Shown here: positions 1 through 64,000 of the stretch, piece after piece
Layout of the letters: every line of letters begins with the position of its first letter
How positions within the stretch are numbered: the first letter of the stretch is position 1
NCBI RefSeq assembly: GCF_016765585.1
Contig: NZ_JAESWC010000002.1
Coordinates: 558,001 to 622,000, forward strand
Length of the DNA stretch: 64,000 nucleotides
Source of the DNA: Clostridium rhizosphaerae
GTDB lineage: Bacteria > Bacillota > Clostridia > Clostridiales > Clostridiaceae
Reading direction: 5' to 3'
The notes under the pieces: model-generated
Database searches by the model: none
What the model was told of the DNA's origin: nothing
The model's input: the letters and a program-made list of their open reading frames with translations, nothing else
Made by a program: the position numbers and the translations under genes

Positions 1-210
1 GTTGTGATAATTAAATATTGTCTTATTTCTTTTATTATACTCCTCTAAATTTGTGGGGAGCCAATAAGGCTTTTGTATGTCAAACTTGTTGCAAAGTTCA
101 TTTATACAGGCCTTTAAATTATCTTGGTAAGATGCATCTAAGTTTGATGTCACTACAGCATCTTTAACTATCTTATTATTTTTCATTATTTTTCCCCAGA
201 TTTTTATCAT
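1..210 (-). CDS. Hypothetical protein, 3' end cut by the window
   Basis: An open frame starts at the ATG at 210, preceded by a strong GGAGGAA ribosome binding site at about 214-220, and runs off the window edge. The visible 70 residues begin MIKIWGKIMKNNKIVKDAVV and are soluble and mixed-charge, with no signal peptide or membrane segment. I do not recognise a function. It resembles small conserved hypothetical proteins of clostridia. The good RBS and uninterrupted frame make a real gene likely. Confidence 0.6.
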   Translation of the reverse strand, partial: MIKIWGKIMKNNKIVKDAVVTSNLDASYQDNLKACINELCNKFDIQKPYWLPTNLEEYNKRNKTIFNYHN

Positions 211-279
211 GTGTTCCTCCTATGCTTTATAATAATACTATTATAAAACATAACTAAAACTTCATAAACACTTTTTAAT

Positions 280-1380
280 TTATTTCTTCATACCATCAAG
301 AGTTATATGAACATCTTTTTCTCCATCTCCATTTTTAACTCTAAGTTTCACTGTTTTTCCTGCTCCCGCACTATTCAAGGCCTCCTTAAGCTCTACTACT
401 GTGTTTACGGCCTTTCCATCTACTGACAGTATTGTATCTCCTTTTCTAACTCCTGCATTATGAGAACAACCTCCATCTTTGCAGTCATATACATAAACTC
501 CTTTATCAATAACAAAATCGAAAATTTTTCCTAATTCCTTATCAAAAGCCTGAAGGCCAATATTCGGCGAACCATAATTTCCTCCTGTAACTACTTTTGC
601 TACAACAGGTTTAACAACATTCACCGGCACTGCAAACCCCATGCCTTCAGCAGTAGTAACCTTGATTGTATTAATCCCCACTACCTCGCCTCTTTCATTT
701 ATTAGAGGTCCGCCGCTGTTTCCTGGATTTATTGAAGCATCTGTTTGAATTAAATCCTCCATAAAAGTTCCTTTTTCAACTTCAATAGTTCTGTTTAATG
801 CGCTTATTATGCCTGCTGTTACGGTTCTTTGAAAAGTTAATCCAAGAGGGTTTCCAATAGCTATTGCATTCTGGCCTACTTTAATGTTTTTTGAGTCTCC
901 AAGAGTAGCTACTTTGAGATTATCAGCATTTATTTTTACTATAGCTAGATCTAATACCGGATCAGTCCATACAGCCTGACCTCTTACATTTCTTCCATCA
1001 TATAGAGATACCATTAAAGATTCCGCATTTCCGGCTACATGATTATTAGTTAATATGTATCCCTTATTATCTACTATTACTCCAGAGCCTACACCTTGTA
1101 CTCTCTGGTTTTGGGAATAAAGATCCTTTTCAATTCTTGTTGTTGTTATACCTACAACAGCAGGAGTTACCTGTTCGGCTGCTGCAGTTATTGATGTATT
1201 AGTAATTGAAGTGGTTGTTCCTTGATGCACTGATGTATTGTTTTGATTTTCAAATCTGCTTTGCTGAGCACTCAAATTGCTATTGCTGCATCCCATTAAA
1301 CAAACACTGATTAATGTTATTACAACTGCCAAGCTAATAGTTTTTCTTATAATATAATTTTTTTCTTCGAGCATTTTCAC
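280..1380 (-). CDS. HtrA/DegP-like S1C serine protease, lipoprotein-anchored, with PDZ domain
   Basis: This is a trypsin-fold protease of the DegP/HtrA family, expected to degrade or refold damaged exported proteins at the outer face of the membrane. The N-terminus has a basic stretch, a hydrophobic core (about residues 14-29) and a lipobox LMGC with Cys31, so lipid anchoring is likely; many Gram-positive HtrA proteins use a transmembrane anchor instead. The catalytic triad is visible as His114 (TNNHV), Asp144 (DLAIVKI) and Ser222 (GNSGGPL). A single PDZ domain fills about 270-360. At 366 residues it has normal length. The GTG at 1380 lies 6 nt after GGGGTG; an ATG two codons later is the alternative start. 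It appears to be transcribed alone. Confidence 0.9.
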   Translation of the reverse strand: MKMLEEKNYIIRKTISLAVVITLISVCLMGCSNSNLSAQQSRFENQNNTSVHQGTTTSITNTSITAAAEQVTPAVVGITTTRIEKDLYSQNQRVQGVGSGVIVDNKGYILTNNHVAGNAESLMVSLYDGRNVRGQAVWTDPVLDLAIVKINADNLKVATLGDSKNIKVGQNAIAIGNPLGLTFQRTVTAGIISALNRTIEVEKGTFMEDLIQTDASINPGNSGGPLINERGEVVGINTIKVTTAEGMGFAVPVNVVKPVVAKVVTGGNYGSPNIGLQAFDKELGKIFDFVIDKGVYVYDCKDGGCSHNAGVRKGDTILSVDGKAVNTVVELKEALNSAGAGKTVKLRVKNGDGEKDVHITLDGMKK

Positions 1381-1452
1381 ATTTTACACCCCTATTCTTA
1401 AAACTCTTATTTCTTCTAAAATAGTATTTGCAACTACAGGGGTATAAAATAC

Positions 1453-1478
1453 AAAAAGAGCAGTCTAAACTACTCTTT
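1453..1478 (-). terminator. Intrinsic terminator of the ttcA-like gene
   Basis: Read on the minus strand, AAAGAGTAGT and ACTGCTCTTT form a 10-bp stem with one U-G pair and a 4-nt loop, followed by a T run. The 5' arm includes the stop codon of the upstream gene. Confidence 0.7.
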
Positions 1479-2336
1479 ATCATAAAAATCTAAATATGAA
1501 TGTTTTTGTCCATCCTTTTTAAATCCAATAATAGCATCCAAATTAACATTTTCAGCAGCCTTAAATATGGATTTGTCTACATCATTAAAATTCTTCTTCA
1601 ACTCTTTTATAAGCGCCTTTATTTCATAACGTTTGTTGCCAATTTTTTTAGCAGCTACCATGCACGCACAGTTTAGCGGCCATATTCCGCTGTTTTGCGT
1701 AAAACGTTCTATATAGGTTTCCTCTACATAAAAAAGCGGTCTTATAAGCTCCATATTCTCAAAATTATCAGCCTTAAGCTTAGGAAGCATTGTGCTAAAG
1801 TTTCCTGTATAAAGCACATTTAAAAGTGTTGTTTCAATAACATCATTGTAATGATGACCAAGTGCAAGTTTATTACAACCCAATTCTTTAGCTTTAGAAT
1901 ATAAAGCACCGCGTCTCATTTTAGCGCACATATAGCATGGATAATCCTTTGCTATTTTATCTACAACTTCAAATATACCGGAATCAAAAATTTTAATTGG
2001 TATATCTAGATATTTACAGTTATCAATAAGAAGCTCCTTTATATTAGGATGATATCCAGGGTCTGCAACAATAAACTCCAAATCAAATTTTACCTTGCTG
2101 TGCCTGTGTAAAAGCTGAAACAGCTTAGCCATTAATAAACTGTCTTTACCGCCGGAAATCGCAACAGCAACCTTGTCTCCATCCTCTAAAAGCTTATAAT
2201 CATTTATTGCTTTGATAAACTTAGCCCATATATGTTTTCTATAGGTTGTAGTCAAACTTCTTTCTACAACATCAAGAGGCTTCCTTTCGTTAAAAGGAAC
2301 TAATACCTCGCATCCTTCTCCTGCAATTGAACTCAT
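1470..2336 (-). CDS. TtcA-family PP-loop ATPase (tRNA 2-thiocytidine synthase-like)
   Basis: TtcA enzymes adenylate cytidine 32 of tRNA and insert sulfur using a bound Fe-S cluster. The PP-loop SGGKDS lies at about residues 60-65, and the CxxC pair of the family is seen in YPCYMC near 135-138, with further cysteines in NCACM near 223-227. The length of 288 residues fits the TtcA/TilS-related group. Clostridia carry several PP-loop paralogs, so the exact tRNA target is inferred. The gene is monocistronic, with an AGGAGAGGTG ribosome binding site before the ATG and a terminator overlapping the stop. Confidence 0.85.
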   Translation of the reverse strand: MSSIAGEGCEVLVPFNERKPLDVVERSLTTTYRKHIWAKFIKAINDYKLLEDGDKVAVAISGGKDSLLMAKLFQLLHRHSKVKFDLEFIVADPGYHPNIKELLIDNCKYLDIPIKIFDSGIFEVVDKIAKDYPCYMCAKMRRGALYSKAKELGCNKLALGHHYNDVIETTLLNVLYTGNFSTMLPKLKADNFENMELIRPLFYVEETYIERFTQNSGIWPLNCACMVAAKKIGNKRYEIKALIKELKKNFNDVDKSIFKAAENVNLDAIIGFKKDGQKHSYLDFYDKE

Positions 2337-2404
2337 ATATACACCTCTCCTTTTCAGTAGAATTATAACATGTTTTATGAATTTTGTCTTTGGAAGCTAA
2401 TAAC

Positions 2405-2464
2405 AAAAGAGATGCTGCAAATAAGCTCAAACCTGCCGCCTGTTATTTGCAACATCCCTTTATT
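2405..2464 (-). terminator. Terminator-like hairpin downstream of the SUV3-like helicase gene
   Basis: A 19-nt arm (AAAGGGATGTTGCAAATAA on the minus strand) pairs with its near-complement 22 nt later, allowing wobble pairs, and is followed by TTTTGTTATT. The long loop also contains GC-rich stretches. Confidence 0.6.
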
Positions 2465-2484
2465 AATTTGCCAAGTAATTGAAA

Positions 2485-4242
2485 TTAAATATTTAATAAA
2501 ATATCATTAATCTGATTGCTTATTTTTTCTCTGGCTTCATAAACCCACTTCTCATCAAGCTCAAGCTTAAAGGCCCTTGAAAAAGAGTAATACAGATTAA
2601 TTTTTTGATAATAAATTTCTAAATCATACAATTCTTTTTTCAAAAATTCCGGTTTTGATATGACTTTTCGTTTTGCAACAAAAAGTTCGTCAATATAACT
2701 TAAAAAGGCATCCATCATATCGCCGTTTGATACATCAAAAGGTATCTTTAATAATTTCCACTGCACAGCCTCATCAAGCTTATAGCTTTTAATACTGTCT
2801 AGTACAATAAGATACTCACTAATATCCATTTTCCTGTAATAGGGTATCTTTTCTTCTCTGGTAATCCAAAGTGCCAGTTTTTCTTTTAATGGAAGTCCTC
2901 TTATTTTTAATATCTCTTCACTTGGACCAAGCACAGCTTCTTCTATAGGATAGTCCTCACTTTTTAAGTTTTCCTCTAAGAAATCCTGTGTATGTCCTGC
3001 ACCTGCAACATAACCTACATCATAAATTCCTTTTCTGCCTGCTCTCCCAGCTATCTGCTTTACTTCTTGAGATTTTAAATATCTAACTTCCGTGCCATCA
3101 AATTTCTTTATGTCCATAAATACTATCCTTTTAATGGGAAGATTAACCCCCATACCTATCGCATCTGTAGTTATAAGTATAGTATTTTCATTATTTATAA
3201 ACTGCTCATACTGTTTCCTTCTGACCTCTGGAGGCAAATCACCATATATTAAACTTGCCTTAATTCCTAAGTCCGAATAAAAATATGCTAGTTCCAACAC
3301 CTTCTTTTTTGAAAATACGACTAATGCATCACCCAGCTGTATATCTTTGCTGGTAAATGATTTATAGACTACTTCAAGAGGTATTTCTCTCTTATATTCT
3401 TTTATTTCATATTCCTCTCCGCAGTCTTCAAGTATTTTAATAAGAAGTTCCTTTGTGTTTATCGCTCCGCAAACATGTATTTCCTTGCACTTAAGTCCCA
3501 AAAGAGCTCTAGTCCAGGAAGCTCCCCTTTGGTCGTCATCAATCATTTGTATTTCATCAATAATACCTACTTCGTATTCCTGATTAATATCCAGTTTTTC
3601 AATAGTGCAGGCTGTATGCATTGCCTCCTCTATAATAATTTCTTCTTCACCAGTAATTAAATTACACTTAGTGCCTTCTCTATTGAGTCTTTCATAGTTT
3701 TCCAGGGCAAGTATTCTAAGAGGAGACAAATATACTCCATTAGAAGCACTTTTAAGCCTTTGAACAGCATTATATGTTTTTCCCGTATTTGTTTCTCCAA
3801 GATGAAGATAAAACTTTCTGTTAAACCTTCTGGCTTCTCTATATTCATCCTTTGGATTTGCGGGAAATACCTTATCAAATTCCTTTGAAGCTAAATCTGG
3901 TATATGATGGGTTATAAGCACACTCATTATCCCTGACTTCACATAGCTCTCGAAATGATCTCTAACAACTTCATCAAAATAAAAATCAGTATTATTTTTT
4001 TTATTATAGTCATCTATTAACCTCACTGATACATACTCAAGTAAATTTAAGTAAGAATTATAGATATTCTTAAAATCCTTTAGTTCAGCAGACTCATATT
4101 CCCTTAGCTCCTTAAGCTTTTTTCTTAAGGCAGCTTCATGTTCCCATAAAGCCTTAGTCTTAGTATGCCGTACTATTTCTTCTATCTGAGAAAGCTGATT
4201 TTTTAGTTTCCTGAAATTTCTTTCAACTGCTCCTCTTTTCAT
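2485..4242 (-). CDS. SUV3-like superfamily 2 RNA/DNA helicase
   Basis: This is a 585-residue helicase whose core resembles mitochondrial SUV3: HLGETNTGKTYNAVQ (motif I, about 148-162), YLSPLRILALENYERL (motif Ia), a TGEEE element, DEIQM as motif II in place of DEAD, and QIAGRAGRKG as motif VI (about 402-411). SUV3 proteins are NTP-dependent helicases of RNA turnover; the job of the bacterial forms is not well established. The N-terminal 140 residues are helical and charged and show no domain I can name. It is monocistronic with its own terminator. RNA surveillance or repair is inferred only from the family. Confidence 0.8.
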   Translation of the reverse strand: MKRGAVERNFRKLKNQLSQIEEIVRHTKTKALWEHEAALRKKLKELREYESAELKDFKNIYNSYLNLLEYVSVRLIDDYNKKNNTDFYFDEVVRDHFESYVKSGIMSVLITHHIPDLASKEFDKVFPANPKDEYREARRFNRKFYLHLGETNTGKTYNAVQRLKSASNGVYLSPLRILALENYERLNREGTKCNLITGEEEIIIEEAMHTACTIEKLDINQEYEVGIIDEIQMIDDDQRGASWTRALLGLKCKEIHVCGAINTKELLIKILEDCGEEYEIKEYKREIPLEVVYKSFTSKDIQLGDALVVFSKKKVLELAYFYSDLGIKASLIYGDLPPEVRRKQYEQFINNENTILITTDAIGMGVNLPIKRIVFMDIKKFDGTEVRYLKSQEVKQIAGRAGRKGIYDVGYVAGAGHTQDFLEENLKSEDYPIEEAVLGPSEEILKIRGLPLKEKLALWITREEKIPYYRKMDISEYLIVLDSIKSYKLDEAVQWKLLKIPFDVSNGDMMDAFLSYIDELFVAKRKVISKPEFLKKELYDLEIYYQKINLYYSFSRAFKLELDEKWVYEAREKISNQINDILLNI

Positions 4243-4333
4243 GATATACCCCCTAAAAAGGTGTTAAATTAATAAAATGCTTTGTTATATTATTATTTCC
4301 ACAGAATTAGTATTTATTTACTTTTAAATGTAT

Positions 4334-6502
4334 CTACATTACGTATTTTTTCAAAATTACAGCTTTAATTGTATCAAAGCTAATAGCTTCTGAAACCAGC
4401 TTTTTAATAGGCGTAAGTTTTTCCATTCCAACCTCGTCTATAGCCTTCATAATTTCTTTTTCTTCTTCCTCTGTAAATATTCCTGTAAAATCAATATTTG
4501 GAAGCTCTCTATTCTCTTCTATACACTTTTGTATGTGACTTAAGACTGTTGAAATAGTAAGACCTCTTTCTTTTAGGATTTCCATAATACTCATTCTATT
4601 TTTAAGCATATCTAATGTTACCTCATGCGTCTTCTGCTTTTTATTTTCAGTTTCTAAACTGTTTTTGTTTCTGTTATTTAAATTATCTATTTTGCTATTG
4701 GGTGTTTTTTCATAGCTCCATTTTACTTCAATATTGTTTTCCTCTACATACTTATTAATAGCTTCAAGAAATCTTAAGCCATACTTTTCATACTTTACCT
4801 GACCAACTCCTGAAATATCCATAATTTCTTCCTGTTTTAAAGGAAGTCTTGTGCTCATCTCTTTTAAAGCGGTATCAGCAAATACAAGATATGGTGGAAT
4901 ACCTTCTTCTCTGGCAATTTCTCTTCTAAGTTCTCTTAAAGCTTCAAATAATAAGTTATCAGTCTCAATCTTTTTAACTTTGACAACTTCCTTAAAAATT
5001 ACCTTTTCCTGATTTTTTAATATCTTCATAGACTGAGTATTTAGCACCACAGTAGGATACTCTCCTTCTTTTAAAGATATATATCCATGAGATATTAAGG
5101 TATTTATAAAATTAGAAAGCTGTTCCTTTGAATATTCCTTCATAATGCCGTACGTTGACAGTTCATTGAATCTATTTTGAATTATTTTCTTTTGGGCGGA
5201 GCCTCTTAGTACATCTACTATTGTATTAACTCCAAAGTCTCTTTTCATTCTATATATACAAGATAAAACTTTTTGAGCGTCTACAGATTTATCTACGAGC
5301 TCTCCTTCACTTAGACAGCTGCTGCAGTTTCCGCACTCTTCTTGTACTTCTTCACCAAAGTAATTAAGTATATATTTTCTTAAACATCCATTATAATGTA
5401 CAAAATCCACCATAAATTGAAGCTTTCTATATTCATTTACTTTTCTTTCTGGAGACTGCACACTTGTTTCAATTAGATATTTCTGAGTTATTGTATCCTG
5501 AGCAGAAAAAAGGAGGATACATTCACTGGGTTCTCCGTCTCTGCCAGCTCTTCCAATCTCCTGATAGTAGGCTTCAATATTTTTAGGCATATTGTAATGA
5601 ATAACATATCTTACATTTGACTTGTCAATTCCCATGCCAAAAGCATTGGTAGCAACCATAATACTTATCCGATCATAAACAAAGTCTTCTTGGTTTTTCC
5701 TTCTTTCATCATCAGATAACCCTGCATGATATCTTGAAACTGATAATCCATGTTCAGAAAGCTTTTCATAAATAGAATCAACTTCTTTTCTAGTTGCAGC
5801 ATATATTATCCCAGACTGATCCTTATTTTCCTTGACGTAGTCTAAAATATAATTAAATCTGCTTCCAAGCTTTAATACACTAATTTTTAAATTTGACCTA
5901 TCAAAACCAGAAATAAATATATTAGACTCTTTTAGCTCGATTAATCTAACTATATCCTCTCTTACTTCTTCTGTAGCAGTAGCCGTAAAGGCACTTACCA
6001 CAGGTCTTTTATCCAGCATTTTGATAAATCTTGATATATATCTATAACTTGTTCTAAAATCATGTCCCCACTGTGATACGCAGTGAGCCTCATCTACTGC
6101 AAGCTGTGCAATATCTAAGTCTTTTATAAGCTCGCAAAAACCGTTGGCTTCAAGTCTTTCTGGGGCTACATACAATATTTTAATAGAACCAGCCTTTAAA
6201 TCTTCAATAATATTTCTAACTTCTAAATTTGAAAGAGAACTATTTATATATGCTGCATTAATACCCAATTCCACAATACTATCTACTTGATCCTTCATTA
6301 AAGATATTAAAGGAGAAATAACTATTGTAATACCTTGAAAAAGCAAGGCTGGTATTTGATAGCATATAGATTTTCCTCCTCCTGTTGGCATTACCGCTAA
6401 AGTATCTTTTCCATTTAATATACTGTCTATAACTTCCCTTTGGGAATTTCTAAATTCCTTATAACCATAATACTTTTGTAGTGTCGATAAAGCTTCCTTC
6501 AT
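4334..6502 (-). CDS. recQ: ATP-dependent DNA helicase RecQ
   Basis: RecQ unwinds forks and recombination intermediates in the 3'-5' direction. The Walker A motif (MPTGGGKSICYQ), DEAHC box, SAFTATA and QEIGRAGRDG motifs form the helicase core in the first 340 residues. A RecQ zinc site follows (two CxxC pairs in ECGNCSSC plus an upstream Cys), then the RQC region and an HRDC domain (about 520-600). A C-terminal helical extension makes it 722 residues, longer than E. coli RecQ (about 609). The open frame reaches a TTG at 6532, but GAGGTG 6 nt before the ATG at 6502 fixes the start there. It is followed by the SUV3-like helicase gene with a 91-bp gap. Confidence 0.93.
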   Translation of the reverse strand: MKEALSTLQKYYGYKEFRNSQREVIDSILNGKDTLAVMPTGGGKSICYQIPALLFQGITIVISPLISLMKDQVDSIVELGINAAYINSSLSNLEVRNIIEDLKAGSIKILYVAPERLEANGFCELIKDLDIAQLAVDEAHCVSQWGHDFRTSYRYISRFIKMLDKRPVVSAFTATATEEVREDIVRLIELKESNIFISGFDRSNLKISVLKLGSRFNYILDYVKENKDQSGIIYAATRKEVDSIYEKLSEHGLSVSRYHAGLSDDERRKNQEDFVYDRISIMVATNAFGMGIDKSNVRYVIHYNMPKNIEAYYQEIGRAGRDGEPSECILLFSAQDTITQKYLIETSVQSPERKVNEYRKLQFMVDFVHYNGCLRKYILNYFGEEVQEECGNCSSCLSEGELVDKSVDAQKVLSCIYRMKRDFGVNTIVDVLRGSAQKKIIQNRFNELSTYGIMKEYSKEQLSNFINTLISHGYISLKEGEYPTVVLNTQSMKILKNQEKVIFKEVVKVKKIETDNLLFEALRELRREIAREEGIPPYLVFADTALKEMSTRLPLKQEEIMDISGVGQVKYEKYGLRFLEAINKYVEENNIEVKWSYEKTPNSKIDNLNNRNKNSLETENKKQKTHEVTLDMLKNRMSIMEILKERGLTISTVLSHIQKCIEENRELPNIDFTGIFTEEEEKEIMKAIDEVGMEKLTPIKKLVSEAISFDTIKAVILKKYVM

Positions 6503-6610
6503 TAGATTCACCTCTATTGCAAAGTTTCGCAACTAATTATAGCACAATTTTATTATTATAATCAGTATAATTATTGACATGTTTACAAAAGTATTTCAAT
6601 GAACAAAATT

Positions 6611-6638
6611 AATAAGCTCAGATTGCTCTGAGCTTATT
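6611..6638 (-). terminator. Terminator of the SIMPL-domain gene
   Basis: A perfect 12-bp stem (AATAAGCTCAGA and its complement) with a 4-nt loop starts directly after the stop codon and is followed by an AT-rich tail containing TTTTG. Confidence 0.75.
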
Positions 6639-7361
6639 TCAAATTTCAGTATAATTAAATATGGCTGTAACTTTTGCCGCTATTTCAATTTCTCCACTTT
6701 TGATATTGGTAGCTGAAGCTGGTACTTCTAAAGTGTATAGACCTGTTTTAGGAGTTATTACACCACTGCTTTCTTCTAAAATTTCTGATGGCGTTGTATC
6801 TACAGCTATATTTAAGGTTTTTTCAACGCTTAAAGCCTTATCTACAGCATTTTTAATCGCTAAAGACAGAGCTTTATTATAAATATCTTCTCTATTTGAT
6901 AATGTGAAATTAACATTGTAAACTACATTTACTCCATTATTTACGGCAGTATCTATAACAGTTCCAACCTTAGAAATATCTCTTATTGTTATCCTAAGAT
7001 TGTTTGTAACCTTATAACCTCTAAAAATTTGTTTTCCATCCACATAGTCATATTCCGGGCTGATTGAAAAATTCTCTGTTTTTATATCTTTATCTTCAAT
7101 TCCTAAGTTTAATAAAGCATTTAAAACCTTATTAGATATTTCTGAATTTTGGCTTTGTGCATCAGCTAAATTTTTGTTTTGGGTCATAATTCCTAAAAAT
7201 GATGCAGCTATATCAGGTTTCACCATTATGCTTCCAACACCCTCAAGCCTTAGATTCGATGCCTTATTATCTAATTTAACTTCTCTGTTATCCTGACAAT
7301 TAAAGTTATCTAAGTTACCATTAAAAAAAGGATATTCATAAGGATAATTACTATAATACAC
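6639..7361 (-). CDS. SIMPL (DUF541) domain protein
   Basis: At 240 residues this matches the SIMPL/DUF541 family (E. coli YggE, B. subtilis YlmA-like), with the typical pattern LRLEGVGSIMVKPDIA, repeated sequence 'GI.DKDIKTENFSI.PEY' and a C-terminal beta-rich half. The family is linked to oxidative-stress phenotypes and membrane-associated assemblies, but its chemistry is unknown. The N-terminal 20 residues are Tyr/Asn-rich, and no signal peptide is visible, so the protein appears cytosolic, unlike YggE. The start is GTG at 7361 after AAAGGAG. It stands alone between two terminators. Confidence 0.8.
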   Translation of the reverse strand: MYYSNYPYEYPFFNGNLDNFNCQDNREVKLDNKASNLRLEGVGSIMVKPDIAASFLGIMTQNKNLADAQSQNSEISNKVLNALLNLGIEDKDIKTENFSISPEYDYVDGKQIFRGYKVTNNLRITIRDISKVGTVIDTAVNNGVNVVYNVNFTLSNREDIYNKALSLAIKNAVDKALSVEKTLNIAVDTTPSEILEESSGVITPKTGLYTLEVPASATNIKSGEIEIAAKVTAIFNYTEI

Positions 7362-7379
7362 TACAACTTTCTCCTTTAA

Positions 7380-7426
7380 ATAAAAATCTCACTTTATTAT
7401 ATGAAAACACATAACAAAGTGAGATA
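7380..7426 (-). terminator. Terminator of the EamA-type transporter gene
   Basis: The 10-bp arms ATCTCACTTT and AAAGTGAGAT enclose a 20-nt loop that can extend the stem. On the minus strand a TTTTTATTT tail follows. Confidence 0.75.
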
Positions 7427-7440
7427 TATTTTTATTTAAA

Positions 7441-8337
7441 CTATACAAATAATAGAGCTACACCGCCTATAGTAATTAATGCTCCTAGTATTTCCTTCAA
7501 GGATATCTTTTCTTTGAAAACAAATATTGAAATTGGAATTATTAATATTCTTGATATAGAAGTAATAGTGGAAGAAACACCAGTTGTTGTATATTGGACA
7601 GATAAAAGTGAAAGTGAGACTCCTATAAAAGGTCCAAAAACTGAGCCTATGGCTATGTTCCTTAATGCTGCATAATCCTTAAGAGACTCAAATATTTTTT
7701 TCCAGTGCTTTCTTGCTGTAACTACTATAGAAAAACCAGCTATTGCTGCAATTATCCTTATCTGGGTTGCGGCAAAAGCATTGTAATCTCCCATTCCAAG
7801 CTTACTGAAAATAGTTCCAAAGGATTGCCCTAGTGCCCCTATAAAAGCAAAGATAATTCCCTTTACTGGATGTGACAATTGTACCTTTTTTTCATTTTTA
7901 CCCTTTACAAGTATAACCATAGCAATACCCGCTACTGTAATAAACATACCTAGTAAATCCATAAATGTTAAGGTTTCACCCAATATTAGGAATCCAGCAA
8001 GAGCTGTTATTGGCGGTACAGCAGCCATAATAAGCAGAGAAATTCTAGCTCCAATTTGTACATAAGCTTCAAATAAAAACAAATCACCTATAACAAAACC
8101 TATCATGCCTGAAATAGTAAGCCATGTCCAATTAACAGCCGTAGCATCTAAAGGCAGAAACATTCCTCTTGTAGCTAAAGTAAAAAAAACAATTAATACA
8201 AATGCAATTATAAGCCTTATAAAATTAACAGTTAAAGATCCAACTCTTTTTCCTGCAGCTTCAAAGGCAATAGGAGTTGCTGTCCAGCATATTGCTGTAG
8301 CAAACGCTGCTAACTCACCTATATGTGAGTGAAACAT
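7441..8337 (-). CDS. EamA/DMT-family transporter
   Basis: The 298-residue protein has about ten hydrophobic segments arranged as two EamA repeats of five helices (halves about 1-140 and 155-298), typical of drug/metabolite transporters that export amino acids or metabolites. The start MFHSHIGELAAFATAICW and the AGF.ILGE.L.FMD.LGM motif at the end of the first repeat are family hallmarks. The substrate cannot be read from the sequence. It is divergent from the MFS transporter gene across a 134-bp gap. Confidence 0.85.
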   Translation of the reverse strand: MFHSHIGELAAFATAICWTATPIAFEAAGKRVGSLTVNFIRLIIAFVLIVFFTLATRGMFLPLDATAVNWTWLTISGMIGFVIGDLFLFEAYVQIGARISLLIMAAVPPITALAGFLILGETLTFMDLLGMFITVAGIAMVILVKGKNEKKVQLSHPVKGIIFAFIGALGQSFGTIFSKLGMGDYNAFAATQIRIIAAIAGFSIVVTARKHWKKIFESLKDYAALRNIAIGSVFGPFIGVSLSLLSVQYTTTGVSSTITSISRILIIPISIFVFKEKISLKEILGALITIGGVALLFV

Positions 8338-8471
8338 ATTTATCCCCCCAGCTTTAGAATTTTATGCCATGCTTATTTTATCATTATTTATTATAAAAAA
8401 CTATAAATTGCTTAGAATTTTTTTCTGATATATACTTATAATGTATACGATTTAAGGGGGATTAATATTTT

Positions 8472-9707
8472 ATGAATTCAAACACAGAAATCAATAGCAA
8501 AATGCTAGATAAGCATGGCTTTAAAGGCATACTAGCAAATTTGATGAAAGGCCTTCATACTGACAGAGACTTTACGTTATTTTTAATTGTAGGACTTTTT
8601 ACAGGAATAGCAAGTGGAATAAATTCTACAATTTTTAATAACTTTTTAAGCGACACCTATAAGCTCTCTGCTTCTGCAAGAGGAATAGTAGAATTTCCTC
8701 GAGAACTCCCCGGAGCTCTTATAGTTGTTGTTTTAGCTCTTCTTTCTTTTCTTGGTGATATAAAAAGTTCAGTACTGGGAATGCTGTTTGCAGCATTAGG
8801 AATGCTAGGATTGGGCATGTTTTCGCCTACCTTTGCAAGCATGCTGGTTTGGATGATGCTCTTAAGTTTAGGCACTCATATTTTTATGCCTTTATCCGCA
8901 GGCATAGGAATGTCTTTATCTAAAAAAGAAAACTTCGGCTCCAGACTTGGAAAGTTTAGTGCCTATAATTTAATAGCTTCAATTATAGGCTATACAATTG
9001 TGTGGCTAGGATTTAATTATCTTGGACTTACTTATAAAATAGCATTTTTAATAGCTGCATTTTTTTATGTATTCGCTGCAGTATTTCTTGGCCTTATGAA
9101 AACTTCTAAGCCTAAAAAGAAAAAAATTAAATTTATATTTAGAAAAGAATATAAACTCTACTATATTTTAAGCATAGTAAATGGTGCTAGAAAACAAATT
9201 TTCTTAACCTTCGCACCTTGGGTACTCATTCAAGTATATCATCTTAGCCCTCCTACTTTTGCAATATTAGGCTTTATAGTATCAGCGCTAAGCATTTTAA
9301 CCAGAACAGTTATAGGAAATGCAATTGATATAAAAGGAGAACGTTTTGTTCTTTCACTTGAAGCAATAATATTAATTATTATTTGCCTTGGATACTCCTT
9401 TGCTGCCGACATTGCACCAGCTAGTATAGCTGTTATTATAATTGCTGCCTGCTATATTATAGATAACTCAATGAGCGTAGTTGAAATGGCACGTTCAACC
9501 TATGTTAAAAAGATAGCTGTCCATCCTGAAGATGTAACTCCAACTTTATCGGCAGGAACAAGTTTTGATCATGTTATAGCAATGACCATTCCATTCTTTG
9601 GAGGAATATTATGGGCTAGTTTTGGATACAAATACGTATTTCTTGCAGCTGCCTTTATAGCAATCTTAAATTTATTTCTATCTATGAAAATTAAAATAGA
9701 AGCTTAA
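8472..9707 (+). CDS. Major facilitator superfamily transporter
   Basis: The 411-residue protein has about 12 hydrophobic segments in two halves joined by a basic loop (KTSKPKKKKIKF, about 210-222), the general MFS architecture. The N-terminal 35 residues are hydrophilic. The start ATG follows AAGGGGGATTA. A plausible -10 TATAAT lies at about 8440. Substrate and direction are unknown. The gene converges on the nucleobase permease gene, with which it shares a bidirectional terminator. Confidence 0.85.
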   Translation: MNSNTEINSKMLDKHGFKGILANLMKGLHTDRDFTLFLIVGLFTGIASGINSTIFNNFLSDTYKLSASARGIVEFPRELPGALIVVVLALLSFLGDIKSSVLGMLFAALGMLGLGMFSPTFASMLVWMMLLSLGTHIFMPLSAGIGMSLSKKENFGSRLGKFSAYNLIASIIGYTIVWLGFNYLGLTYKIAFLIAAFFYVFAAVFLGLMKTSKPKKKKIKFIFRKEYKLYYILSIVNGARKQIFLTFAPWVLIQVYHLSPPTFAILGFIVSALSILTRTVIGNAIDIKGERFVLSLEAIILIIICLGYSFAADIAPASIAVIIIAACYIIDNSMSVVEMARSTYVKKIAVHPEDVTPTLSAGTSFDHVIAMTIPFFGGILWASFGYKYVFLAAAFIAILNLFLSMKIKIEA

Positions 9708-9713
9708 AATAAC

Positions 9714-9745
9714 AGAAGCTGTCTCATCAAAGCGAGACAGCTTCT
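9714..9745. terminator. Bidirectional terminator between MFS and UraA-type permease genes
   Basis: AGAAGCTGTCTC and GAGACAGCTTCT form a perfect 12-bp stem with an 8-nt loop. It closes the MFS gene on the plus strand and the 11-gene catabolic cluster on the minus strand. Confidence 0.85.
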
Positions 9746-9751
9746 ATTATT

Positions 9752-11035
9752 CTAATTATTTTCTTCAGTCTTAATAGTATATTCCTCATTCATAATCTTG
9801 AGTTTGCTTAAAATATAGAATATTATTGATAGAATTATTCCAACTACTGCAGCAAGAGCCATTCCCTTTAATTCTACTGTATTTATAGTTATTTTTGCTC
9901 CACTTACGCCTATAACGAAGGTTACTGCAGCTAAAACCATATTATAGTTCTTGCTGAAGTCAACTTTTTGTTCAACCAGCATTCTTATACCTGAAGCTGC
10001 AATAACACCATAAAGAAGTATAGTTATACCACCCATTACTGGAGTTGGTATGCATTTTATAGCAGCAGCAACTTTTCCTATACAAGAGAATATAATTGCA
10101 AATACAGCAGCACCTCGTATTACCCAAACAGAATAAACACGAGTAATAGCCATTACACCTATATTTTCACCATAGGTAGTATTTGGAGGTGAACCTGCAA
10201 AGCCTGATAAAATATTACTAATACCATCACCTAATAAGGAACGGTGTAAACCTGGGTCCTTTATTAAATCTGTTTCAGTAATATTTCCTGTTACTATTAA
10301 ATGTCCTATATGCTCTGCAAGAACTACTAAACAAGCTGGAGCAATAATGGCTATAGCGTTAAAATCCAAAACAGGAGCTGTGAACTTAGGAAGCTCAAAC
10401 CAAGGAGCTGCAATTATAGGTTTTACATCAAACTGTCCCATAAAAGAAGCAAAAATACACCCTGCAATTACCGCTATGAGTATTGGAATTATCTGAAGGA
10501 ACTTTCTAAAGAGTACAGAACCAAATACTCCTATAGCTAATGTAAATAAAGCCACTGCGATAACCTTAGAGTTTGGATCTCCAACCAAGCCTGCCTGACT
10601 GGCTGCTACTGGTGCAAGTTCAAGGCCTATAACCGCAACCACTGCTCCCATTACAGCTGGAGGCATAACTATATCTATCCACTTTATACCCGCGTATTTT
10701 ATTATAAACGATACAATAACAAAGAATAAGCCAAAAAAGATAAATCCTGATTGAGCGTGTGAGAAGCCTCCATATTTAGAAATAATAAGTGTTGTAGGCG
10801 CGATAAACGCAAAGCTTGAACCTAGGTATGCAGGTATTCCGCCTTTGGTAACTAAGGTATATACTATTGTTCCTATACCATTCATAAGCAGCGCGATAGC
10901 AGGATTAACCCCGAGTAAAAAAGGTACTAATATAGTAGCACCAAACATTGCGGTAAGATGTTGAAGGCTTAGCGGAATAGTTTCTATAATAGGTAATTTT
11001 TCATGAATACCAACTATTCTTCTCATTAAATTCAC
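9752..11035 (-). CDS. NCS2-family nucleobase permease, UraA type
   Basis: This 427-residue, roughly 14-segment membrane protein belongs to the NCS2 (nucleobase:cation symporter-2) family. The signature PNTTYGENIGVMAITRV (about 284-300) matches the UraA/PyrP uracil-permease branch rather than the xanthine/urate branch, which usually shows a SQNVG-type motif. A uracil-like pyrimidine is therefore the best guess, although UraA relatives such as RutG are broader. It is the last gene of the cluster, 18 bp after the molybdenum hydroxylase large subunit, so it probably imports that enzyme's substrate. Cation-coupled uptake is family knowledge; the actual substrate is inference. Confidence 0.88.
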   Translation of the reverse strand: MNLMRRIVGIHEKLPIIETIPLSLQHLTAMFGATILVPFLLGVNPAIALLMNGIGTIVYTLVTKGGIPAYLGSSFAFIAPTTLIISKYGGFSHAQSGFIFFGLFFVIVSFIIKYAGIKWIDIVMPPAVMGAVVAVIGLELAPVAASQAGLVGDPNSKVIAVALFTLAIGVFGSVLFRKFLQIIPILIAVIAGCIFASFMGQFDVKPIIAAPWFELPKFTAPVLDFNAIAIIAPACLVVLAEHIGHLIVTGNITETDLIKDPGLHRSLLGDGISNILSGFAGSPPNTTYGENIGVMAITRVYSVWVIRGAAVFAIIFSCIGKVAAAIKCIPTPVMGGITILLYGVIAASGIRMLVEQKVDFSKNYNMVLAAVTFVIGVSGAKITINTVELKGMALAAVVGIILSIIFYILSKLKIMNEEYTIKTEENN

Positions 11036-11053
11036 ACTCCTATAATTTAATTA

Positions 11054-13393
11054 TTATTTATGGATGGCTTTGTAAACTCTGTCTGCAGTTAATGGAACCT
11101 CATAAAGCTCAGTTCCTATTGCATTAGACACTGCATTACCAATTGCTGAAGTGATAGAAATCATTGGGTGCTCAGCGCAGCCTCTCGCACCATAAGGACC
11201 ATCTAATTGAGGTGTTTCAACAAAATACACTTCCATCTTCTCAGGTAAATCCTGCATGGTTAAAATCTTATAATCTACAAAATTTCTAGTTAAAAGCTTT
11301 CCGTCCGAATTATAGAGAAGAGTTTCTGAAAGCGCTGTACCAAGTCCTTGAATAATTCCTCCAATCGCTTGACCTTTAATAAGAGTTTGATTTATTACAT
11401 GACCTACATCAAAGGAAGAAACAATTTTTAATATTTCTATGTCTCCAGTACTAGTATCAACTTCAATTTCTACACCATGAGCACCATAAGTCCAATCAAG
11501 TCCAGGCCTTCCCTGTCCAGTCTCCTTATCAAGATTTGAAAGTCCTTGAGCAATGCTCTTTCCTCTTCCTATTAGAGGTCCTCCTATGGAGTTTCCATTG
11601 CTGTAAACATATCCAATAGCCAGCTTATCAAAGGCTACTCTTTCTTCTGGATGCTGCTTAACATATACATATCCATCTTCTAAAGCAAGCTCATGTTTTA
11701 CGGCACGGAGAACTACAGAGGCTACCTCCATAATTTGATTTATAAGATCATCACATGCATCCAGTACTGCGTTGCCTGCTAATATGAGCATACGGCTTGC
11801 AACAGTCTGCCAGTCGTAAGGGCCCGAATTTGTATTGCTCTCATAAACAGCTTTTACCTTTTCAATTGGAAGATGAAGCTTTTCAGCAACCATCTGAGCC
11901 AGTGCTGTATAAGTTCCCTGCCCGTAATCAATACCGCTTACATTAAATCTTAAGGTTCCATCCTCGTTCATTTGTATTATGGCAGAAGTTGCAGAGGAGC
12001 TTGGCATAGCAGGTGCCTTATGAAGTACAGCAATTCCCTTTCCTCTGTACTTTCCTGTTTTCTTTTCTCTATCTTTTTCTTCATCCGTCTTTGTTATGTT
12101 ATAACCAATTTTTTCTGCTACTAGTTCAAGACATTTATCTACCCTTCCAGTGTTTTCATTAACAAGTTCTCCTGTTATTGTTCTAGATCCTGGCTTTAGT
12201 AAATTCTTCATCCTAAACTCTAAAGGATCCATACCTAGAGCTTTAGCAATAAGTTCTCTTTGTCTTTCAATTGCCCAGAAAAATTCAGCATGCCCAAATC
12301 CTCTATAGGCAGTACCAAATACATGGTTTGTATATACAGTATAGGAATCCAGCTTTACATTTTCTATATCATAAGGTCCAACACCCGAATATCCTGAAGC
12401 TCTTCCTATGTTTACTCCGTAATCAGCATAGGCTCCTGCATCCCAGAGGTACTGAATTTCTTCGGCAACAATTTTACCTTCCTTTGTTACTCCAGTTCTT
12501 ACTTTAGCTAAAAGGCCTTGCCTGCATGGAAAAGTACATACTTCTTCTTCTCGAGTAGCTACAAACTTTACAGGTCTTCCATTTGAGTATTTGGACAGAA
12601 GAGCAACTAAGGGTTCAAAGTGGATGCCTGCCTTTCCTCCAAAGCCTCCACCTACATAGGGTACAGTAACTTCTATTTTATTTTTTGGTATTCCAAGTGC
12701 TACTCCAAATAAATCTCTAACTGCAAAAGGAGATTGAGCACTGGACCAAATTTTTATTCTGTCCTCTGAACCCCATTTTGCAATGACTGCATGCGTTTCC
12801 AGAGGTACATGAAGAACTTGAGGCTGATAAAACTTATTTTCTAAAACCAAGTCTGCTTTTGAAAAGCCTTCTTCTAAATTCCCTTTTCTTAATTTAAAAT
12901 GATTTGCAATGTTTGTGCCCGGCTCAGGAAAGAATACATTTTCAATCCACTTATAACTTTCAATGTGTTCATGAACCAAAACACTTTTCTCCCTAAAAGC
13001 TTCTTCAATGTCTTGAACAACAGGCAAAGGCTCGTATTCAATTTCTATTAAACTTACAGCTTTTTCTGCTGTATCAATATCGACTGCTGCAACTGCTGCA
13101 ACCGCTTCACCATAATACCTTACCTTGTCTACTGCAAGTATAGGTTTATCCACCATATAAATTCCAAGTTTATAATAAGCCTCCTTACCTGTAAGTACTG
13201 CTTTAACTCCAGGCAGTGCCTTAGCTTTTGAAATATCTATATTTTTTATCTTAGCATGAGCATAGGTACTGGTTTTTAATTTGGCATAAAGCATACCTGG
13301 AAGCTTCATATCTTGAACATATTCTGCCTCTCCTGTAACCTTTTCTACTCCATCGACTCTTGGTATGCCTTTACCTACATACTTATTATTCAT
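11054..13393 (-). CDS. Molybdenum hydroxylase large subunit (xanthine dehydrogenase family)
   Basis: This is the molybdopterin-binding subunit of a three-protein hydroxylase that adds a water-derived oxygen to an electron-poor ring or aldehyde carbon. The 779 residues show the usual order: an ab-hammerhead domain (about 15-130), then two Mo-binding domains with YVGGGFGG (247-253), AYRGFG (362-367) and GARGCAE (735-741). Glu741 matches the catalytic Glu1261 of bovine xanthine oxidase and Arg364 matches Arg880. The position of xanthine-binding Glu802 is Ala255 (GGKA instead of GGKE), so xanthine may not be the substrate. The ATG overlaps the stop of the Fe-S subunit gene, indicating translational coupling. 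Confidence 0.92.
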   Translation of the reverse strand: MNNKYVGKGIPRVDGVEKVTGEAEYVQDMKLPGMLYAKLKTSTYAHAKIKNIDISKAKALPGVKAVLTGKEAYYKLGIYMVDKPILAVDKVRYYGEAVAAVAAVDIDTAEKAVSLIEIEYEPLPVVQDIEEAFREKSVLVHEHIESYKWIENVFFPEPGTNIANHFKLRKGNLEEGFSKADLVLENKFYQPQVLHVPLETHAVIAKWGSEDRIKIWSSAQSPFAVRDLFGVALGIPKNKIEVTVPYVGGGFGGKAGIHFEPLVALLSKYSNGRPVKFVATREEEVCTFPCRQGLLAKVRTGVTKEGKIVAEEIQYLWDAGAYADYGVNIGRASGYSGVGPYDIENVKLDSYTVYTNHVFGTAYRGFGHAEFFWAIERQRELIAKALGMDPLEFRMKNLLKPGSRTITGELVNENTGRVDKCLELVAEKIGYNITKTDEEKDREKKTGKYRGKGIAVLHKAPAMPSSSATSAIIQMNEDGTLRFNVSGIDYGQGTYTALAQMVAEKLHLPIEKVKAVYESNTNSGPYDWQTVASRMLILAGNAVLDACDDLINQIMEVASVVLRAVKHELALEDGYVYVKQHPEERVAFDKLAIGYVYSNGNSIGGPLIGRGKSIAQGLSNLDKETGQGRPGLDWTYGAHGVEIEVDTSTGDIEILKIVSSFDVGHVINQTLIKGQAIGGIIQGLGTALSETLLYNSDGKLLTRNFVDYKILTMQDLPEKMEVYFVETPQLDGPYGARGCAEHPMISITSAIGNAVSNAIGTELYEVPLTADRVYKAIHK

Positions 13394-13866
13394 TATTCCA
13401 CCTCACCCTTAACTACATACTCAATTGCTTCAATAATAGTTTCATAACCTGTGCAGCGACACAAATTTCCCTGCATAGCTTCTTTTATATCTTCTCTAGT
13501 AGGTGATGGATTTCTATTTAAAAGCGCTCTAGCTGACATAATCATACCTGGCGTACAAAATCCGCACTGAAGTGCATTTTGCTTAATAAATGCCTTCTGA
13601 AGCTCTGAGAGTTCTCCATTTTTTGCTTCTCCCTCAATAGTTAAGATTTCTCCATCCTTCGCCTCTAAAGCCATTACCAAACAAGAGTTTACAGGCTTAC
13701 CATTTAAAATAACAGTGCAAGCCCCACATTCTCCGGCACCACAGCCTTCCTTTGTGCCAGCTAAACCAAGCTCCTCTCTTAAAAGCCAAAGTAAAGTCTT
13801 GTTTGGTGCAACCTCTGTAAAAATCTCTTCTCCATTAACAAAAAGATGCAATTTTTCTTTATTCAT
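13393..13866 (-). CDS. Molybdenum hydroxylase [2Fe-2S] subunit
   Basis: The 157-residue electron-transfer subunit carries both clusters of the family. The plant-ferredoxin-type cluster uses CGAGECGAC plus a downstream Cys (about 42-72), and the helical C-terminal cluster uses CGFC and CRC (about 97-133). It passes electrons from the Mo site to FAD. It is encoded between the FAD subunit (3-bp gap) and the Mo subunit (1-bp overlap), the common order in bacterial CODH/XDH-type operons. Confidence 0.95.
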   Translation of the reverse strand: MNKEKLHLFVNGEEIFTEVAPNKTLLWLLREELGLAGTKEGCGAGECGACTVILNGKPVNSCLVMALEAKDGEILTIEGEAKNGELSELQKAFIKQNALQCGFCTPGMIMSARALLNRNPSPTREDIKEAMQGNLCRCTGYETIIEAIEYVVKGEVE

Positions 13867-13869
13867 TTT

Positions 13870-14712
13870 CTACACCTCTTTCGCTAAGCTTTCTAACAAT
13901 TGCTTAGTTAGATATCTTGCCATCGCAATTCTATAATCTCTCGATGCTCTCTGGTCACCAATAGGATTAATAACAGACACAACCTTTTCTATTATTTCTT
14001 CTTGAATCTTAACATTTTTAATACTATATTTAGTTGCCGCTTCAAAGTTATCGAGAAGCACTGGTATTGGCGCCACCGCTCCTAAGGCAAGCTTTAAGCT
14101 TCCATCTTCCTTAATAAAACCTGCTGCTCCTATCTGTGCCAGGTCATGCCCTTTAATCCTGGATTTTCTAAAATAATGTCCCTTTCCCTTTAAGTATGGG
14201 AATATTATTCTTACAGCTATTTCATTTTCCTTAAGTACAGTTTTCTTAACACCCAAGAAGAACTCTTTTAAAGGTATCCGCCTTAAGCCCTGTTTTGAAA
14301 CTGCCTCCACAATACCTTCAAGCACTAAAGAAGGTGCAAGCATATCACCAGCAGGTGAAGCATTGCAAATATTCCCCAGCATTGTGGCGCGATTTCTCAG
14401 CAAATAATTAGCCAGAGTTTTACCTGCTTCTACTAGAATAGGATAGTTTTCTCTAACATCCTTTGCTTCTATTATCTCATTTAAGGTTACAGCTCCCCCA
14501 ATTGATAAGCCTATGTCCTGTGTAAATTTCAATTCTCTCATCTTTGCTATTTTCTTTATATCAATCAAATATTTGCAGCTAATCATATTATCTTTAAGAT
14601 TAATTATTAAATCTGTTCCTCCAGCTAAAACCTTAGCTTCTTTACCGTATCTGTCTAGAAGCTCACAAGCCTCTGCTATGGATTCAGGCCTAAAATATTC
14701 TTGCTCAAGCAC
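13870..14712 (-). CDS. Molybdenum hydroxylase FAD-binding subunit
   Basis: The 280-residue protein matches the CoxM/XdhB flavoprotein family: an N-terminal PCMH FAD fold with AGGTDL (about 31-36) and a TLGNICNASPAGD-like pyrophosphate loop (about 110-123), then a CO-dehydrogenase flavoprotein C-terminal domain. It would transfer electrons from the Fe-S subunit to NAD+ or another acceptor. The start is GTG at 14712 after AGGGGGT. It is the first gene after an internal terminator-like hairpin, so its expression may depend on read-through from the cyclase gene. Confidence 0.92.
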   Translation of the reverse strand: MLEQEYFRPESIAEACELLDRYGKEAKVLAGGTDLIINLKDNMISCKYLIDIKKIAKMRELKFTQDIGLSIGGAVTLNEIIEAKDVRENYPILVEAGKTLANYLLRNRATMLGNICNASPAGDMLAPSLVLEGIVEAVSKQGLRRIPLKEFFLGVKKTVLKENEIAVRIIFPYLKGKGHYFRKSRIKGHDLAQIGAAGFIKEDGSLKLALGAVAPIPVLLDNFEAATKYSIKNVKIQEEIIEKVVSVINPIGDQRASRDYRIAMARYLTKQLLESLAKEV

Positions 14713-14733
14713 TTTACTACCCCCTATTCTATA

Positions 14734-14789
14734 TAAAAATAGCCCACTAAAAATACTAAATCCATATAATACTGTATTTTCAGTGAGCC
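14734..14789 (-). terminator. Terminator/attenuator hairpin inside the catabolic cluster
   Basis: On the minus strand a 16-nt arm (14789-14774) pairs fully, allowing G-U, with 14756-14741 across a 17-nt loop and is followed by ATTTTTAT. Only about 20 nt separate it from the GTG of the FAD subunit, leaving no room for a new promoter, so it may attenuate transcription into the hydroxylase and permease genes. Confidence 0.7.
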
Positions 14790-14813
14790 ATAACTGTAAT
14801 TTAAATTTATATT

Positions 14814-15599
14814 TTATTCTTCATCAAAGCCAACAATACGGCAAATGCAGGATTCTCCACCAACAAACTTCCAAGGGAAAGCTCCTATAACTAAACGCTT
14901 ATTTAAAACTTTATCTATTTCCCCGCCAAGATTTTCAGCATGAATTATATTTAAAGGAAACAGCGGAATATGCATTACCTGATAGTCACTGTCTGGCATT
15001 AATTCCTCCATAGTCTTACCATACTTTCTTCTTAAATAAGCATCACATTCCTTAGCTTCTTTAGGCTGCCACTCACGAATTTTTGTATTCATAGGATGAT
15101 CAGCAGAACCACAGTCAACGCCTATCCATTTAATCTTCTTTCTTATACACCACTCTTCAAATTCTCTTAAGGGTCCAGGATGTTTAACCATATATCTTAC
15201 TTCATCTGCTTCTGGCTGATCCCAAGCATATTTATGATAGCCTGTATTTATAATAAGGATATCTCCTTCTTTAACTTCTACTCTATCTTCAATATCTTTT
15301 GAAGTATATACACCGTAATCTTCAGCTATATCGCTTAAATCTACAACTACACCTTCCCCGCAGAGAAAATCAAGCTCTAGGCTTGCAATGTCTCCTCCAT
15401 GTGTACAAAAGTGAAGAGGTCCATCAAGATGTGTACCAACGTGATTTGAATGTGTCAATACTTGACCATTAGCTCCATTTGGTGATAATCTTTTAAAAAA
15501 TTTTATTTGTAGTGGCTCATAAGTTGGCCATGGTGGTGTTAAATGGCTTATAGGCTGACTTAAATCATACATCTTTATATTGTTCCAATTACTAATCAT
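14814..15599 (-). CDS. Cyclase-family metal hydrolase (kynurenine formamidase/isatin hydrolase fold)
   Basis: The metal-binding signature HxGTHxDxPxH is complete as His53, His57, Asp59 and His63 in the 261-residue protein. The family uses Zn2+ or Mn2+ to hydrolyse amide bonds; kynurenine formamidase and isatin hydrolase, which opens a cyclic amide, are the characterised members. In this operon, between an oxidative hydroxylase and an FdrA-type carbamoyltransferase, opening an oxidised N-heterocyclic ring is the natural role. That is inference, and the substrate is unknown. The 5' neighbour DUF1116 gene is 18 bp away. A 101-bp gap with an attenuator hairpin follows. Confidence 0.88.
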   Translation of the reverse strand: MISNWNNIKMYDLSQPISHLTPPWPTYEPLQIKFFKRLSPNGANGQVLTHSNHVGTHLDGPLHFCTHGGDIASLELDFLCGEGVVVDLSDIAEDYGVYTSKDIEDRVEVKEGDILIINTGYHKYAWDQPEADEVRYMVKHPGPLREFEEWCIRKKIKWIGVDCGSADHPMNTKIREWQPKEAKECDAYLRRKYGKTMEELMPDSDYQVMHIPLFPLNIIHAENLGGEIDKVLNKRLVIGAFPWKFVGGESCICRIVGFDEE

Positions 15600-15617
15600 A
15601 AAACAAACCCCCTGATT

Positions 15618-17024
15618 TTATAATTTTTCTGCTAATTTTATAATTGCATTAGCAAAACATTCCCAAGGCGGATTAACAAGTCCTGCTCCAACTTGGCCTA
15701 TGCCTGCTTCTTTATGGGCAATTCCTGTATTTATTTGAGGAAGTATATTTTTTTCAATTACTTTTCTTACATCTACCGCTGTAGCTGTTCCCCTAAAATC
15801 AAGAATAGGAATTGAAAATGTGTTGCTTTCTCCAACTGTTATTTCATACATCTTTTCTGAGTAATTCAATGCATCCTGTGGAACTCCGCCAACAAACTGC
15901 ACAATTGCTATAGCAGCAGCCATTGCAAAGCCGCCATAGCCGCAGGTTTCAGTAATAGCGCTGTCACCTATGTCAGGATTGCAGTCTTCTTCTTTAAAAC
16001 CTGGAAATAATAATCCTTTAACCATTTCTGCTGGTGCAGTAAACCACTCGCCTTTAAGTCCGCTTACTCTTATACCAAAATCAGTACCATTTCTGCTCAT
16101 AGTTACAATTGCAGTGCTGTTTTTAACACCATCTGCAGCATCCAAAATACACTTTGCAGCCGGCATTGAAAGATTCAAGAAAAAGTGATCATTTCCATTT
16201 ACAAATTTAACTATATCTACAAGCTCCTTTTCAGGAAGTTTTGCTTCTATCAAATAAGGCATAATAGTTCTAATGAATAAAGAAGTACCCGCCTTATTTC
16301 TATTGTGACATTCATCTCCCATATGCATGGCTTGCGCAATTATAGTCTTAATATCTATACCGCCAGATAGTCTTATAGCCTTTTGAAGACCAGGAGCTAA
16401 AACATCCTTCATCCAGTTCAGTCTATTTATAACCTCACCGCTATAAGCTCCAAACCTTAATACTTTGCCTAATCCTTCATTTAAGGTGCAATAGGCAAAG
16501 TTTTTAAGGGTTCTATTTTCTACAACAAACACTGGCATTGAAGGAGATATTATTCCCGCCATTGGCCCTACTGAATTATGCTCATGGCAAGGACTGAATT
16601 TAATTTTTCCTGAAGAAGCAAGTTTCACTGCTTCCTCTTCATTACTAACTCTGCCTTCAAATATAAGAGCGCCTATTATAGCTCCTTTCATAGGCCCGGC
16701 CATTCTTTCCCAGGTTATTGGCGGACCTGCATGCAAAATCGTATCCTCATCCATATAAGATATAACATCTATAGCTCTTTGAATATCTACCAAAACAGCC
16801 TGTGAAGTATTTATTCTTCTTAATACCTCTAAATTTGCTTCATCTATTTCCGGTCTGTTTGAAAGTTTATCCAATGCTTTAATAAGTCCAACCTGGCCTC
16901 TGGCTATTGGTTTCCATTGAAGGTGAATTGTGTCAACATTAATGTTTTTCAGTTCATTAGCAAAGCCTTCATTGCCAAGATTTACTACCTTTATGCTTTG
17001 TTTAAACAAATCCTTTATTGCCAT
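15618..17024 (-). CDS. DUF1116 protein (YlbE/AllG-like), carbamoyltransferase component
   Basis: The 468-residue protein belongs to DUF1116, represented in E. coli by YlbE (AllG), which sits beside fdrA in the allantoin locus. FdrA, YlbE and YlbF together have been assigned as the oxamate carbamoyltransferase that phosphorolyses oxalurate to oxamate and carbamoyl phosphate. The start MAIKDLFKQSIKVVNLGNEG and the central AGPPITWERMAGPMKGA and GPMAGI segments are typical. The ATG lies 10 bp inside the end of fdrA, so the two are translationally coupled. Whether oxalurate or another ureido acid is used here is not visible. Confidence 0.85.
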   Translation of the reverse strand: MAIKDLFKQSIKVVNLGNEGFANELKNINVDTIHLQWKPIARGQVGLIKALDKLSNRPEIDEANLEVLRRINTSQAVLVDIQRAIDVISYMDEDTILHAGPPITWERMAGPMKGAIIGALIFEGRVSNEEEAVKLASSGKIKFSPCHEHNSVGPMAGIISPSMPVFVVENRTLKNFAYCTLNEGLGKVLRFGAYSGEVINRLNWMKDVLAPGLQKAIRLSGGIDIKTIIAQAMHMGDECHNRNKAGTSLFIRTIMPYLIEAKLPEKELVDIVKFVNGNDHFFLNLSMPAAKCILDAADGVKNSTAIVTMSRNGTDFGIRVSGLKGEWFTAPAEMVKGLLFPGFKEEDCNPDIGDSAITETCGYGGFAMAAAIAIVQFVGGVPQDALNYSEKMYEITVGESNTFSIPILDFRGTATAVDVRKVIEKNILPQINTGIAHKEAGIGQVGAGLVNPPWECFANAIIKLAEKL

Positions 17025-18583
17025 AAGCCGCTTCCTCCTTCAAAGCCCAAAGTTAATTCAGCTGCAAGACTTGCTGCCCTTACATTGCTGTCAAAAACAA
17101 CGAAACCAGCATCCTTTAGCTTCTTAACTTGTTCTTCATAATTTTGAGGATCTTCTTTTGTTCCAACAAGAGCAGCTATCCAGAACACTTTTCTTTTTTG
17201 TGCGTCAAGCTTAATATTTGCAATTGCTGCTGCTTCAGCCGCTATACCTGCAGGATCTATATGTGATCCATGCCCAAGTTCTACATCTAAAAGTATAACT
17301 GCAGTTTCAGAATCTAGGGCTTCTTGTACAATTCTCTTATTTCTAAGACTAGGCTCAATCATTGGATGTGGTTTTCCCCTGGTAAAAAAATCATCACCCA
17401 TATCCAGGAAGCAATTTCCCTGACTAATTTCTATATTTGAAAGTTCCTCTCTCTTATCAAAAGGAATATTAGAAAACATAGGTATACCTTTTCTTCTAAA
17501 CACTGTCATTGCTTCATCGCAAAGGGTTCCCCCACCATAAATTGCTCTGATATATTTTTGATTCGGCTTTCTAGCAGCCTTAAATTCCGCTAAAGCCGTT
17601 GAAAAATCCTCAGAGTTTTCAGTAATTATTTCTTTTTCTAAGGAAAGAGATACAGCCTTAGCTGCGGTTTCTTCTAAATTGCTGCATTTTATTATATTCT
17701 TCCCAGTTACCTCCATATCTTTGGAACCTAAGAGGCATAAAACTACTGGTTTATTTAAATTTTCAGCACAACTAAACACTTTATAAGCTACTTCAGCTGC
17801 AGGTGGCTTTGAGATTATTACAACCACTTTCGTTTCTTCATCTTCCTTTAAGGCTTCTAGTGCACTAAGCATTGTTCTTCCTGAAACCTTTGCACTTAAA
17901 TCTCTTCCTCCAGTACCAATAGCTTGAGATACTCCTCCGCCAAAGGAATGGATAAGAGTTGTAACTTGCTGAAGCCCTGTACCCGAAGCTCCAACAATTC
18001 CAATATTTCCTCTTCTCACTCTATTAGCAAAACCTAGTGGCACTCCGTTTATTATAGCGGTACCACAGTCAGGCCCCATCATCAGCAGTCCTTTTTCGTT
18101 TGCTAAATTTTTTAGTTCTATTTCTTCTTCAACGGTAACATTATCGCTAAATAGAAAAACATTCATATTATTTTCAAGTGCAATCTTAGCTTCTCTTGCA
18201 GCATAAATTCCTGGAACAGAAATTACAGCCATATTATAACCTGCATCGAGCCTTGCAGCTTCTTCAATTCTTTCAAAGCTTTTTTCATTGCCTTGACTTT
18301 TCTTTTTTCCTCTATTACTCAATAGATCTTCTATTTTATTTAAAGCATTATTTAAAGCCTCTTCATTTTCTGTGCTTATGCCTATCATTAAATCGTTAGG
18401 AGAAGCAGTTTCACAATCCTTCGAAAGAAGTCCTACATGTCTTAGGGAATCTTTATTTAATTCAGTTCCCATTCCGACTAATACTTCTATAACTCCATTT
18501 AATTTGGAAACTTCTCCCGAAATCTTCATAAGCGTTACAGAATCAAAATAAGCATTAGATTTTACAATAGTTTTAGTGTGCAA
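17015..18583 (-). CDS. fdrA: FdrA-like protein (AllF-like), carbamoyltransferase component
   Basis: FdrA is built like a fused succinyl-CoA synthetase: a Rossmann CoA-binding-like half with MGPDCGTAIINGVPLGFANR and GIVGASGTGLQQVT (about 175-220), and a ligase-like half with LDMGDDFFTRGKPHPMI. With DUF1116 and DUF2877 it forms the presumed ureido-acid phosphorylase. The open frame reaches a TTG at 18604. AAGGTG placed 6 nt before the TTG at 18583, and alignment of MHTKTIVKSNAYFDSVTLM with the E. coli FdrA N-terminus, support starting at 18583 (522 residues). It overlaps the DUF2877 gene by 11 bp and the DUF1116 gene by 10 bp. Confidence 0.9.
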   Translation of the reverse strand: MHTKTIVKSNAYFDSVTLMKISGEVSKLNGVIEVLVGMGTELNKDSLRHVGLLSKDCETASPNDLMIGISTENEEALNNALNKIEDLLSNRGKKKSQGNEKSFERIEEAARLDAGYNMAVISVPGIYAAREAKIALENNMNVFLFSDNVTVEEEIELKNLANEKGLLMMGPDCGTAIINGVPLGFANRVRRGNIGIVGASGTGLQQVTTLIHSFGGGVSQAIGTGGRDLSAKVSGRTMLSALEALKEDEETKVVVIISKPPAAEVAYKVFSCAENLNKPVVLCLLGSKDMEVTGKNIIKCSNLEETAAKAVSLSLEKEIITENSEDFSTALAEFKAARKPNQKYIRAIYGGGTLCDEAMTVFRRKGIPMFSNIPFDKREELSNIEISQGNCFLDMGDDFFTRGKPHPMIEPSLRNKRIVQEALDSETAVILLDVELGHGSHIDPAGIAAEAAAIANIKLDAQKRKVFWIAALVGTKEDPQNYEEQVKKLKDAGFVVFDSNVRAASLAAELTLGFEGGSGLWQ

Positions 18584-19484
18584 TGTTTTCACCTTGCCTT
18601 CCAATTAACTCAAGAGCTTTTAAAAAACCTGTATATATTCCACAAGCTAAGTCACTTCCTGATGTAGCACCTACGCCAACTAATACTTTTAAAGCATTGA
18701 TTATTTCTTCAACACTTCCGCAGATAACAGTATATATAAGGTTTTGAATATACTCATGATAAAGATTATTAGCAGCATTTTTAAGCATGCTGCTGCTTAT
18801 ATAATTAGTTCTATCTAAGTTTTTAAATATTAAATTATTTAATACTTTACGGTTGTATATATAATCACCGCAGGAATTAAAAACTGCTAAAAAACCAGTT
18901 AAGAAATCATCTCCAGTTGGCGTTAATCCTGGTCCTAAACCTATTAAACCTTTTACCGCACTAGAAAGTTTTTCAGCATTATTAAAATTTAAATTTTCAA
19001 AAGCCTCTGCAAAATAAGCCTCTCTTTGCTTATAAAGCCTTTGAAAAGCACTGTTTTTCTTTGCATATATATTTAAAGCTGCTTTTAATACTGATACATT
19101 ATCCCTTTTAAGCTCATTAAGCTTCCACCTAAAACCGCTGTCTAGAGTGCCCCTCCATAACCTTGCATTTCTTAAATCAATATTTAACTTATTATTAAAC
19201 TCTAAACTATATCCTGTATATAAACATCCATTAGTTTTATCAATACCTAGATATAGAAAACCCTCATCACAAAACTCCTGTATCTCAACATAAACTCCCA
19301 TATGCCCTATTTTAGACGTCACAACGGACAAAAGTCCAAAGTCTGTATCTAAATTTATTACGTTATGGAAAACACTGTGAAGTTTTAAATTTTCATATAT
19401 ATCTAAGCTTTCTAGTATTGACTTAAAGCTCTCACCTATATAAACAGCAGATGTAGAAACTATAAACTTTTCTTTTGAAAACAA
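18573..19484 (-). CDS. DUF2877 protein (YlbF/AllH-like), carbamoyltransferase component
   Basis: The 303-residue protein matches DUF2877, the family of E. coli YlbF (AllH), third member of the FdrA set. The family core GLGPGLTPTGDDFLTGFLA is present near 180-198, followed by a helical region and GVGATSGSDLACGIYTGF near the C-terminus. Its individual role in the complex is not known to me. Translation begins at TTG 19484, 8 nt after AGGAGGT. The 3' end overlaps fdrA. Confidence 0.85.
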   Translation of the reverse strand: MFSKEKFIVSTSAVYIGESFKSILESLDIYENLKLHSVFHNVINLDTDFGLLSVVTSKIGHMGVYVEIQEFCDEGFLYLGIDKTNGCLYTGYSLEFNNKLNIDLRNARLWRGTLDSGFRWKLNELKRDNVSVLKAALNIYAKKNSAFQRLYKQREAYFAEAFENLNFNNAEKLSSAVKGLIGLGPGLTPTGDDFLTGFLAVFNSCGDYIYNRKVLNNLIFKNLDRTNYISSSMLKNAANNLYHEYIQNLIYTVICGSVEEIINALKVLVGVGATSGSDLACGIYTGFLKALELIGRQGENIAH

Positions 19485-19497
19485 CTATATAAACCTC

Positions 19498-19839
19498 CTA
19501 AGCTAAAGGTTTAAAAATAAAGCCATAATAGTCTTTACCTATACCTTCCTTTATAACACCTACCGTAGGTATAAGCTTCATTCCTATGCTTAACACTTCA
19601 GCATCTATTTGACCGCTGACAGTCAATCCATTTTTAAACTTTACAATACCAAAGGCTAGATAAGGCTTCATATATCCTTCCGGCAAATTATAAACCTTAG
19701 TGTAAGTAACTAGAGTTACTTCACCTTCTAATAGAATTTCTTCAAATTCACGAGCACCGCATTTTCTACATACGTAATGCTTTGGGTGATGAAGCTCTCC
19801 GCAGCCTGTGCATTTATATGCATACATATTATTTGCCAT
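19498..19839 (-). CDS. DUF35 OB-fold protein with rubredoxin-like zinc ribbon
   Basis: The 113-residue protein has a Cys4 zinc ribbon (CTGC and CRKC, about residues 10-29) followed by an OB fold (VTLVTYTKVYNLPEGY and after), the standard DUF35 arrangement. DUF35 proteins are obligate partners of thiolase-fold enzymes, for example in archaeal thiolase/HMG-CoA synthase complexes, PhlACB acyltransferases and Ltp2 aldolases, where they bridge or bind the CoA substrate. The gene for the thiolase-fold partner ends 2 bp upstream, so a complex is very likely. The ribosome binding site AGGAGGAATAATT before ATG 19839 is strong. Confidence 0.9.
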   Translation of the reverse strand: MANNMYAYKCTGCGELHHPKHYVCRKCGAREFEEILLEGEVTLVTYTKVYNLPEGYMKPYLAFGIVKFKNGLTVSGQIDAEVLSIGMKLIPTVGVIKEGIGKDYYGFIFKPLA

Positions 19840-19841
19840 AA

Positions 19842-21038
19842 TTATTCCTCCTCCTTTGTTAGTATTGTAGCAACTACGTTGTTTCCAAAACCGCCAAAGT
19901 TTACAGCAAGTCCAGCCTTTGCTCCTTCAACCTGCCTTCCTGCTGCTTCCCCCCTAAGTTGTCTAACAAGCTCAACTATTTGAGAAACTCCTGTCGCACC
20001 AAGTGGATGTCCCTTTGCTTTTAAGCCTCCTGAAGTGTTTATAGGAATTCTTCCGCCTATTTTAGTTTCACCGTTTCTAGCTGCAATGTGTCCTTGACCT
20101 CTTTCAAAGAAACCAACTTCTTCAGATTCTACTATTTCTAATATCTGAAACGCATCATGCAGCTCGGCAACATCTATATCTTCAGGCTTAAGCCCTGCCA
20201 TCTTATAAGCTTTTTGTGCAGCAAGTCTAACAGCGAGTAAATCTGTTGGTACTTCTCTTTCTGCAACAGCATGGGTATCGGTGGCTTGACCTATACCTGC
20301 AATTTTAATTGGCTTTTTATCAAATCTTTCTGCTTTATCCATAGCACATAAAAGAACTGCTGCAGCTCCATCAGATACTGGGCACACATGGTAAACTCTT
20401 AACGGGTCCGCCACATAAGGGTTTATAACATTTGCATCCTCATCCTCAGTTATTGCATAAAGATTTGGCACAAGTCTTATATGAGCTACTGGATTATGCA
20501 TAGCATTTTCATGGTTTTTAACAGATACTATAGCTAAATCCTTTTCTGTAACTCCATACTTCTCCATACACAACCTAGTGAACATCCCTGCAAAAGCTGG
20601 AAGTGTTAATCCATAATTATATTCAGCTTCCGGATGAAGCATTGTTGCAACAAAATCTGTCCCTTCCCAACCGCTTATTACTCGCATCATTTCTCCGCCT
20701 ACAACAAGTACTGCGTCGCAAAGTCCGCTTGCTATGGCCATATATCCAAGCTTCACTGCAGAAGCTCCCGAAGCTGGGCCATTTTCAATAGTTTCTGCCA
20801 TAGCTGGTCTTAGATTTAAAGTATCAACTAGAGCTGAAGCAACACCGCTTTGGCGGTTTACTAGACCAGAACCCATAGAAGCTACTAAAACTTGATCTAT
20901 ACCATGATTTTCATCAAGTTTTACACCGGCATCGTCTAGAGCTTCAACCGCAGCAGCACAAAGCATATCAGTGAATGTCCCCCCTGACCATTTACCGAAT
21001 CTTGTGTGCCCTACACCAACAATTCCTACTTGACGCAT
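19842..21038 (-). CDS. Thiolase-fold protein lacking the nucleophilic cysteine
   Basis: The 398-residue protein has the SCP2/archaeal-type thiolase fold, including ELHDAF (His294) and GHPLGATG (His344). At the position of the acyl-accepting Cys it reads ENGPASG, with Pro88 where relatives have Cys, and the C-terminal motif is NFGGFG. A classical thiolase ping-pong reaction is therefore unlikely. Cysteine-less thiolase-fold proteins with DUF35 partners are known as retro-aldolases (Ltp2 in steroid side-chain breakdown), so C-C cleavage of an acyl-CoA is one option. The DUF35 gene follows at once and the GNAT-like gene overlaps the 5' end by 13 bp. Confidence 0.88.
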   Translation of the reverse strand: MRQVGIVGVGHTRFGKWSGGTFTDMLCAAAVEALDDAGVKLDENHGIDQVLVASMGSGLVNRQSGVASALVDTLNLRPAMAETIENGPASGASAVKLGYMAIASGLCDAVLVVGGEMMRVISGWEGTDFVATMLHPEAEYNYGLTLPAFAGMFTRLCMEKYGVTEKDLAIVSVKNHENAMHNPVAHIRLVPNLYAITEDEDANVINPYVADPLRVYHVCPVSDGAAAVLLCAMDKAERFDKKPIKIAGIGQATDTHAVAEREVPTDLLAVRLAAQKAYKMAGLKPEDIDVAELHDAFQILEIVESEEVGFFERGQGHIAARNGETKIGGRIPINTSGGLKAKGHPLGATGVSQIVELVRQLRGEAAGRQVEGAKAGLAVNFGGFGNNVVATILTKEEE

Positions 21039-21709
21039 CTTTTATATCCTGGAATTTGTGCGTAGGTTTCTGGGAGGATTGGATTCATAGCTGATTCCAT
21101 AAGCTTTTCACTAACCGGACGGCGTCCAGTACACTTGTTTGCCTTATGTTTTTCCCAAAGTGCCTTTGTTAAAACATAAGTAGGAACTCCACCTAATTCA
21201 TGCCAAACTTCTGGTCTTGATTCTAATTCATATTCAATCATCCAGCGCTTGAAACCATTTGGACTTTCAGCTACTATCCAAACCTCTTCTTGATTTAAGT
21301 AATCAAGATGGTATTCCATCTTTGCCGCAAATAATTGAGCACCTATTCTTAACCCTTGTCTTAAAGTCATAGTATGATAAGACATTCCAACCTTTTCATC
21401 AACCATACGGCCATTAACAATACCTACTATAACCCCATCAATAGTTCCAATTAAACAGTACTCATCTTTAACTCTATAGCGATAGTAGCCTAAAAGCTCA
21501 GAATACACTCTGGAGGCTACTATGTCATAGAAGTCTTTTTCAACGTTCATTAAAGGCTTTACAGCTTCAAGAACCATAGGAACCTCATCCCTTGTTATTT
21601 GTCTTACTACCATTTTCTCTCCAGTTGCTAAGGTTATATACTTAGCAGGATACTCTACCATTGGAGTTTCAACTGGTCTTAAGCTCTGTTCCATCTTATC
21701 GATTATCAT
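21026..21709 (-). CDS. GNAT-like protein of unknown function, first gene of the catabolic cluster
   Basis: The 227-residue protein has a GNAT-like pattern (ITRDEVPMVLEAV near the N-terminus, YCLIGTIDGVIVGIVNGRM as the beta4 strand region, then QGLRIGAQLF as a possible pyrophosphate loop), but the loop is not a clean Q/RxxGxG/A. An N- or CoA-linked acyl transfer is only a guess. The first ATG (21718) lies inside the ribosome binding site AAAGGAT, so the ATG at 21709 is preferred. A C-terminal tail of about 50 residues (TGRRPVSEKLMESAMNPILP) has no domain I recognise. It leads the 11-gene transcript and overlaps the thiolase-fold gene. Confidence 0.7.
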   Translation of the reverse strand: MIIDKMEQSLRPVETPMVEYPAKYITLATGEKMVVRQITRDEVPMVLEAVKPLMNVEKDFYDIVASRVYSELLGYYRYRVKDEYCLIGTIDGVIVGIVNGRMVDEKVGMSYHTMTLRQGLRIGAQLFAAKMEYHLDYLNQEEVWIVAESPNGFKRWMIEYELESRPEVWHELGGVPTYVLTKALWEKHKANKCTGRRPVSEKLMESAMNPILPETYAQIPGYKRCVK

Positions 21710-21853
21710 AATAATCATCCTTTCATAAAATAAATTAATTTCTAAAGCTAATGAAATACTGAGTACTCCCTCCTTCCCTTTATGAAAGCTTGATTATTTT
21801 GATAAGATACCTAATATATTCTTTTCTCTCTATATGAATTTCCGTTTTATTTT

Positions 21854-21886
21854 GTATTCATGGAAAAGATTAATATATATGAATAC
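21854..21886. repeat. Inverted repeat in the leader of the catabolic cluster
   Basis: GTATTCAT and ATGAATAC are perfect 8-bp arms 17 nt apart, inside the roughly 220-nt untranslated leader. It could be an operator or an RNA hairpin. No regulator gene is linked. Confidence 0.4.
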
Positions 21887-21939
21887 CTTACAGAAATAAT
21901 CATCACGCTCACTATAATTTATATGAGTTTGGAAGTTTA

Positions 21940-21968
21940 TTTATATTAATCCTTGTAAACATTTTCAA
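21940..21968 (-). promoter_or_regulatory. Sigma-A-type promoter for the 11-gene catabolic cluster
   Basis: On the minus strand TTGAAA (21968-21963), a 17-bp spacer and TATAAA (21945-21940) make a good consensus promoter. Transcription would start near 21933, giving a leader of about 220 nt before the first gene. The 390-bp gap between the two divergent genes holds this, the inverted repeat and the adk promoter. Confidence 0.6.
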
Positions 21969-22041
21969 AATATTCTCAACTTTTAAATTCTAGTCTTAAG
22001 AATCTTCATTACGATTGTTATATTAGGCTAAAGTCCTTTAT

Positions 22042-22071
22042 TTGTAAGAAACAATTTAGTGATCTTATAAT
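22042..22071 (+). promoter_or_regulatory. Possible promoter of the adenylate kinase gene
   Basis: TTGTAA (22042-22047), an 18-bp spacer and TATAAT (22066-22071) lie about 38 bp upstream of the adk start codon. Confidence 0.5.
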
Positions 22072-22108
22072 ATAATAATTATATAATCTTATTTTGCTGG
22101 AGGTAGGA

Positions 22109-22759
22109 ATGATATTAATACTGCTTGGTCCTCCTGGAGCAGGTAAAGGAACTCAAGCCGCCTTGATAAGTGAGAAATATAATATCCCTCACATATCTAC
22201 TGGAGATATATTCAGGCAAAATATAAAAAATAAAACAAAGCTTGGATTAGAAGCAGAAGGTTATATCCATAATGGACTTCTAGTACCTGATGAACTAACC
22301 ATAAAGATAATAGAAGAAAGACTTAATGAAAAAGATTGCAGAAATGGTTACTTATTAGATGGTTTTCCTAGAACTGTTTTTCAAGCTGAATCCTTAAAGA
22401 AATATTATTTGGGTATAAAAGAACATATTGATTTAGTTTTCTTTCTTGAGGTTAATCTCGATCTAGTTATTAAGAGGAATACCGGGAGACGCATATGCTC
22501 TTGCTGCGGAAGGTGTTATCATGTATATTTTACACCTCCAAAGCATAAAGATAAATGCGATACCTGTGGAGGTTGCCTTATTCAAAGAAAAGATGATACT
22601 GAAAGTGTTATATTAGAAAGACTTTCTGTATATTTAGAGCAGACAATGCCATTAGTTGATTATTATGTCAAAGCAAAAATTCTTTACAAACTCTGCGGTG
22701 ATGAAGAAATAACAAAAGTTTTTGAAAACATGTGTAAAATAATAGATAACTGTAATTAA
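22109..22759 (+). CDS. adk: Adenylate kinase, zinc-lid type
   Basis: Adenylate kinase interconverts ATP + AMP and 2 ADP. The P-loop GPPGAGKGTQ sits at residues 7-16, with the AMP-site STGD, the DGFPRT motif, and a lid holding four cysteines (CSCC and CDTC), the zinc-binding lid typical of Gram-positive enzymes. The open frame reaches back to a TTG at 22094. GGAGG at 22099-22103 is placed 5 nt before the ATG at 22109, so the protein is 216 residues. Its location away from the ribosomal protein cluster, where clostridial adk normally sits, suggests a second copy. It is divergent from the catabolic cluster. Confidence 0.93.
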   Translation: MILILLGPPGAGKGTQAALISEKYNIPHISTGDIFRQNIKNKTKLGLEAEGYIHNGLLVPDELTIKIIEERLNEKDCRNGYLLDGFPRTVFQAESLKKYYLGIKEHIDLVFFLEVNLDLVIKRNTGRRICSCCGRCYHVYFTPPKHKDKCDTCGGCLIQRKDDTESVILERLSVYLEQTMPLVDYYVKAKILYKLCGDEEITKVFENMCKIIDNCN

Positions 22760-22790
22760 AAAACCACATTGGCTTTCAATGTGGTTTTTT
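22758..22790. terminator. Bidirectional terminator between adk and ispH
   Basis: AAACCACATT and AATGTGGTTT form a 10-bp stem with a 7-nt loop, flanked by A and T runs on both sides, so it can serve the two convergent genes. Confidence 0.85.
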
Positions 22791-22799
22791 TAACTCAAT

Positions 22800-23657
22800 T
22801 CATATATTACTTTTATTGTTTATTTTATCAAGCACCTGTTCTATAATCCAATCTGGAGTAGAAGCCCCAGCTGTTACACCAATCCTATTAATATATTCAT
22901 TTCTAAATATCCATTCTGGGATATCGCTGCTGCTTTCTACAAAAATAGTCTTATTACAGTTTTTACAGCAAATTTCATACAACTTTGTAGTATTTGAACT
23001 ATCCTTGCTTCCTACAACAAGCATTACGTCAACTTTTTTAGAAGTTTCCTCTGCGCTTGCCTGTCTTTCTTTAGTTGCACTGCAAATAGTGTTAAATGTA
23101 ACCACATCACTGCATTTATTAGAAACAATATCAACAACTTTATCGAAGTTTTCCTTCTTTTCAGTTGTTTGTACTACAATACATACTTTTTGCGATAAAT
23201 TATTTAAATTGCAGCCATCCTTTGTTATAATTGCAGAATCGTCACACCAGCCATTGCTGCCAATAACCTCAGGGTGATTTTCATCGCCAATTATAATAAT
23301 TTGATAGCCTAAATCATAATACTTCTTGATCTTTTTATGAATGGCTGAAACATATGGACATGTTGCATCTATTACTCTTGCACCTGTGCTTTTTATTAGT
23401 TCCATAACCTTAGGAGTTACTCCATGTGATCGTATTATAACTGTATCACAGCTACTTAGTTTATTTAGTTCAGATAAAATAATTTCATTTATTCCCTTTT
23501 CCTTTAAGTTATTAGTAACGTTTTTATTATGAACTAAAGGACCAAAAGTATAAATGTTTGTATTGCTGTCTTTATTTGAATCAATAGACGTATCTACTGC
23601 TCTTTTCACTCCAAAACAAAAGCCTGCATTCTCCGCCATTATAACTTCTTTTATCAT
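22800..23657 (-). CDS. ispH: 4-hydroxy-3-methylbut-2-enyl diphosphate reductase IspH
   Basis: IspH (LytB) performs the last step of the MEP isoprenoid pathway, reducing HMBPP to IPP and DMAPP with a [4Fe-4S] cluster. Cluster ligands are Cys13 (GFCFGVKRAVD), a Cys in DATCPYV (about 97) and one in NTICSATKERQ (about 193). IRSHGV and the HPEV element line the substrate pocket. At 285 residues it is the single-domain form without the ribosomal S1 fusion found in some clostridia. It is transcribed alone. Confidence 0.95.
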   Translation of the reverse strand: MIKEVIMAENAGFCFGVKRAVDTSIDSNKDSNTNIYTFGPLVHNKNVTNNLKEKGINEIILSELNKLSSCDTVIIRSHGVTPKVMELIKSTGARVIDATCPYVSAIHKKIKKYYDLGYQIIIIGDENHPEVIGSNGWCDDSAIITKDGCNLNNLSQKVCIVVQTTEKKENFDKVVDIVSNKCSDVVTFNTICSATKERQASAEETSKKVDVMLVVGSKDSSNTTKLYEICCKNCNKTIFVESSSDIPEWIFRNEYINRIGVTAGASTPDWIIEQVLDKINNKSNI

Positions 23658-23740
23658 CCTAACTTCACAATCCTTTCTTGCTTAGCCACTTAGATATTTT
23701 ATCATAAAAACTCCATATTGTGTATGTAATATTTGTTACG

Positions 23741-23776
23741 ATAAAAATCACCATGCTTGTGCATGGCGATTTTTAT
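23741..23776. terminator. Terminator of the Met-rich repeat protein gene
   Basis: The 16-nt arms ATAAAAATCACCATGC and GCATGGCGATTTTTAT pair with one mismatch around a TTGT loop. T runs lie on both strands, and the hairpin sits downstream of the minus-strand gene ending at 23818. Confidence 0.8.
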
Positions 23777-23817
23777 CACTAATATTTACTACTTCTATTT
23801 TTTTAAACATCAATCCT

Positions 23818-24732
23818 CTAGTCTATATATTCGTCCCATCTATCGCCATCATATATATCATCAAATGGTATCATTTCATAAGGCATTGAAGTTTCCAACA
23901 AAGGATACTGTTCCATTATCATTGGACTCATCATATGACATGGATTGTTTGTTATTGGGCAAAGCATAACATCGTAGTTCCTATCTTTTACTTTATTCTT
24001 CTTGTGGCATTTATCGTGGCATTTATCATAAGAAACTTTCTTTTCCTTGCAATGCGGTTTAGGCTGTGTCATTATTGGCGCCTGAACTGGCTGCATTACC
24101 GGCTCAATACATAACTTCATTTTTGTTGGTTCCATTATAGGTTCAATCTTTAGCTGAAGTTTTATAGGCTCCATATAGATTGACCCCATCTTAGGTTGTA
24201 TATTCAGCTCCATATTGCTGGGTTCCATCTTTGGTTGAATATTTAGTTCCATGTTCTGAGGTTCCATATTTGGCTGAATGTTTAATGACATGTTCTGCGG
24301 ATTCATATTTGGCTGAATATTCAATGGCATGTTCTGCGGATTCATATTTGGCTGAATATTTAAGGGCATATTCTGTGGATTCATATTTGGCTGAATGATC
24401 AGCTCCATGCTCTGGGGCTGGACTTTTGGCTGTATATTCAGGTCCATCATTGTAGGCTCCATCTTTGGATATATCTTCATCTCCTGTGTTTTTACCGGCA
24501 TAACCTGCGGTGTAGGCATAGGCTGAGCATGCTTTACAGGCTGTGGCTGCATCTGCGGCATAGGCTGAGCATGCTTTACAGGTTGCGGCTGCATCTGCGG
24601 CATTGTCTGTTGTATTGGCTTTGTTTGAGGCATCATTTTCCTTTCTACTTCATCATCCATTCTGTACATCATGTCTGTCATCATAGGATATTGGAAGGGT
24701 ACAAACTCTTCCATTTCGTACTTTTGACTCAT
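23818..24732 (-). CDS. Met/Pro/Gln-rich tandem-repeat protein, possibly a spore coat component
   Basis: This 304-residue protein has no domain I recognise. Residues 1-35 are acidic and Met-rich. Residues 44-71 are two copies of a 14-residue unit (MPQMQPQPVKHAQP). Residues 96-212 are nine 13-residue units with consensus MELNIQPNMNPQN, the first seven well kept. A Cys/His-rich segment follows (PHCKEKK, KCHDKCHKK, MLCPITNNPCHMM, about 227-268), and an acidic Tyr-rich tail ends the protein. There is no signal peptide. The composition recalls repeat-bearing spore coat or metal-binding proteins, but this is a guess. It has its own RBS and terminator. Confidence 0.75.
   Translation of the reverse strand: MSQKYEMEEFVPFQYPMMTDMMYRMDDEVERKMMPQTKPIQQTMPQMQPQPVKHAQPMPQMQPQPVKHAQPMPTPQVMPVKTQEMKIYPKMEPTMMDLNIQPKVQPQSMELIIQPNMNPQNMPLNIQPNMNPQNMPLNIQPNMNPQNMSLNIQPNMEPQNMELNIQPKMEPSNMELNIQPKMGSIYMEPIKLQLKIEPIMEPTKMKLCIEPVMQPVQAPIMTQPKPHCKEKKVSYDKCHDKCHKKNKVKDRNYDVMLCPITNNPCHMMSPMIMEQYPLLETSMPYEMIPFDDIYDGDRWDEYID
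24097..24447 (-). repeat. In-frame 39-bp tandem repeats in the Met-rich protein gene
   Basis: Nine 39-bp units encode 13-residue repeats (residues 96-212). Units 2-6 are nearly identical at the DNA level, which suggests recent expansion by slippage or unequal exchange, while the last two units are degenerate. Confidence 0.85.
24520..24603 (-). repeat. Two direct 42-bp copies in the Met-rich protein gene
   Basis: Two almost identical 42-bp units encode the 14-residue sequence MPQMQPQPVKHAQP twice (residues 44-71). Confidence 0.85.
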
Positions 24733-24865
24733 AACTAACCTCCGTTAAATATTGCATCAATTTATCATATGTAGATTTGACATACTATGTTCATTAGTAA
24801 TCAATAATTTAGTTTATTTATTTCAACTTGATTATACCTATAATAATATTTTATTTAAGCGAAAC

Positions 24866-24916
24866 AAACTCCCTGCATTTAACCATCTATTAATGGCTAC
24901 TAAACGCAAGGAGTTT
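24866..24916 (-). terminator. Hairpin downstream of the TPR protein gene
   Basis: An imperfect stem (AAACTCC...GGAGTTT, continuing TGC/GCA and TTTA/TAAA) has an inner ACCAT/ATGGC hairpin. It lies 69 bp after the stop of the TPR gene in a 252-bp gap. The T run is weak. Confidence 0.5.
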
Positions 24917-24984
24917 ATTAAAGTAATCTTAATAATATTTATCTACAAACAAATACTAATTTTAGTGCCCGTACATATTAGTGA

Positions 24985-26727
24985 CTATATTGAATCAACT
25001 ATGTTTAAAATGTCTTCTAATTGTTTCAAATTTGATAAAGACTTTAGTTCTGCATAGCTATAATCACTTAATTTAGTACTTTGTTTTTTTAATAAAATCA
25101 ACTTATTAATTATCTCTAAAGAGTTGCTGCAATTTATATACGCTATTCTGTATTCCTCTGGAACAGAAAATATTAATTTCTTAACAATGCTGTATGCTTT
25201 ATAATAGTAATTTATAGAATCCAGTAGTTCATTATTTTTTTCAAAATAATCACCTATGGAGCAACATATATATGAGTAAATTTTAGAATTCCCTGTAAGA
25301 CCTGCTAGCCCCAACGCGGAGTTTAATATTTCTAAATTCTCACTGCCGTTAAATTCGTTCTTCTTAGCAAGAATATATTGTTCTTTTAATATTACACTAT
25401 CATTATCTGACTTTATATGACTATATTCATCAATTAATTTAAATGCCAATTCATATCGCTTACTGCATATCAATTCAATAGCAGTATCATATACTGCATC
25501 CAGAACTTCATCCTTGTTTGTATATTTTGAAATAGTATATCTTATACCTTCAATTATATCAATTATTTCAGATTCTGATGAAGCTTTCTTAAGCTTTATA
25601 TATTCATAAATTAAGCCAATATTCCATTTAATCATAGTTTCATCTTTGCTGACAGAATTTAAGGCTTGTTTAATAAACCCTTCAGCTTTGTCGATATAAC
25701 CAAACTCTAAAAACATCAGTGCAGATGACTTGTAATATTGAACTAATGTAGATTCAACGTTTGCATTCTTATTCACTTCATCTTTGGCTTTTATAAAATA
25801 ATTATATGACTCACGATAGTTATGCAATTTCAAATTTGCCAGTAGTAAATATGAATAATTATATACTAATATGTTATCCATATAAGCACCGACAGGGTTT
25901 TTAAGAGCCTCAGTAAACCAAAAAACAGCCTCATCATATTTAAAGTATTTGAAGTATGCTTCTCCTATATTAAGATAGGATATCTTATGAAACTCCACAA
26001 ATATACTATTTTCACTAATATCTTTTAATTTAAAAAAATAATTTAGGGCTTTCTCATAGTCTTGTAGCTTATCCCCATAAACAGCAGCAATATTATTTAT
26101 AACTCCCAACATTCCTCTTTTATAATTTACTTTTTCAAAACACTCATAAGCTTGATTTAATAATGCCAGGTGCTCTTCAACACTGGTTATATCCTTATAT
26201 AACTCAGCCAATGTTGTCAGAATCCTGCCTTTTAAAAATGGATAATCATCACTGCATAGTTTAAGTGCTTCATTGCAAATATCACGTGCTTTATATAACT
26301 GCTTCTTCACATAATAAGTTCTAGCCCAAAATATACTCAATTCAAGCCTGCCCTTAGTATATTGAACACAGCTTAAAATACTCTCTGCTTCATCTGCATA
26401 TTTTATGCCTTCTTCAATTTTTCCTAAACTTAAATAACTGTCAGATATTTTTGCAAGAGAATCGACCTGAAAAAACTTATTTTGTAGACTCTTTGCTGAT
26501 TCATAAGCCATCAAAAAATAGTTTAATCCACTTTCAATTTTCCCGATTATCTGATATAAATCTCCTATTTTTAATTGCATCTTAAATACTTTATCATCTT
26601 TATATCCTTCAGTATAAATATCAAGTACCTTTTCATAGCTTTCAAGCGCTTCCTTAATATTATTTTGCTCTTCAAATTTTTGCGCATCTTCAGTAATTTT
26701 CATTAATCGATTTAAATTATGAATCAC
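24985..26727 (-). CDS. Tetratricopeptide-repeat protein paired with the histidine kinase
   Basis: The 580-residue, all-helical protein is built from TPR-like units, with phrases such as ALESYEKVLDIYTEGYKD, KIGDLYQIIGKIESGLNYFLMAYESAKSL and NIGEAYFKYFKYDEAVFWFTEAL spaced about 34-40 residues apart over the first 550 residues. There is no DNA-binding or catalytic domain and no membrane segment. TPR proteins form interaction scaffolds, and some (the Rap group) regulate phosphorelays. Translation starts at GTG 26727 after a GGAAGTGAT site, 23 bp after the histidine kinase gene. A joint signalling role is inferred. Confidence 0.8.
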   Translation of the reverse strand: MIHNLNRLMKITEDAQKFEEQNNIKEALESYEKVLDIYTEGYKDDKVFKMQLKIGDLYQIIGKIESGLNYFLMAYESAKSLQNKFFQVDSLAKISDSYLSLGKIEEGIKYADEAESILSCVQYTKGRLELSIFWARTYYVKKQLYKARDICNEALKLCSDDYPFLKGRILTTLAELYKDITSVEEHLALLNQAYECFEKVNYKRGMLGVINNIAAVYGDKLQDYEKALNYFFKLKDISENSIFVEFHKISYLNIGEAYFKYFKYDEAVFWFTEALKNPVGAYMDNILVYNYSYLLLANLKLHNYRESYNYFIKAKDEVNKNANVESTLVQYYKSSALMFLEFGYIDKAEGFIKQALNSVSKDETMIKWNIGLIYEYIKLKKASSESEIIDIIEGIRYTISKYTNKDEVLDAVYDTAIELICSKRYELAFKLIDEYSHIKSDNDSVILKEQYILAKKNEFNGSENLEILNSALGLAGLTGNSKIYSYICCSIGDYFEKNNELLDSINYYYKAYSIVKKLIFSVPEEYRIAYINCSNSLEIINKLILLKKQSTKLSDYSYAELKSLSNLKQLEDILNIVDSI

Positions 26728-26750
26728 ATTATCACTTCCATAAAAGTATA

Positions 26751-27626
26751 TTATAGATCTGAGAATTCAACTCTCACTCTCTCAATTATCCCGTCTTGAA
26801 ATTTAGAATATAAGTTTACGTTATTTTCCTCATCAAGCATTATTGAAGGAAGCTGAATTATAAATCTGCTTCCTTTACCATATTCACTTTCTGCACTAAT
26901 AGTACCGTTATGCAGTTCTACAAGTGATTTAACAATAGATAAACCTATACCACTACCCTGTCTGTTTCTGGTAAATGATTTATCTACCTTCCTAAATCTT
27001 TTAAAAACAGTTTTTAGTTTTTCTTTGTGTATGCCTATTCCATCATCTTCCACACAAATAGATATCTTTTCAGCGATTTTTTTTATACTAATATCTATAT
27101 TTCCATTTTCATTTGTAAATTTAAGTGCGTTTGAGAGCAGATTTAATAGTATTCTTTCTATTTTATCTGCATCACAAGCGATTACTTGACTTTCAATTTG
27201 TGAATAAAAATTTATATTGACTGATTTAATTCGAGCATATGACTCTATAGATTTTGCAACATTTTTAACTATATCTACTATATCATAATTATGAAATTCA
27301 ACATAAAGTTCATTAGCATCTATTTTGGTCAGATCAATAATATTATTAATTAGTCTTAACAGCCTTAAGGCATTCTGTTTCATATTGTTAATATACTTCT
27401 CAAGTATATTTTCCGAATCCTGTATTCTCCCATTAAGCATATGAAGCTCTATAAGCTGCATGGATCCAAGTATTATATTTAACGGAGTTTTCAATTCATG
27501 CGACAAATTTGCAAAATACTCTGTTTTTAATTTATTTTCTTCCAAATTAGCTTCACTATCTTTTAACCTTTGAACCAGATCTTCTATACACATATTCTTA
27601 TAAATTTCATTAACCTCTATATCCAT
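26751..27626 (-). CDS. Orphan cytosolic sensor histidine kinase
   Basis: The 291-residue kinase has a HisKA dimerisation domain with phospho-accepting His43 (LSHELKTPLN) and a HATPase_c domain with an N-box (NLLSNALKFT), G1 (VEDDGIGI), F-box (FKRFRKVDKSF) and G2 (GSGIGLSIVKSL). Only about 35 coiled-coil-like residues precede HisKA, and there is no membrane segment or PAS domain, so sensing must come from a partner. No response regulator is adjacent. Clostridial orphan kinases often act on Spo0A, and the downstream TPR protein is a candidate input. Both points are inference. Confidence 0.9.
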   Translation of the reverse strand: MDIEVNEIYKNMCIEDLVQRLKDSEANLEENKLKTEYFANLSHELKTPLNIILGSMQLIELHMLNGRIQDSENILEKYINNMKQNALRLLRLINNIIDLTKIDANELYVEFHNYDIVDIVKNVAKSIESYARIKSVNINFYSQIESQVIACDADKIERILLNLLSNALKFTNENGNIDISIKKIAEKISICVEDDGIGIHKEKLKTVFKRFRKVDKSFTRNRQGSGIGLSIVKSLVELHNGTISAESEYGKGSRFIIQLPSIMLDEENNVNLYSKFQDGIIERVRVEFSDL

Positions 27627-27897
27627 ATAATAGCTTTCCTACCTTCTTTATTCATACACTATGTCAAAATAAAATTAAATAATTAATCTATTATAAATGT
27701 TTTCATAAATTCCTATACTATATTTTGTTATGTTTAGTATCACCAATATTCAAACATATTGTGACATATAAATTCTACAAATTATACCAAACTCCTTTAT
27801 TTTTAGTTAAATTTTAATATAATAATTGTATCCTTAATTAAATTAAAGGTCTGCTAACTTCAGTTGATATATTAAGTTATATCTTTGATTTCCTATA
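27627..27897. other. AT-rich gap upstream of the histidine kinase gene
   Basis: About 270 bp with no open frame of note. I see only weak promoter-like matches on the minus strand and no hairpin or repeat that I would call. Confidence 0.4.
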
Positions 27898-27931
27898 AAA
27901 AAATGGCAACTACAATGTAGTGCCATCTTTT
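27898..27931 (-). terminator. Terminator of the OPT/PqqD-like operon
   Basis: ATGGCA-CTAC and GTAG-TGCCAT arms with one bulged base and a short loop are followed on the minus strand by seven T residues, directly after the stop of the PqqD-like gene. Confidence 0.8.
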
Positions 27932-27933
27932 TA

Positions 27934-28284
27934 TTAGGAGTTTACCTTTTCTATATACTTACAATTAACGTCGATGTGTTTCAAGAATAATAATAATCTT
28001 TCATATAGTGGATAAGCTTTCTCACCATACTTATTTTCTAAACTTTCTCCAATATCCTTTATTGTTGTCTTACCATTTATTTGTAGAAATACATAACTTC
28101 CATACTCATCTAAAGATATTCTTTTATACTCCGGAATTCTGAACTTAAGCTTTCTAAAGAACTTTTGGATCTTATGATCTTGTTTTTCAAGAATAGTTAC
28201 GATATCATCTTTATCCACTTCATATTCTAAATTCTCTGAGACTTTAAATATTATCCTTAAAACATCTTCATTATTATTTAACAT
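27934..28284 (-). CDS. PqqD-family small protein
   Basis: The 116-residue protein looks like the PqqD family: a winged-helix-like fold with KRISLDEYGSYVFLQINGKTTIKDIGESLENKYG in the C-terminal half, matching the common 'D..G..VW..IDG..t..eI...L...' pattern. PqqD-like domains bind leader peptides in RiPP pathways, but many are found outside them. The first 50 residues are charged and less typical. Its gene overlaps the 3' end of the OPT transporter gene by 11 bp, so the two are co-translated. Its role with a peptide transporter is unknown. Confidence 0.75.
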   Translation of the reverse strand: MLNNNEDVLRIIFKVSENLEYEVDKDDIVTILEKQDHKIQKFFRKLKFRIPEYKRISLDEYGSYVFLQINGKTTIKDIGESLENKYGEKAYPLYERLLLFLKHIDVNCKYIEKVNS

Positions 28285-30193
28285 CTTTTACCTTACTGTT
28301 TATTATAGGTATTATAGTAGCTATTACTAAACATACTAATATAATAAATGCCATTATATTAGATGCAGCAAATCCTGTTGGTCCAGCGCCTTTTATAACA
28401 CCAGTCACTTGAAGAATTATACCTACAAGTCCTAGTATAGAACCACCAGCAACAAGACCAGAAGATAAACTTATACCATTTGAAACCTTAACTTCTTTTT
28501 CCTTTGCTGATTTGGATGTTTTTTCTATAAATACTCTAACTAATGCACCTATTAATATTATTGAAGTTGTAGATATAGGTAAATAGAATCCTATAGCAAC
28601 TGTCATTACTGGAAGCTTTAATAGGAATAAGACAAGTCCCATAACAACACCAACAATAATCATTACCCAAGGTAATTTACCTGACATTATGCCAGCTGTT
28701 AATGTTGACATTAAGTTAGCTTGTGGTAGTGCAAATGGAACATTATCACCAGTCATCGCAAGTTGTCCTGATAGCAGCAATATAGTACCAACAACTACTA
28801 TAACACCTACTATACCAGAAATAACGAAGTATTTATCCATTTCATTTTTCTCTCCACCCACAATAAAAGTTACCTTTTGTGATTGAGCGTAACCTCCTGC
28901 TATAGATATAGCAGTAACTATAAATGTACCAAATAGTAATAATGATTTGTTATGCTCAGGATTTTTCCATCCCATTACAACGAATAACAAAGTAACAAGA
29001 ACTATAGAAGCTATTGTCATACCTGATACAGGAAGATTTGAAGTTCCTATAGTACCAGTTAAACGTCCTGAAACTATAACAAATAGTAGTGATAAGAATA
29101 ATGATAAAACAGAAGCGGTTATCGCCATTAATATATTACCACCAGATACAACAAAGCCAGCTATAAAGCCTACTACTACACCTGCAAGTAATATTAGAGT
29201 TCCAATTGATGATCCCTTACCGCTACCTGAAGACTTAGCATTAAGTGTTTCTTTTATGGAAGATATAATAGTAGGTATTAGCTTTACAGCACCTATTAAA
29301 CCACCAGAAAGCATCATACCAGCGCCTATATATTTTACATAACTACCAGCAATGTGTTTAACCTGCATTGAATTAATGGCAACGTGAGGATTATTCCATA
29401 CTGTTAAGCCATCCTTTGCAAAGCTTGAAAAATAACCTATTAAAGGCATGATACCAAAGTTAGATAATATAGAACCTGCAAACATAGTTAAAGACACTTC
29501 GATACCAACTATAAATCCTATTCCTAATAACAGCGGATTAACTTCTACTTCTAATTTCCACTTGTAGAAGGATTCGTTCACATAGCTTATAACATTATTA
29601 ACTGCATTCATAAATGAGCTAGTTATAACAGTTATAATACCGCCTATTCCAAATCCAATTCCCATGAACTTCATTGAATCTCCAGCACCTTCTGAAGCAA
29701 CAAGTGTTTCAGATATAGCCATTGACTCAGGGTACATTAATTTACCATGTTCTTCAATGATTAAGTAATTGTATACAAGTGAAGCAATTCCTATACCGAA
29801 TAAAACTCCACCTATACCTACAGCAATTCCTTCAAAGAAAGTAACTTTAGAACCTATTAATAAGACTGCTGGCAAAACAAATATTATACCACTAGCAACA
29901 GATTCTCCACCACTTGCCATACCTTGTACTAAGTTTTTACCAAGTATGCCTTTTTGCTTAGCAAATGCAGCTATAAAGGCTGAACCTATTATAGATCCTG
30001 GTATACCTGCTGCAACTGTAAGTCCTGATTTCATACCAGAATATGCAGTTGATGCTGCAAATAAAATAGCCAAAATAATACCGATTATTAATACTGTAAT
30101 ATTCCCTCCGGATTTAGAACCGCTTGAAATATATGGAACATAGTCTTTACCATCTATGCCGCCATATGCATCTTTTGATAACTTATTATTCAT
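28274..30193 (-). CDS. OPT-family oligopeptide transporter
   Basis: The 639-residue membrane protein has some 15-16 hydrophobic segments and the hallmarks of prokaryotic OPT transporters: YVPYISSGSKSGGNITV at the N-terminus, GAASLVYNY-like and MAISETLVASEGAG loops, and VGIEVSLTMFAGSILSNFG in the middle. OPT proteins import small peptides or metal-peptide chelates with protons. The ATG follows AGGGGGTATGACTT. The gene heads a two-gene operon with the PqqD-like gene, and the promoter lies about 40 bp upstream. Confidence 0.9.
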   Translation of the reverse strand: MNNKLSKDAYGGIDGKDYVPYISSGSKSGGNITVLIIGIILAILFAASTAYSGMKSGLTVAAGIPGSIIGSAFIAAFAKQKGILGKNLVQGMASGGESVASGIIFVLPAVLLIGSKVTFFEGIAVGIGGVLFGIGIASLVYNYLIIEEHGKLMYPESMAISETLVASEGAGDSMKFMGIGFGIGGIITVITSSFMNAVNNVISYVNESFYKWKLEVEVNPLLLGIGFIVGIEVSLTMFAGSILSNFGIMPLIGYFSSFAKDGLTVWNNPHVAINSMQVKHIAGSYVKYIGAGMMLSGGLIGAVKLIPTIISSIKETLNAKSSGSGKGSSIGTLILLAGVVVGFIAGFVVSGGNILMAITASVLSLFLSLLFVIVSGRLTGTIGTSNLPVSGMTIASIVLVTLLFVVMGWKNPEHNKSLLLFGTFIVTAISIAGGYAQSQKVTFIVGGEKNEMDKYFVISGIVGVIVVVGTILLLSGQLAMTGDNVPFALPQANLMSTLTAGIMSGKLPWVMIIVGVVMGLVLFLLKLPVMTVAIGFYLPISTTSIILIGALVRVFIEKTSKSAKEKEVKVSNGISLSSGLVAGGSILGLVGIILQVTGVIKGAGPTGFAASNIMAFIILVCLVIATIIPIINSKVKDVK

Positions 30194-30231
30194 AAGTCAT
30201 ACCCCCTAATGTAATTTGTCATTTTTACGAC

Positions 30232-30260
30232 ATATTATGATAATAACATATTTTTTTCAA
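30232..30260 (-). promoter_or_regulatory. Promoter of the OPT/PqqD-like operon
   Basis: On the minus strand TTGAAA (30260-30255), a 17-bp spacer and TAATAT (30237-30232) lie about 40 bp before the start codon. Confidence 0.6.
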
Positions 30261-30415
30261 CATGAAAACCTTTTATTTTAAAATGATTAAAGATTTATTC
30301 AGAAACCTGTTATAATTATCCAATTCAATTTCAATTATTTTATCTTTATCGACAAAAACTTCTAACATAAAAACTTATTATCTGTACAAAATAATTAAAA
30401 GGTGGTGATTATAAA

Positions 30416-30592
30416 ATGGCCGATAAAAACATTAATTTTGATTCAAACAAAAAAGATAATTCTTTAAATTCTACAAGTCAGAGCAAATTCTCTAACTCTA
30501 ACGCTATCTCTAATAAATACAAAAACGTTGAACCTCTTCCAGAATCATCACGCCCAAGACGCGATGGCCCTGGAGGGGAGGATGGAGAGTAA
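30416..30592 (+). CDS. Small Asn/Ser-rich protein with RPRRDGPGGEDGE tail
   Basis: A 58-residue frame starts at ATG 30416 after AGGTGGTGAT and ends at TAA 30592, followed by a perfect terminator 14 bp later. The protein begins MADKNINFDSNKKDNSLNS, is rich in Asn, Ser and Lys, has no Cys, and ends with a Pro/Arg/Gly-rich tail. I recall, but cannot verify here, small clostridial proteins with a similar RRDGPGGE-like end. It diverges from the OPT/PqqD-like operon. Its function is unknown; a peptide substrate or a disordered small protein are both possible. Confidence 0.65.
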   Translation: MADKNINFDSNKKDNSLNSTSQSKFSNSNAISNKYKNVEPLPESSRPRRDGPGGEDGE

Positions 30593-30605
30593 TTTGCATT
30601 AAGCT

Positions 30606-30655
30606 AATAAACGAGTGATGATATATTTGAATATTATCACTCGTTTATTTATTTT
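30606..30655 (+). terminator. Terminator of the small Asn/Ser-rich protein gene
   Basis: AATAAACGAGTGAT and ATCACTCGTTTATT form a perfect 14-bp stem around a 16-nt loop, followed by a T-rich stretch. Confidence 0.8.
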
Positions 30656-30782
30656 CTCTTTAAACCTCAGCTTTAACATTAAATATTCCTCATACTTTTC
30701 CATAAATATAAATATATCTACTTCAATTAACCCTTATACTACTGAAAATATACATCCCCTCATTTTTTACACTCTCACTCTT

Positions 30783-30857
30783 CGAAAAAATACAACCGCC
30801 TGTAAGCAGCTGTTAAAGCCATCTACAGGCGGTTGCATATATGTATGGTGGAGGCGA
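30783..30857 (-). repeat. Degenerate copy of the ssrA 3' end plus its terminator
   Basis: ATGGTGGAGGCGA (30845-30857) repeats the last 13 nt region of ssrA (36710-36722). The adjoining hairpin (ACAACCGCCTGTA and its partner TACAGGCGGTTG, sharing TAAGCAGCT and AAGCCA in the loop) matches the hairpin beside ssrA at roughly 70% by eye. The two copies are in the same orientation and 5.9 kb apart. This looks like the far attachment site of a past insertion. The rest of the 723-bp gap holds two further hairpins and no gene. Confidence 0.6.
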
Positions 30858-31110
30858 AGCACGACCTTTAAAATCCACAAGATATTCATGTGCAAATTTT
30901 TCCACCGTAACATTTTGTATATGTATCCTAAAGATAACATCTTTTAATAATTTTTGCATCAATCCATTTTTACCTACCACATCATCCATGGTTTTGCACT
31001 TTTTTATTTCTTCTTAATAATTTATATTAGGTGACTCAATTTCTTTCATTTTGAATCCCCCTCTATTTAAATAATATTATTCCAAATCCACCACTAGTTA
31101 ATTTAAAAAA

Positions 31111-31151
31111 GGATGTAGTAGATTTATTTTCAAACAAATCTTTCTACATCC
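31111..31151. repeat. Imperfect inverted repeat in the intergenic gap
   Basis: GGATGTAG-AGATTT pairs with AAATCT-CTACATCC with a small internal mismatch. Its function is unknown. Confidence 0.4.
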
Positions 31152-31175
31152 CCAGTGCTGCGCAATTCAAAAAGA

Positions 31176-31220
31176 AAGAGCCTATAACCGCATTTTTACT
31201 TATGCGTGTCATAGGCTCTT
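31176..31220 (-). terminator. Terminator of the flavin-reductase operon
   Basis: AAGAGCCTAT and ATAGGCTCTT form a 10-bp stem with an inner GCAT/ATGC pair. On the minus strand TCTTTTTG follows, 95 bp after the stop of the reductase gene. Confidence 0.65.
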
Positions 31221-31315
31221 CGTCTTTGTATCTTGCTCCTTGACAGTTTATACATTCAGTCGTTTAGGCCCGAATGGGGAATTGAAATTTCTTATTTTAA
31301 TTATCTAAACATTAG

Positions 31316-33739
31316 CTATTTCATTTCTTCAACTGCAGTTTTACCAGCAATTCTTCCGAAGGTAAATATATCAGTTAATGCATTACCGCCAAGACGGTTA
31401 CCTGCATGGATACCTCCAGCAACTTCTCCAGCAGCATAAAGATTTTTAATTGATTTATCATTTTCGTCTAATACGTGGGCTTTAGTATCTATCTTAAGTC
31501 CACCCATTGTATGATGAATTGCTGGCTTTCTAGGAGTAGCATAAAACGGTGCTTTTAAAACTTTTAAGCTAAATGTATCCTTATGGAATTCTGGATCAAA
31601 GCCTGCATCAACATATGAATTATATTTATTAATAGTGTCTATAAGAATTGCAGGATCCATACCAACTTTTACTGCTAGCTCTTCTAGGGTATCTGCTCTA
31701 AACAGAGTGCCAGCTTCTACCTGACGGTCTATCTTTTCTTGACTTGTATTAGCTGCAGTTTTCTTTATTTCATCATCGGCTATAAGGTAGAATAACCCAC
31801 CCTGTCCAATAGCAGCTTTTGTTAAAACATCTCTTCCAGAGAATTCATTAATAAATCTTTTTCCTTCCTTATTAACTATTACAAAGTTTTCAGGAGGTAC
31901 TTGAAGTCCACTAAATAATTCACCAGTTTCAGGATCAGCTACAGGCATCATTTGGGTAAAGCCCATTCCTGTAAGTGCTGCTCCTACAGATTTACCAAGT
32001 AATATTCCATCACCAGTCATAGCGTAGGAATTAGTAGTTTTTATATCATCAGCAATTTCACTCCAGTAAGTGTTGTATTCTTTTAGCATCTTTGTGTTTG
32101 CACCAAAACCACCACTTGCAAGCACTACTGCTTTTGCATGAACAGTTATCTTTTGGCCATTAACACCAGTTGCTATAACTCCTTTTATTTCACCATCTTC
32201 TATAATTAATTCTTTTACAGGGCTATCAGTAATGATTTTTCCTGAGTTATCTTGTACATATTTTGTTAGTGCAAGTATAAATGATGAGCCATGGCTTTTG
32301 GTAGGCTTATGACCACGACGCCAAAGTGCACCAACAGGAGCAAATACTATGCTCTTATCATACTCCACCCCTATTTCCTCTAGCCATTTAACACTTTCTA
32401 AAGCTCTGTCTGTAAGTATCTTTACCAGGTCATATTGTCCGTATATAGTGTTGCCACTAAGGTCAGTTCTTTTACCACCAAAATATGTTTGCATTCTGTG
32501 AAGTAGTGGAGAGTCAAATAGATGTCCCTTTTGTGTACCAAACCTTTCCTGATAAGCTGAAAACTCTTTTCTAAGTGCACGGAAATCCTCTATATATTCT
32601 GGATGAATTAAGCTCTCATCTGTATCTAGTAGTGCTTCAATAGTATGTCTTTCTCCTGGATTTTCTTCAAACTGCATCTGCCACTCTGGATCTGCAGCAT
32701 TGACAGGACCACCTGAACGTATGGTATTTCCACCTACTGCTGGATATTTCTCAAGAACAATAGCACTTGCACCATTTTGCAGTGCTGTTGCAGCTGCACT
32801 TAGTCCAGCGCCGCCTCCGCCTACAACTACTACATCACAAGTATATTCTTCGTCTTCTTTGATTAAGCTGCTAGCAGGCTTTGGACGTCTCTTAAGTATA
32901 TCAGGATTAACTCCTGCAAGCTTAACTGCTTTTGCTACACCGTCAATTACGGCATTACTAGTTTCTGAAGCACCTGAAAGAGCATCAACATTTAATGTCT
33001 GTCCTTCGATTATTTTATCTGGTATTCTTACAAAAACTACATCTGCAAGCCCTTCTGTCTCACCCTCTGTATTTATATCTATACCTTCTATTCTGTTCTC
33101 ACTAAAAGATACTTTCATTGGAAGACTTCCGCTGTGCCCCATTGCACTTACCTCATATACTCCTGGTTTGAAGGTAAACTCTTCTTCTTCGTTTAGCTGA
33201 TTTGAAATCTTTGCAAAACGCATAAAGCGTAGGAAGCATATTTCTAGGAAATCTATGGTTCTTTCATTGTTTAGATTACCTTGCTCATCAAATGCTTTAT
33301 TTGCGCTTCCAAGTAAAAACTCATATCCTGGCATTACATTTGCGTCAACACCTGGTGCATCTAGGATTTGACGAAGATGTAGCTGTGCACGAGAAGAACC
33401 TTGAGTATCAAGGGAAGCACCAAGGATCATTACTGGTTTGCCAGCAAGTGGATGAAGATCAAAGCTTAGCCATTCAATTAAGCTTTTAAGACTAGATGGT
33501 ATTGAGTGATTATACTCAGGAGTAGCTATAATAACACCATCACTTGCTATAATCTTATCATTGAACATCTGTATCACTTCACTGGAGGACTGATTATCAA
33601 ATTGATTAAACATAGGAACATCTGTAATCTCAAGTACCTCTATTTCTGCCTTTGACTCAAAGTATTTTTTCATAAACTGAAGGAGTTTACGATTATATGA
33701 TCTTTTTGCACTAGTTCCAACAATTGCTATAAATTTCAT
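31316..33739 (-). CDS. Multidomain FMN/FAD reductase (NADPH-FMN-red + FMN_bind + FAD_binding_2)
   Basis: The 807-residue cytosolic protein fuses three domains: a flavodoxin-like NAD(P)H:FMN reductase (1-175), an FMN_bind domain (about 190-275) with flavinylation motif DALSGAS (252-258, Ser258 the likely FMN-phosphate site), and a fumarate-reductase-type FAD domain (about 300-807, [10 protein letters not shown]). Such proteins reduce C=C bonds of fumarate-, acrylate- or cinnamate-like acids with NAD(P)H. Substrate-site residues corresponding to Arg402, His504 and Arg544 of Shewanella fumarate reductase appear conserved, but the His365 position reads Met (QMMP), so the substrate may not be fumarate. 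The ATG at 33739 is set by GGAGGAT; an in-frame upstream extension to 33766 lacks an RBS. Confidence 0.85.
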
Positions 33740-33753
33740 TGATATTAATCCTC

Positions 33754-34353
33754 CTACTCTTGCCAAGTGAATTTTTTAACTTTTTTATTTAAAACTTTTT
33801 CTGCTAAAAGTTTTGATGTAATATCTGTAAATAGAAGAAACTCTCTGAAAATTTCCTCTAGCTCTGATAGCTTGTCTAAATAAATAAGATTTCCTTGGCT
33901 GTCAAATGCACCTTGTGATTTTCCTAAAAGGAATTCACTACTTGGCATGATTCTGGCAGCAAGCTCAGGCGAATCAAGTATTTGTCTAAGATGTGCCTGT
34001 GCACGAGAAGAACCAAGTGTACCAAGGGAAGCTCCCACAATTAAAACAGGCTTGTCAGTAAGTGCTTGACTTGTGTAACTAATCCATTCAAGAGCACTCT
34101 TTAAAACCGCAGGTATTGCATGATCATACTCTGGAGTTGCTATTATTACTCCATCTGATTTAAGAATTTTATCAGATAATTCTGCTACCTTTTCAGGAAT
34201 ATCAGAATCCTCTGGTTCATTAAAGGCAGGTAAAGCCTTAATTTCATATAGTTCTATCTCTGCCTCATGAGAAAAATGCTTCTGCATAAATTGAAGCAGC
34301 ATACGATTAGTTGACACATCTGAGTTAGTACCTACAATTGCTAAATATTTCAT
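33754..34353 (-). CDS. NAD(P)H-dependent FMN reductase
   Basis: The 199-residue flavodoxin-fold protein is a paralog of the N-terminal domain of the next gene, sharing MK-AIVGT, IIATPEY.H..P..LKS..EW, LGSSRAQ.HLRQILD and EFLLG segments. It probably supplies reduced FMN or passes electrons to the multidomain reductase. The ATG at 34353 follows AAAGGGG; an upstream in-frame ATG (34377) has no good site. The two genes are 14 bp apart and divergent from the LysR-type regulator gene. Confidence 0.85.
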
Positions 34354-34447
34354 AGTAATCCCCTTTCTGTATTTCAAAATTCATAACTTCAGTAATTGTT
34401 TGATATAATTTTAACATGTTGAATATATTATATCTAATAGTTATTTA

Positions 34448-34480
34448 TTGAAGTTTGATAACATATTTGTTATAATCAAA
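34448..34480 (+). promoter_or_regulatory. Promoter with overlapping operator dyad for the lysR-apbE genes
   Basis: TTGAAG (34448-34453), a 17-bp spacer and TATAAT (34471-34476) form a promoter. It overlaps the dyad TTTGAT-AACA...TGTT-ATCAAA (34454-34480), a plausible LysR-type site controlling both divergent operons. Confidence 0.55.
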
Positions 34481-34524
34481 CACAATAAAAAATAAGTTAA
34501 TTGTTTCACAAAAGGATGAATTAA

Positions 34525-35472
34525 ATGTCAAAATACTACTCTCAGGATATTTTATATTATATTGATGCCATTTTAAAGTACAGTAATTATGGCAAGGCTG
34601 CCAAATCACTTTATATTTCTCAACCTTACTTGACACAGGTTATTAAAAGGGTAGAAAGTCAGTTAAACTGTGAGCTTATCAATCGTAGCAATCTGCCATA
34701 TCGATTAACCGAGCAGGGAAAGATATATTATCAGTATTTAACTTCAATAGAAAATAATTATGCTAAACTGCTTAGAGAAATATCAGCTGTGTCAGATATA
34801 GATAGCAAGGTTATCAAGATAGGAGTGCTTCCTAGCCTTGGAACCTATCTTTTACCTCTTTTTTTACCAAAATTTTTAGTTATGCATCCAAACTGCAAAA
34901 TAGAGCTTTCAGAGTCTTTACCAGAAAAAAATGAAAAACTAACTCAGAATGGTGAATTGGATTTTTGGCTTGGACAAAATTCAAGAAATATTTCTCCCAA
35001 CTTAAACTCCATTACTTGGGGCAGACACAGATACCGTGCTGTTATTCCTCGCTGCTGTGATCTATATCAGAAAGACGTGGCCATTATTCCAGAAGGAACT
35101 ATGGACATAAACAAGATATTGTGTGAAAAGCTGATACTAACTTCCAAGGGTTCTGCTATAAGAAAGCAGATAGACCAGTTATTAAGCCTTTATAAGGCGG
35201 AACCCAAAATCATAATGGAAAGCACCGAAATAAATACTGTACTTAACCTTGCAACCAGTAATTTAGGACTGACCTTTATACCAGAAAGCATCTATGTAAA
35301 GGAGTGTCCATCTGAATACAATATATATGAAATTCCAATTGATGAGCTGAGTTTAGATTATTTTATAGCATATCACAGTGAAAAAAAACTAACTGCCGTT
35401 GATAAAGATCTTATAGAAGCATTTCTAACTCATGGTCAAAATAATTTCAATATAGGAGAGCAAAATGAATGA
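34525..35472 (+). CDS. LysR-family transcriptional regulator
   Basis: The 315-residue protein has an N-terminal winged helix-turn-helix (YIDAILKYSNYGKAAKSLYISQPYLTQVIKRVE, about 10-45) and a periplasmic-binding-like effector domain (about 88-300). It is divergent from the flavin-reductase genes and translationally coupled to apbE (8-bp overlap), so it likely controls this module in response to the reductase substrate. The effector is unknown. The dyad in the 171-bp divergent gap is its probable target. Confidence 0.9.
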   Translation: MSKYYSQDILYYIDAILKYSNYGKAAKSLYISQPYLTQVIKRVESQLNCELINRSNLPYRLTEQGKIYYQYLTSIENNYAKLLREISAVSDIDSKVIKIGVLPSLGTYLLPLFLPKFLVMHPNCKIELSESLPEKNEKLTQNGELDFWLGQNSRNISPNLNSITWGRHRYRAVIPRCCDLYQKDVAIIPEGTMDINKILCEKLILTSKGSAIRKQIDQLLSLYKAEPKIIMESTEINTVLNLATSNLGLTFIPESIYVKECPSEYNIYEIPIDELSLDYFIAYHSEKKLTAVDKDLIEAFLTHGQNNFNIGEQNE

Positions 35473-36403
35473 GTATAGGAAGATAATATATCTTATGGGA
35501 ACAAAAATCTCTCTATATATAAAGGGAGATGCTGCTGAAAAGCTTGCAGAAAAGGCTTGCGATATGCTGATTCATTATGAAGAAGTCTTTAGTGCCAACA
35601 GTGATACCTCACAGCTTGCCATGCTAAAAAAAGCAGCTTCATTGGCTCCACAAAAAGTAGATGAGGAATTGTATGAGCTGATAGGAATAGGAAAAGAACA
35701 TAGTCTATGTGAGAATACATATTTAAATATTGCAATAGGTCCATTAATAAAATTATGGAGAATAGGTTTTAAGGAGGCACATGTACCTGAGAAAGAAGCT
35801 ATAGTAAAGGTACTGGATCTTTTAAAGCCTGAAAATATACAACTAGATGATGAAAAAAAGACCGTGTATTTCTTGAAAAAAGGCATTGAGATAGACCTTG
35901 GAGCCATAGCTAAGGGCTATTTTGCTGATAAAGTTATGGATTTATTTAAGGAAAATGGAGCTGTTTCAGCTATGGTAGATATGGGAGGTAATGTTCTGGT
36001 TTTTGGAGAATCACCATCCGAAGGAGATGACTGGAATGTGGGAATACAAAATCCATTTCTACCAAGAGGAAATTCGGTGGCACTTGTGAAAATAAAAGAT
36101 CAATCCGTTGTAACCTCAGGAATATATGAGAGAGTGTTTGAAAAGGATGGCAGTAGATACCACCATATATTTGACAGCAAAACAGGCTATCCAATAGTAA
36201 GCAATATAGCTTCTTTAACTATTATTGCTGATAAATCCCTAGACTGCGATATATATACTACAAAATTGTTTGGATTAGATGCTGCTTCAATTATTCGTAG
36301 AGTTAATAGCATTAAGGGGATGGGTGCTGTTGTAATAACTGTGGATGGAAAACTAGCCTATACAGATAATCTTATAGGAAAAATATATCCATTAACAATG
36401 TAA
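35465..36403 (+). CDS. apbE: ApbE-like FAD:protein FMN transferase
   Basis: ApbE attaches FMN from FAD to Thr/Ser in Dgx(S/T)gA(S/T) motifs of target proteins. The 312-residue protein shows the family core: GAIAKGYFADKVMDLF (about 140-156), MVDMGGNV, and the Mg2+/FAD-binding YHHIFDSKTGYP region (about 228-239). There is no signal peptide or lipobox, unlike exported ApbE, so it acts in the cytosol. That fits the linked cytosolic reductase, which carries a matching DALSGAS motif. Confidence 0.92.
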   Translation: MNEYRKIIYLMGTKISLYIKGDAAEKLAEKACDMLIHYEEVFSANSDTSQLAMLKKAASLAPQKVDEELYELIGIGKEHSLCENTYLNIAIGPLIKLWRIGFKEAHVPEKEAIVKVLDLLKPENIQLDDEKKTVYFLKKGIEIDLGAIAKGYFADKVMDLFKENGAVSAMVDMGGNVLVFGESPSEGDDWNVGIQNPFLPRGNSVALVKIKDQSVVTSGIYERVFEKDGSRYHHIFDSKTGYPIVSNIASLTIIADKSLDCDIYTTKLFGLDAASIIRRVNSIKGMGAVVITVDGKLAYTDNLIGKIYPLTM

Positions 36404-36422
36404 TGTTCCAAAGAATAAGGTG

Positions 36423-36584
36423 GTGTTCATTGTTGTAACCGAGAATGATAAAACCTCAATTTCAACAGTACTCTTAAACAAAACCTTAATTAATAATATA
36501 AATGCTATAAATGAAAAAAGTGCTAGTGACCTAAAAACAATCATTAACACTTATACAGAATCAGTTATAGTACAAAAAAGATGA
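36423..36584 (+). CDS. Possible 53-residue small protein after apbE
   Basis: An open frame begins at GTG 36423, preceded by AATAAGGTG, and ends at TGA 36584 within the terminator stem. The predicted protein (start MFIVVTENDKTSISTVLLNK) is polar and helical, and I recognise no family. It could be a gene remnant at the ssrA insertion border rather than a functional gene. Confidence 0.3.
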   Translation: MFIVVTENDKTSISTVLLNKTLINNINAINEKSASDLKTIINTYTESVIVQKR

Positions 36585-36619
36585 TAAGGTAGATATCAAC
36601 CTTATCATCTTTTTTGTAC
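36570..36619. terminator. Bidirectional terminator with 21-bp stem after lysR-apbE
   Basis: Perfect arms of 21 nt (36570-36590 and 36599-36619, cores GATGATAAGGT and ACCTTATCATC) enclose an 8-nt loop. Runs of six A or T give T tails on both strands. Confidence 0.85.
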
Positions 36620-36626
36620 ATATCAG

Positions 36627-36635
36627 TGGTGGAGG
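36627..36635 (-). repeat. Third copy of the ssrA-end 9-mer TGGTGGAGG
   Basis: TGGTGGAGG at 36627-36635 repeats the terminal CCTCCACCA of ssrA (36711-36719) in the same orientation, 84 bp away. With the copy at 30846-30854 this makes three in a short region, consistent with repeated use of the ssrA end as an insertion site. Confidence 0.45.
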
Positions 36636-36650
36636 AAAACCATAACAATA

Positions 36651-36705
36651 AAAAACCACGACCACCCATAAGCAGCTATTTAAGCCACATACAAATGGTC
36701 GTGGA
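36651..36705 (-). terminator. Terminator of ssrA
   Basis: CCACGACCA and TGGTCGTGG arms close a hairpin about 5 nt after the tmRNA 3' end, followed on the minus strand by TTTTTTATTG. Confidence 0.75.
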
Positions 36706-36710
36706 TTTCA

Positions 36711-37067
36711 TGGTGGAGGCGAGGGGTGTCGAACCCCTGTCCGAAAGCAGACATACCTAAGCATCTCCGAGTGCAGTCCTTAGTTTTACATTCCCTCTGC
36801 CAAACGCCTAAGGACAGGCTTTTGGTTTCAGTAGCTTCATAAATCCCGTTCCTGTGGCAAAGCTTACACAGGCTCGTTTCACCGCTGTCGGCGCCAGGCT
36901 CCGGTCCGCGGTACTACCGGTCTGACGTTAGCAGACTAAGCTGCTAAAGCTAAATTATCGTTTTTAGCGTTTATATTTAATCCCATAGTTTTTTAACGCG
37001 GGTCCACAGGTTCCCTCGACTCGCTTCCTAGATACCCCTTACCCCCGTCGAAACCAAGTACGCCCCC
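36711..37067 (-). ncRNA. ssrA: Transfer-messenger RNA (tmRNA)
   Basis: The tRNA-like 5' part (GGGGGCGTACTTGGTTTCGA) pairs its first seven bases with CGCCTCC before the encoded CCA, and the T arm GGGGTTCGACACCCC is visible. The tag reading frame at 36968-36936 encodes AKNDNLALAA followed by TAG; the ALAA end is the usual degradation signal. The 357-nt length is normal. It lies downstream of smpB in the same orientation, as in many Firmicutes, and is a classic integration site for mobile DNA. Confidence 0.96.
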
Positions 37068-37218
37068 ATATTATATGGAGTACATAGAGAGTATTAAGTG
37101 TATCTTAAGTTAACTATTTAATTTTATTTTCCTCTCATGTCTCAACTACATTTACTATAATACAGTATATTATATAGATAAGCAATAATAAATATAAGGA
37201 AAAACTCTCTTAATTTAT

Positions 37219-37689
37219 TTACTGTTTCATTCTTTCCTTCATCTGCCTATCTATATCTCTTTTAGCAGCCTTTTCTAGCATTGTATCTCTTTTGTCATAG
37301 TTATGCTTTCCTTTAGCAACACCTAAAGCGACCTTTACTCTTCCATTCTTTAAATAAAGTGATAGAGGTATTAAAGTATACCCTTGTTGAGCTACAAATC
37401 CAGTTAACTTGTCAATTTCACCTGAATGAAGAAGAAGTTTTCTGTCTCTTAAGGGGTCCTTATTAAATATGTTTCCTTTTTCATAAGGACTTATATGCAT
37501 ATTTCTAACAAAGACTTCTCCATTTCTAACTTCTGCATAACTATCTTTCAAATTTACCTTACCAGCTCTTATTGATTTGACTTCAGTACCAACAAGAGCA
37601 ATTCCTGCTTCATAGGTTTCTTCTATAAAATAGTCATGCCACGCTTTTCTGTTTTCTGCAAGAGTATTGTTGCTCTTGTCCTTTGCCAT
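37219..37689 (-). CDS. smpB: SsrA-binding protein SmpB
   Basis: SmpB binds tmRNA and brings it to stalled ribosomes. The 156-residue protein has the OB-fold core ([41 protein letters not shown]) and the positively charged C-terminal tail ([31 protein letters not shown]) that enters the decoding channel. It is followed by ssrA after 151 bp. Confidence 0.97.
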
Positions 37690-37750
37690 AAAACCACCAT
37701 CTTTATAAGCTATTAGTAGATTATAATTATATTACAAAATGTGGAACAAG

Positions 37751-38941
37751 TCAACAGTCAAACATTTCTGTGGTTCTGTCTAGTATTCCATTCAGATATG
37801 CTAAAATAACGCCGTAATTTGTTATGCTTACTTTCTTTTCAGAACACATATCAATTCTTGTAAGCATAGTCTTTTTATTTAGCATGCAGGAACCGCAATG
37901 TATTATTAGATCGTACTTTTCTATATCCTCCGGAAAATCCTGTCCCATCTTGAACTCATAATTAAGTTCTTTTCCTAAGTGTTTGTTAAGAAGTTTTGGT
38001 ATCTTTACTCTTCCTATATCCTCATGGGAATGGTTATGGGTGCAGCTTTCTGAAATAAGTATTTTTGAGTTTTCATCAAGATCCTCTACTTTTCTTGCCC
38101 CATCCACAAAAGCCTTTAAGTCACCTTTATACCTTGCAAATAATATTGAAAAGCTTGTGAGTTTTATATCTCTCGGAACAATTTTACTTACCTTTTTAAA
38201 AGCTTGTGAATCTGTAACAACTAAATCCGGATTATTAATATCCTGAATTGCAGATTCAAGTTCAGTATCTCTAACTACATAGCTTTTTATTCCATGATCC
38301 AGGCAGTCTCTTAAAAGCTGCACCTGAGGAAGTATAATTCTGCCTTTAGGTGCTTCAGAATCAACAGGAACCACCATTATAACTTTGCCATTGTAAGGCA
38401 CTATATCTCCTGCTATAGTCTCTTCTGCTGCCCCCTCATTAAGTCTTTTTATTAATTCATCCTTTAAAAACAAAATATTCTTTTCTTCTTTGGCTGAAAC
38501 TAAAACAGCTTCTTTATATGTGTTTCTTAACTTTATAATCTCATCTTCGGAGAGCTTATCAATTTTATTTATAACAATCATGTAAGGTATATTATATTTT
38601 TCAAATCTTTTTATAAACTCATTGTATTCCTCTTCTTCATTATCCTCACCATCTATAACATATATAGCAAAATCTGTTTTCTGAAGAGTTTTTAAGCTTC
38701 TTTTTACTCTAAGTTCTCCAAGCTCTGTTGAATCATCAAGACCGGCGGTGTCGATAAAAACTACGGGACCATATGGTATTAATTCCATAGCTTTGCTTAC
38801 AGGGTCTGTAGTTGTTCCTTTCACAGAGGATACAATTGATATATCCTGACCTATTATTGCATTTAAAAGAGAGGATTTTCCTGAATTAGTTTTTCCAAAG
38901 ATAGCTATATGTGTTCTCTCTGCATTTGGCGTACTAAACAT
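37751..38941 (-). CDS. hydF: [FeFe]-hydrogenase maturation GTPase HydF
   Basis: HydF is the scaffold on which HydE and HydG assemble the diiron subcluster before transfer to the hydrogenase. The 396-residue protein has a GTPase domain with the P-loop GKTNSGKSS (about 16-24), DTAG and NKID, a dimerisation domain, and the cluster-binding C-terminal motif CTHNH...HCGSC (Cys and two-Cys part separated by about 50 residues). Its start overlaps hydG by 8 bp. Confidence 0.96.
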   Translation of the reverse strand: MFSTPNAERTHIAIFGKTNSGKSSLLNAIIGQDISIVSSVKGTTTDPVSKAMELIPYGPVVFIDTAGLDDSTELGELRVKRSLKTLQKTDFAIYVIDGEDNEEEEYNEFIKRFEKYNIPYMIVINKIDKLSEDEIIKLRNTYKEAVLVSAKEEKNILFLKDELIKRLNEGAAEETIAGDIVPYNGKVIMVVPVDSEAPKGRIILPQVQLLRDCLDHGIKSYVVRDTELESAIQDINNPDLVVTDSQAFKKVSKIVPRDIKLTSFSILFARYKGDLKAFVDGARKVEDLDENSKILISESCTHNHSHEDIGRVKIPKLLNKHLGKELNYEFKMGQDFPEDIEKYDLIIHCGSCMLNKKTMLTRIDMCSEKKVSITNYGVILAYLNGILDRTTEMFDC

Positions 38942-40310
38942 ATAAATCTCTTTCTCCCATCTTTATTCTTTCTATATTATTTAGAAGAAGTTTTTTTATA
39001 TCTTCTCTTTTAATCTTGTCTGCTTCTTCTTTAATGAGTGCCTCTGCTTTTTTATAAAGCTCTTCATCACCGTAATCCATAACAAATTCCATTAAAGTCA
39101 TCATTGCATTTGGAGCACATACATTTTGTATTTGACCTGATTTTGCAAGCCGCATGAATCTATCACCTGTTCTTCCGCTTCTGTAGCAGGCTGTGCAATA
39201 GCTTGGAAGGTGCTTATCGTCAATTAATTCCTTTAAAACCTCAAGGGGACTTCTGTGATCAGCTACATCAAATTGGTCTACACTGTTTCCTTTTTCATGC
39301 TCTTTATAGCCGCCTACACCTGTATTTGAGCCTGCGCTGACCTGTGATACACCATATTTAATAAGCTCTCTTCTCATTTGAGCACTTTCTCTTGTAGATA
39401 AAATTATACCTGTAAAAGGTACTGCAATTCTAAGTATAGTTACTATTTTCTTAAAGCTATTATCATCTACTAAATTAGGAAAATCAGTCAAGTTCATTCC
39501 TTCAGCTTTTTTAAGTCTTGGTACTGATATAGTGTGGAAGCCTACTCCATAATTTTCTTCCAAATGTTCATTATGCAGCATTAAGGCTAAAACCTCAAAC
39601 TTGTAATCTGAAAGTCCAAATAAAACTCCTCCTCCAACATCCTCAATACCTGCTTCCATAGCTCTATCAAAGGCTGTAAGATGATATTCATAGTCTCCCT
39701 TCATGCTCTTTGGATGAACCTTATCATAAGTAGGCTTATGATAGGTTTCTTGGAATAAGATATAGGTTCCTATTTTAGCTTCCTTAAGCCTTCTATAGTT
39801 TTCAACTGTAGTTGCTGCAATGTTAACATTTATTCTTCTGATATTTCCCTTTTCATTTTGAGTATTATATATTGTATCAATTGCTTCTAATACATAATCT
39901 ATATCGCAGTTAACAGGATCTTCCCCAACTTCTAAAGCAAGTCTTTTATGTCCCATCTTTTCTAAAAGTTTAACCTCTTCTTCAATTTCTATTTTAGTAA
40001 GTTTTCTTCTTGAAAATTTATTGTCTCTTCTATATCCACAGTAAGTACAATTATTTACGCAGTAATCGCTTATATATAATGGTGCAAAAACAACAACTCT
40101 ATTTCCGTATATAGATTCCTTTATTGCACCCGCTATTTTAAACATCTTTTCTTCTTGGGTCTTATCTTCAATTTGAAGCAGTACAGCAATATCTTTATGT
40201 GAAAGTCCTCTTCTATCTTTAGCTTTGTTTAATACCTCAGCTATATCTTCTGTTGTAGCATTTTTAGCTTCCTTAAGTAAACTCTCTATATATTCATGAT
40301 CAATAAACAT
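38934..40310 (-). CDS. hydG: [FeFe]-hydrogenase maturation radical SAM enzyme HydG (tyrosine lyase)
   Basis: HydG cleaves tyrosine to give CO and CN- ligands of the H-cluster. The 458-residue protein carries the radical-SAM motif CVNNCTYC (about 84-91) and the C-terminal auxiliary-cluster motif CTAC with a third Cys (NVCAPN) about 22 residues later, which distinguishes HydG from ThiH. It lies between hydE (56-bp gap) and hydF (8-bp overlap). Confidence 0.96.
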   Translation of the reverse strand: MFIDHEYIESLLKEAKNATTEDIAEVLNKAKDRRGLSHKDIAVLLQIEDKTQEEKMFKIAGAIKESIYGNRVVVFAPLYISDYCVNNCTYCGYRRDNKFSRRKLTKIEIEEEVKLLEKMGHKRLALEVGEDPVNCDIDYVLEAIDTIYNTQNEKGNIRRINVNIAATTVENYRRLKEAKIGTYILFQETYHKPTYDKVHPKSMKGDYEYHLTAFDRAMEAGIEDVGGGVLFGLSDYKFEVLALMLHNEHLEENYGVGFHTISVPRLKKAEGMNLTDFPNLVDDNSFKKIVTILRIAVPFTGIILSTRESAQMRRELIKYGVSQVSAGSNTGVGGYKEHEKGNSVDQFDVADHRSPLEVLKELIDDKHLPSYCTACYRSGRTGDRFMRLAKSGQIQNVCAPNAMMTLMEFVMDYGDEELYKKAEALIKEEADKIKREDIKKLLLNNIERIKMGERDLYV

Positions 40311-40366
40311 ATTTATCCCTCCATTTAATTAATTATTAATTCATCGTATAAACTGCTTAACTTAAC

Positions 40367-41416
40367 CTAACTGCTGCGAGACCATGCTGTATTATCTCCC
40401 CTTGACATATCAACTGAAAATCCTGCTCTTTTTATCCTTCCTTCTATGCACATTCTACACTCTGCTGCTTCATCCCCTGTACATATTTTTCCGTCATATA
40501 AAGCATATTTCTTTCTTACACTTAACGGTGATAAATTAGGCATAACTACATTTGCTCCTGCTTTAATTCCCTTTTCTCTTCCAATTGGATCTATGCTGCC
40601 TAAAGCTGTAGTAGCTGGCAAAAGCACATTTGGAAGCAGCAGCCTTACCAATGCAAGCATTATTATCGTAGTTTCTACAGTTCCACCGTGCTCACCTTTA
40701 AGCGGTGTATCTTTATGTGGTATAAAAGGACCTATACCCACCATGTGAGGCTCAAGTTCTTTTAAAAACATCAAATCATTTACATAGTCTTCATTAGTCT
40801 GATTAGGAAGCCCTACCATAAAGCCTGCACCAACCTGATAGCCTATATCTTTTAATTCCCTTAAGCATTTTTTCCTATTTTCCAATGTCATGCCCGGATG
40901 CAGTCTTTTATAGAGTTCTTCAGAAGCCGTTTCATGCCTCATCAAGTATCTGTCCGCTCCTGCTTTAAAATATTTTTCATAGGACTTACAGCTTCTTTCT
41001 CCAATAGACAAAGTTACGGCACAATCAGGATATTTTTGTTTTATTTTTTCAACAATCATAACAATTAAGTCATCGCCATAATAATCATCTTCTCCACCTT
41101 GGAGTACAAAGGTTCTATATCCCAAGTTATACCCTTCTTCACAGGCTTCAAGGATTTCTTCTATAGTTAGCCTATATCTGTCTGCATATTTGTTTGCCGC
41201 CCTTATGCCGCAGTACATACAGTTTCTTTTGCAGTAATTGGTGAATTCTATTAGACCTCTCATAAAGACCTTATCTCCATAATGTTTCATACGTGTTTCA
41301 TGAGCCTTATTAATTAGAAACTCTTTATCATTTTCAGTCATACTATTTAGGAGAGTTAAAAGTTCTTCTCTGCTTAAATAGTTATGTGTATATAGCTTGT
41401 CTATTAAAACTTTCAT
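40367..41416 (-). CDS. hydE: [FeFe]-hydrogenase maturation radical SAM enzyme HydE
   Basis: HydE helps build the dithiomethylamine bridge of the H-cluster. The 349-residue radical SAM protein has CKRNCMYC (about 62-69) and the BATS-domain C-terminus (LPATTALGSIDPIGREKGIKAGANVVMPNLSP). CRMC near the C-terminus is compatible with the optional second cluster. Its ATG overlaps the TGA/TAA of the upstream regulator gene, indicating coupling. Confidence 0.95.
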   Translation of the reverse strand: MKVLIDKLYTHNYLSREELLTLLNSMTENDKEFLINKAHETRMKHYGDKVFMRGLIEFTNYCKRNCMYCGIRAANKYADRYRLTIEEILEACEEGYNLGYRTFVLQGGEDDYYGDDLIVMIVEKIKQKYPDCAVTLSIGERSCKSYEKYFKAGADRYLMRHETASEELYKRLHPGMTLENRKKCLRELKDIGYQVGAGFMVGLPNQTNEDYVNDLMFLKELEPHMVGIGPFIPHKDTPLKGEHGGTVETTIIMLALVRLLLPNVLLPATTALGSIDPIGREKGIKAGANVVMPNLSPLSVRKKYALYDGKICTGDEAAECRMCIEGRIKRAGFSVDMSRGDNTAWSRSS

Positions 41417-41670
41417 TACTGAATCTCCTTCTTAGAAATGGCTGTTTTTACTGATACATGCTCTATATTACCAAGCTTTCCAGTTAAGCTATTGATATCG
41501 TTTAACTCACCTACAACGGTTAATGATATTACTGCAATACCTTCTTCCTCAAAGGGTATGCCCATTCTTCCTTTGATTAAACCTTTAAAATTTGAAATCA
41601 CATCATTAAATTCTTTTTGACAATGCTTTGGCTCTTCCAGAATAGCACTAATTACAGCTATTTTTTTCAT
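41416..41670 (-). CDS. TM1266-type iron-only hydrogenase system putative regulator
   Basis: The 84-residue ferredoxin-like (ACT/NikR-C-like) protein MKKIAVISAILEEPKHCQKEFN matches the TM1266 family found beside hyd maturase genes and annotated as a putative regulator. It has no DNA-binding domain, so how it acts is unclear. It is the first gene of the maturation operon, preceded by a structured leader, and ends in a 1-bp overlap with hydE. Confidence 0.88.
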   Translation of the reverse strand: MKKIAVISAILEEPKHCQKEFNDVISNFKGLIKGRMGIPFEEEGIAVISLTVVGELNDINSLTGKLGNIEHVSVKTAISKKEIQ

Positions 41671-41693
41671 GTGTTCTATCCCCTTTCAAAGGC

Positions 41694-41793
41694 AAATAAA
41701 AAAGCCTTCCTCTTTAAAGGAAAGCAGAATTTATACGCAAAAACTTAGACTTGCCTAAAGCAGCCTAAAAACTTCGTATTACTTCTTTCCTTT
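41694..41793 (-). promoter_or_regulatory. Structured leader with terminator/antiterminator upstream of the hyd operon
   Basis: Read on the minus strand, the leader holds a 47-nt hairpin (41779-41733) with nested stems ATACG/CGTAT and TTAGGC/GTCTAA. An intrinsic terminator follows at 41725-41694 (GCTTTCC/GGAAGGC plus a T run). AAAGGAAAG at 41793-41785, before the hairpin, is complementary to the terminator 5' arm CTTTCCTTT, so an alternative antiterminator is possible. I cannot match it to a known riboswitch or T-box. The 326-bp gap also holds the promoter and the rnr terminator. Confidence 0.6.
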
Positions 41794-41888
41794 CAGATTA
41801 GAATTATCTTTTCTGTTAGGCACAAAATTTTTAATACAATCAAATATATAGAGAATACTCTCTAATTGCTTGACTAAACTATGTTATT

Positions 41889-41918
41889 ATTTTATCAATC
41901 CTCTTGTATAAATGTCAA
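41889..41918 (-). promoter_or_regulatory. Promoter of the hydrogenase maturation operon
   Basis: A perfect -35 TTGACA (41918-41913), an 18-bp spacer and TAAAAT (41894-41889) on the minus strand give a start near 41882 and a leader of roughly 210 nt. Confidence 0.7.
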
Positions 41919-41952
41919 ACTATTTTTATTATTTGTAAAAATAAAATAATAA

Positions 41953-41991
41953 AGCTGCCTTCATAGTTTCAATATAACTATGAAGGCAGCT
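41953..41991 (-). terminator. Terminator of rnr
   Basis: A perfect 16-bp stem (AGCTGCCTTCATAGTT and its complement) with a 7-nt loop is followed on the minus strand by TTTATTATTTTATTTTT, just after the rnr stop. Confidence 0.88.
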
Positions 41992-41996
41992 ATTAA

Positions 41997-44243
41997 CTAA
42001 TCCATATTTTCACTTAGGTTTAATGTGCTTTCTTGCTCAAATTCGTCTACAGATATTATAGGATAAACTTTACTTTCACCAATTTCTTTTCCCTTTGTAT
42101 TTTCTTCTTCCTCATCATATAAGTCAAAATAAATTTCTCTAAAATCTATATCAACCTTTGTGACTTTTATTTTAACTTCATCACCTAGTCTATACATATT
42201 TTTAGTTTTTTCACCTATAAGACATAAATGCTTTTCATCAAATACATAATAGTCATCTTCCATATTACTGATATGAACTAAGCCTTCTATTGTATTAGGC
42301 AGCTCAACAAAAATACCGAAGCTAGTAACAGAGGATATAATACCCTCATAAACCTGACCGATTCTATCAGCCATATACTCAGCCTTCTTTAAATCATCTA
42401 CTTCTCTCTCTGCATCTTGAGCTATTCTTTCCATATCAGATGATTGTTTTGAAGCATATTCAACTTCCTTAGTAAGTCTTGAATTCCTTGATTCATCAAT
42501 TTGACCATTTATATACTCCTTAATAATTCTATGAATTATTAAGTCAGGGTATCTTCTTATGGGTGAAGTAAAATGGCAATAGTACCTTGCCGCCAGGCCA
42601 AAATGCCCCACACACTCTGGAGAGTATTTCGCCTGCTTCATTGAACGAAGAAGTAAGGTACTTACAACCGTTTCTTCCTTCTTTCCTTTTACCTTTTCTA
42701 TAACCTCTTGAAGAGATTTAGGATGAATATCATTAGTCCATTTTACTGCATAGCCTAAATTGTGAACAAATTCATTAAATATACTAAGCTTTTCTTCATC
42801 TGGGTCTTCATGTATTCTATACACAAAAGGAAGATTAGCCCAAAATATATGCTCTGCAATGGTTTCATTACATACAAGCATGAATTCTTCAATTATCCTG
42901 TTTGCTATTTCTCTTTCATAAGGCTTAATATCTATGGGTTTGCCTTTATCATTTAGTATTATTTTGCTTTCTTCAAATTCAAAATCTATTGCACCTCTGC
43001 CCATTCTCTTTTTATGAAGAATATTGCACAGATCTTCCATTGCTTTAAAATCTTCATATAGGTAATCGTATCTTTTTATAAGCTCTTCATCTTTATCTTT
43101 TAATATCTTAGTAACATCGGTATACGTCATTCTTTCACTTGTTTTAATTACAGTTTCGGCTATTTTACTGTCAAGTACCTTACCTGATCTGTCAATTTCC
43201 ATAAAACAAGTCAATGCAAGCCTGTCAACCTTAGGGTTCAAACTGCATATGCCATTTGAAAGCTTTTTAGGAAGCATCGGTATAACTCTGTCAATTAAAT
43301 AAACAGAAGTTCCTCTTTTTAAAGCTTCCTTGTCAAGAGGATTTTTCTCCCTGACATAATGTGATACATCAGCTATGTGAACTCCTAATCTATAGTTTCC
43401 ATTTGATAATTTTTCTATGGAAACTGCATCATCTAGGTCCTTTGCATCTTCTCCATCTATTGTAACCATTCTAAGATTTCTTATATCTTCACGTCTACTG
43501 TATTCTTCTTCAGGTATTTCATTTAGTATCCCTTCAGCAAACTTCTCAACCTTAGGAGGAAATTCTTCCGGAAGACCATGCTTTTTTATTATAGTAAGAA
43601 TATCAATGCCTTTATCCCCTTTGTCTCCCAATATCTCCTTGATTCTTCCTTCTGGATTCCTTCTCTTATCCGGCCAGGTTGTTATTTCTGCAATTACAAT
43701 TTGACCTGTTTTGGCTCCATTCCTGTCACTTTTAGGTATAAATATATCTTGATATATTCTTTTGTCATCAGGAACAACAAATCCGAAGTTTTTACTGTCT
43801 TCGTAAGTTCCTATTACAGTTTTACTGCCTCTTTGAAGTATTCTAATAATTTCCCCTTCTCTTCTTTTTCCTCCCTGTTCTTCCCTTGTTACTTTACATA
43901 TAACCTTATCACTATGCATAGCTCCATTCATACTGGAAATTGGTATAAATACATCTGGTTCATTTATCTCTGGTATCACAAAACCATATCCCTTTTGATG
44001 ACCTTGAAGCTTTCCTACTACCAGCCCCATCTTTTCAGGAACTCCGTAATAGTCTGCTCTATTTCTTATAACTTCTCCATCCTTTTCCATCTCTATAATA
44101 ACATCTTGAAACATATCAAATTCATCTTTGCTTATTCCAACTCCACTTGCAAGTTCATAAATAGACATAGGCTTGTAAGCTTTTTCTCTCATAAATTCAA
44201 CAACAGTTTCCCTAATATTCAATATAAAATCACTCCATTTCAT
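41997..44243 (-). CDS. rnr: Ribonuclease R
   Basis: RNase R is a processive 3'-5' exoribonuclease that degrades structured and tmRNA-tagged transcripts. The 748-residue protein has an N-terminal helix-turn-helix, cold-shock domains, the RNB catalytic domain with TIDGEDAKDLDDAVS (about 250-264) holding the Mg2+-binding aspartates, FTSPIRRYPDLIIHR, and a C-terminal S1 domain (YEGIISSVTSFGIFVEL). The acidic tail is typical. It lies downstream of secG, as in many Firmicutes. Confidence 0.96.
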   Translation of the reverse strand: MKWSDFILNIRETVVEFMREKAYKPMSIYELASGVGISKDEFDMFQDVIIEMEKDGEVIRNRADYYGVPEKMGLVVGKLQGHQKGYGFVIPEINEPDVFIPISSMNGAMHSDKVICKVTREEQGGKRREGEIIRILQRGSKTVIGTYEDSKNFGFVVPDDKRIYQDIFIPKSDRNGAKTGQIVIAEITTWPDKRRNPEGRIKEILGDKGDKGIDILTIIKKHGLPEEFPPKVEKFAEGILNEIPEEEYSRREDIRNLRMVTIDGEDAKDLDDAVSIEKLSNGNYRLGVHIADVSHYVREKNPLDKEALKRGTSVYLIDRVIPMLPKKLSNGICSLNPKVDRLALTCFMEIDRSGKVLDSKIAETVIKTSERMTYTDVTKILKDKDEELIKRYDYLYEDFKAMEDLCNILHKKRMGRGAIDFEFEESKIILNDKGKPIDIKPYEREIANRIIEEFMLVCNETIAEHIFWANLPFVYRIHEDPDEEKLSIFNEFVHNLGYAVKWTNDIHPKSLQEVIEKVKGKKEETVVSTLLLRSMKQAKYSPECVGHFGLAARYYCHFTSPIRRYPDLIIHRIIKEYINGQIDESRNSRLTKEVEYASKQSSDMERIAQDAEREVDDLKKAEYMADRIGQVYEGIISSVTSFGIFVELPNTIEGLVHISNMEDDYYVFDEKHLCLIGEKTKNMYRLGDEVKIKVTKVDIDFREIYFDLYDEEEENTKGKEIGESKVYPIISVDEFEQESTLNLSENMD

Positions 44244-44319
44244 TATTTATTTCTTTATTTTTTGTATAATTTCAATATATATTCCTAATATGTAATTTAA
44301 TTTTAACTAAAAAGCAAAA

Positions 44320-44349
44320 TAAAAAAGTACAGCCAACAGACTATACTTT
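44320..44349 (-). terminator. Terminator of secG
   Basis: AAAGTATAG and CTGTACTTT arms pair fully with one G-U pair around an 8-nt loop, followed by TTT on the minus strand. It would partly separate rnr from secG. Confidence 0.65.
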
Positions 44350-44358
44350 AGTGTAGAA

Positions 44359-44592
44359 TTATTTTATCAAATTTAGTGCTATTACATCTAAAGCAAATAA
44401 TATAGCAGTAATAACCGTGATTCTTGCCATAACAGCCTCATAAGTCTTAGTCTTATTTTTGCTGTAGTATGTATCTGTGCTTCCACCACCCACAAGTCCA
44501 GATAATCCATTTGATTTGCTTGGCTGCATAAGGACAGAAACTATTAATACTATAGAAATAATTACAAGAGCAACTATAAGTGCAATTCTCAT
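44359..44592 (-). CDS. secG: Protein-export membrane protein SecG
   Basis: SecG is the small subunit of the SecYEG translocon. The 77-residue protein has two hydrophobic segments (about 3-22 and 54-74) linked by MQPSKSNGLSGLVGGGSTDTYYSKNK, the family signature loop. An open frame extends 14 codons upstream, but GGGAGG 8 nt before the ATG at 44592 fixes the start. Confidence 0.93.
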   Translation of the reverse strand: MRIALIVALVIISIVLIVSVLMQPSKSNGLSGLVGGGSTDTYYSKNKTKTYEAVMARITVITAILFALDVIALNLIK

Positions 44593-44660
44593 GTCATATA
44601 CCTCCCATAAAGTTATACAGTCATATTCTACCACAATAAACTATATAATACAACACTTAT

Positions 44661-44688
44661 GAAAAAAAGTGAGGCAAGCCTCACTTTT
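44661..44688 (-). terminator. Terminator of eno
   Basis: A perfect 10-bp stem AAAAGTGAGG/CCTCACTTTT with a 4-nt loop is followed by T residues on the minus strand, just after the eno stop. Confidence 0.88.
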
Positions 44689-44691
44689 AAA

Positions 44692-46011
<1,320 letters not shown>

Positions 46012-46028
46012 TCAAATATGTATAGTCT

Positions 46029-46057
46029 CTGTGGAATAATAAATTTTTATTCCACAG
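46029..46057 (-). other. Hairpin between gpmI and eno
   Basis: CTGTGGAATAA and TTATTCCACAG are perfect 11-bp arms with a 7-nt loop and no T run, so this may be an mRNA-processing or stability element rather than a terminator. Confidence 0.5.
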
Positions 46058-46072
46058 TAGATTAGCTAAATA

Positions 46073-47614
46073 TTATTTTATTATTAGAGATTTTCCAGTC
46101 ATTTCTGCTGGAGACTCAAGTTCCATTGCATCAAGCATAGTAGGAGCTATGTCAGCTAATACTCCTCCTGACCTAAGTGCTCTGCCTTTTGCTTGCTTTG
46201 AAACATAAAGATATGGAACAGGATCTGTTGTGTGAGCTGTCATAGGTTCTCCTGTTGAGTAATCTATCATCTGCTCAGCATTTCCATGGTCTGCAGTAAT
46301 AAATACTGTACCATCCTTTTCAAGTATCTTCTCTACCACTCTTCCAAGGCATACATCTACTGCTTCTATAGCTTTCTTAGCAGCTTCAAATACACCGGTA
46401 TGTCCTACCATATCTGGATTTGCGTAGTTTAAGATTATCATATCATACTCATCTGTGTCAATTCTTCTCACAAGCTCATCAGTAAGCTCATAAGCACTCA
46501 TTTCTGGCTGAAGGTCATAAGTTGCAACCTTAGGAGATTGAATTAAGGCTCTATCTTCACCTTCATTTGGAGCTTCAACTCCGCCATTGAAGAAGAAAGT
46601 TACATGTGCATACTTTTCTGTTTCAGCAATTCTAAGCTGTTTCTTGCCTAGTCTACTTACGTATTCTCCTATTGTATTAGAGTATGATTCAGGCTTAAAG
46701 GCAACAGTAACATTCTCCAAAGTTTTATCATATTGGGTCATGCACACATAATTTAAGTCTAAGGTTTCTCTTTCAAAACCATCGAATACTTTATCATTAA
46801 TTGCTCTAGTAATCTCTCTAGCTCTATCTGGCCTAAAATTAAAGAAAATAACTGAATCTCCATTTTCTATTTTTCCAGTTGGAGCTCCATTTTCTATAAT
46901 TACTGTTGGAAGAACAAATTCATCAGTCTTATTGTCATGATATGACTTTTCTATGGCTTCTGCAGCTGAATGTGCTGTTTCACCCTGTCCAAGTACAATA
47001 GCATTATAAGCCAATTGAACTCTTTCCCAGCGTTTATCTCTATCCATTGCATAGTATCTTCCAGATAAAGTTGCTATTTTTCCTGCACCAAGCTCTTTCA
47101 TGTAATCTTCTAGTTCGATTATGAAATTCTTAGCAGAACCAGGCTGAACATCTCTTCCATCAAGAAAAGCATGAACATAGATTTTCTTTAGTCCCTTGTT
47201 CTTTGCTAATTTGATAAGAGCTTTTAGGTGATCTATGTGTGAGTGAACACCACCATCTGATAAAAGACCTAAAAGATGAAGTGAATTTCCAGTCTTTAAA
47301 GCTTTATCAACAGCTTCATTAAACTCAGTCTTATCAAAGAAATCACCATCTTCTATTGCTTTAGTTATTCTTGTCAATTCCTGATATATTATTCTTCCTG
47401 CACCTATATTAAGATGTCCTACCTCTGAATTTCCCATTTGCCCTCTTGGAAGTCCAACATCCATTCCGCTGGCACCAAGCTCTGTGTGAGGGTATTCTTT
47501 ATAATATTTATCAAAGTTTGGCTTGTTTGCTGCAGCTACTGCGTTGCCATCTACTTTGTCTGATAATCCGAATCCATCTAGGATCATTAGCATAACTGGT
47601 TTCTTTGACATCAT
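46073..47614 (-). CDS. gpmI: Cofactor-independent phosphoglycerate mutase
   Basis: This enzyme interconverts 3- and 2-phosphoglycerate using Mn2+ and an active-site serine. The 513-residue protein has MLMILDGFG (metal Asp), [13 protein letters not shown] with the catalytic Ser (about 62), and [12 protein letters not shown] (metal His/Asp) of the alkaline-phosphatase superfamily. The Mn2+ dependence often makes it pH-sensitive in spore-formers. It lies 9 bp after tpiA. Confidence 0.98.
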
Positions 47615-47623
47615 TTTTCCCCC

Positions 47624-48370
47624 TTAAAAATTGACTATTGCTGCGAAATCTGCTGCTACTAAACTAGCTCCCCCAACTAACGCTCCATCTATGTCTGATT
47701 TAGCCATCTGCTCTGCAATAGTTGAAGGCTTAACAGAACCGCCATATTGTATTCTTGTCTTTTCTGCTGTTTCTTTACCATATACATCAGCTACAACGCT
47801 TCTTATAAACGCTATAGTTTCATTAGCTTGATCTGAAGTAGCAGTCTTGCCAGTTCCAATAGCCCAGATTGGCTCGTAAGCTATTAGTATGTTTTCAACC
47901 TGCTCATTTGTAAGTCCAGCTAAATCAAGCTTTACTTGTCTTCCAATTACTTCTTCTGTTATGTTGGCTTCTCTTTCTTCTAAGGATTCGCCAACACAAA
48001 GTATTGGAACCATATTATGAGCAAAAACAGCTTTAACTTTTTTGTTAACTGATTCATCAGTTTCATTAAAGTATTGTCTTCTTTCGCTGTGTCCTATTAT
48101 AACATAATCTACGCCCATTGCCTCAAGCATGTTTGGTGCAATTTCGCCTGTAAAAGCTCCTTTTTCTTCGAAGTAAACATTTTGAGCTCCTACTTTTATA
48201 TTAGTTCCTTTTGCTGCTTTAACAACAGCATCAAGGGCTACAAATGTAGGACAAACTACAACCTCAGCTTTTGCATCTTTAACTAGTGGCTTTATTTCTT
48301 CAACAAAACTAACTGCTTCATCAATAGTTTTGTGCATTTTCCAGTTTCCAGCAATTATTGGCTTTCTCAT
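47624..48370 (-). CDS. tpiA: Triosephosphate isomerase
   Basis: TIM interconverts dihydroxyacetone phosphate and glyceraldehyde 3-phosphate. The 248-residue barrel shows the catalytic Lys (GNWKMHK), His (IGHSERR) and Glu ([11 protein letters not shown]), and the phosphate-binding GGSV/GGAS loops. An open frame extends 23 codons upstream into an inverted repeat, but CAAGGAG before ATG 48370 and the family N-terminus ([12 protein letters not shown]) fix the start. Confidence 0.98.
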
Positions 48371-48391
48371 AAAAAACACTCCTTGTTTTTT

Positions 48392-48467
48392 ATGAAGAAT
48401 TAAGAATGAATAATTGATGGATGAAAGTTCTATCAACATTCTTCATTCATCATTCTTAATTCTTCAT
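48392..48467. repeat. Palindromic intergenic repeat between pgk and tpiA
   Basis: Perfect 18-nt arms (ATGAAGAATTAAGAATGA and its complement) surround a 40-nt region that can extend the stem through TTGAT/ATCAA. Sequences of this type are, from memory, common intergenic repeats in clostridia. It may act as a MITE-like element or mRNA stabiliser. Confidence 0.7.
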
Positions 48468-48530
48468 TATACTTTTATTATATCATTTAAATCTTGATTG
48501 TAAACTCTAATTGATAATTATTATCTACTA

Positions 48531-49721
48531 CTATTTATCATTAAGTGCAGCTATTCCAGGAAGCTCTTTTCCTTCCAGGAATTCAAGTGAAGCTCCACCA
48601 CCTGTTGATATATGAGTCATCTTATCTCCAAAACCAAGGTTGTTAACAGCAGCAGCGCTGTCCCCTCCGCCTATTATTGTAGTAGCTCCTGATTCAGCCA
48701 TTGCTTTAGCTACTGCCACTGTACCATCTGCGAAGTTCTTAAACTCAGCAACTCCCATTGGTCCATTCCATATAACTGTTTTAGCTTCTCTTACTGCATC
48801 TGCAAATAATTTTTCTGATTTCGGTCCAATATCAAGTCCCATATAACCTTCTGGAACGTTTTGGTCTTCTGTAATCTTAGCATCAACATCTGCATATTCC
48901 GGAGCAATTCTATTATCTACTGGAAGTAGTAATTTGACTCCTTTAGCTTTAGCCTTTTCCATCATTTCTTTAGCATAATCAAGTCTTTCTTCGTCAAGGA
49001 GTGACTTTCCTATTTCATAGCCTTGTGCCTTAAAGAAAGTATAAGCCATACCGCCGCCTATTATTAAAGTATCAACTTTATCTAATAGGTTTTCTATAAC
49101 AGCTATTTTATCAACAACCTTTGCCCCACCAAGTATAGCACAGAAAGGCTTTGTTGGATTTTCAACAGCTTCCCCTAAAAACTTTAATTCCTTTTGTATT
49201 AAATATCCACATACAGCTGTATCAACAAACTTTGTTACGCCAACTGTTGAGCAATGTGCTCTATGAGCAGTACCAAATGCGTCATTTACATATACGTCAG
49301 CAATAGAAGCTAAGTCCTTAGAGAAAGAATCTTCATTTTTTCCTTCTTCTTTTCTAAATCTTGTATTTTCAAGAAGAATTACATCGCCATCTTTAGCACT
49401 AGCTACTGCATTTTTAGCATTTTCACCAACAACTTCATCATCAGCAGCAAATACTACTTCTTTTCCAAGCATTTCAGATAATCTCTTAGCTACTGGTGCA
49501 AGAGTTAAACTTGGATCTGGGCCCTTTGCTTTGCCTAGGTGAGAACAAAGAATTACCTTTGCGCCATGTTCCATTAAATATTTTATTGTTGGAAGTGCTC
49601 CGTTTAATCTATTTTCATCTGTGATTTTTCCGTCCTTCATAGGCACATTAAAGTCACATCTTACTAATACTTTTTTACCTTTTACTTCAATATCTTCGAT
49701 AGTCTTTTTATTGAATTTCAT
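48531..49721 (-). CDS. pgk: Phosphoglycerate kinase
   Basis: PGK transfers phosphate from 1,3-bisphosphoglycerate to ADP. The 396-residue protein has the signature [14 protein letters not shown] (about 19-32), substrate-binding [20 protein letters not shown], the nucleotide-site GGGMAYTF, and the [13 protein letters not shown] loop near the C-terminus. It follows gap after a hairpin-containing 127-bp gap. Confidence 0.98.
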
Positions 49722-49766
49722 AGTATTATCTCCTTTATATACTTAGTTTATTTATATGTAAAACTA

Positions 49767-49816
49767 AATAAAGGTCTGGGTTTATAGCCCTAACTACAAA
49801 ACCAGACCTTATTTTT
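49767..49816 (-). terminator. Hairpin with terminator features between gap and pgk
   Basis: AATAAGGTCTGG and CCAGACCTTTATT arms enclose a 22-nt loop, with a T-containing tail on the minus strand. It may lower transcription from gap into pgk or act as a processing site, since the genes otherwise look co-transcribed. Confidence 0.6.
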
Positions 49817-49848
49817 AATCTTTAAATTCTTATAATCGAATACTTAAA

Positions 49849-50865
49849 TTACTTTAAGAAGTTAGCAAAGTGCTTTATAGTTCTAACCATTTGGCTAGTA
49901 TATGAATTTTCGTTGTCATACCATGAAACTGTTTGAACTTGGTATAAATCTTCTCCGATTTTAGAAACCATTGTTTGAGTTGCATCGAATAATGAACCGA
50001 ATCTAATTCCAACGATATCAGAAGATACTATTTCATCTTCAGTGTAACCAAAGGATTCATTTGAAGCAGCCTTCATAGCAGCGTTGATTCCTTCAACTGT
50101 AACATCTTTTCCTTTAACAACTGAAACTAAAATTGTTGTTGAACCAGTTGCAACTGGAACTCTTTGTGCAGAACCGATTAATTTTCCTTTTAATTCTGGA
50201 ATAACTAATCCTATAGCTTTTGCAGCTCCTGTTGAGTTTGGAACTATGTTTACAGCTGCTGCTCTAGCACGTCTGAAATCGCCTTTTCTATGTGGTCCAT
50301 CTAATACCATTTGGTCTCCAGTGTAAGCATGGATTGTTGACATTATACCGGATTGAATTGGAGCATAGTCGTTAAGTGCTTTAGCCATTGGAGCTAAGCA
50401 GTTAGTTGTACATGAAGCAGCTGAAATAATATGATCATCAGCTGTTAATATATCATGGTTTACATTGTATACAACTGTTGGAAGATCATTACCAGCTGGA
50501 GCTGAAATAACAACTTTCTTAGCACCTGCATTTATGTGTGCTTGTGATTTTGCTTTTGATACATAGAATCCAGTACATTCAAGTACTACGTCTACTCCAA
50601 TTTCTCCCCATGGAAGTTTTGAAGCATCAGCTTCAGCATATATTTTAATTTCTTTTCCATTAACAACTATAGAAGATTCTTTAGCTTCTACTGTTCCTTC
50701 ATATCTTCCTTGTGATGAATCATATTTTAATAAGTGTGCTAACATCTTAGGATCTGTTAAATCGTTGATTGCAACGACATCAAAACCTTCTGCTCCAAAC
50801 ATTTGTCTGAACGCAAGACGTCCTATTCTACCAAAACCATTGATTGCTACTTTAACATTTGACAT
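49849..50865 (-). CDS. gap: Glyceraldehyde-3-phosphate dehydrogenase
   Basis: GAPDH oxidises glyceraldehyde 3-phosphate with NAD+ and Pi. The 338-residue protein has the Rossmann start [16 protein letters not shown], the catalytic cysteine in [15 protein letters not shown] (about 154) and the general-base His in [13 protein letters not shown]. It lies 73 bp after cggR, the arrangement seen in B. subtilis, and is probably controlled by CggR. Confidence 0.98.
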
Positions 50866-50938
50866 ATAAGTACCTCCTAAAATTTTTAAATAATATATTT
50901 TAATATAATTATTTGACTAAATAGTTAACATTATTAGT

Positions 50939-51973
50939 TTACTCTTTTTTACTAATAATATTTATAATTTCTCTAGCAGCTCCTTCATCAGTTATTAGTG
51001 TACTGTTTGATAGATTTTTCTCTGCAGAAATAATAGCTTCTGCTTTATTTTTTCCTGCTGCTACAGCTATGAGATTTTCTATGTTTTTTAAAGATTCACT
51101 GTCAACTACAATAGTTGATGTTGAACAAATAATCTGACCGTCCGCATTAAAATAATAACCAAAAGCTTCGCCAACCGCACCTTTAAATTTTAATTCATCT
51201 AATTTTTCAGTTGACAATCCTCTTCTTTCAGCCATCTTGTCTGCTCTGCCTATGCCATAGATAAGTATGTTTGAAATCATTATATTTTTAACAATTTCTT
51301 TAACATCACCTTCATTAAGCATAGCACTTAAAGCGTTATTGCTTAAATTATCAGGAATATGCAGCAGCTTATATGAAGCTCCCATCTTTTTAGCAAGGCT
51401 TGCCGCTAGACTATTAGCCTGAGTTTCCACACTGCTTCCCATACCTCCTCTGGCTGGTACAACAAGAACGTTATTAAGATTGTTCACCTTCGGCATATTG
51501 TCTATTACTTCTTTTATTGTTGAACCACCCGTAATAGCAATTATAGAATTATCTTTAATAAGTTCTTTTAAATATAGAGCAGCAGCTTTCCCAAGTTCAG
51601 TAAAAACAGTAACATCTTCATCTACATTTCCTGGAACTACAATTATGTTCTTTAATCCTAGTTTTTCTCTTATGTATTTTTCAATTTCAGAAAGTCCTTT
51701 AAGCTCATGAACGAAATCTTTAAGCTTATTGATTATTTCTTCGCCTTCCTTTGTTACGTTCATACCGGGAGTATTAATCTCAATTAAGTTTTGTTCTTTA
51801 AAAAAACTTATTTCTGTTCTTACTATTCTTTCTCCCAATCCCAGGTTGTTAGATAAAGTTCTTCTGCCTATAGGCTGATTATAGTATATTGTTCTTAAGA
51901 TGTCATATCTTTTAAGAAGTATTTCTACATACTCGGGTACAATCTTCTGAGCAATTTTTAAAACGTCATGCAA
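50939..51973 (-). CDS. cggR: Central glycolytic genes regulator CggR (SorC family)
   Basis: CggR represses the gap operon and is relieved by fructose 1,6-bisphosphate. The 344-residue protein has an N-terminal winged helix (RRTLSNNLGLGERIVRTEI, about 35-53) and a sugar-binding SorC effector domain (TGGSTIKEV near 145 is the phosphate loop). The open frame reaches GTG 51994, but GAGGTG 6 nt before TTG 51973 and alignment of MHDVLKIAQKIVPEYVEILL with the B. subtilis CggR start favour TTG 51973. Its operator lies just upstream, implying autoregulation. Confidence 0.93.
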   Translation of the reverse strand: MHDVLKIAQKIVPEYVEILLKRYDILRTIYYNQPIGRRTLSNNLGLGERIVRTEISFFKEQNLIEINTPGMNVTKEGEEIINKLKDFVHELKGLSEIEKYIREKLGLKNIIVVPGNVDEDVTVFTELGKAAALYLKELIKDNSIIAITGGSTIKEVIDNMPKVNNLNNVLVVPARGGMGSSVETQANSLAASLAKKMGASYKLLHIPDNLSNNALSAMLNEGDVKEIVKNIMISNILIYGIGRADKMAERRGLSTEKLDELKFKGAVGEAFGYYFNADGQIICSTSTIVVDSESLKNIENLIAVAAGKNKAEAIISAEKNLSNSTLITDEGAAREIINIISKKE

Positions 51974-51989
51974 TAACAACACCTCTTTG

Positions 51990-52036
51990 GTCACTTAGCG
52001 TCCCAGTCATTCATTTCTTGTCCCACTTCTATTATA
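51990..52036 (-). promoter_or_regulatory. CggR operator with adjacent -10 element
   Basis: On the minus strand two GGGAC blocks lie 20 nt apart, each followed after 6 nt by a TGAA/TGAC block, the arrangement of the B. subtilis CggR operator (GGGAC-N6-TGTC repeated at 20 nt). TATAAT at 52036-52031 is the -10 element, with a weak -35 (TTTAAA) 17 bp upstream. The operator sits downstream of the transcription start. Confidence 0.75.
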
Positions 52037-52040
52037 AATT

Positions 52041-52068
52041 AAATACTAATTTTTTTAAATTAGTATTT
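52041..52068. terminator. Palindrome between rpoN and cggR
   Basis: Perfect 12-bp arms AAATACTAATTT/AAATTAGTATTT with a 4-nt loop lie after the rpoN stop and overlap the -35 region of the cggR promoter. It is AT-only and so a weak terminator. Confidence 0.55.
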
Positions 52069-52099
52069 GAAAAAAAATTGTTAATAAAGTGTAAACAAA

Positions 52100-53473
52100 T
52101 TAAAACCTTTTTCTTTTACTGGATGATTTGATATTCAATTCCTCTCTATATTTTGCTACTGTTCTACGTGAAATATTCATTCCTTTATTATTCAATATAT
52201 CGCATATGTTTTGATCTGAAAGCGGCTTACCCTTGTCTTCATTATCAATTAATGCTTTTATTTCTTTCTTTATTATAGATGTAGATACATCTTCTATGTC
52301 AGTATTGGAGGAAAGACCAGTTGTAAATAAATCTTTTATTTTTATTGTTCCTCTATTTGCATTTATAAATTTATCTTTAATTGCTCTGCTTACAGTAGAT
52401 TCATGCATATTTATGCTCTCAGAAATATCTTTTAGCGTCATTGGCTTTAGATAGTTTGCTCCGTATTCAAAATAATCTTTTTGAAGCTCCACTATTTTCT
52501 CTAAAACCCTATATATAGTGCTTTTCCTATGCTCGATACTTTTAATTAAAAAAAGTGCATTGTTAATTTTGTCTTTTATATATTCTACAGCTTCCTTATT
52601 GCTTTCTTCTTTAATAATTTCTTTATATCTATCATTTATATTAAACTTTGGCAGTAAATCATCATTCATTATTATATGATAATCTTGGCCTATTTTTCTT
52701 ATATAAGCATCTGGAGTTATATACCTTACCTCATCTCCAGTATAGAAACCACTTGAAGGTTTTGGCTCTAAAGACTTTATAATATCCCCGTACCTTTGTG
52801 CTTCCTTTATTTCAATATTTAATGCTTTTGCTATAGAGGAATACTTGTTATCAGCTATATTTTCTAGATGTTCGTCAATTATTTCAATTATTTCTTTACT
52901 CAGCATATTCTTTCTTTTCAACTGAAGCTTTAAACATTCTTTGATATCTCTTGCAGCAATACCTGGAGGATCTAGACTTTGAACGAGATTCAAAGCCTCA
53001 ATTGCCAATTCTTGTCTAATATTTAACTCGTTTGAAATATCGTCAATTCTAATGTCTAAGTATCCTCTGCTATCAATATTATCAATTATATATTCACAAA
53101 CAATTTTAAGGTAACCCTTTACATATAAGTCAATAATCTGATTATATAAATACTTTTTAAGTGACATTTTTTCCGAAACGAAATTAAATGGAGATACCTC
53201 TTCATCCTCGCTTCTCTCATAATGATGCTGACCATATTTATCAAAATCTAAATATTTAACTAATTCTTTATAATCAACTCTATTTTTAACTTCTTCTTCC
53301 TTGTCAAAATAAGACTCGGAATATTCAAGCACTGGATTTTCCTGTACTTCCTTTTCAATTTGTTCCCGAAGTTCCTGACTTGACATCTGTAAAAGTTTAA
53401 TAGATAGCTGCATTTGCTGGGTCATTATTAACTTTTGTTCCTGAGTTAAATTTAAATTAAAGTTCATTTCCAT
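52100..53473 (-). CDS. rpoN: RNA polymerase sigma-54 factor
   Basis: Sigma-54 directs polymerase to -24/-12 promoters opened by AAA+ activators. The 457-residue protein has the Gln-rich region I (LNLTQEQKLIMTQQMQLSIKLLQ), a core-binding domain, an HTH, and the C-terminal RpoN box SRRTVAKYRE (about 432-441). The usual acidic region II is short. No activator gene is in the window. It sits upstream of cggR, an arrangement known from clostridia. Confidence 0.96.
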   Translation of the reverse strand: MEMNFNLNLTQEQKLIMTQQMQLSIKLLQMSSQELREQIEKEVQENPVLEYSESYFDKEEEVKNRVDYKELVKYLDFDKYGQHHYERSEDEEVSPFNFVSEKMSLKKYLYNQIIDLYVKGYLKIVCEYIIDNIDSRGYLDIRIDDISNELNIRQELAIEALNLVQSLDPPGIAARDIKECLKLQLKRKNMLSKEIIEIIDEHLENIADNKYSSIAKALNIEIKEAQRYGDIIKSLEPKPSSGFYTGDEVRYITPDAYIRKIGQDYHIIMNDDLLPKFNINDRYKEIIKEESNKEAVEYIKDKINNALFLIKSIEHRKSTIYRVLEKIVELQKDYFEYGANYLKPMTLKDISESINMHESTVSRAIKDKFINANRGTIKIKDLFTTGLSSNTDIEDVSTSIIKKEIKALIDNEDKGKPLSDQNICDILNNKGMNISRRTVAKYREELNIKSSSKRKRF

Positions 53474-53529
53474 GCAATATCACCGCACTTTAGTTAGTTT
53501 TACTTTATTATATCATAAAATAACTTTAA

Positions 53530-53560
53530 AAAATAAAAACCTGCGCAAAGGCAGGTTGTA
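53530..53560 (-). terminator. Terminator of the BMP-type nucleoside ABC operon
   Basis: AACCTGC/GCAGGTT form a 7-bp stem with a 6-nt loop, followed by TTTTATTTTTT on the minus strand, right after the last permease gene. Confidence 0.8.
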
Positions 53561-53564
53561 TTTT

Positions 53565-54497
53565 TTATCTTTCACCCTTTTTGTAAGGAACTCCGTCATA
53601 TAAAGGACCTTGAGTCTTTCCTACAAAGCCTGCAAGTACAAGCATTGTTAAAAGATAAGGGAAAGCAGCAAAAAACTCTCCTGGAATTCTCCATCCAAAA
53701 GTTTTTGCATATATTTCAAGTGCTTGAGCAAACCCAAACAGAAGACATGCAAGCATTGCATTCTTAGGCTTCCAGTTACCAAATATCATAGCAGCAAGAG
53801 CAATAAATCCTCTTCCGCTAACCATATTTTCTCTGTATAAATCCATTATACCTATAGAAAGTGTAGCTCCGCCAAGCCCTCCTAAAATTCCTGAAATAAT
53901 AACTGACATATATCTTATCCCATATACGCTTATCCCTAAAGTATCAGCTGCCTTAGGATGCTCTCCAACTGCTCTTATTCTAAGTCCTATAGGAGTTTTA
54001 AATAAAACATAATGAGATACAAATACAAGTATAAAAGCAAGCCATACAAACCAATTTAATTCTTTCAAAACGACTCCTATAACTGGTATCTTAGCAAAGA
54101 ACGCTGAAGGATATGGCAGTGAAGCAACATTACTTGTTTGCGATGGTGTTCCAAAGAAAGTGAACACTAAAAAACTAACTAATGCTGGAGCAAACACATT
54201 TATACCAGTACCAGATATAACCTGATCGGCCATTAAGTGTATACTTAAATATGCGTGTATCCCTGCAAACAAAACTCCTCCTAAAATACCAAACAATATA
54301 CCAATAAGAGGGCTTTTTGTTAAATATGATCCTAAAACAGCAAAGAATGCTCCTGCCGTCATAATTCCATCTAGAGCTATGTTTACAACACCAGATTTTT
54401 CAGAAAACACACCACCTAAGCTAGTAAATACAAGAGGCGTAGCAAGTCTAAGTGTAGCAGCAATTAATCCTACTATAGCTAAAGTTGTACTATTCAT
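53565..54497 (-). CDS. Nucleoside-type ABC transporter permease (second permease)
   Basis: The 310-residue membrane protein has about eight hydrophobic segments and the BPD_transp_2 fold with GLIAATLRLATPLVFTSLGGVFSEKSGVVNIALDG at the N-terminus, matching the NupQ/YufQ branch. It pairs with the upstream permease to form the channel of a BMP-type purine-nucleoside importer. The start codon overlaps the preceding gene by 8 bp. Confidence 0.9.
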   Translation of the reverse strand: MNSTTLAIVGLIAATLRLATPLVFTSLGGVFSEKSGVVNIALDGIMTAGAFFAVLGSYLTKSPLIGILFGILGGVLFAGIHAYLSIHLMADQVISGTGINVFAPALVSFLVFTFFGTPSQTSNVASLPYPSAFFAKIPVIGVVLKELNWFVWLAFILVFVSHYVLFKTPIGLRIRAVGEHPKAADTLGISVYGIRYMSVIISGILGGLGGATLSIGIMDLYRENMVSGRGFIALAAMIFGNWKPKNAMLACLLFGFAQALEIYAKTFGWRIPGEFFAAFPYLLTMLVLAGFVGKTQGPLYDGVPYKKGER

Positions 54498-55572
54498 TTA
54501 AAGCAGCCTCCTTTTTTCTTTTTTCAGCAAAATATTTAAACATATATTCCGCAGCAATAAACAGAATTACAACACCTTGAATTAAAGTTGATATAGTTTT
54601 TGGTATTCCGTAAAGCATTAACATACCTGAGCTTAAATTAAGAGCACCAAATAAAATTGCTGAGAAAATAACGCCTATAGGATTGCTCTTTGCAACTAGA
54701 GCAACAGCTATACCATCAAATCCATAATTAGGGAATCCAAACAACTGAATAGATTGATGCTGAACTCCTGCAATGTGTACTGCACCACCTAAACCTGCTA
54801 TAGCTCCAGAAATAGCCATAGCCAAAATAATATTCTTCTTCATGCTTATTCCGCCGTACTCAGCAGCAGTGGCACTTAAACCAACCGCACGAATTTCATA
54901 CCCAATCGTAGTTTTCCATAGTAAAATATATACAACAACCACCAATATCAATGCTATGAAAATACCAGTGTTAAGTCTATAATTAACCCCTAAAAAACGT
55001 GTTAAGTTTGCACTTTTTTGAATTAATTCTGTACTTGCACTACTTTGTTTATGGAATGGTCCCATAGTAAAATAATTTGATAAATGCATAGCTATAAAAT
55101 TCATCATTATAGTATTAACAACTTCATTAGTTCCAAGCTTTGCTTTAAGATATCCCGGTATACCTGCCCATATAGCTCCGCCCACAATTCCGCCTAGTAT
55201 AATTATGACTATATGAATTGGTCCTGGAATTCCAGGTATAAGTCCTAATAAAGAAGCTACAAGCATACCTATTATAAATTGTCCTTCAACACCTATATTA
55301 AATAATCCTGTTTTAAATGCTACAGCATGTGCCAGGCCTGTAAATATAAGAGGTGTAGCAAAAACTAATGTTTCTATAAGTTGACGTTTTTCTCCAAAGC
55401 TTCCCTTCCAAATTGATGTAAACAATAGGCTGGCAGAAGAAAAGAAGCCAGATTTTTTAGCCCACATTACAAAAAATATAGATATGAACAGCCCTACTAC
55501 TACGGAAAGTAAGGATATCAACAACGCTTTTAAAGAATTTGTAAATCCATTGCTATTTTTTTTGGAATTCAT
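54490..55572 (-). CDS. Nucleoside-type ABC transporter permease (first permease)
   Basis: The 360-residue BPD_transp_2 permease has nine or so hydrophobic segments and the family segments VFATPLIFTGLAHAVAFKTGLFNIGVEGQ and IRAVGLSATAAEYGGISMKK. It matches the NupP/YufP branch. It is 3 bp after the ATPase gene and overlaps the second permease gene. Confidence 0.9.
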   Translation of the reverse strand: MNSKKNSNGFTNSLKALLISLLSVVVGLFISIFFVMWAKKSGFFSSASLLFTSIWKGSFGEKRQLIETLVFATPLIFTGLAHAVAFKTGLFNIGVEGQFIIGMLVASLLGLIPGIPGPIHIVIIILGGIVGGAIWAGIPGYLKAKLGTNEVVNTIMMNFIAMHLSNYFTMGPFHKQSSASTELIQKSANLTRFLGVNYRLNTGIFIALILVVVVYILLWKTTIGYEIRAVGLSATAAEYGGISMKKNIILAMAISGAIAGLGGAVHIAGVQHQSIQLFGFPNYGFDGIAVALVAKSNPIGVIFSAILFGALNLSSGMLMLYGIPKTISTLIQGVVILFIAAEYMFKYFAEKRKKEAALNE

Positions 55573-55575
55573 TAT

Positions 55576-57105
55576 TTATACCTCCTTGCTTCCCTTGTTT
55601 AAAGTTCCTCCAGCCATAAGAATACCAAGTTTTTGCTCGGTTGCCTCTTTAGCATCTAAAATGTCAACTATTTCTCCATCGTATATTACTGCAATTCTAT
55701 CTGCAAGTGAAAGAACTTCATCAAGTTCTAAAGAAACCAGTAACACAGCTCTGCCGTTGTCTCTTTCTTCTACTAATCTTTTATGAATGTATTCGATTGC
55801 ACCAACATCCAAGCCTCTTGTAGGTTGAGCTGCAATTATAAGTTCAGGGTCTTTCTCAATTTCTCTAGCAACTATCATTTTTTGCTGATTACCTCCAGAC
55901 AATGCTGAAGCAGCTACATCTTCATTTGGAGTTCTTACATCATAATTTGCTATTAGTTTTCTAGCATGATCTTTTACCTTGTTATAATTCATTATGATTC
56001 CTTTAGCAAATGGCTCTTTATAATGTATACCTAGTATAGAATTTTCAGCCAAAGAATATTTTAATATCAAACCTCTTTTATGTCTGTCCTCAGGAATATG
56101 TCCAAGTCCAGCTTCTATTGCATCCTTTGGTGATTTTCCTGTAATATCTTTATTATTAAGTTCTATTCTTCCACTTGAAGATTTTCTAAGACCTGCTATA
56201 GCCTCTACAAGTTCCGTTTGTCCATTACCATCAACTCCTGCTATTGCAAGAATTTCGCCTTTTCTAACTTCCAAGTTTACGTTTTTAACTGCTGGAAGTC
56301 CTCTATGATCAAGTACATTCAAGTTCTCAATTTTAAGAGCAGCACTGCCAAACTTAGCTTCCTTTTTAGTTACTACTAAATTTACTTTTCTACCTACCAT
56401 CATTTCTGCAAGCTCATCTATATTTGTATCCTTAGTATTAACTATATCAATTACTTTACCCCTTCTTATAATAGTTACTCTGTCGCTTAAACTCATAACT
56501 TCTTTTAACTTGTGAGTAATAAGTATTATAGATTTTCCTTGTTTAACTAAGTTTCTTAGTATTACACCTAGATCTTCAATTTCCTGTGGTGTTAAAACTG
56601 CAGTTGGCTCATCTAATATTAAAATCTCTGCACCTCTGTAAAGAGCTTTTAATATTTCAACCTTTTGCTGCTGACCGACTGTCATATCCTCAATTATTGC
56701 ATTAGGATCAATATTAAATCCATACTGCTCAGAGAGTGCTTTAGTGTCCTTAACAGCCTTATCTATATCTAAGTTTAATCCTTTTCTTGTTTCGTGTCCA
56801 AGAATCATATTTTGTGCTACAGTGAAATTATGTACAAGCATAAAATGCTGATGAACCATACCTATACCAAGTTTTATTGCATCCTTAGGATTTTTAACAT
56901 TAACCTTTTGACCCTTAATAAAAATATCTCCAGCTTCTTGTTGATAAAGACCATAAACAATATTCATTAGAGTTGTTTTACCTGCACCATTTTCTCCAAG
57001 AAGAACATGGATTTCTCCTTTATTTAGGTCAAAATTAACATCGTCGTTTGCTATTACTCCAGGGAATATCTTTTTAATACCTTTTAGCTCCAAAACTTTG
57101 TCCAT
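55576..57105 (-). CDS. Nucleoside-type ABC transporter ATPase with two ABC domains
   Basis: The 509-residue protein contains two ABC domains in tandem, as in RbsA/NupO. Domain 1 has GENGAGKTT (about 36-44), the MTVGQQQK signature and LILDEPTAVL. Domain 2 has a degenerate Walker A GVDGNGQTE, LSGGNQQK and a DVGAIEY region in place of the usual DEPT. Degenerate second Walker A motifs are normal for this group. It energises the two permeases encoded downstream. Confidence 0.93.
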   Translation of the reverse strand: MDKVLELKGIKKIFPGVIANDDVNFDLNKGEIHVLLGENGAGKTTLMNIVYGLYQQEAGDIFIKGQKVNVKNPKDAIKLGIGMVHQHFMLVHNFTVAQNMILGHETRKGLNLDIDKAVKDTKALSEQYGFNIDPNAIIEDMTVGQQQKVEILKALYRGAEILILDEPTAVLTPQEIEDLGVILRNLVKQGKSIILITHKLKEVMSLSDRVTIIRRGKVIDIVNTKDTNIDELAEMMVGRKVNLVVTKKEAKFGSAALKIENLNVLDHRGLPAVKNVNLEVRKGEILAIAGVDGNGQTELVEAIAGLRKSSSGRIELNNKDITGKSPKDAIEAGLGHIPEDRHKRGLILKYSLAENSILGIHYKEPFAKGIIMNYNKVKDHARKLIANYDVRTPNEDVAASALSGGNQQKMIVAREIEKDPELIIAAQPTRGLDVGAIEYIHKRLVEERDNGRAVLLVSLELDEVLSLADRIAVIYDGEIVDILDAKEATEQKLGILMAGGTLNKGSKEV

Positions 57106-57170
57106 GCCTTATCTCCTTCCTTTTGACTAAATAGGCTAGATGCTTTAACATCTAGCCAATTGCTTTAAAC

Positions 57171-58268
57171 TTATTTAATTTCTACTGGTGTAAATTTAAG
57201 TAGGTCTGCTCTTGTTCCTGGAACTACTATTGTTCCAGCTTTTATCATGTCTTTTGCTTTATTTGCTAAGTCTGTTGCTTCTTTAGGAACTACTGGATTT
57301 ATTGTTGGAGCTAATCCTACAGCATCCTCTTTAATTCCTAACTCAATATGCTTTCCACCATCAAATTTACCAGCTTGTAAATCTTTTATAGTGTTATAAG
57401 CTGCAACACCAACCTTCTTTTCCATTGAGAAAAGAATTTGATCTTTATATCCAGGTGCAGTAACAGCTTGGTCTGAGTCAACACCGATAGCATACTTATT
57501 CATTTCTTTAGCAGCTTTAAATACTCCTAGTCCTACACCGCCAGCTGCGTGGAATATAACATCTACTCCGCTGTTGTAAAGTGTTTTTGCAGCTTCATAT
57601 CCTTTTCCTTGGTCATCAAAAGAGTCAACATAAATAGCGTTTGGTCCTGGAGTTTTATCATCTTTTGGCATTAATGCTTTTGCCATATCTTTATTAACTG
57701 AAGCTACACCAGCAACGAAACCAGATTCAAATCTATTAATAACGTCTCCTTCTTTTCCACCTATAAATCCAATCTTACCAGTTTTTGTAGTCTTAGCAGC
57801 TGCAACACCAGCTAAGAATGAACCTTCATGCTCTTTAAAAGTAACTGATAATATATTTGGATTTGCAACAACAGCATCAACTAACAAGAATTTCTTGTCT
57901 GTTGCTTGTTTTGATACATTGTCTATTGCCTGCTGCATCATAAATCCGCATCCAACTGTTAAATCAGCTGTGCTTGACATTGTCTTAAGATTTGGCTCAT
58001 AAGCATCTTGTTGTTTTGATTCAATTGGATTAAGTGCTTCAATGCTTAATTCCTTAGCAGCTTTTTCTATACCTTCTCTAGCAGATTGATTGAATGAACC
58101 ATCATTAACTCCGCCTTGGTCAGTAACTAAACCAACTTTTACTTTTGTAGCTGGTTTACTATCTCCACCAGTTGAAGGTGCCGGATTTTCTTTTGCTCCG
58201 CAGCCTGCAAATAAAGTTGTAATTACTGCAGCAGCTGCTAGCATTGATAGAATTCTTTTCTTTTTCAT
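57171..58268 (-). CDS. BMP-family nucleoside-binding lipoprotein
   Basis: The 365-residue protein has a lipoprotein signal (AVITTLFAGC, Cys about 23) followed by a Bmp domain: KVGLVTDQGGVNDGSFNQSA near 43-62, the usual purine-ribose site, and GGKEGDVINRFESGFVAG. BMP proteins capture nucleosides such as guanosine and deliver them to this transporter class. It is the first gene of the operon (bmp-ATPase-permease-permease), and a dyad lies 85 bp upstream. Confidence 0.93.
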   Translation of the reverse strand: MKKKRILSMLAAAAVITTLFAGCGAKENPAPSTGGDSKPATKVKVGLVTDQGGVNDGSFNQSAREGIEKAAKELSIEALNPIESKQQDAYEPNLKTMSSTADLTVGCGFMMQQAIDNVSKQATDKKFLLVDAVVANPNILSVTFKEHEGSFLAGVAAAKTTKTGKIGFIGGKEGDVINRFESGFVAGVASVNKDMAKALMPKDDKTPGPNAIYVDSFDDQGKGYEAAKTLYNSGVDVIFHAAGGVGLGVFKAAKEMNKYAIGVDSDQAVTAPGYKDQILFSMEKKVGVAAYNTIKDLQAGKFDGGKHIELGIKEDAVGLAPTINPVVPKEATDLANKAKDMIKAGTIVVPGTRADLLKFTPVEIK

Positions 58269-58352
58269 TAATAGTTCCCTCCCATTAATTTAAATAATAA
58301 ATAAGACATATATTTAAACTATTCTATAAAATAATTTAAATTCCTTCTTTTT
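58269..58352. other. Leader region of the nucleoside ABC operon
   Basis: The 322-bp AT-rich gap 58269-58590 holds the leader and promoter region of the ABC operon, one dyad (58353-58381) and the grd terminator. I see no purine riboswitch core and no confident -35/-10 pair. Confidence 0.4.
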
Positions 58353-58381
58353 ATGTAAAATTGTTTAAAAAAATTTTACAT
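58353..58381. promoter_or_regulatory. Operator-like dyad upstream of the nucleoside ABC operon
   Basis: ATGTAAAATT and AATTTTACAT are perfect 10-bp arms 9 nt apart, 85 bp before the bmp start codon. The spacing suits a dimeric repressor. The cognate regulator is unknown. Confidence 0.45.
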
Positions 58382-58553
58382 ATACGTTATAAAATATTAA
58401 TTATGTACGAGCATACTAAATTATATTGTAAAGCTATACATATTATTCTATAAATTATTGTTTATTATTACATTTTAGCATGTCCATTTAATAATATACT
58501 TCATTTTTTATATAAAATCAATGCATAATCTCGAAAATAATATAAATTTTGAA

Positions 58554-58583
58554 CTGTGCTTGATTTTTTTATCTCAAGCACAG
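58554..58583 (-). terminator. Hairpin after grdD, terminator of the glycine reductase operon
   Basis: CTGTGCTTGA/TCAAGCACAG are perfect 10-bp arms with a 10-nt loop, 7 bp after the grdD stop. The T run that follows is poor, so termination may be incomplete. Confidence 0.65.
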
Positions 58584-58590
58584 CTTAAAA

Positions 58591-59751
58591 TCAACTTAAA
58601 AATCCAGAATTTTTAAGTATTGTTCTCGCGGAATTTAAGTCATCGGTATTAACAAGAACAATAGGCCCTGTACAACCCATACCGCTTTCCGAATATATTT
58701 CTGATTTCCATAATGTTTTGCATGCATTTTCCAGTTCAAGAATATCTATTCCTGTTATGTCTGCTGTAACAACTTTTTTAGGTGGTATTTTTACCTCTTC
58801 AGCTTGCTCAGGAGCTTTATCAATTGTGTTTTTAGCAATTATATCTTTTAATCCAGCTTTATTTGCTTTTTCAAATTCTATCTTTGCGGTTTTTAGGACA
58901 TTATTTTTAGCAGAAACAGCACAATACCTTAATGCCTCGGAAATAAGAGGTGCACCAGATGCTCTTGAGACAATGTTTATAAGCTTATTATAATTTTCTC
59001 CAATACCTGGTCCATAGCCTGCACCTGCTGTTTCATAATCACCACCAGTAGTAAATGAAGAAAATATTTTAATTAGAAGATTTCCTGTGAGAGAATCACA
59101 CACCATAACATCTGGCGTTCCTGCTAAGAGATCATTTCCTCTCATAACAGCTCCTCCATCAGCTCTTAAGGAATCTGCATAATCAAATTCATACCCATTA
59201 TCTTTTAATTCATTAAGTATTCTTTCTACTTTCCTCGCACCGTCTAAGTTTAATATACCCACTTTAGGATTTTCTATGCCATTGGCCTTTGCAGTTGCTA
59301 TTCCTGAAATAGCATTTATAACCATGCCGGCAACTCTGTTAGTTGATGAAGTACCTGTTGTTGTAGCTATAAACATTTCTTTGCCTCTTCCAGGGGTTAC
59401 TACTTTTCCAACTGTTGAAACTCCTATAGGAAAATCAAAGTGCTGTGTAACACACCCTTGTATTTCCCCACTTTCAAGAAGTTTAACCATAATTTGATGT
59501 CCTTCTTCTGGAGTATTAGCTTCAACTGTGTTTATACTAGAAGAGTTTTTAGGACCAATTAATACTATATCAAAATCATTAAACTTTTTCTGTGCCATTT
59601 CGGCTGCCTTTACCATCTCTTCTATTCCATGCTCTGAGCCTAATATAGTGAGACCGATTTTAACTTTTTTTCCAAAGCTTCCGGATTTTATTCCGTCTGC
59701 TATTTCATTAAAAACTTCAGCTATCATTTTATTAGCCTGAATATTATCCAT
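58591..59751 (-). CDS. grdD: Glycine reductase complex component C, GrdD subunit
   Basis: GrdD and GrdC form protein C, which receives the carboxymethyl-selenocysteine of GrdA and releases acetyl phosphate. The 386-residue protein resembles PlsX-type phosphate acyltransferases (KIGLTILGSEHGIEEM near 31-46; DVMVCDSLTGNLLIK) and ends with a Cys-containing segment SGMGCTGPIVLVN (about 356-368), which carries the family's conserved thiol. It is last in the operon, 74 bp after grdC. Confidence 0.95.
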   Translation of the reverse strand: MDNIQANKMIAEVFNEIADGIKSGSFGKKVKIGLTILGSEHGIEEMVKAAEMAQKKFNDFDIVLIGPKNSSSINTVEANTPEEGHQIMVKLLESGEIQGCVTQHFDFPIGVSTVGKVVTPGRGKEMFIATTTGTSSTNRVAGMVINAISGIATAKANGIENPKVGILNLDGARKVERILNELKDNGYEFDYADSLRADGGAVMRGNDLLAGTPDVMVCDSLTGNLLIKIFSSFTTGGDYETAGAGYGPGIGENYNKLINIVSRASGAPLISEALRYCAVSAKNNVLKTAKIEFEKANKAGLKDIIAKNTIDKAPEQAEEVKIPPKKVVTADITGIDILELENACKTLWKSEIYSESGMGCTGPIVLVNTDDLNSARTILKNSGFLS

Positions 59752-59825
59752 TATTATCCTCCTATCTTCTAATAGTCTTTTATCTATTATGAAGCACTAC
59801 GATATTATCAAAGACACTTCTTAAT

Positions 59826-61370
59826 TTACTTATTAAGAATATATGCTGCAAAATCCTTCATAGCATCTGCAACCATAGCTTTAACTTCCTCTTTAGAGAT
59901 TCCTGTGTTTTCGCTGCTGTCTTCTTTATTTCCGTTATTTTTTTCAACAACAATTGAAACACCATCAAATAGATTGGTCATTCTTCCAAGGAATAAGCTT
60001 CCTTTTCCTATTATCATGAAATTATCCATTTTATCATTTAACATATATTCTCTTCCATGGCCAATTATTGGAACTCCTGAAGGGATGTGTCCCTGAGTTG
60101 GAGCAAAACCTGGATATCCATGTTCAGTTACAAAGCCTGGCAAGTCTTTTCTATCTATTTGCCCTTTTTTTACAGCAAGAGCTCCTATCATCTTATAGTT
60201 TTGAGTTGGAACATCTCCAGCTCCTGCTGGTTCAGTTATATCTGGTGTCTGCATTTCTGGGGCAAACTTATTGACATCGGTTATTTTTAATCCTGCTTTT
60301 TCTAGTGGTTCAAGAACTAAAGCTTCTAATACAGCTTGAGGCGATGCTCCATGCCCAATAGTATGTCTACCAATTATATCTGTTCTTAAAACTGGATTTA
60401 TACCATCATTTTCTGAAATTAAAAGAGCAAATCCTCCTAAGCAATCTTCTAATATAGGAAGGTTTTTCTTAACATGGTCTCTTCCGTTCATGCCGAGTTT
60501 AGCAGTAGCGCCGCCTGCAACAACTACAACATTTTTATATATGCCTGACTTAACAAGAGATGCCGCTGTTATAATTGCATGAGTTGGACCTGCACAAAAA
60601 CCTCTCATATCAGAGCCTGTTGCTCCTCTAAGTCCTGCAATTTCACCTATAGCCTTAGCTATATTACCGCCGCCTCTTTGATTCATATCTCCAATTGCTT
60701 CTTCAGAGCATTCTATTATATATTCAATGCTATTTACATCGACATCAAGCTCTTTAACTAAATGCATAAGAGCAAGAACTCCTGATGCCTTAACAGCCAA
60801 ATTTTCAACCATTATATGTGAAGATAAATTTTTATCATGTTCATGAGCACGTCTTACACAGCCCACAAGATTTCCATTTTCATAAAGTCCTTCTGCTACA
60901 TGAGACTCAACCATCTTTTCAATATCAACTATTTCTTCTCCCTCTCCTAAAGCATCTGCCTTAGAATTTAACACAGGATGTTTCATAAATTTTTCTTTAA
61001 CAGAAGCAGTAAAACTTTTTTCTAATTTCACAAGATCAAATACGTCTGATATTTTTATTAAACCATAGAATTCATCCTGCGGCATTATTTCACCAAACTT
61101 GCCATATCTTTGTGCACCTTCTAAAGCTTCGCTGTGCCAAGGTCTTTTTCTAAGTGCTAATTCTTCAGGAGTTAAATTTCCTATATAAGTTTGGTTAGGT
61201 GCATATGAAACCACATCTTCAAAGCTTCTTAAATGATCTTTTATCTGTTTTAAATAATCTGAATCTGGATTAGTCTCTCTTTCTAATGTTTGAGTAGTAC
61301 CATTGTGAATTATCATATCAGGTGTATTAACTAAAACATAGGATGCTTTTTTTATTACTGGAAAACTCAT
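59826..61370 (-). CDS. grdC: Glycine reductase complex component C, GrdC subunit
   Basis: The 514-residue partner of GrdD has a FabH/ketoacyl-synthase-like organisation (SVIIECSEEAIGDMNQRGGGNIAKAIGEI; MRGFCAGPTHAIITAASLV, with a candidate catalytic Cys in GFCAGP; GGATAKLGMNGRDH). It acts in acetyl phosphate release. The last 40 residues are charged and low in complexity. A palindromic repeat separates it from grdB. Confidence 0.95.
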   Translation of the reverse strand: MSFPVIKKASYVLVNTPDMIIHNGTTQTLERETNPDSDYLKQIKDHLRSFEDVVSYAPNQTYIGNLTPEELALRKRPWHSEALEGAQRYGKFGEIMPQDEFYGLIKISDVFDLVKLEKSFTASVKEKFMKHPVLNSKADALGEGEEIVDIEKMVESHVAEGLYENGNLVGCVRRAHEHDKNLSSHIMVENLAVKASGVLALMHLVKELDVDVNSIEYIIECSEEAIGDMNQRGGGNIAKAIGEIAGLRGATGSDMRGFCAGPTHAIITAASLVKSGIYKNVVVVAGGATAKLGMNGRDHVKKNLPILEDCLGGFALLISENDGINPVLRTDIIGRHTIGHGASPQAVLEALVLEPLEKAGLKITDVNKFAPEMQTPDITEPAGAGDVPTQNYKMIGALAVKKGQIDRKDLPGFVTEHGYPGFAPTQGHIPSGVPIIGHGREYMLNDKMDNFMIIGKGSLFLGRMTNLFDGVSIVVEKNNGNKEDSSENTGISKEEVKAMVADAMKDFAAYILNK

Positions 61371-61401
61371 TTAATAATCCTCCCTTATATCATTAAATTA
61401 A

Positions 61402-61451
61402 AAATGGAGATATGGAGAAGTTTTTGCATTAATTTCTCCATTTCTCCATTT
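61402..61451. repeat. Palindromic repeat between grdB and grdC
   Basis: AAATGGAGATATGGAGAA and TTCTCCATTTCTCCATTT form an almost perfect 18-bp stem with a 14-nt loop and no T run. It may be a mobile palindrome or a processing element that sets the B:C ratio. Confidence 0.65.
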
Positions 61452-61467
61452 AATAAGCTATAATTAA

Positions 61468-62775
61468 TTAATCTTCAAATACCTTCTGTCCATCTACTGG
61501 AGTTTCTAAAGCTCTTAAAGCCTTAGTAACTAGTTTCTTTCTTAGCTCATATTCATCCTTCTTGTCAAGGTTTGGATTTCCAAGAGGATGTGGTATAGCT
61601 ACTGTAGGAACTATCCTGTTAGCTCCAACAGTTAAGGATATCGGAACTACTGTACACATATGAACAACAGGAAGTCCTGCTCTTTCAATTTCTTTAACAA
61701 GCGTTGCACCGCAACGAGTACAAGTTCCTCAGGTGGAGGTTAGTATAACTGCCTGAACTCCATCTGCAATTAATTGTCTAGCAATCTCTTCGCCAAATTT
61801 CTTTGAGGAAGCAACTGCAGTACCATTTCCAACTGTACTGTAGAAGTATCTATGAAGTGAGCCTATTTTGCCTTCCTTCTCGAATTCTCTTAATACGTCT
61901 ACTGGTATAACTCTGTCGTTATCTGCATTAGCATAAGTTGGATCGTATCCTCCGTGTGCAGTTTCATATGTTTCAGAAGTTAAATCCATAACTCCTTCTA
62001 TATCATACTTTCCAAACTTTGATGCACTTGAGGATTCAATATGGTCTGGATTTCCCTTTGGAACAGTTCCACCTGATGTAACTATTGCCACTTTAGCTTT
62101 TGTTATATCAGCAATTGGTGGATTTGGTTCTACTCTATCAAATACAGGCATTTTAAATTCTGTAGTAAATGCTTCACCCTTTATCTTTTTAACAAGCATA
62201 TCTACAGCTCTCTTTGAACCTCTCTCTTCTGCAAAAAAGTTCTTTCTGATACCTCTTTCAATATAACCTTCAGTTTCAGGAGATCCTATTTCTTCCTTGT
62301 TAGCTAGCTTTAATGCAAGGTTTGCTATTTTAGGAAGAGCGTCTCTCATACCTACAGCGCTGTTTTTAGTAGAAACTATATATAACTGTTTCTTATACAT
62401 ATCAGCACCTGGATTTTCGATATACATACCGCTTATTACAGGAATATTAAGCTTTTCTTCTACTTCTGTAGCTATAGCACCACAAGCAACTCCGTATCTT
62501 CCAGCGTTGAAAGCAGGTCCTGCTATAAACAAGTCTGGATTATACTTCTTTATCATTTCTATAACTTCAGCTTTTGCTTCAGTCATGTTCTCATTAAAAT
62601 AAGAGTCTCCGCAAATAACTGTAGCAACTATTTCTGCACCTTTTGCCTTTAATAAACCATTAAGCCCCATACCAGGTCCTATGAAACCTTCTCTGATTTC
62701 TGGTTTTATATCAGCCTTTTCTTCTCCGCCTATTCCAGCGTAAAATTGATTAATATAGTGAACGACACGTATCAA
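61468..62775 (-). CDS. grdB: Glycine reductase component B selenoprotein GrdB (in-frame UGA)
   Basis: GrdB binds the Schiff base of glycine and, through its selenocysteine, hands the carboxymethyl group to GrdA. The frame runs 62775-61468 with one TGA at 61731-61729 read as Sec349, in the context TSTUGTCTRCG that matches the conserved UxxCxxC-type site of GrdB. Total length is 435 residues, the family norm. Read as an ordinary stop, the gene would be cut into a 348-residue and an 86-residue piece. The grdE-A-B order supports glycine rather than sarcosine or betaine. It lies 28 bp after grdA. Confidence 0.96.
61702..61716 (-). promoter_or_regulatory. SECIS hairpin for the grdB UGA
   Basis: Starting 12 nt after the UGA, CGTTGC-GGT-GCAACG forms a perfect 6-bp stem with a GGU loop, at the spacing expected of a bacterial SECIS element recognised by SelB. 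Confidence 0.75.
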
Positions 62776-62803
62776 GTGTGCTCCCCCCTCTCGGAGTATT
62801 TTA

Positions 62804-63268
62804 TTAAAATTTAGAATATTGTTCTCTTACAGTTTTAACTTCACTTATAATAGCATCTACATCAAGAACCATTTCCATCATTCCGCATTGCTCATCATAA
62901 ACAGCTGCGTCAAATTCATCCTTAACTTCAGGCTCAACAACGTGATAAACTCCTAATCCTAAAGCTATTCCAGCAAGTGGGCCAGCATAAGTAGGATCTC
63001 CTGCTGCAACTGTTTCAGCGGAAAGACCGGAAGCTTCAGCTTCAGCTCCACCTATGATAACAACTACATTTTCAGCACCATGCTTTTCAGTAAGGTCTTT
63101 AACTCTTTGTTGGATCTCCAGATCCATAGCACCTGCAGCTGTTCAAACGAAGCATTCTGTTGATGCAAATACAACTTCAGCACCAGCGGATTTAGCGCAC
63201 TCTTCTATAGCTGGTCCTGGGATTCCGTCTCTATCGCCAATGGCAATTACTTTTTTACCCTTTAACAT
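62804..63268 (-). CDS. grdA: Glycine reductase component A selenoprotein GrdA (in-frame UGA)
   Basis: GrdA is the small selenoprotein that carries the carboxymethyl group between GrdB and the GrdC/D complex and is re-reduced by thioredoxin. The frame starts at ATG 63268 after GGAAGGATAT and contains TGA at 63145-63143, read as Sec42 in the hallmark TECFVU motif. It is 154 residues long. Reading from ATG 63127 instead would omit the active site. The start of the mature protein [20 protein letters not shown] is typical. It follows grdE with a 74-bp gap. Confidence 0.97.
63111..63126 (-). promoter_or_regulatory. Candidate SECIS hairpin for the grdA UGA
   Basis: TGGATC-TGGA-GATCCA forms a 6-bp stem with a 4-nt loop about 16 nt after the UGA. 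It is a little farther than in grdB but within the range of bacterial SECIS elements. Confidence 0.55.
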
Positions 63269-63342
63269 AATATCCTTCCTTTCAAAAATTAATAAATTAT
63301 ATAATCTTTCGGTGTATTGTATTGTTTTATATATTTTTAATT

Positions 63343-63999
63343 CTAGAAGCCCTTTGCAGTTAAATAGTTGAAGCCTACTTCTGAAGTTGCTCCAGTTATA
63401 ACCTGAATTTCAGCGTTAATTGAACCATCTTCTCTTAAACTTCCTACATATCCACCTGCAATTATGTTAGCAGCTTCTGGGTGTCCTATAACTTTTTTCA
63501 TTGCTGGAAGTGTAACTACTTCGTTAGCATTTCCACCTGTTACTACTGCATCTCCCTTTGGAGTTGAGTCTGCAAGCGATTGAGAGCTTCCGTCTCTTCC
63601 TGCATATTCATCAGTAACTAAAACTGTCTTTATTCCTTTTTCTGTTATCTTGTTGCAGTTCATTACTAAATCCGCATCAGGATTTCCAAAGCCTTCTTCT
63701 GAAATTATAACTGCATCAGCTCCTAAAAATTCTACAAGCTTAGCTGTCATATCAGAAGATCTTTGTTTGTCAGCAAGATAAACGTTTTCGTTTGTTATTA
63801 TACAGCCCAAGAAATTGTAGTCCTTACCATGTCTTTCATAAAGGTCTTCAATTATTGGCTGATTTAAGTGAACATAAGTTGGATTCTTATCGCAGGCTGA
63901 AACACAGTTTCCGCTAACGATAGCTCCATCAAATACTTCTGTTGGATAAATGTAAGTAGGTATTATCTTCTTAGCATCTACTCCATAAACATAAGTATC
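63343..63999 (-). CDS. grdE: Glycine reductase component B precursor GrdE (5' part outside the window)
   Basis: The visible 218 residues are the C-terminal half of GrdE, the proprotein whose self-cleavage at an Asn-Cys bond creates a pyruvoyl group that binds glycine. The site is visible as SGNCVSAC, with the Cys codon at 63906-63904, near the window edge. The remainder ([17 protein letters not shown]..., [13 protein letters not shown]-like end) is the beta chain. The first half and any upstream grdX/thioredoxin genes lie outside. It is upstream of grdA in the same direction. Confidence 0.95.
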
Positions 64000-64000
64000 A

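Follow-up and report, generated by a model that had tools for sequence, protein, structure and literature searches.

The oxidative pyrimidine pathway, for which Rhodococcus is the model, comprises uracil dehydrogenase, the barbiturase Bar and ureidomalonase. Its intermediates as given in an excerpt of PMC3758960, barbituric acid, an opened ureido acid and a product at the malonate level, are also those which we propose for the locus described here, whereas two steps differ, as the barbiturase of that pathway belongs to the AtzD/Bar family instead of the cyclase family, and ureidomalonase delivers malonate and urea instead of malonamate and carbamoyl phosphate by phosphorolysis. Reductive, oxidative, Rut and URC are the four uracil routes named in the introduction of a 2025 paper, PMC12507026, which also portrays the reductive urate pathway of Escherichia coli with the phosphorolytic YgeW as an anaerobic breakdown of an N-heterocycle in which energy is kept as carbamoyl phosphate; reductive dearomatisation and a classical transcarbamylase set that pathway apart from the present operon, in which, save for xanthine dehydrogenase family homology, none of its gene set is seen. 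E. coli AllFGH (FdrA, YlbE and YlbF), proven on oxalurate/oxamate according to PMC11326118, consists of the same three subunits as encoded here, uses an N-acylurea type of substrate and has carbamate kinase as a partner, as in many relatives of the operon. An oxidative pyrimidine pathway joined to oxamic transcarbamylase chemistry would be new; a literature search yielded no description of such a route from uracil to carbamoyl phosphate and no paper connecting Acidaminobacter hydrogenoformans with uracil, and nothing in it contradicted the sequence-only reading of this DNA, according to which no described pathway of this form is known in an anaerobe.

Within the window, the whole stretch of 64,000 nucleotides of Clostridium rhizosphaerae that was analysed, 11 co-directional ORFs on the minus strand constitute one operon (9752–21718; Table 1), with gene junctions in the ORF listing of 18, −1, 3, 101, 18, −10, −32, 13, 2 and −13 nt, all at most 101 nt. 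The ORF listing together with Pfam and NCBIfam, the Pfam profile search covering ten of the proteins, confirmed the eleven genes and their parts as previously named. The previous end coordinate, 21709, would let the last gene start at its second ATG. One 12-bp hairpin was found downstream against 0.1 expected in shuffles, while a promoter scan 5′ of the operon returned zero minus-strand sites and an Rfam search of 6000–26000 nothing at the gathering threshold.

Table 1. Features of the operon and of its downstream flank, with assignments and supporting models.
Feature	Position	Strand	Assignment and support
UraA-type permease	9752..11035	−	putative uracil importer; NCBIfam uracil permease NF007995
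Mo-binding large subunit, xanthine-dehydrogenase-family hydroxylase	11054..13393	−	putative uracil (pyrimidine C6) hydroxylase; Pfam MoCoBD_1/2, Ald_Xan_dh_C
Hydroxylase [2Fe-2S] subunit	13393..13866	−	Pfam Fer2, Fer2_2
Hydroxylase FAD subunit	13870..14712	−	Pfam FAD_binding_5, CO_deh_flav_C
Cyclase-family metal hydrolase	14814..15599	−	PF04199, 118 bits; putative barbiturase of a family other than AtzD/Bar
AllG (DUF1116) subunit	15618..17024	−	PF06545, 340 bits
AllF (FdrA) subunit	17015..18604	−	NCBIfam NF004760; Pfam Ligase_CoA/CoA_binding
AllH (DUF2877) subunit	18573..19484	−	PF11392, 82.5 bits (cut-off 25)
Small zinc-ribbon (DUF35/ChsH2-type) protein	19498..19839	−	zf-ChsH2 PF12172, 29.8 bits (cut-off 23.2)
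Thiolase-fold protein without nucleophilic Cys	19842..21038	−	putative malonyl-CoA decarboxylase
GNAT-fold acyltransferase-like protein	21026..21718, start possibly 21709	−	putative malonamate-to-malonyl-CoA enzyme
12-bp hairpin, likely terminator	9714..9745	scored on +	between operon end and convergent MFS gene

The operon has relatives with reshuffled gene sets in many distantly related bacteria, and its gene content, conservation and recurrent partners can be observed directly. The search for the same gene set elsewhere, suggested by the sequence-only reading, retrieved 79 loci with cyclase and AllG together, 76 after removal of near-identical ones; 34 of the 76 have a named phylum, and these cover 14 phyla. 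Both genes are co-stranded in 74 of the 76 loci with a median gap of 63.5 nt, L156, where the cyclase lies on the opposite strand ca. 4 kb from AllG, being a doubtful member. The identical eleven genes recur in another order in a genome of the same family (G016, locus L096), so the gene set is not a chance assembly. Acidaminobacter hydrogenoformans DSM 2784 and Marinitoga lauensis are named carriers. Sampling was pattern-based (92 stretches confirmed, 80 kept) or limited to the phylum of the window, with many loci from metagenome-assembled genomes and contigs cut; five (G085, G132, G282, G289 and G410) of the 60 AllG-positive sampled genomes were left out. A cyclase is found in 28 of 66 AllG regions when non-overlapping ORFs are counted and in 32 when all ORFs are. 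L052, L161 and L139, with near-identical cyclases, were removed from trees, conservation analysis and 76-locus counts, and merged as groups in the exclusion statistics below.

Gene context makes it probable that uracil, perhaps also thymine, is taken apart by the products of this operon along an oxidative, phosphorolytic route. UraA would bring in uracil, which the Mo hydroxylase would convert to barbiturate with oxygen from water, the electrons passing to FAD and on to a carrier; the cyclase-family metal hydrolase would open barbiturate to ureidomalonate, and AllFGH, as E. coli oxamate carbamoyltransferase (OXTCase) does with oxalurate, would split ureidomalonate with phosphate into malonamate and carbamoyl phosphate, from which carbamate kinase, in this genome an unlinked copy, could provide ATP. 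Malonamate would then be converted via malonyl-CoA to acetyl-CoA, the C3 unit being handled in many relatives by nitrilase or amidase plus a class III CoA-transferase, in some with a Na+-pumping decarboxylase, and in the window by the GNAT, thiolase-like and DUF35 proteins. We infer each substrate, product and direction, and likewise the roles of the latter three genes. The order of import, ring hydroxylation, ring opening and phosphorolysis, already proposed in the sequence-only reading, gains support from the neighbour genes of relatives, malonate-type downstream genes among them; that reading holds in part only, because the pathway most likely runs beyond malonamate, given there as an end product, and because the DUF35, thiolase-like and GNAT proteins, whose roles it passed over, seem to stand in for enzymes seen in relatives.

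The permease scores 639 bits with the NCBIfam uracil permease model (cut-off 477) and under the cut-off of the xanthine permease model. For the Mo subunit no close characterised relative was found, and it stays beneath every listed NCBIfam cut-off. Its best matches are XdhA models (537 versus 780 bits), which would agree with a xanthine dehydrogenase and an operon that handles xanthine or urate derivatives, as would Mo/Se maturation genes in several clusters (XdhC-like in six loci, YqeB-like in four, with 379 bits against a cut-off of 220 in L146). We regard such a purine route as very unlikely, since the subunit scores under the xanthine dehydrogenase cut-offs and the window permease is of the uracil type. 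Furthermore, Ala follows GGFGGK in 45 of 48 cluster Mo subunits (those under 650 aa were left out), the one of the window included, a position occupied by Gln in XdhA and XdhD of E. coli; Glu or Gln after GGFGxK is presumably a xanthine dehydrogenase feature. The Arg of A(Y/F)RGFG is present in 48/48 and the Glu of GARGxxE in 47/48 sequences, with one gap. The purine route is also opposed by the near absence of E. coli-type purine/allantoin genes: across the 76 loci, the surroundings of the cyclase out to 10 kb contain no best match to SsnA, YgfK, YgeW, YgeX, AllB, AllC, AllD or AllE, and only one to HyuA (42% identity), one to YgeY (26%) and two to the transporter AllW (25–26%). A Mo subunit lies near the cyclase in 56 of the 79 loci; none was found in 23, some of them on cut contigs.

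In the cyclase assigned to the uracil route as ring-opening enzyme, the PF04199 metal motif HxGTHxD...H is present, and H53, T56, H57, D59, H63, H220 and E222 are each retained by 97% or more of the 73 sequences aligned. Isatin hydrolases rank first as nearest structures of the predicted fold, and as these are known ring-opening enzymes, the model supports such a role. Fold and metal-binding motif are shared with isatin hydrolase and kynurenine formamidase (PF04199), the former of which opens a cyclic amide as proposed here, while identity in the structural alignment is only about 20% and the window cyclase belongs to a separate conserved family with a pyrimidine-like gene context. A search with PF09663 for an AtzD/Bar-type barbiturase gave zero matches in the genome, and none in the control genomes either. 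Less in keeping with the proposed route, in a cyclase tree, from which proteins below 180 or above 330 aa were left out, AllG presence requires at least 16 changes, a number inflated by cut contigs; in L007, L008, L010 and L011 an ornithine-carbamoyltransferase-type gene directly follows the cyclase, with AllFGH not in view.

All three oxamic transcarbamylase subunits are encoded together in the operon, and the genome has a single AllG. AllF scores 499.7 bits with NF004760 (cut-off 433), AllH has no NCBIfam match. E. coli FdrA departs at only 2 of 63 near-invariant AllF positions, so that, judged by sequence, the chemistry is probably kept. AllG residues 8–54 match the FdrA model at 508–554 (25.9 bits) and PDB 3dmy at 428–477 (22.7 bits); this N-terminal piece of ca. 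50 residues is C-terminal in E. coli FdrA and thus sits on another subunit in the operon. In a quick tree, 72 of 75 cyclase-linked AllG proteins, the one of the window included, fall in a group of 85 (SH-aLRT 98) which leaves out E. coli AllG (proteins under ca. 370–380 aa were excluded from tree and conservation alignment). N241, N278, A369 and I374 are positions at which cyclase-linked AllG differs from the allantoin type, the latter represented by three sequences. The separation in the tree fits a different substrate; compared with E. coli AllFGH, allantoin genes are absent from the operon and the acid formed would be one CH2 longer.

The substrate of E. coli AllFGH is the basis of an oxalurate route, in which a five-membered ureide, for instance hydantoin, undergoes oxidation to parabanate, ring opening by the cyclase gives oxalurate, AllFGH releases oxamate and carbamoyl phosphate, and oxamate proceeds via oxalate to oxalyl-CoA by an amidase and a formyl/oxalate-type CoA-transferase. 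Besides the proven activity of the E. coli enzyme, the induction of a streptococcal oxamate transcarbamylase by parabanate, as stated in the title of a study, and the CoA-transferase of L016, best matched by the oxalate type (379 bits, under the cut-off of 522), are in its favour. It is nevertheless unlikely given the separate position of E. coli AllG and the (methyl)malonyl-CoA-type Na+ decarboxylase genes in the loci, and it assigns no role to uridine phosphorylase, cytosine-deaminase-like genes and uracil permease. E. coli Gcl depends on ThDP and is a relative of oxalyl-CoA decarboxylase; in none of the 76 loci does a best match to it lie less than 10 kb from the cyclase, the Gcl-like ORFs being a partial one at 11 kb in L150 and, in L071, a locus without AllG, another at about 8.5 kb.

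The choice of uracil, barbiturate and ureidomalonate is supported by neighbour genes that are pyrimidine-specific in a minority of loci; UraA is in the window, uridine phosphorylase and cytosine-deaminase-like genes accompany the cluster in relatives only. Uridine phosphorylase lies within 240 nt of the cyclase in six loci (L014, L015, L018, L019, L023 and L024), of which five were scored, L023 (294.9 bits) and L018 (298.8) above the cut-off of 280.3 and L019 (278.1), L024 (276.7) and L014 (265.6) under it. In L140 and L023 the cyclase has a cytosine-deaminase-like gene as its direct neighbour (409.6 and 432 bits, respectively, both under the cut-off of 438), and L036 encodes a deaminase-like protein with a weak match (275.7). 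These genes yield uracil and thereby argue against thymine or another 5-substituted uracil as the main natural substrate, which would lead to methylmalonamate and methylmalonyl-CoA instead of malonyl-CoA. With no thymine-specific pointer in the window we hold this to be highly improbable, even if the decarboxylase alpha subunit of L161 is best matched by methylmalonyl-CoA decarboxylase (884.9 bits, cut-off 998.8) and G351 and G417 each carry two clusters with differing cyclases, as expected if two bases meant two enzyme sets.

For the uracil route, ATP formation from carbamoyl phosphate, suggested before, is consistent with carbamate kinase near the cyclase in 21 of the 79 loci, where nitrilase (21), amidase (9), class III CoA-transferase (18), UraA-like (22) and MmdB-type decarboxylase (7, of which 6 distinct) genes also occur; the decarboxylase beta subunit of L135 reaches 514 bits against 190.6 with a model that spans several substrates. 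Of the 30 sampled genomes with cyclase and AllG, 29 encode carbamate kinase, compared with 104 of the 338 that lack AllG (Fisher 3.7e-13, no correction for phylogeny; both counts taken as from the same 398 genomes, with the same handles and total). As had been noted, the window lacks a carbamate kinase, with no AA_kinase match inside, and a dihydropyrimidinase homolog, a hydantoinase-family gene being encoded elsewhere (C12:1291795–1293150, 619 bits, cut-off 393). Uridine phosphorylase and cytosine deaminase are likewise absent from the window. The carbamate kinase of the genome (G000:C6:89189–90127, 398.5 bits, cut-off 358; L102) lies beside a gene like that for ornithine carbamoyltransferase and one that, by eye, resembles an arginine deiminase gene, and the uridine phosphorylase is unlinked in a salvage-type stretch, so both would be borrowed at best.

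As for the last three genes, none of the 13 loci with a thiolase-like gene nearby lacks a DUF35-type gene, and we infer that the zinc-ribbon protein is the partner of the thiolase-like protein. Archaeal acetoacetyl-CoA thiolase, BbsAB, PhlACB and Ltp2-ChsH2 are thiolase/DUF35 pairs with a thiolase fold beside a DUF35-type protein, as in the operon. The thiolase-like sequence matches PDB 6esq, 7pxp, 5m3k and 6ok1; in contrast to the known pairs, it reads IENGPASG where 7yvy and 6esq have IEAACASG and VEAACASG, and ENGPASG, with Pro for the nucleophilic Cys of the thiolase motif xxCASG, is found in 17/17 sequences, which retain ELHDAF and GHPxGATG (only ORFs of at least 300 aa and 45% identity were counted). 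Neither NCBIfam nor a sequence search of the PDB gave a match for the GNAT-like protein, but its predicted model (pLDDT 91) suggests a GNAT fold, with N-acetyltransferases nearest among the best 50 of 840 Foldseek matches (best E 1.2e-7) at moderate TM-scores to the query of mostly 0.4–0.5. The GNAT gene is never near nitrilase, amidase or CoA-transferase at the thresholds used, and the three genes look like a replacement of amidase plus CoA-transferase and, less surely, also of the decarboxylase. This module exclusion is not significant in phylogenetically independent pairs (median p 0.25), and that of GNAT versus amidase/CoA-transferase becomes blurred once single linkage at 85% or 75% identity is used for grouping (p 0.07 and 1.0, respectively).

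GNAT might act as an N-acyltransferase in reverse, from malonamate and CoA to malonyl-CoA and ammonia, and the Cys-less thiolase/DUF35 pair might decarboxylate malonyl-CoA in the manner of a KSQ domain. An MCD-type malonyl-CoA decarboxylase is not favoured for GNAT, since no such structure is among the best 50 of 840 Foldseek matches and the gene adjoins Na+ decarboxylase genes in L072/L161, which are one locus, and L162. A replacement of the Na+ decarboxylase by the thiolase-like pair is a weak case, with no shared locus (13 versus 7, Fisher 0.60); two Na+-pump beta genes are in the genome outside the window, and such genes are absent in only two (G308 and G248) of seven thiolase-type genomes searched. 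Only tentatively can all parts be accepted jointly, namely an undescribed, widespread uracil route, probably of anaerobes, that combines a Mo hydroxylase as uracil dehydrogenase, a cyclase-fold barbiturase, ureidomalonate-specific AllFGH, a GNAT in reverse and decarboxylation by a Cys-less thiolase/DUF35 pair; nitrogen would then be released as ammonia, ATP and acetyl-CoA would retain the energy, and free urea would not arise.

AllFGH sets should not all be annotated as oxalurate/allantoin use. If true, the uracil route would be an energy-conserving one present in no fewer than 14 named phyla, which in many cases are known from metagenomes only; it would bear on nucleic acid recycling and point to candidate genes for a uracil dehydrogenase, for a barbiturase of a second type and for a transcarbamylase with a new specificity.

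An ORF survey confirmed the eleven tightly packed minus-strand genes that the sequence-only reading had claimed, which encode, in ascending coordinates, a permease, the large, [2Fe-2S] and FAD subunits of a molybdenum hydroxylase, a cyclase-family hydrolase, AllG, AllF, AllH, a DUF35-type zinc-ribbon protein, a thiolase-like and a GNAT-like protein. The permease scores above the curated uracil-permease cut-off, and a 12-bp hairpin separates the operon from a convergent MFS gene. The pathway proposed earlier, import, ring hydroxylation, ring opening and phosphorolysis, stands as the best-supported reading: the operon probably leads from uracil through ureidomalonate to carbamoyl phosphate, with lower confidence for the last two steps, from malonamate via malonyl-CoA to acetyl-CoA.

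Coordinates of features in the window and in fetched loci of relatives (L numbers)
Feature	Sequence	Position	Strand	Remark
Eleven-gene operon	window	9752-21718	minus	
AllG gene	window	15618-17024		
Adenylate-kinase-like gene	window	22094-22759		sequence only
Methionine/proline-rich protein	window	23818-24732		39-bp tandem repeats
tmRNA gene	window	36711-37067		tag AKNDNLALAA
Aldehyde-ferredoxin-oxidoreductase-type gene	L018	466-2388		
Aldehyde-ferredoxin-oxidoreductase-type gene	L023	6655-8553		
Second adenylate-kinase-like gene of genome	L205	2677-3435		from sequence

Counting the window's genome, AllG occurs in 60 of 398 genomes of the phylum and 7 of 78 relatives, and in none of three same-genus genomes; given the latter two counts, its spread is patchy. 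Scanning GTDB genomes for the cyclase yielded 80 loci, and the cyclase is also present in 32 of the 66 AllG regions fetched from two sets (60 + 6). These 32 regions, the window and 46 loci from the first cyclase scan make 79 loci with both genes, 76 after merging near-identical ones. The gene set, whose search elsewhere had been proposed as a check, recurs, with all eleven genes in rearranged order in one genome of the same family (G016). The 34 of 76 loci with a named phylum cover 14 phyla in all, where single assignments may err because many loci are MAGs. Two different clusters stand in each of two genomes, G351 (L132, L166) and G417 (L146, L150); their cyclases share about 80% and about 50% identity with the nearest reference, and each cluster may serve its own base, uracil and thymine for instance.

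The 79 loci encode, at most 9.5 kb from the cyclase, a molybdenum subunit (56), UraA-like permease (22), carbamate kinase (21), nitrilase (21), amidase (9), class III CoA-transferase (18), GNAT (22), thiolase-like protein (13), MmdB-type subunit (7), cytosine-deaminase-like protein (5) and uridine phosphorylase (3). Including loci without linked AllG, uridine phosphorylase adjoins the cyclase in six; of five scored, two exceed the curated cut-off and three fall 2 to 15 bits below, while adjoining deaminase-like genes reach 409.6 (L140) and 432 bits (L023; cut-off 438). Such neighbours suit a cyclic ureide to which uridine and cytosine lead, i.e. uracil, and a product needing deamidation, CoA activation and malonyl-type decarboxylation. 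Genes for allantoin, xanthine or urate are nearly absent from the 76 loci: best matches against a small reference set, rather than complete annotation, are one HyuA-like and one YgeY-like protein and two AllW-like transporters, with none to Gcl, SsnA, YgfK, YgeW, YgeX or AllB-E within 10 kb of the cyclase; L150 has a partial Gcl-like ORF at 11 kb.

L018 and L023, with no molybdenum hydroxylase in view, have at its expected place an aldehyde-ferredoxin-oxidoreductase-type gene, possibly a tungsten enzyme for the same oxidation; that of L023 scores 263 bits, well under the cut-off of 868. An ornithine-carbamoyltransferase-type gene directly follows the cyclase in three Elusimicrobia MAGs and one unassigned locus (L007, L008, L010, L011) with no AllFGH in view; the one scored (L010) reaches 336 bits (cut-off 281), and these genes might be a classical transcarbamylase replacing AllFGH or, alternatively, just argF. 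In four Acidimicrobiia loci (L076, L078, L079, L081), a more distant cyclase adjoins a nitrilase gene with AllFGH out of view, perhaps a purely hydrolytic variant.

Of 73 cyclase sequences, at least 97% keep the metal motif, and the predicted model (pLDDT 78) has isatin hydrolases as nearest folds (E 1.8e-13, TM about 0.6). Molybdenum subunits carry Ala after GGFGxK in 45 of 48 sequences, a position held by Gln in E. coli XdhA and XdhD. They retain the Arg of A(Y/F)RGFG in 48 of 48 and the Glu in 47 (one gap), both catalytic residues in XDH.

Oxalurate and ureidomalonate are both N-acylureas, one CH2 apart. AllF departs from its E. coli counterpart at 2 of 63 near-invariant sites and AllG at 12 of 100. 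All but 3 of 75 cyclase-linked AllG fall into a supported group that is distinct from the E. coli type and that also takes in 13 AllG with no cyclase visible nearby. AllF being near-unchanged and AllG more divergent and set apart, cyclase-linked AllFGH would keep the phosphorolysis chemistry with another acyl group. A segment of about 50 residues, C-terminal in E. coli FdrA, lies at the N-terminus of the window AllG, which suggests that AllF and AllG touch each other there. Besides a single AllF, L170, L175 and L178 hold AllG genes in tandem and neighbours that weakly resemble deaminases (30-33% identity); conceivably, two substrate subunits serve one enzyme. In nitrifiers, allFGHK is read as oxalurate use (PMC12625717).

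As stated previously, carbamate kinase is absent from the window; the genome's own is above cut-off (398.5 vs 358 bits) and adjoins ornithine-carbamoyltransferase-like and arginine-deiminase-like (by eye) genes. In the 398-genome sample it occurs in 57 of 60 AllG genomes vs 104 of 338 without AllG (p 3.7e-22, kinship ignored and partly carried by AllG sets without cyclase), and in 29 of 30 genomes with cyclase and AllG (exception G375; p 3.7e-13, kinship ignored). Five AllF/AllG sets without cyclase (L155, L157, L159, L164, L189), four with a carbamate kinase gene, have AllG of a separate supported group.

For the leftover C3 unit, GNAT would convert malonamate to malonyl-CoA, and the thiolase fold, lacking its nucleophile in 17 of 17 sequences, would decarboxylate malonyl-CoA like KSQ domains. 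Nitrilase, amidase or class III CoA-transferase occurs in 0 of 21 GNAT loci vs 29 of 55 others (Fisher 7.7e-6, uncorrected), with at least 10 changes of state on the cyclase tree; an independent-pairs test gave a median p of 0.25, too few of its pairs being informative. The thiolase-like gene accompanies GNAT in 15, the window counted, of 23 GNAT-bearing loci. A Na+-pumping decarboxylase does so in three rows, which come from two distinct loci (L072/L161, L162), and neither is present in five (L018, L022, L028, L046, L060), of which L022 and L028 end near GNAT. These roles are the least secure part of the reading.

Among the open-access matches listed, with subscription journals and preprints outside, none announced a barbiturase of the cyclase type, the phosphorolysis of ureidomalonate or an oxidative route for uracil in anaerobes; an earlier description may exist elsewhere. 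While the principle itself is not wholly new, novelty would lie in how the parts are combined, in the enzymes replaced and in how widely the set is spread.
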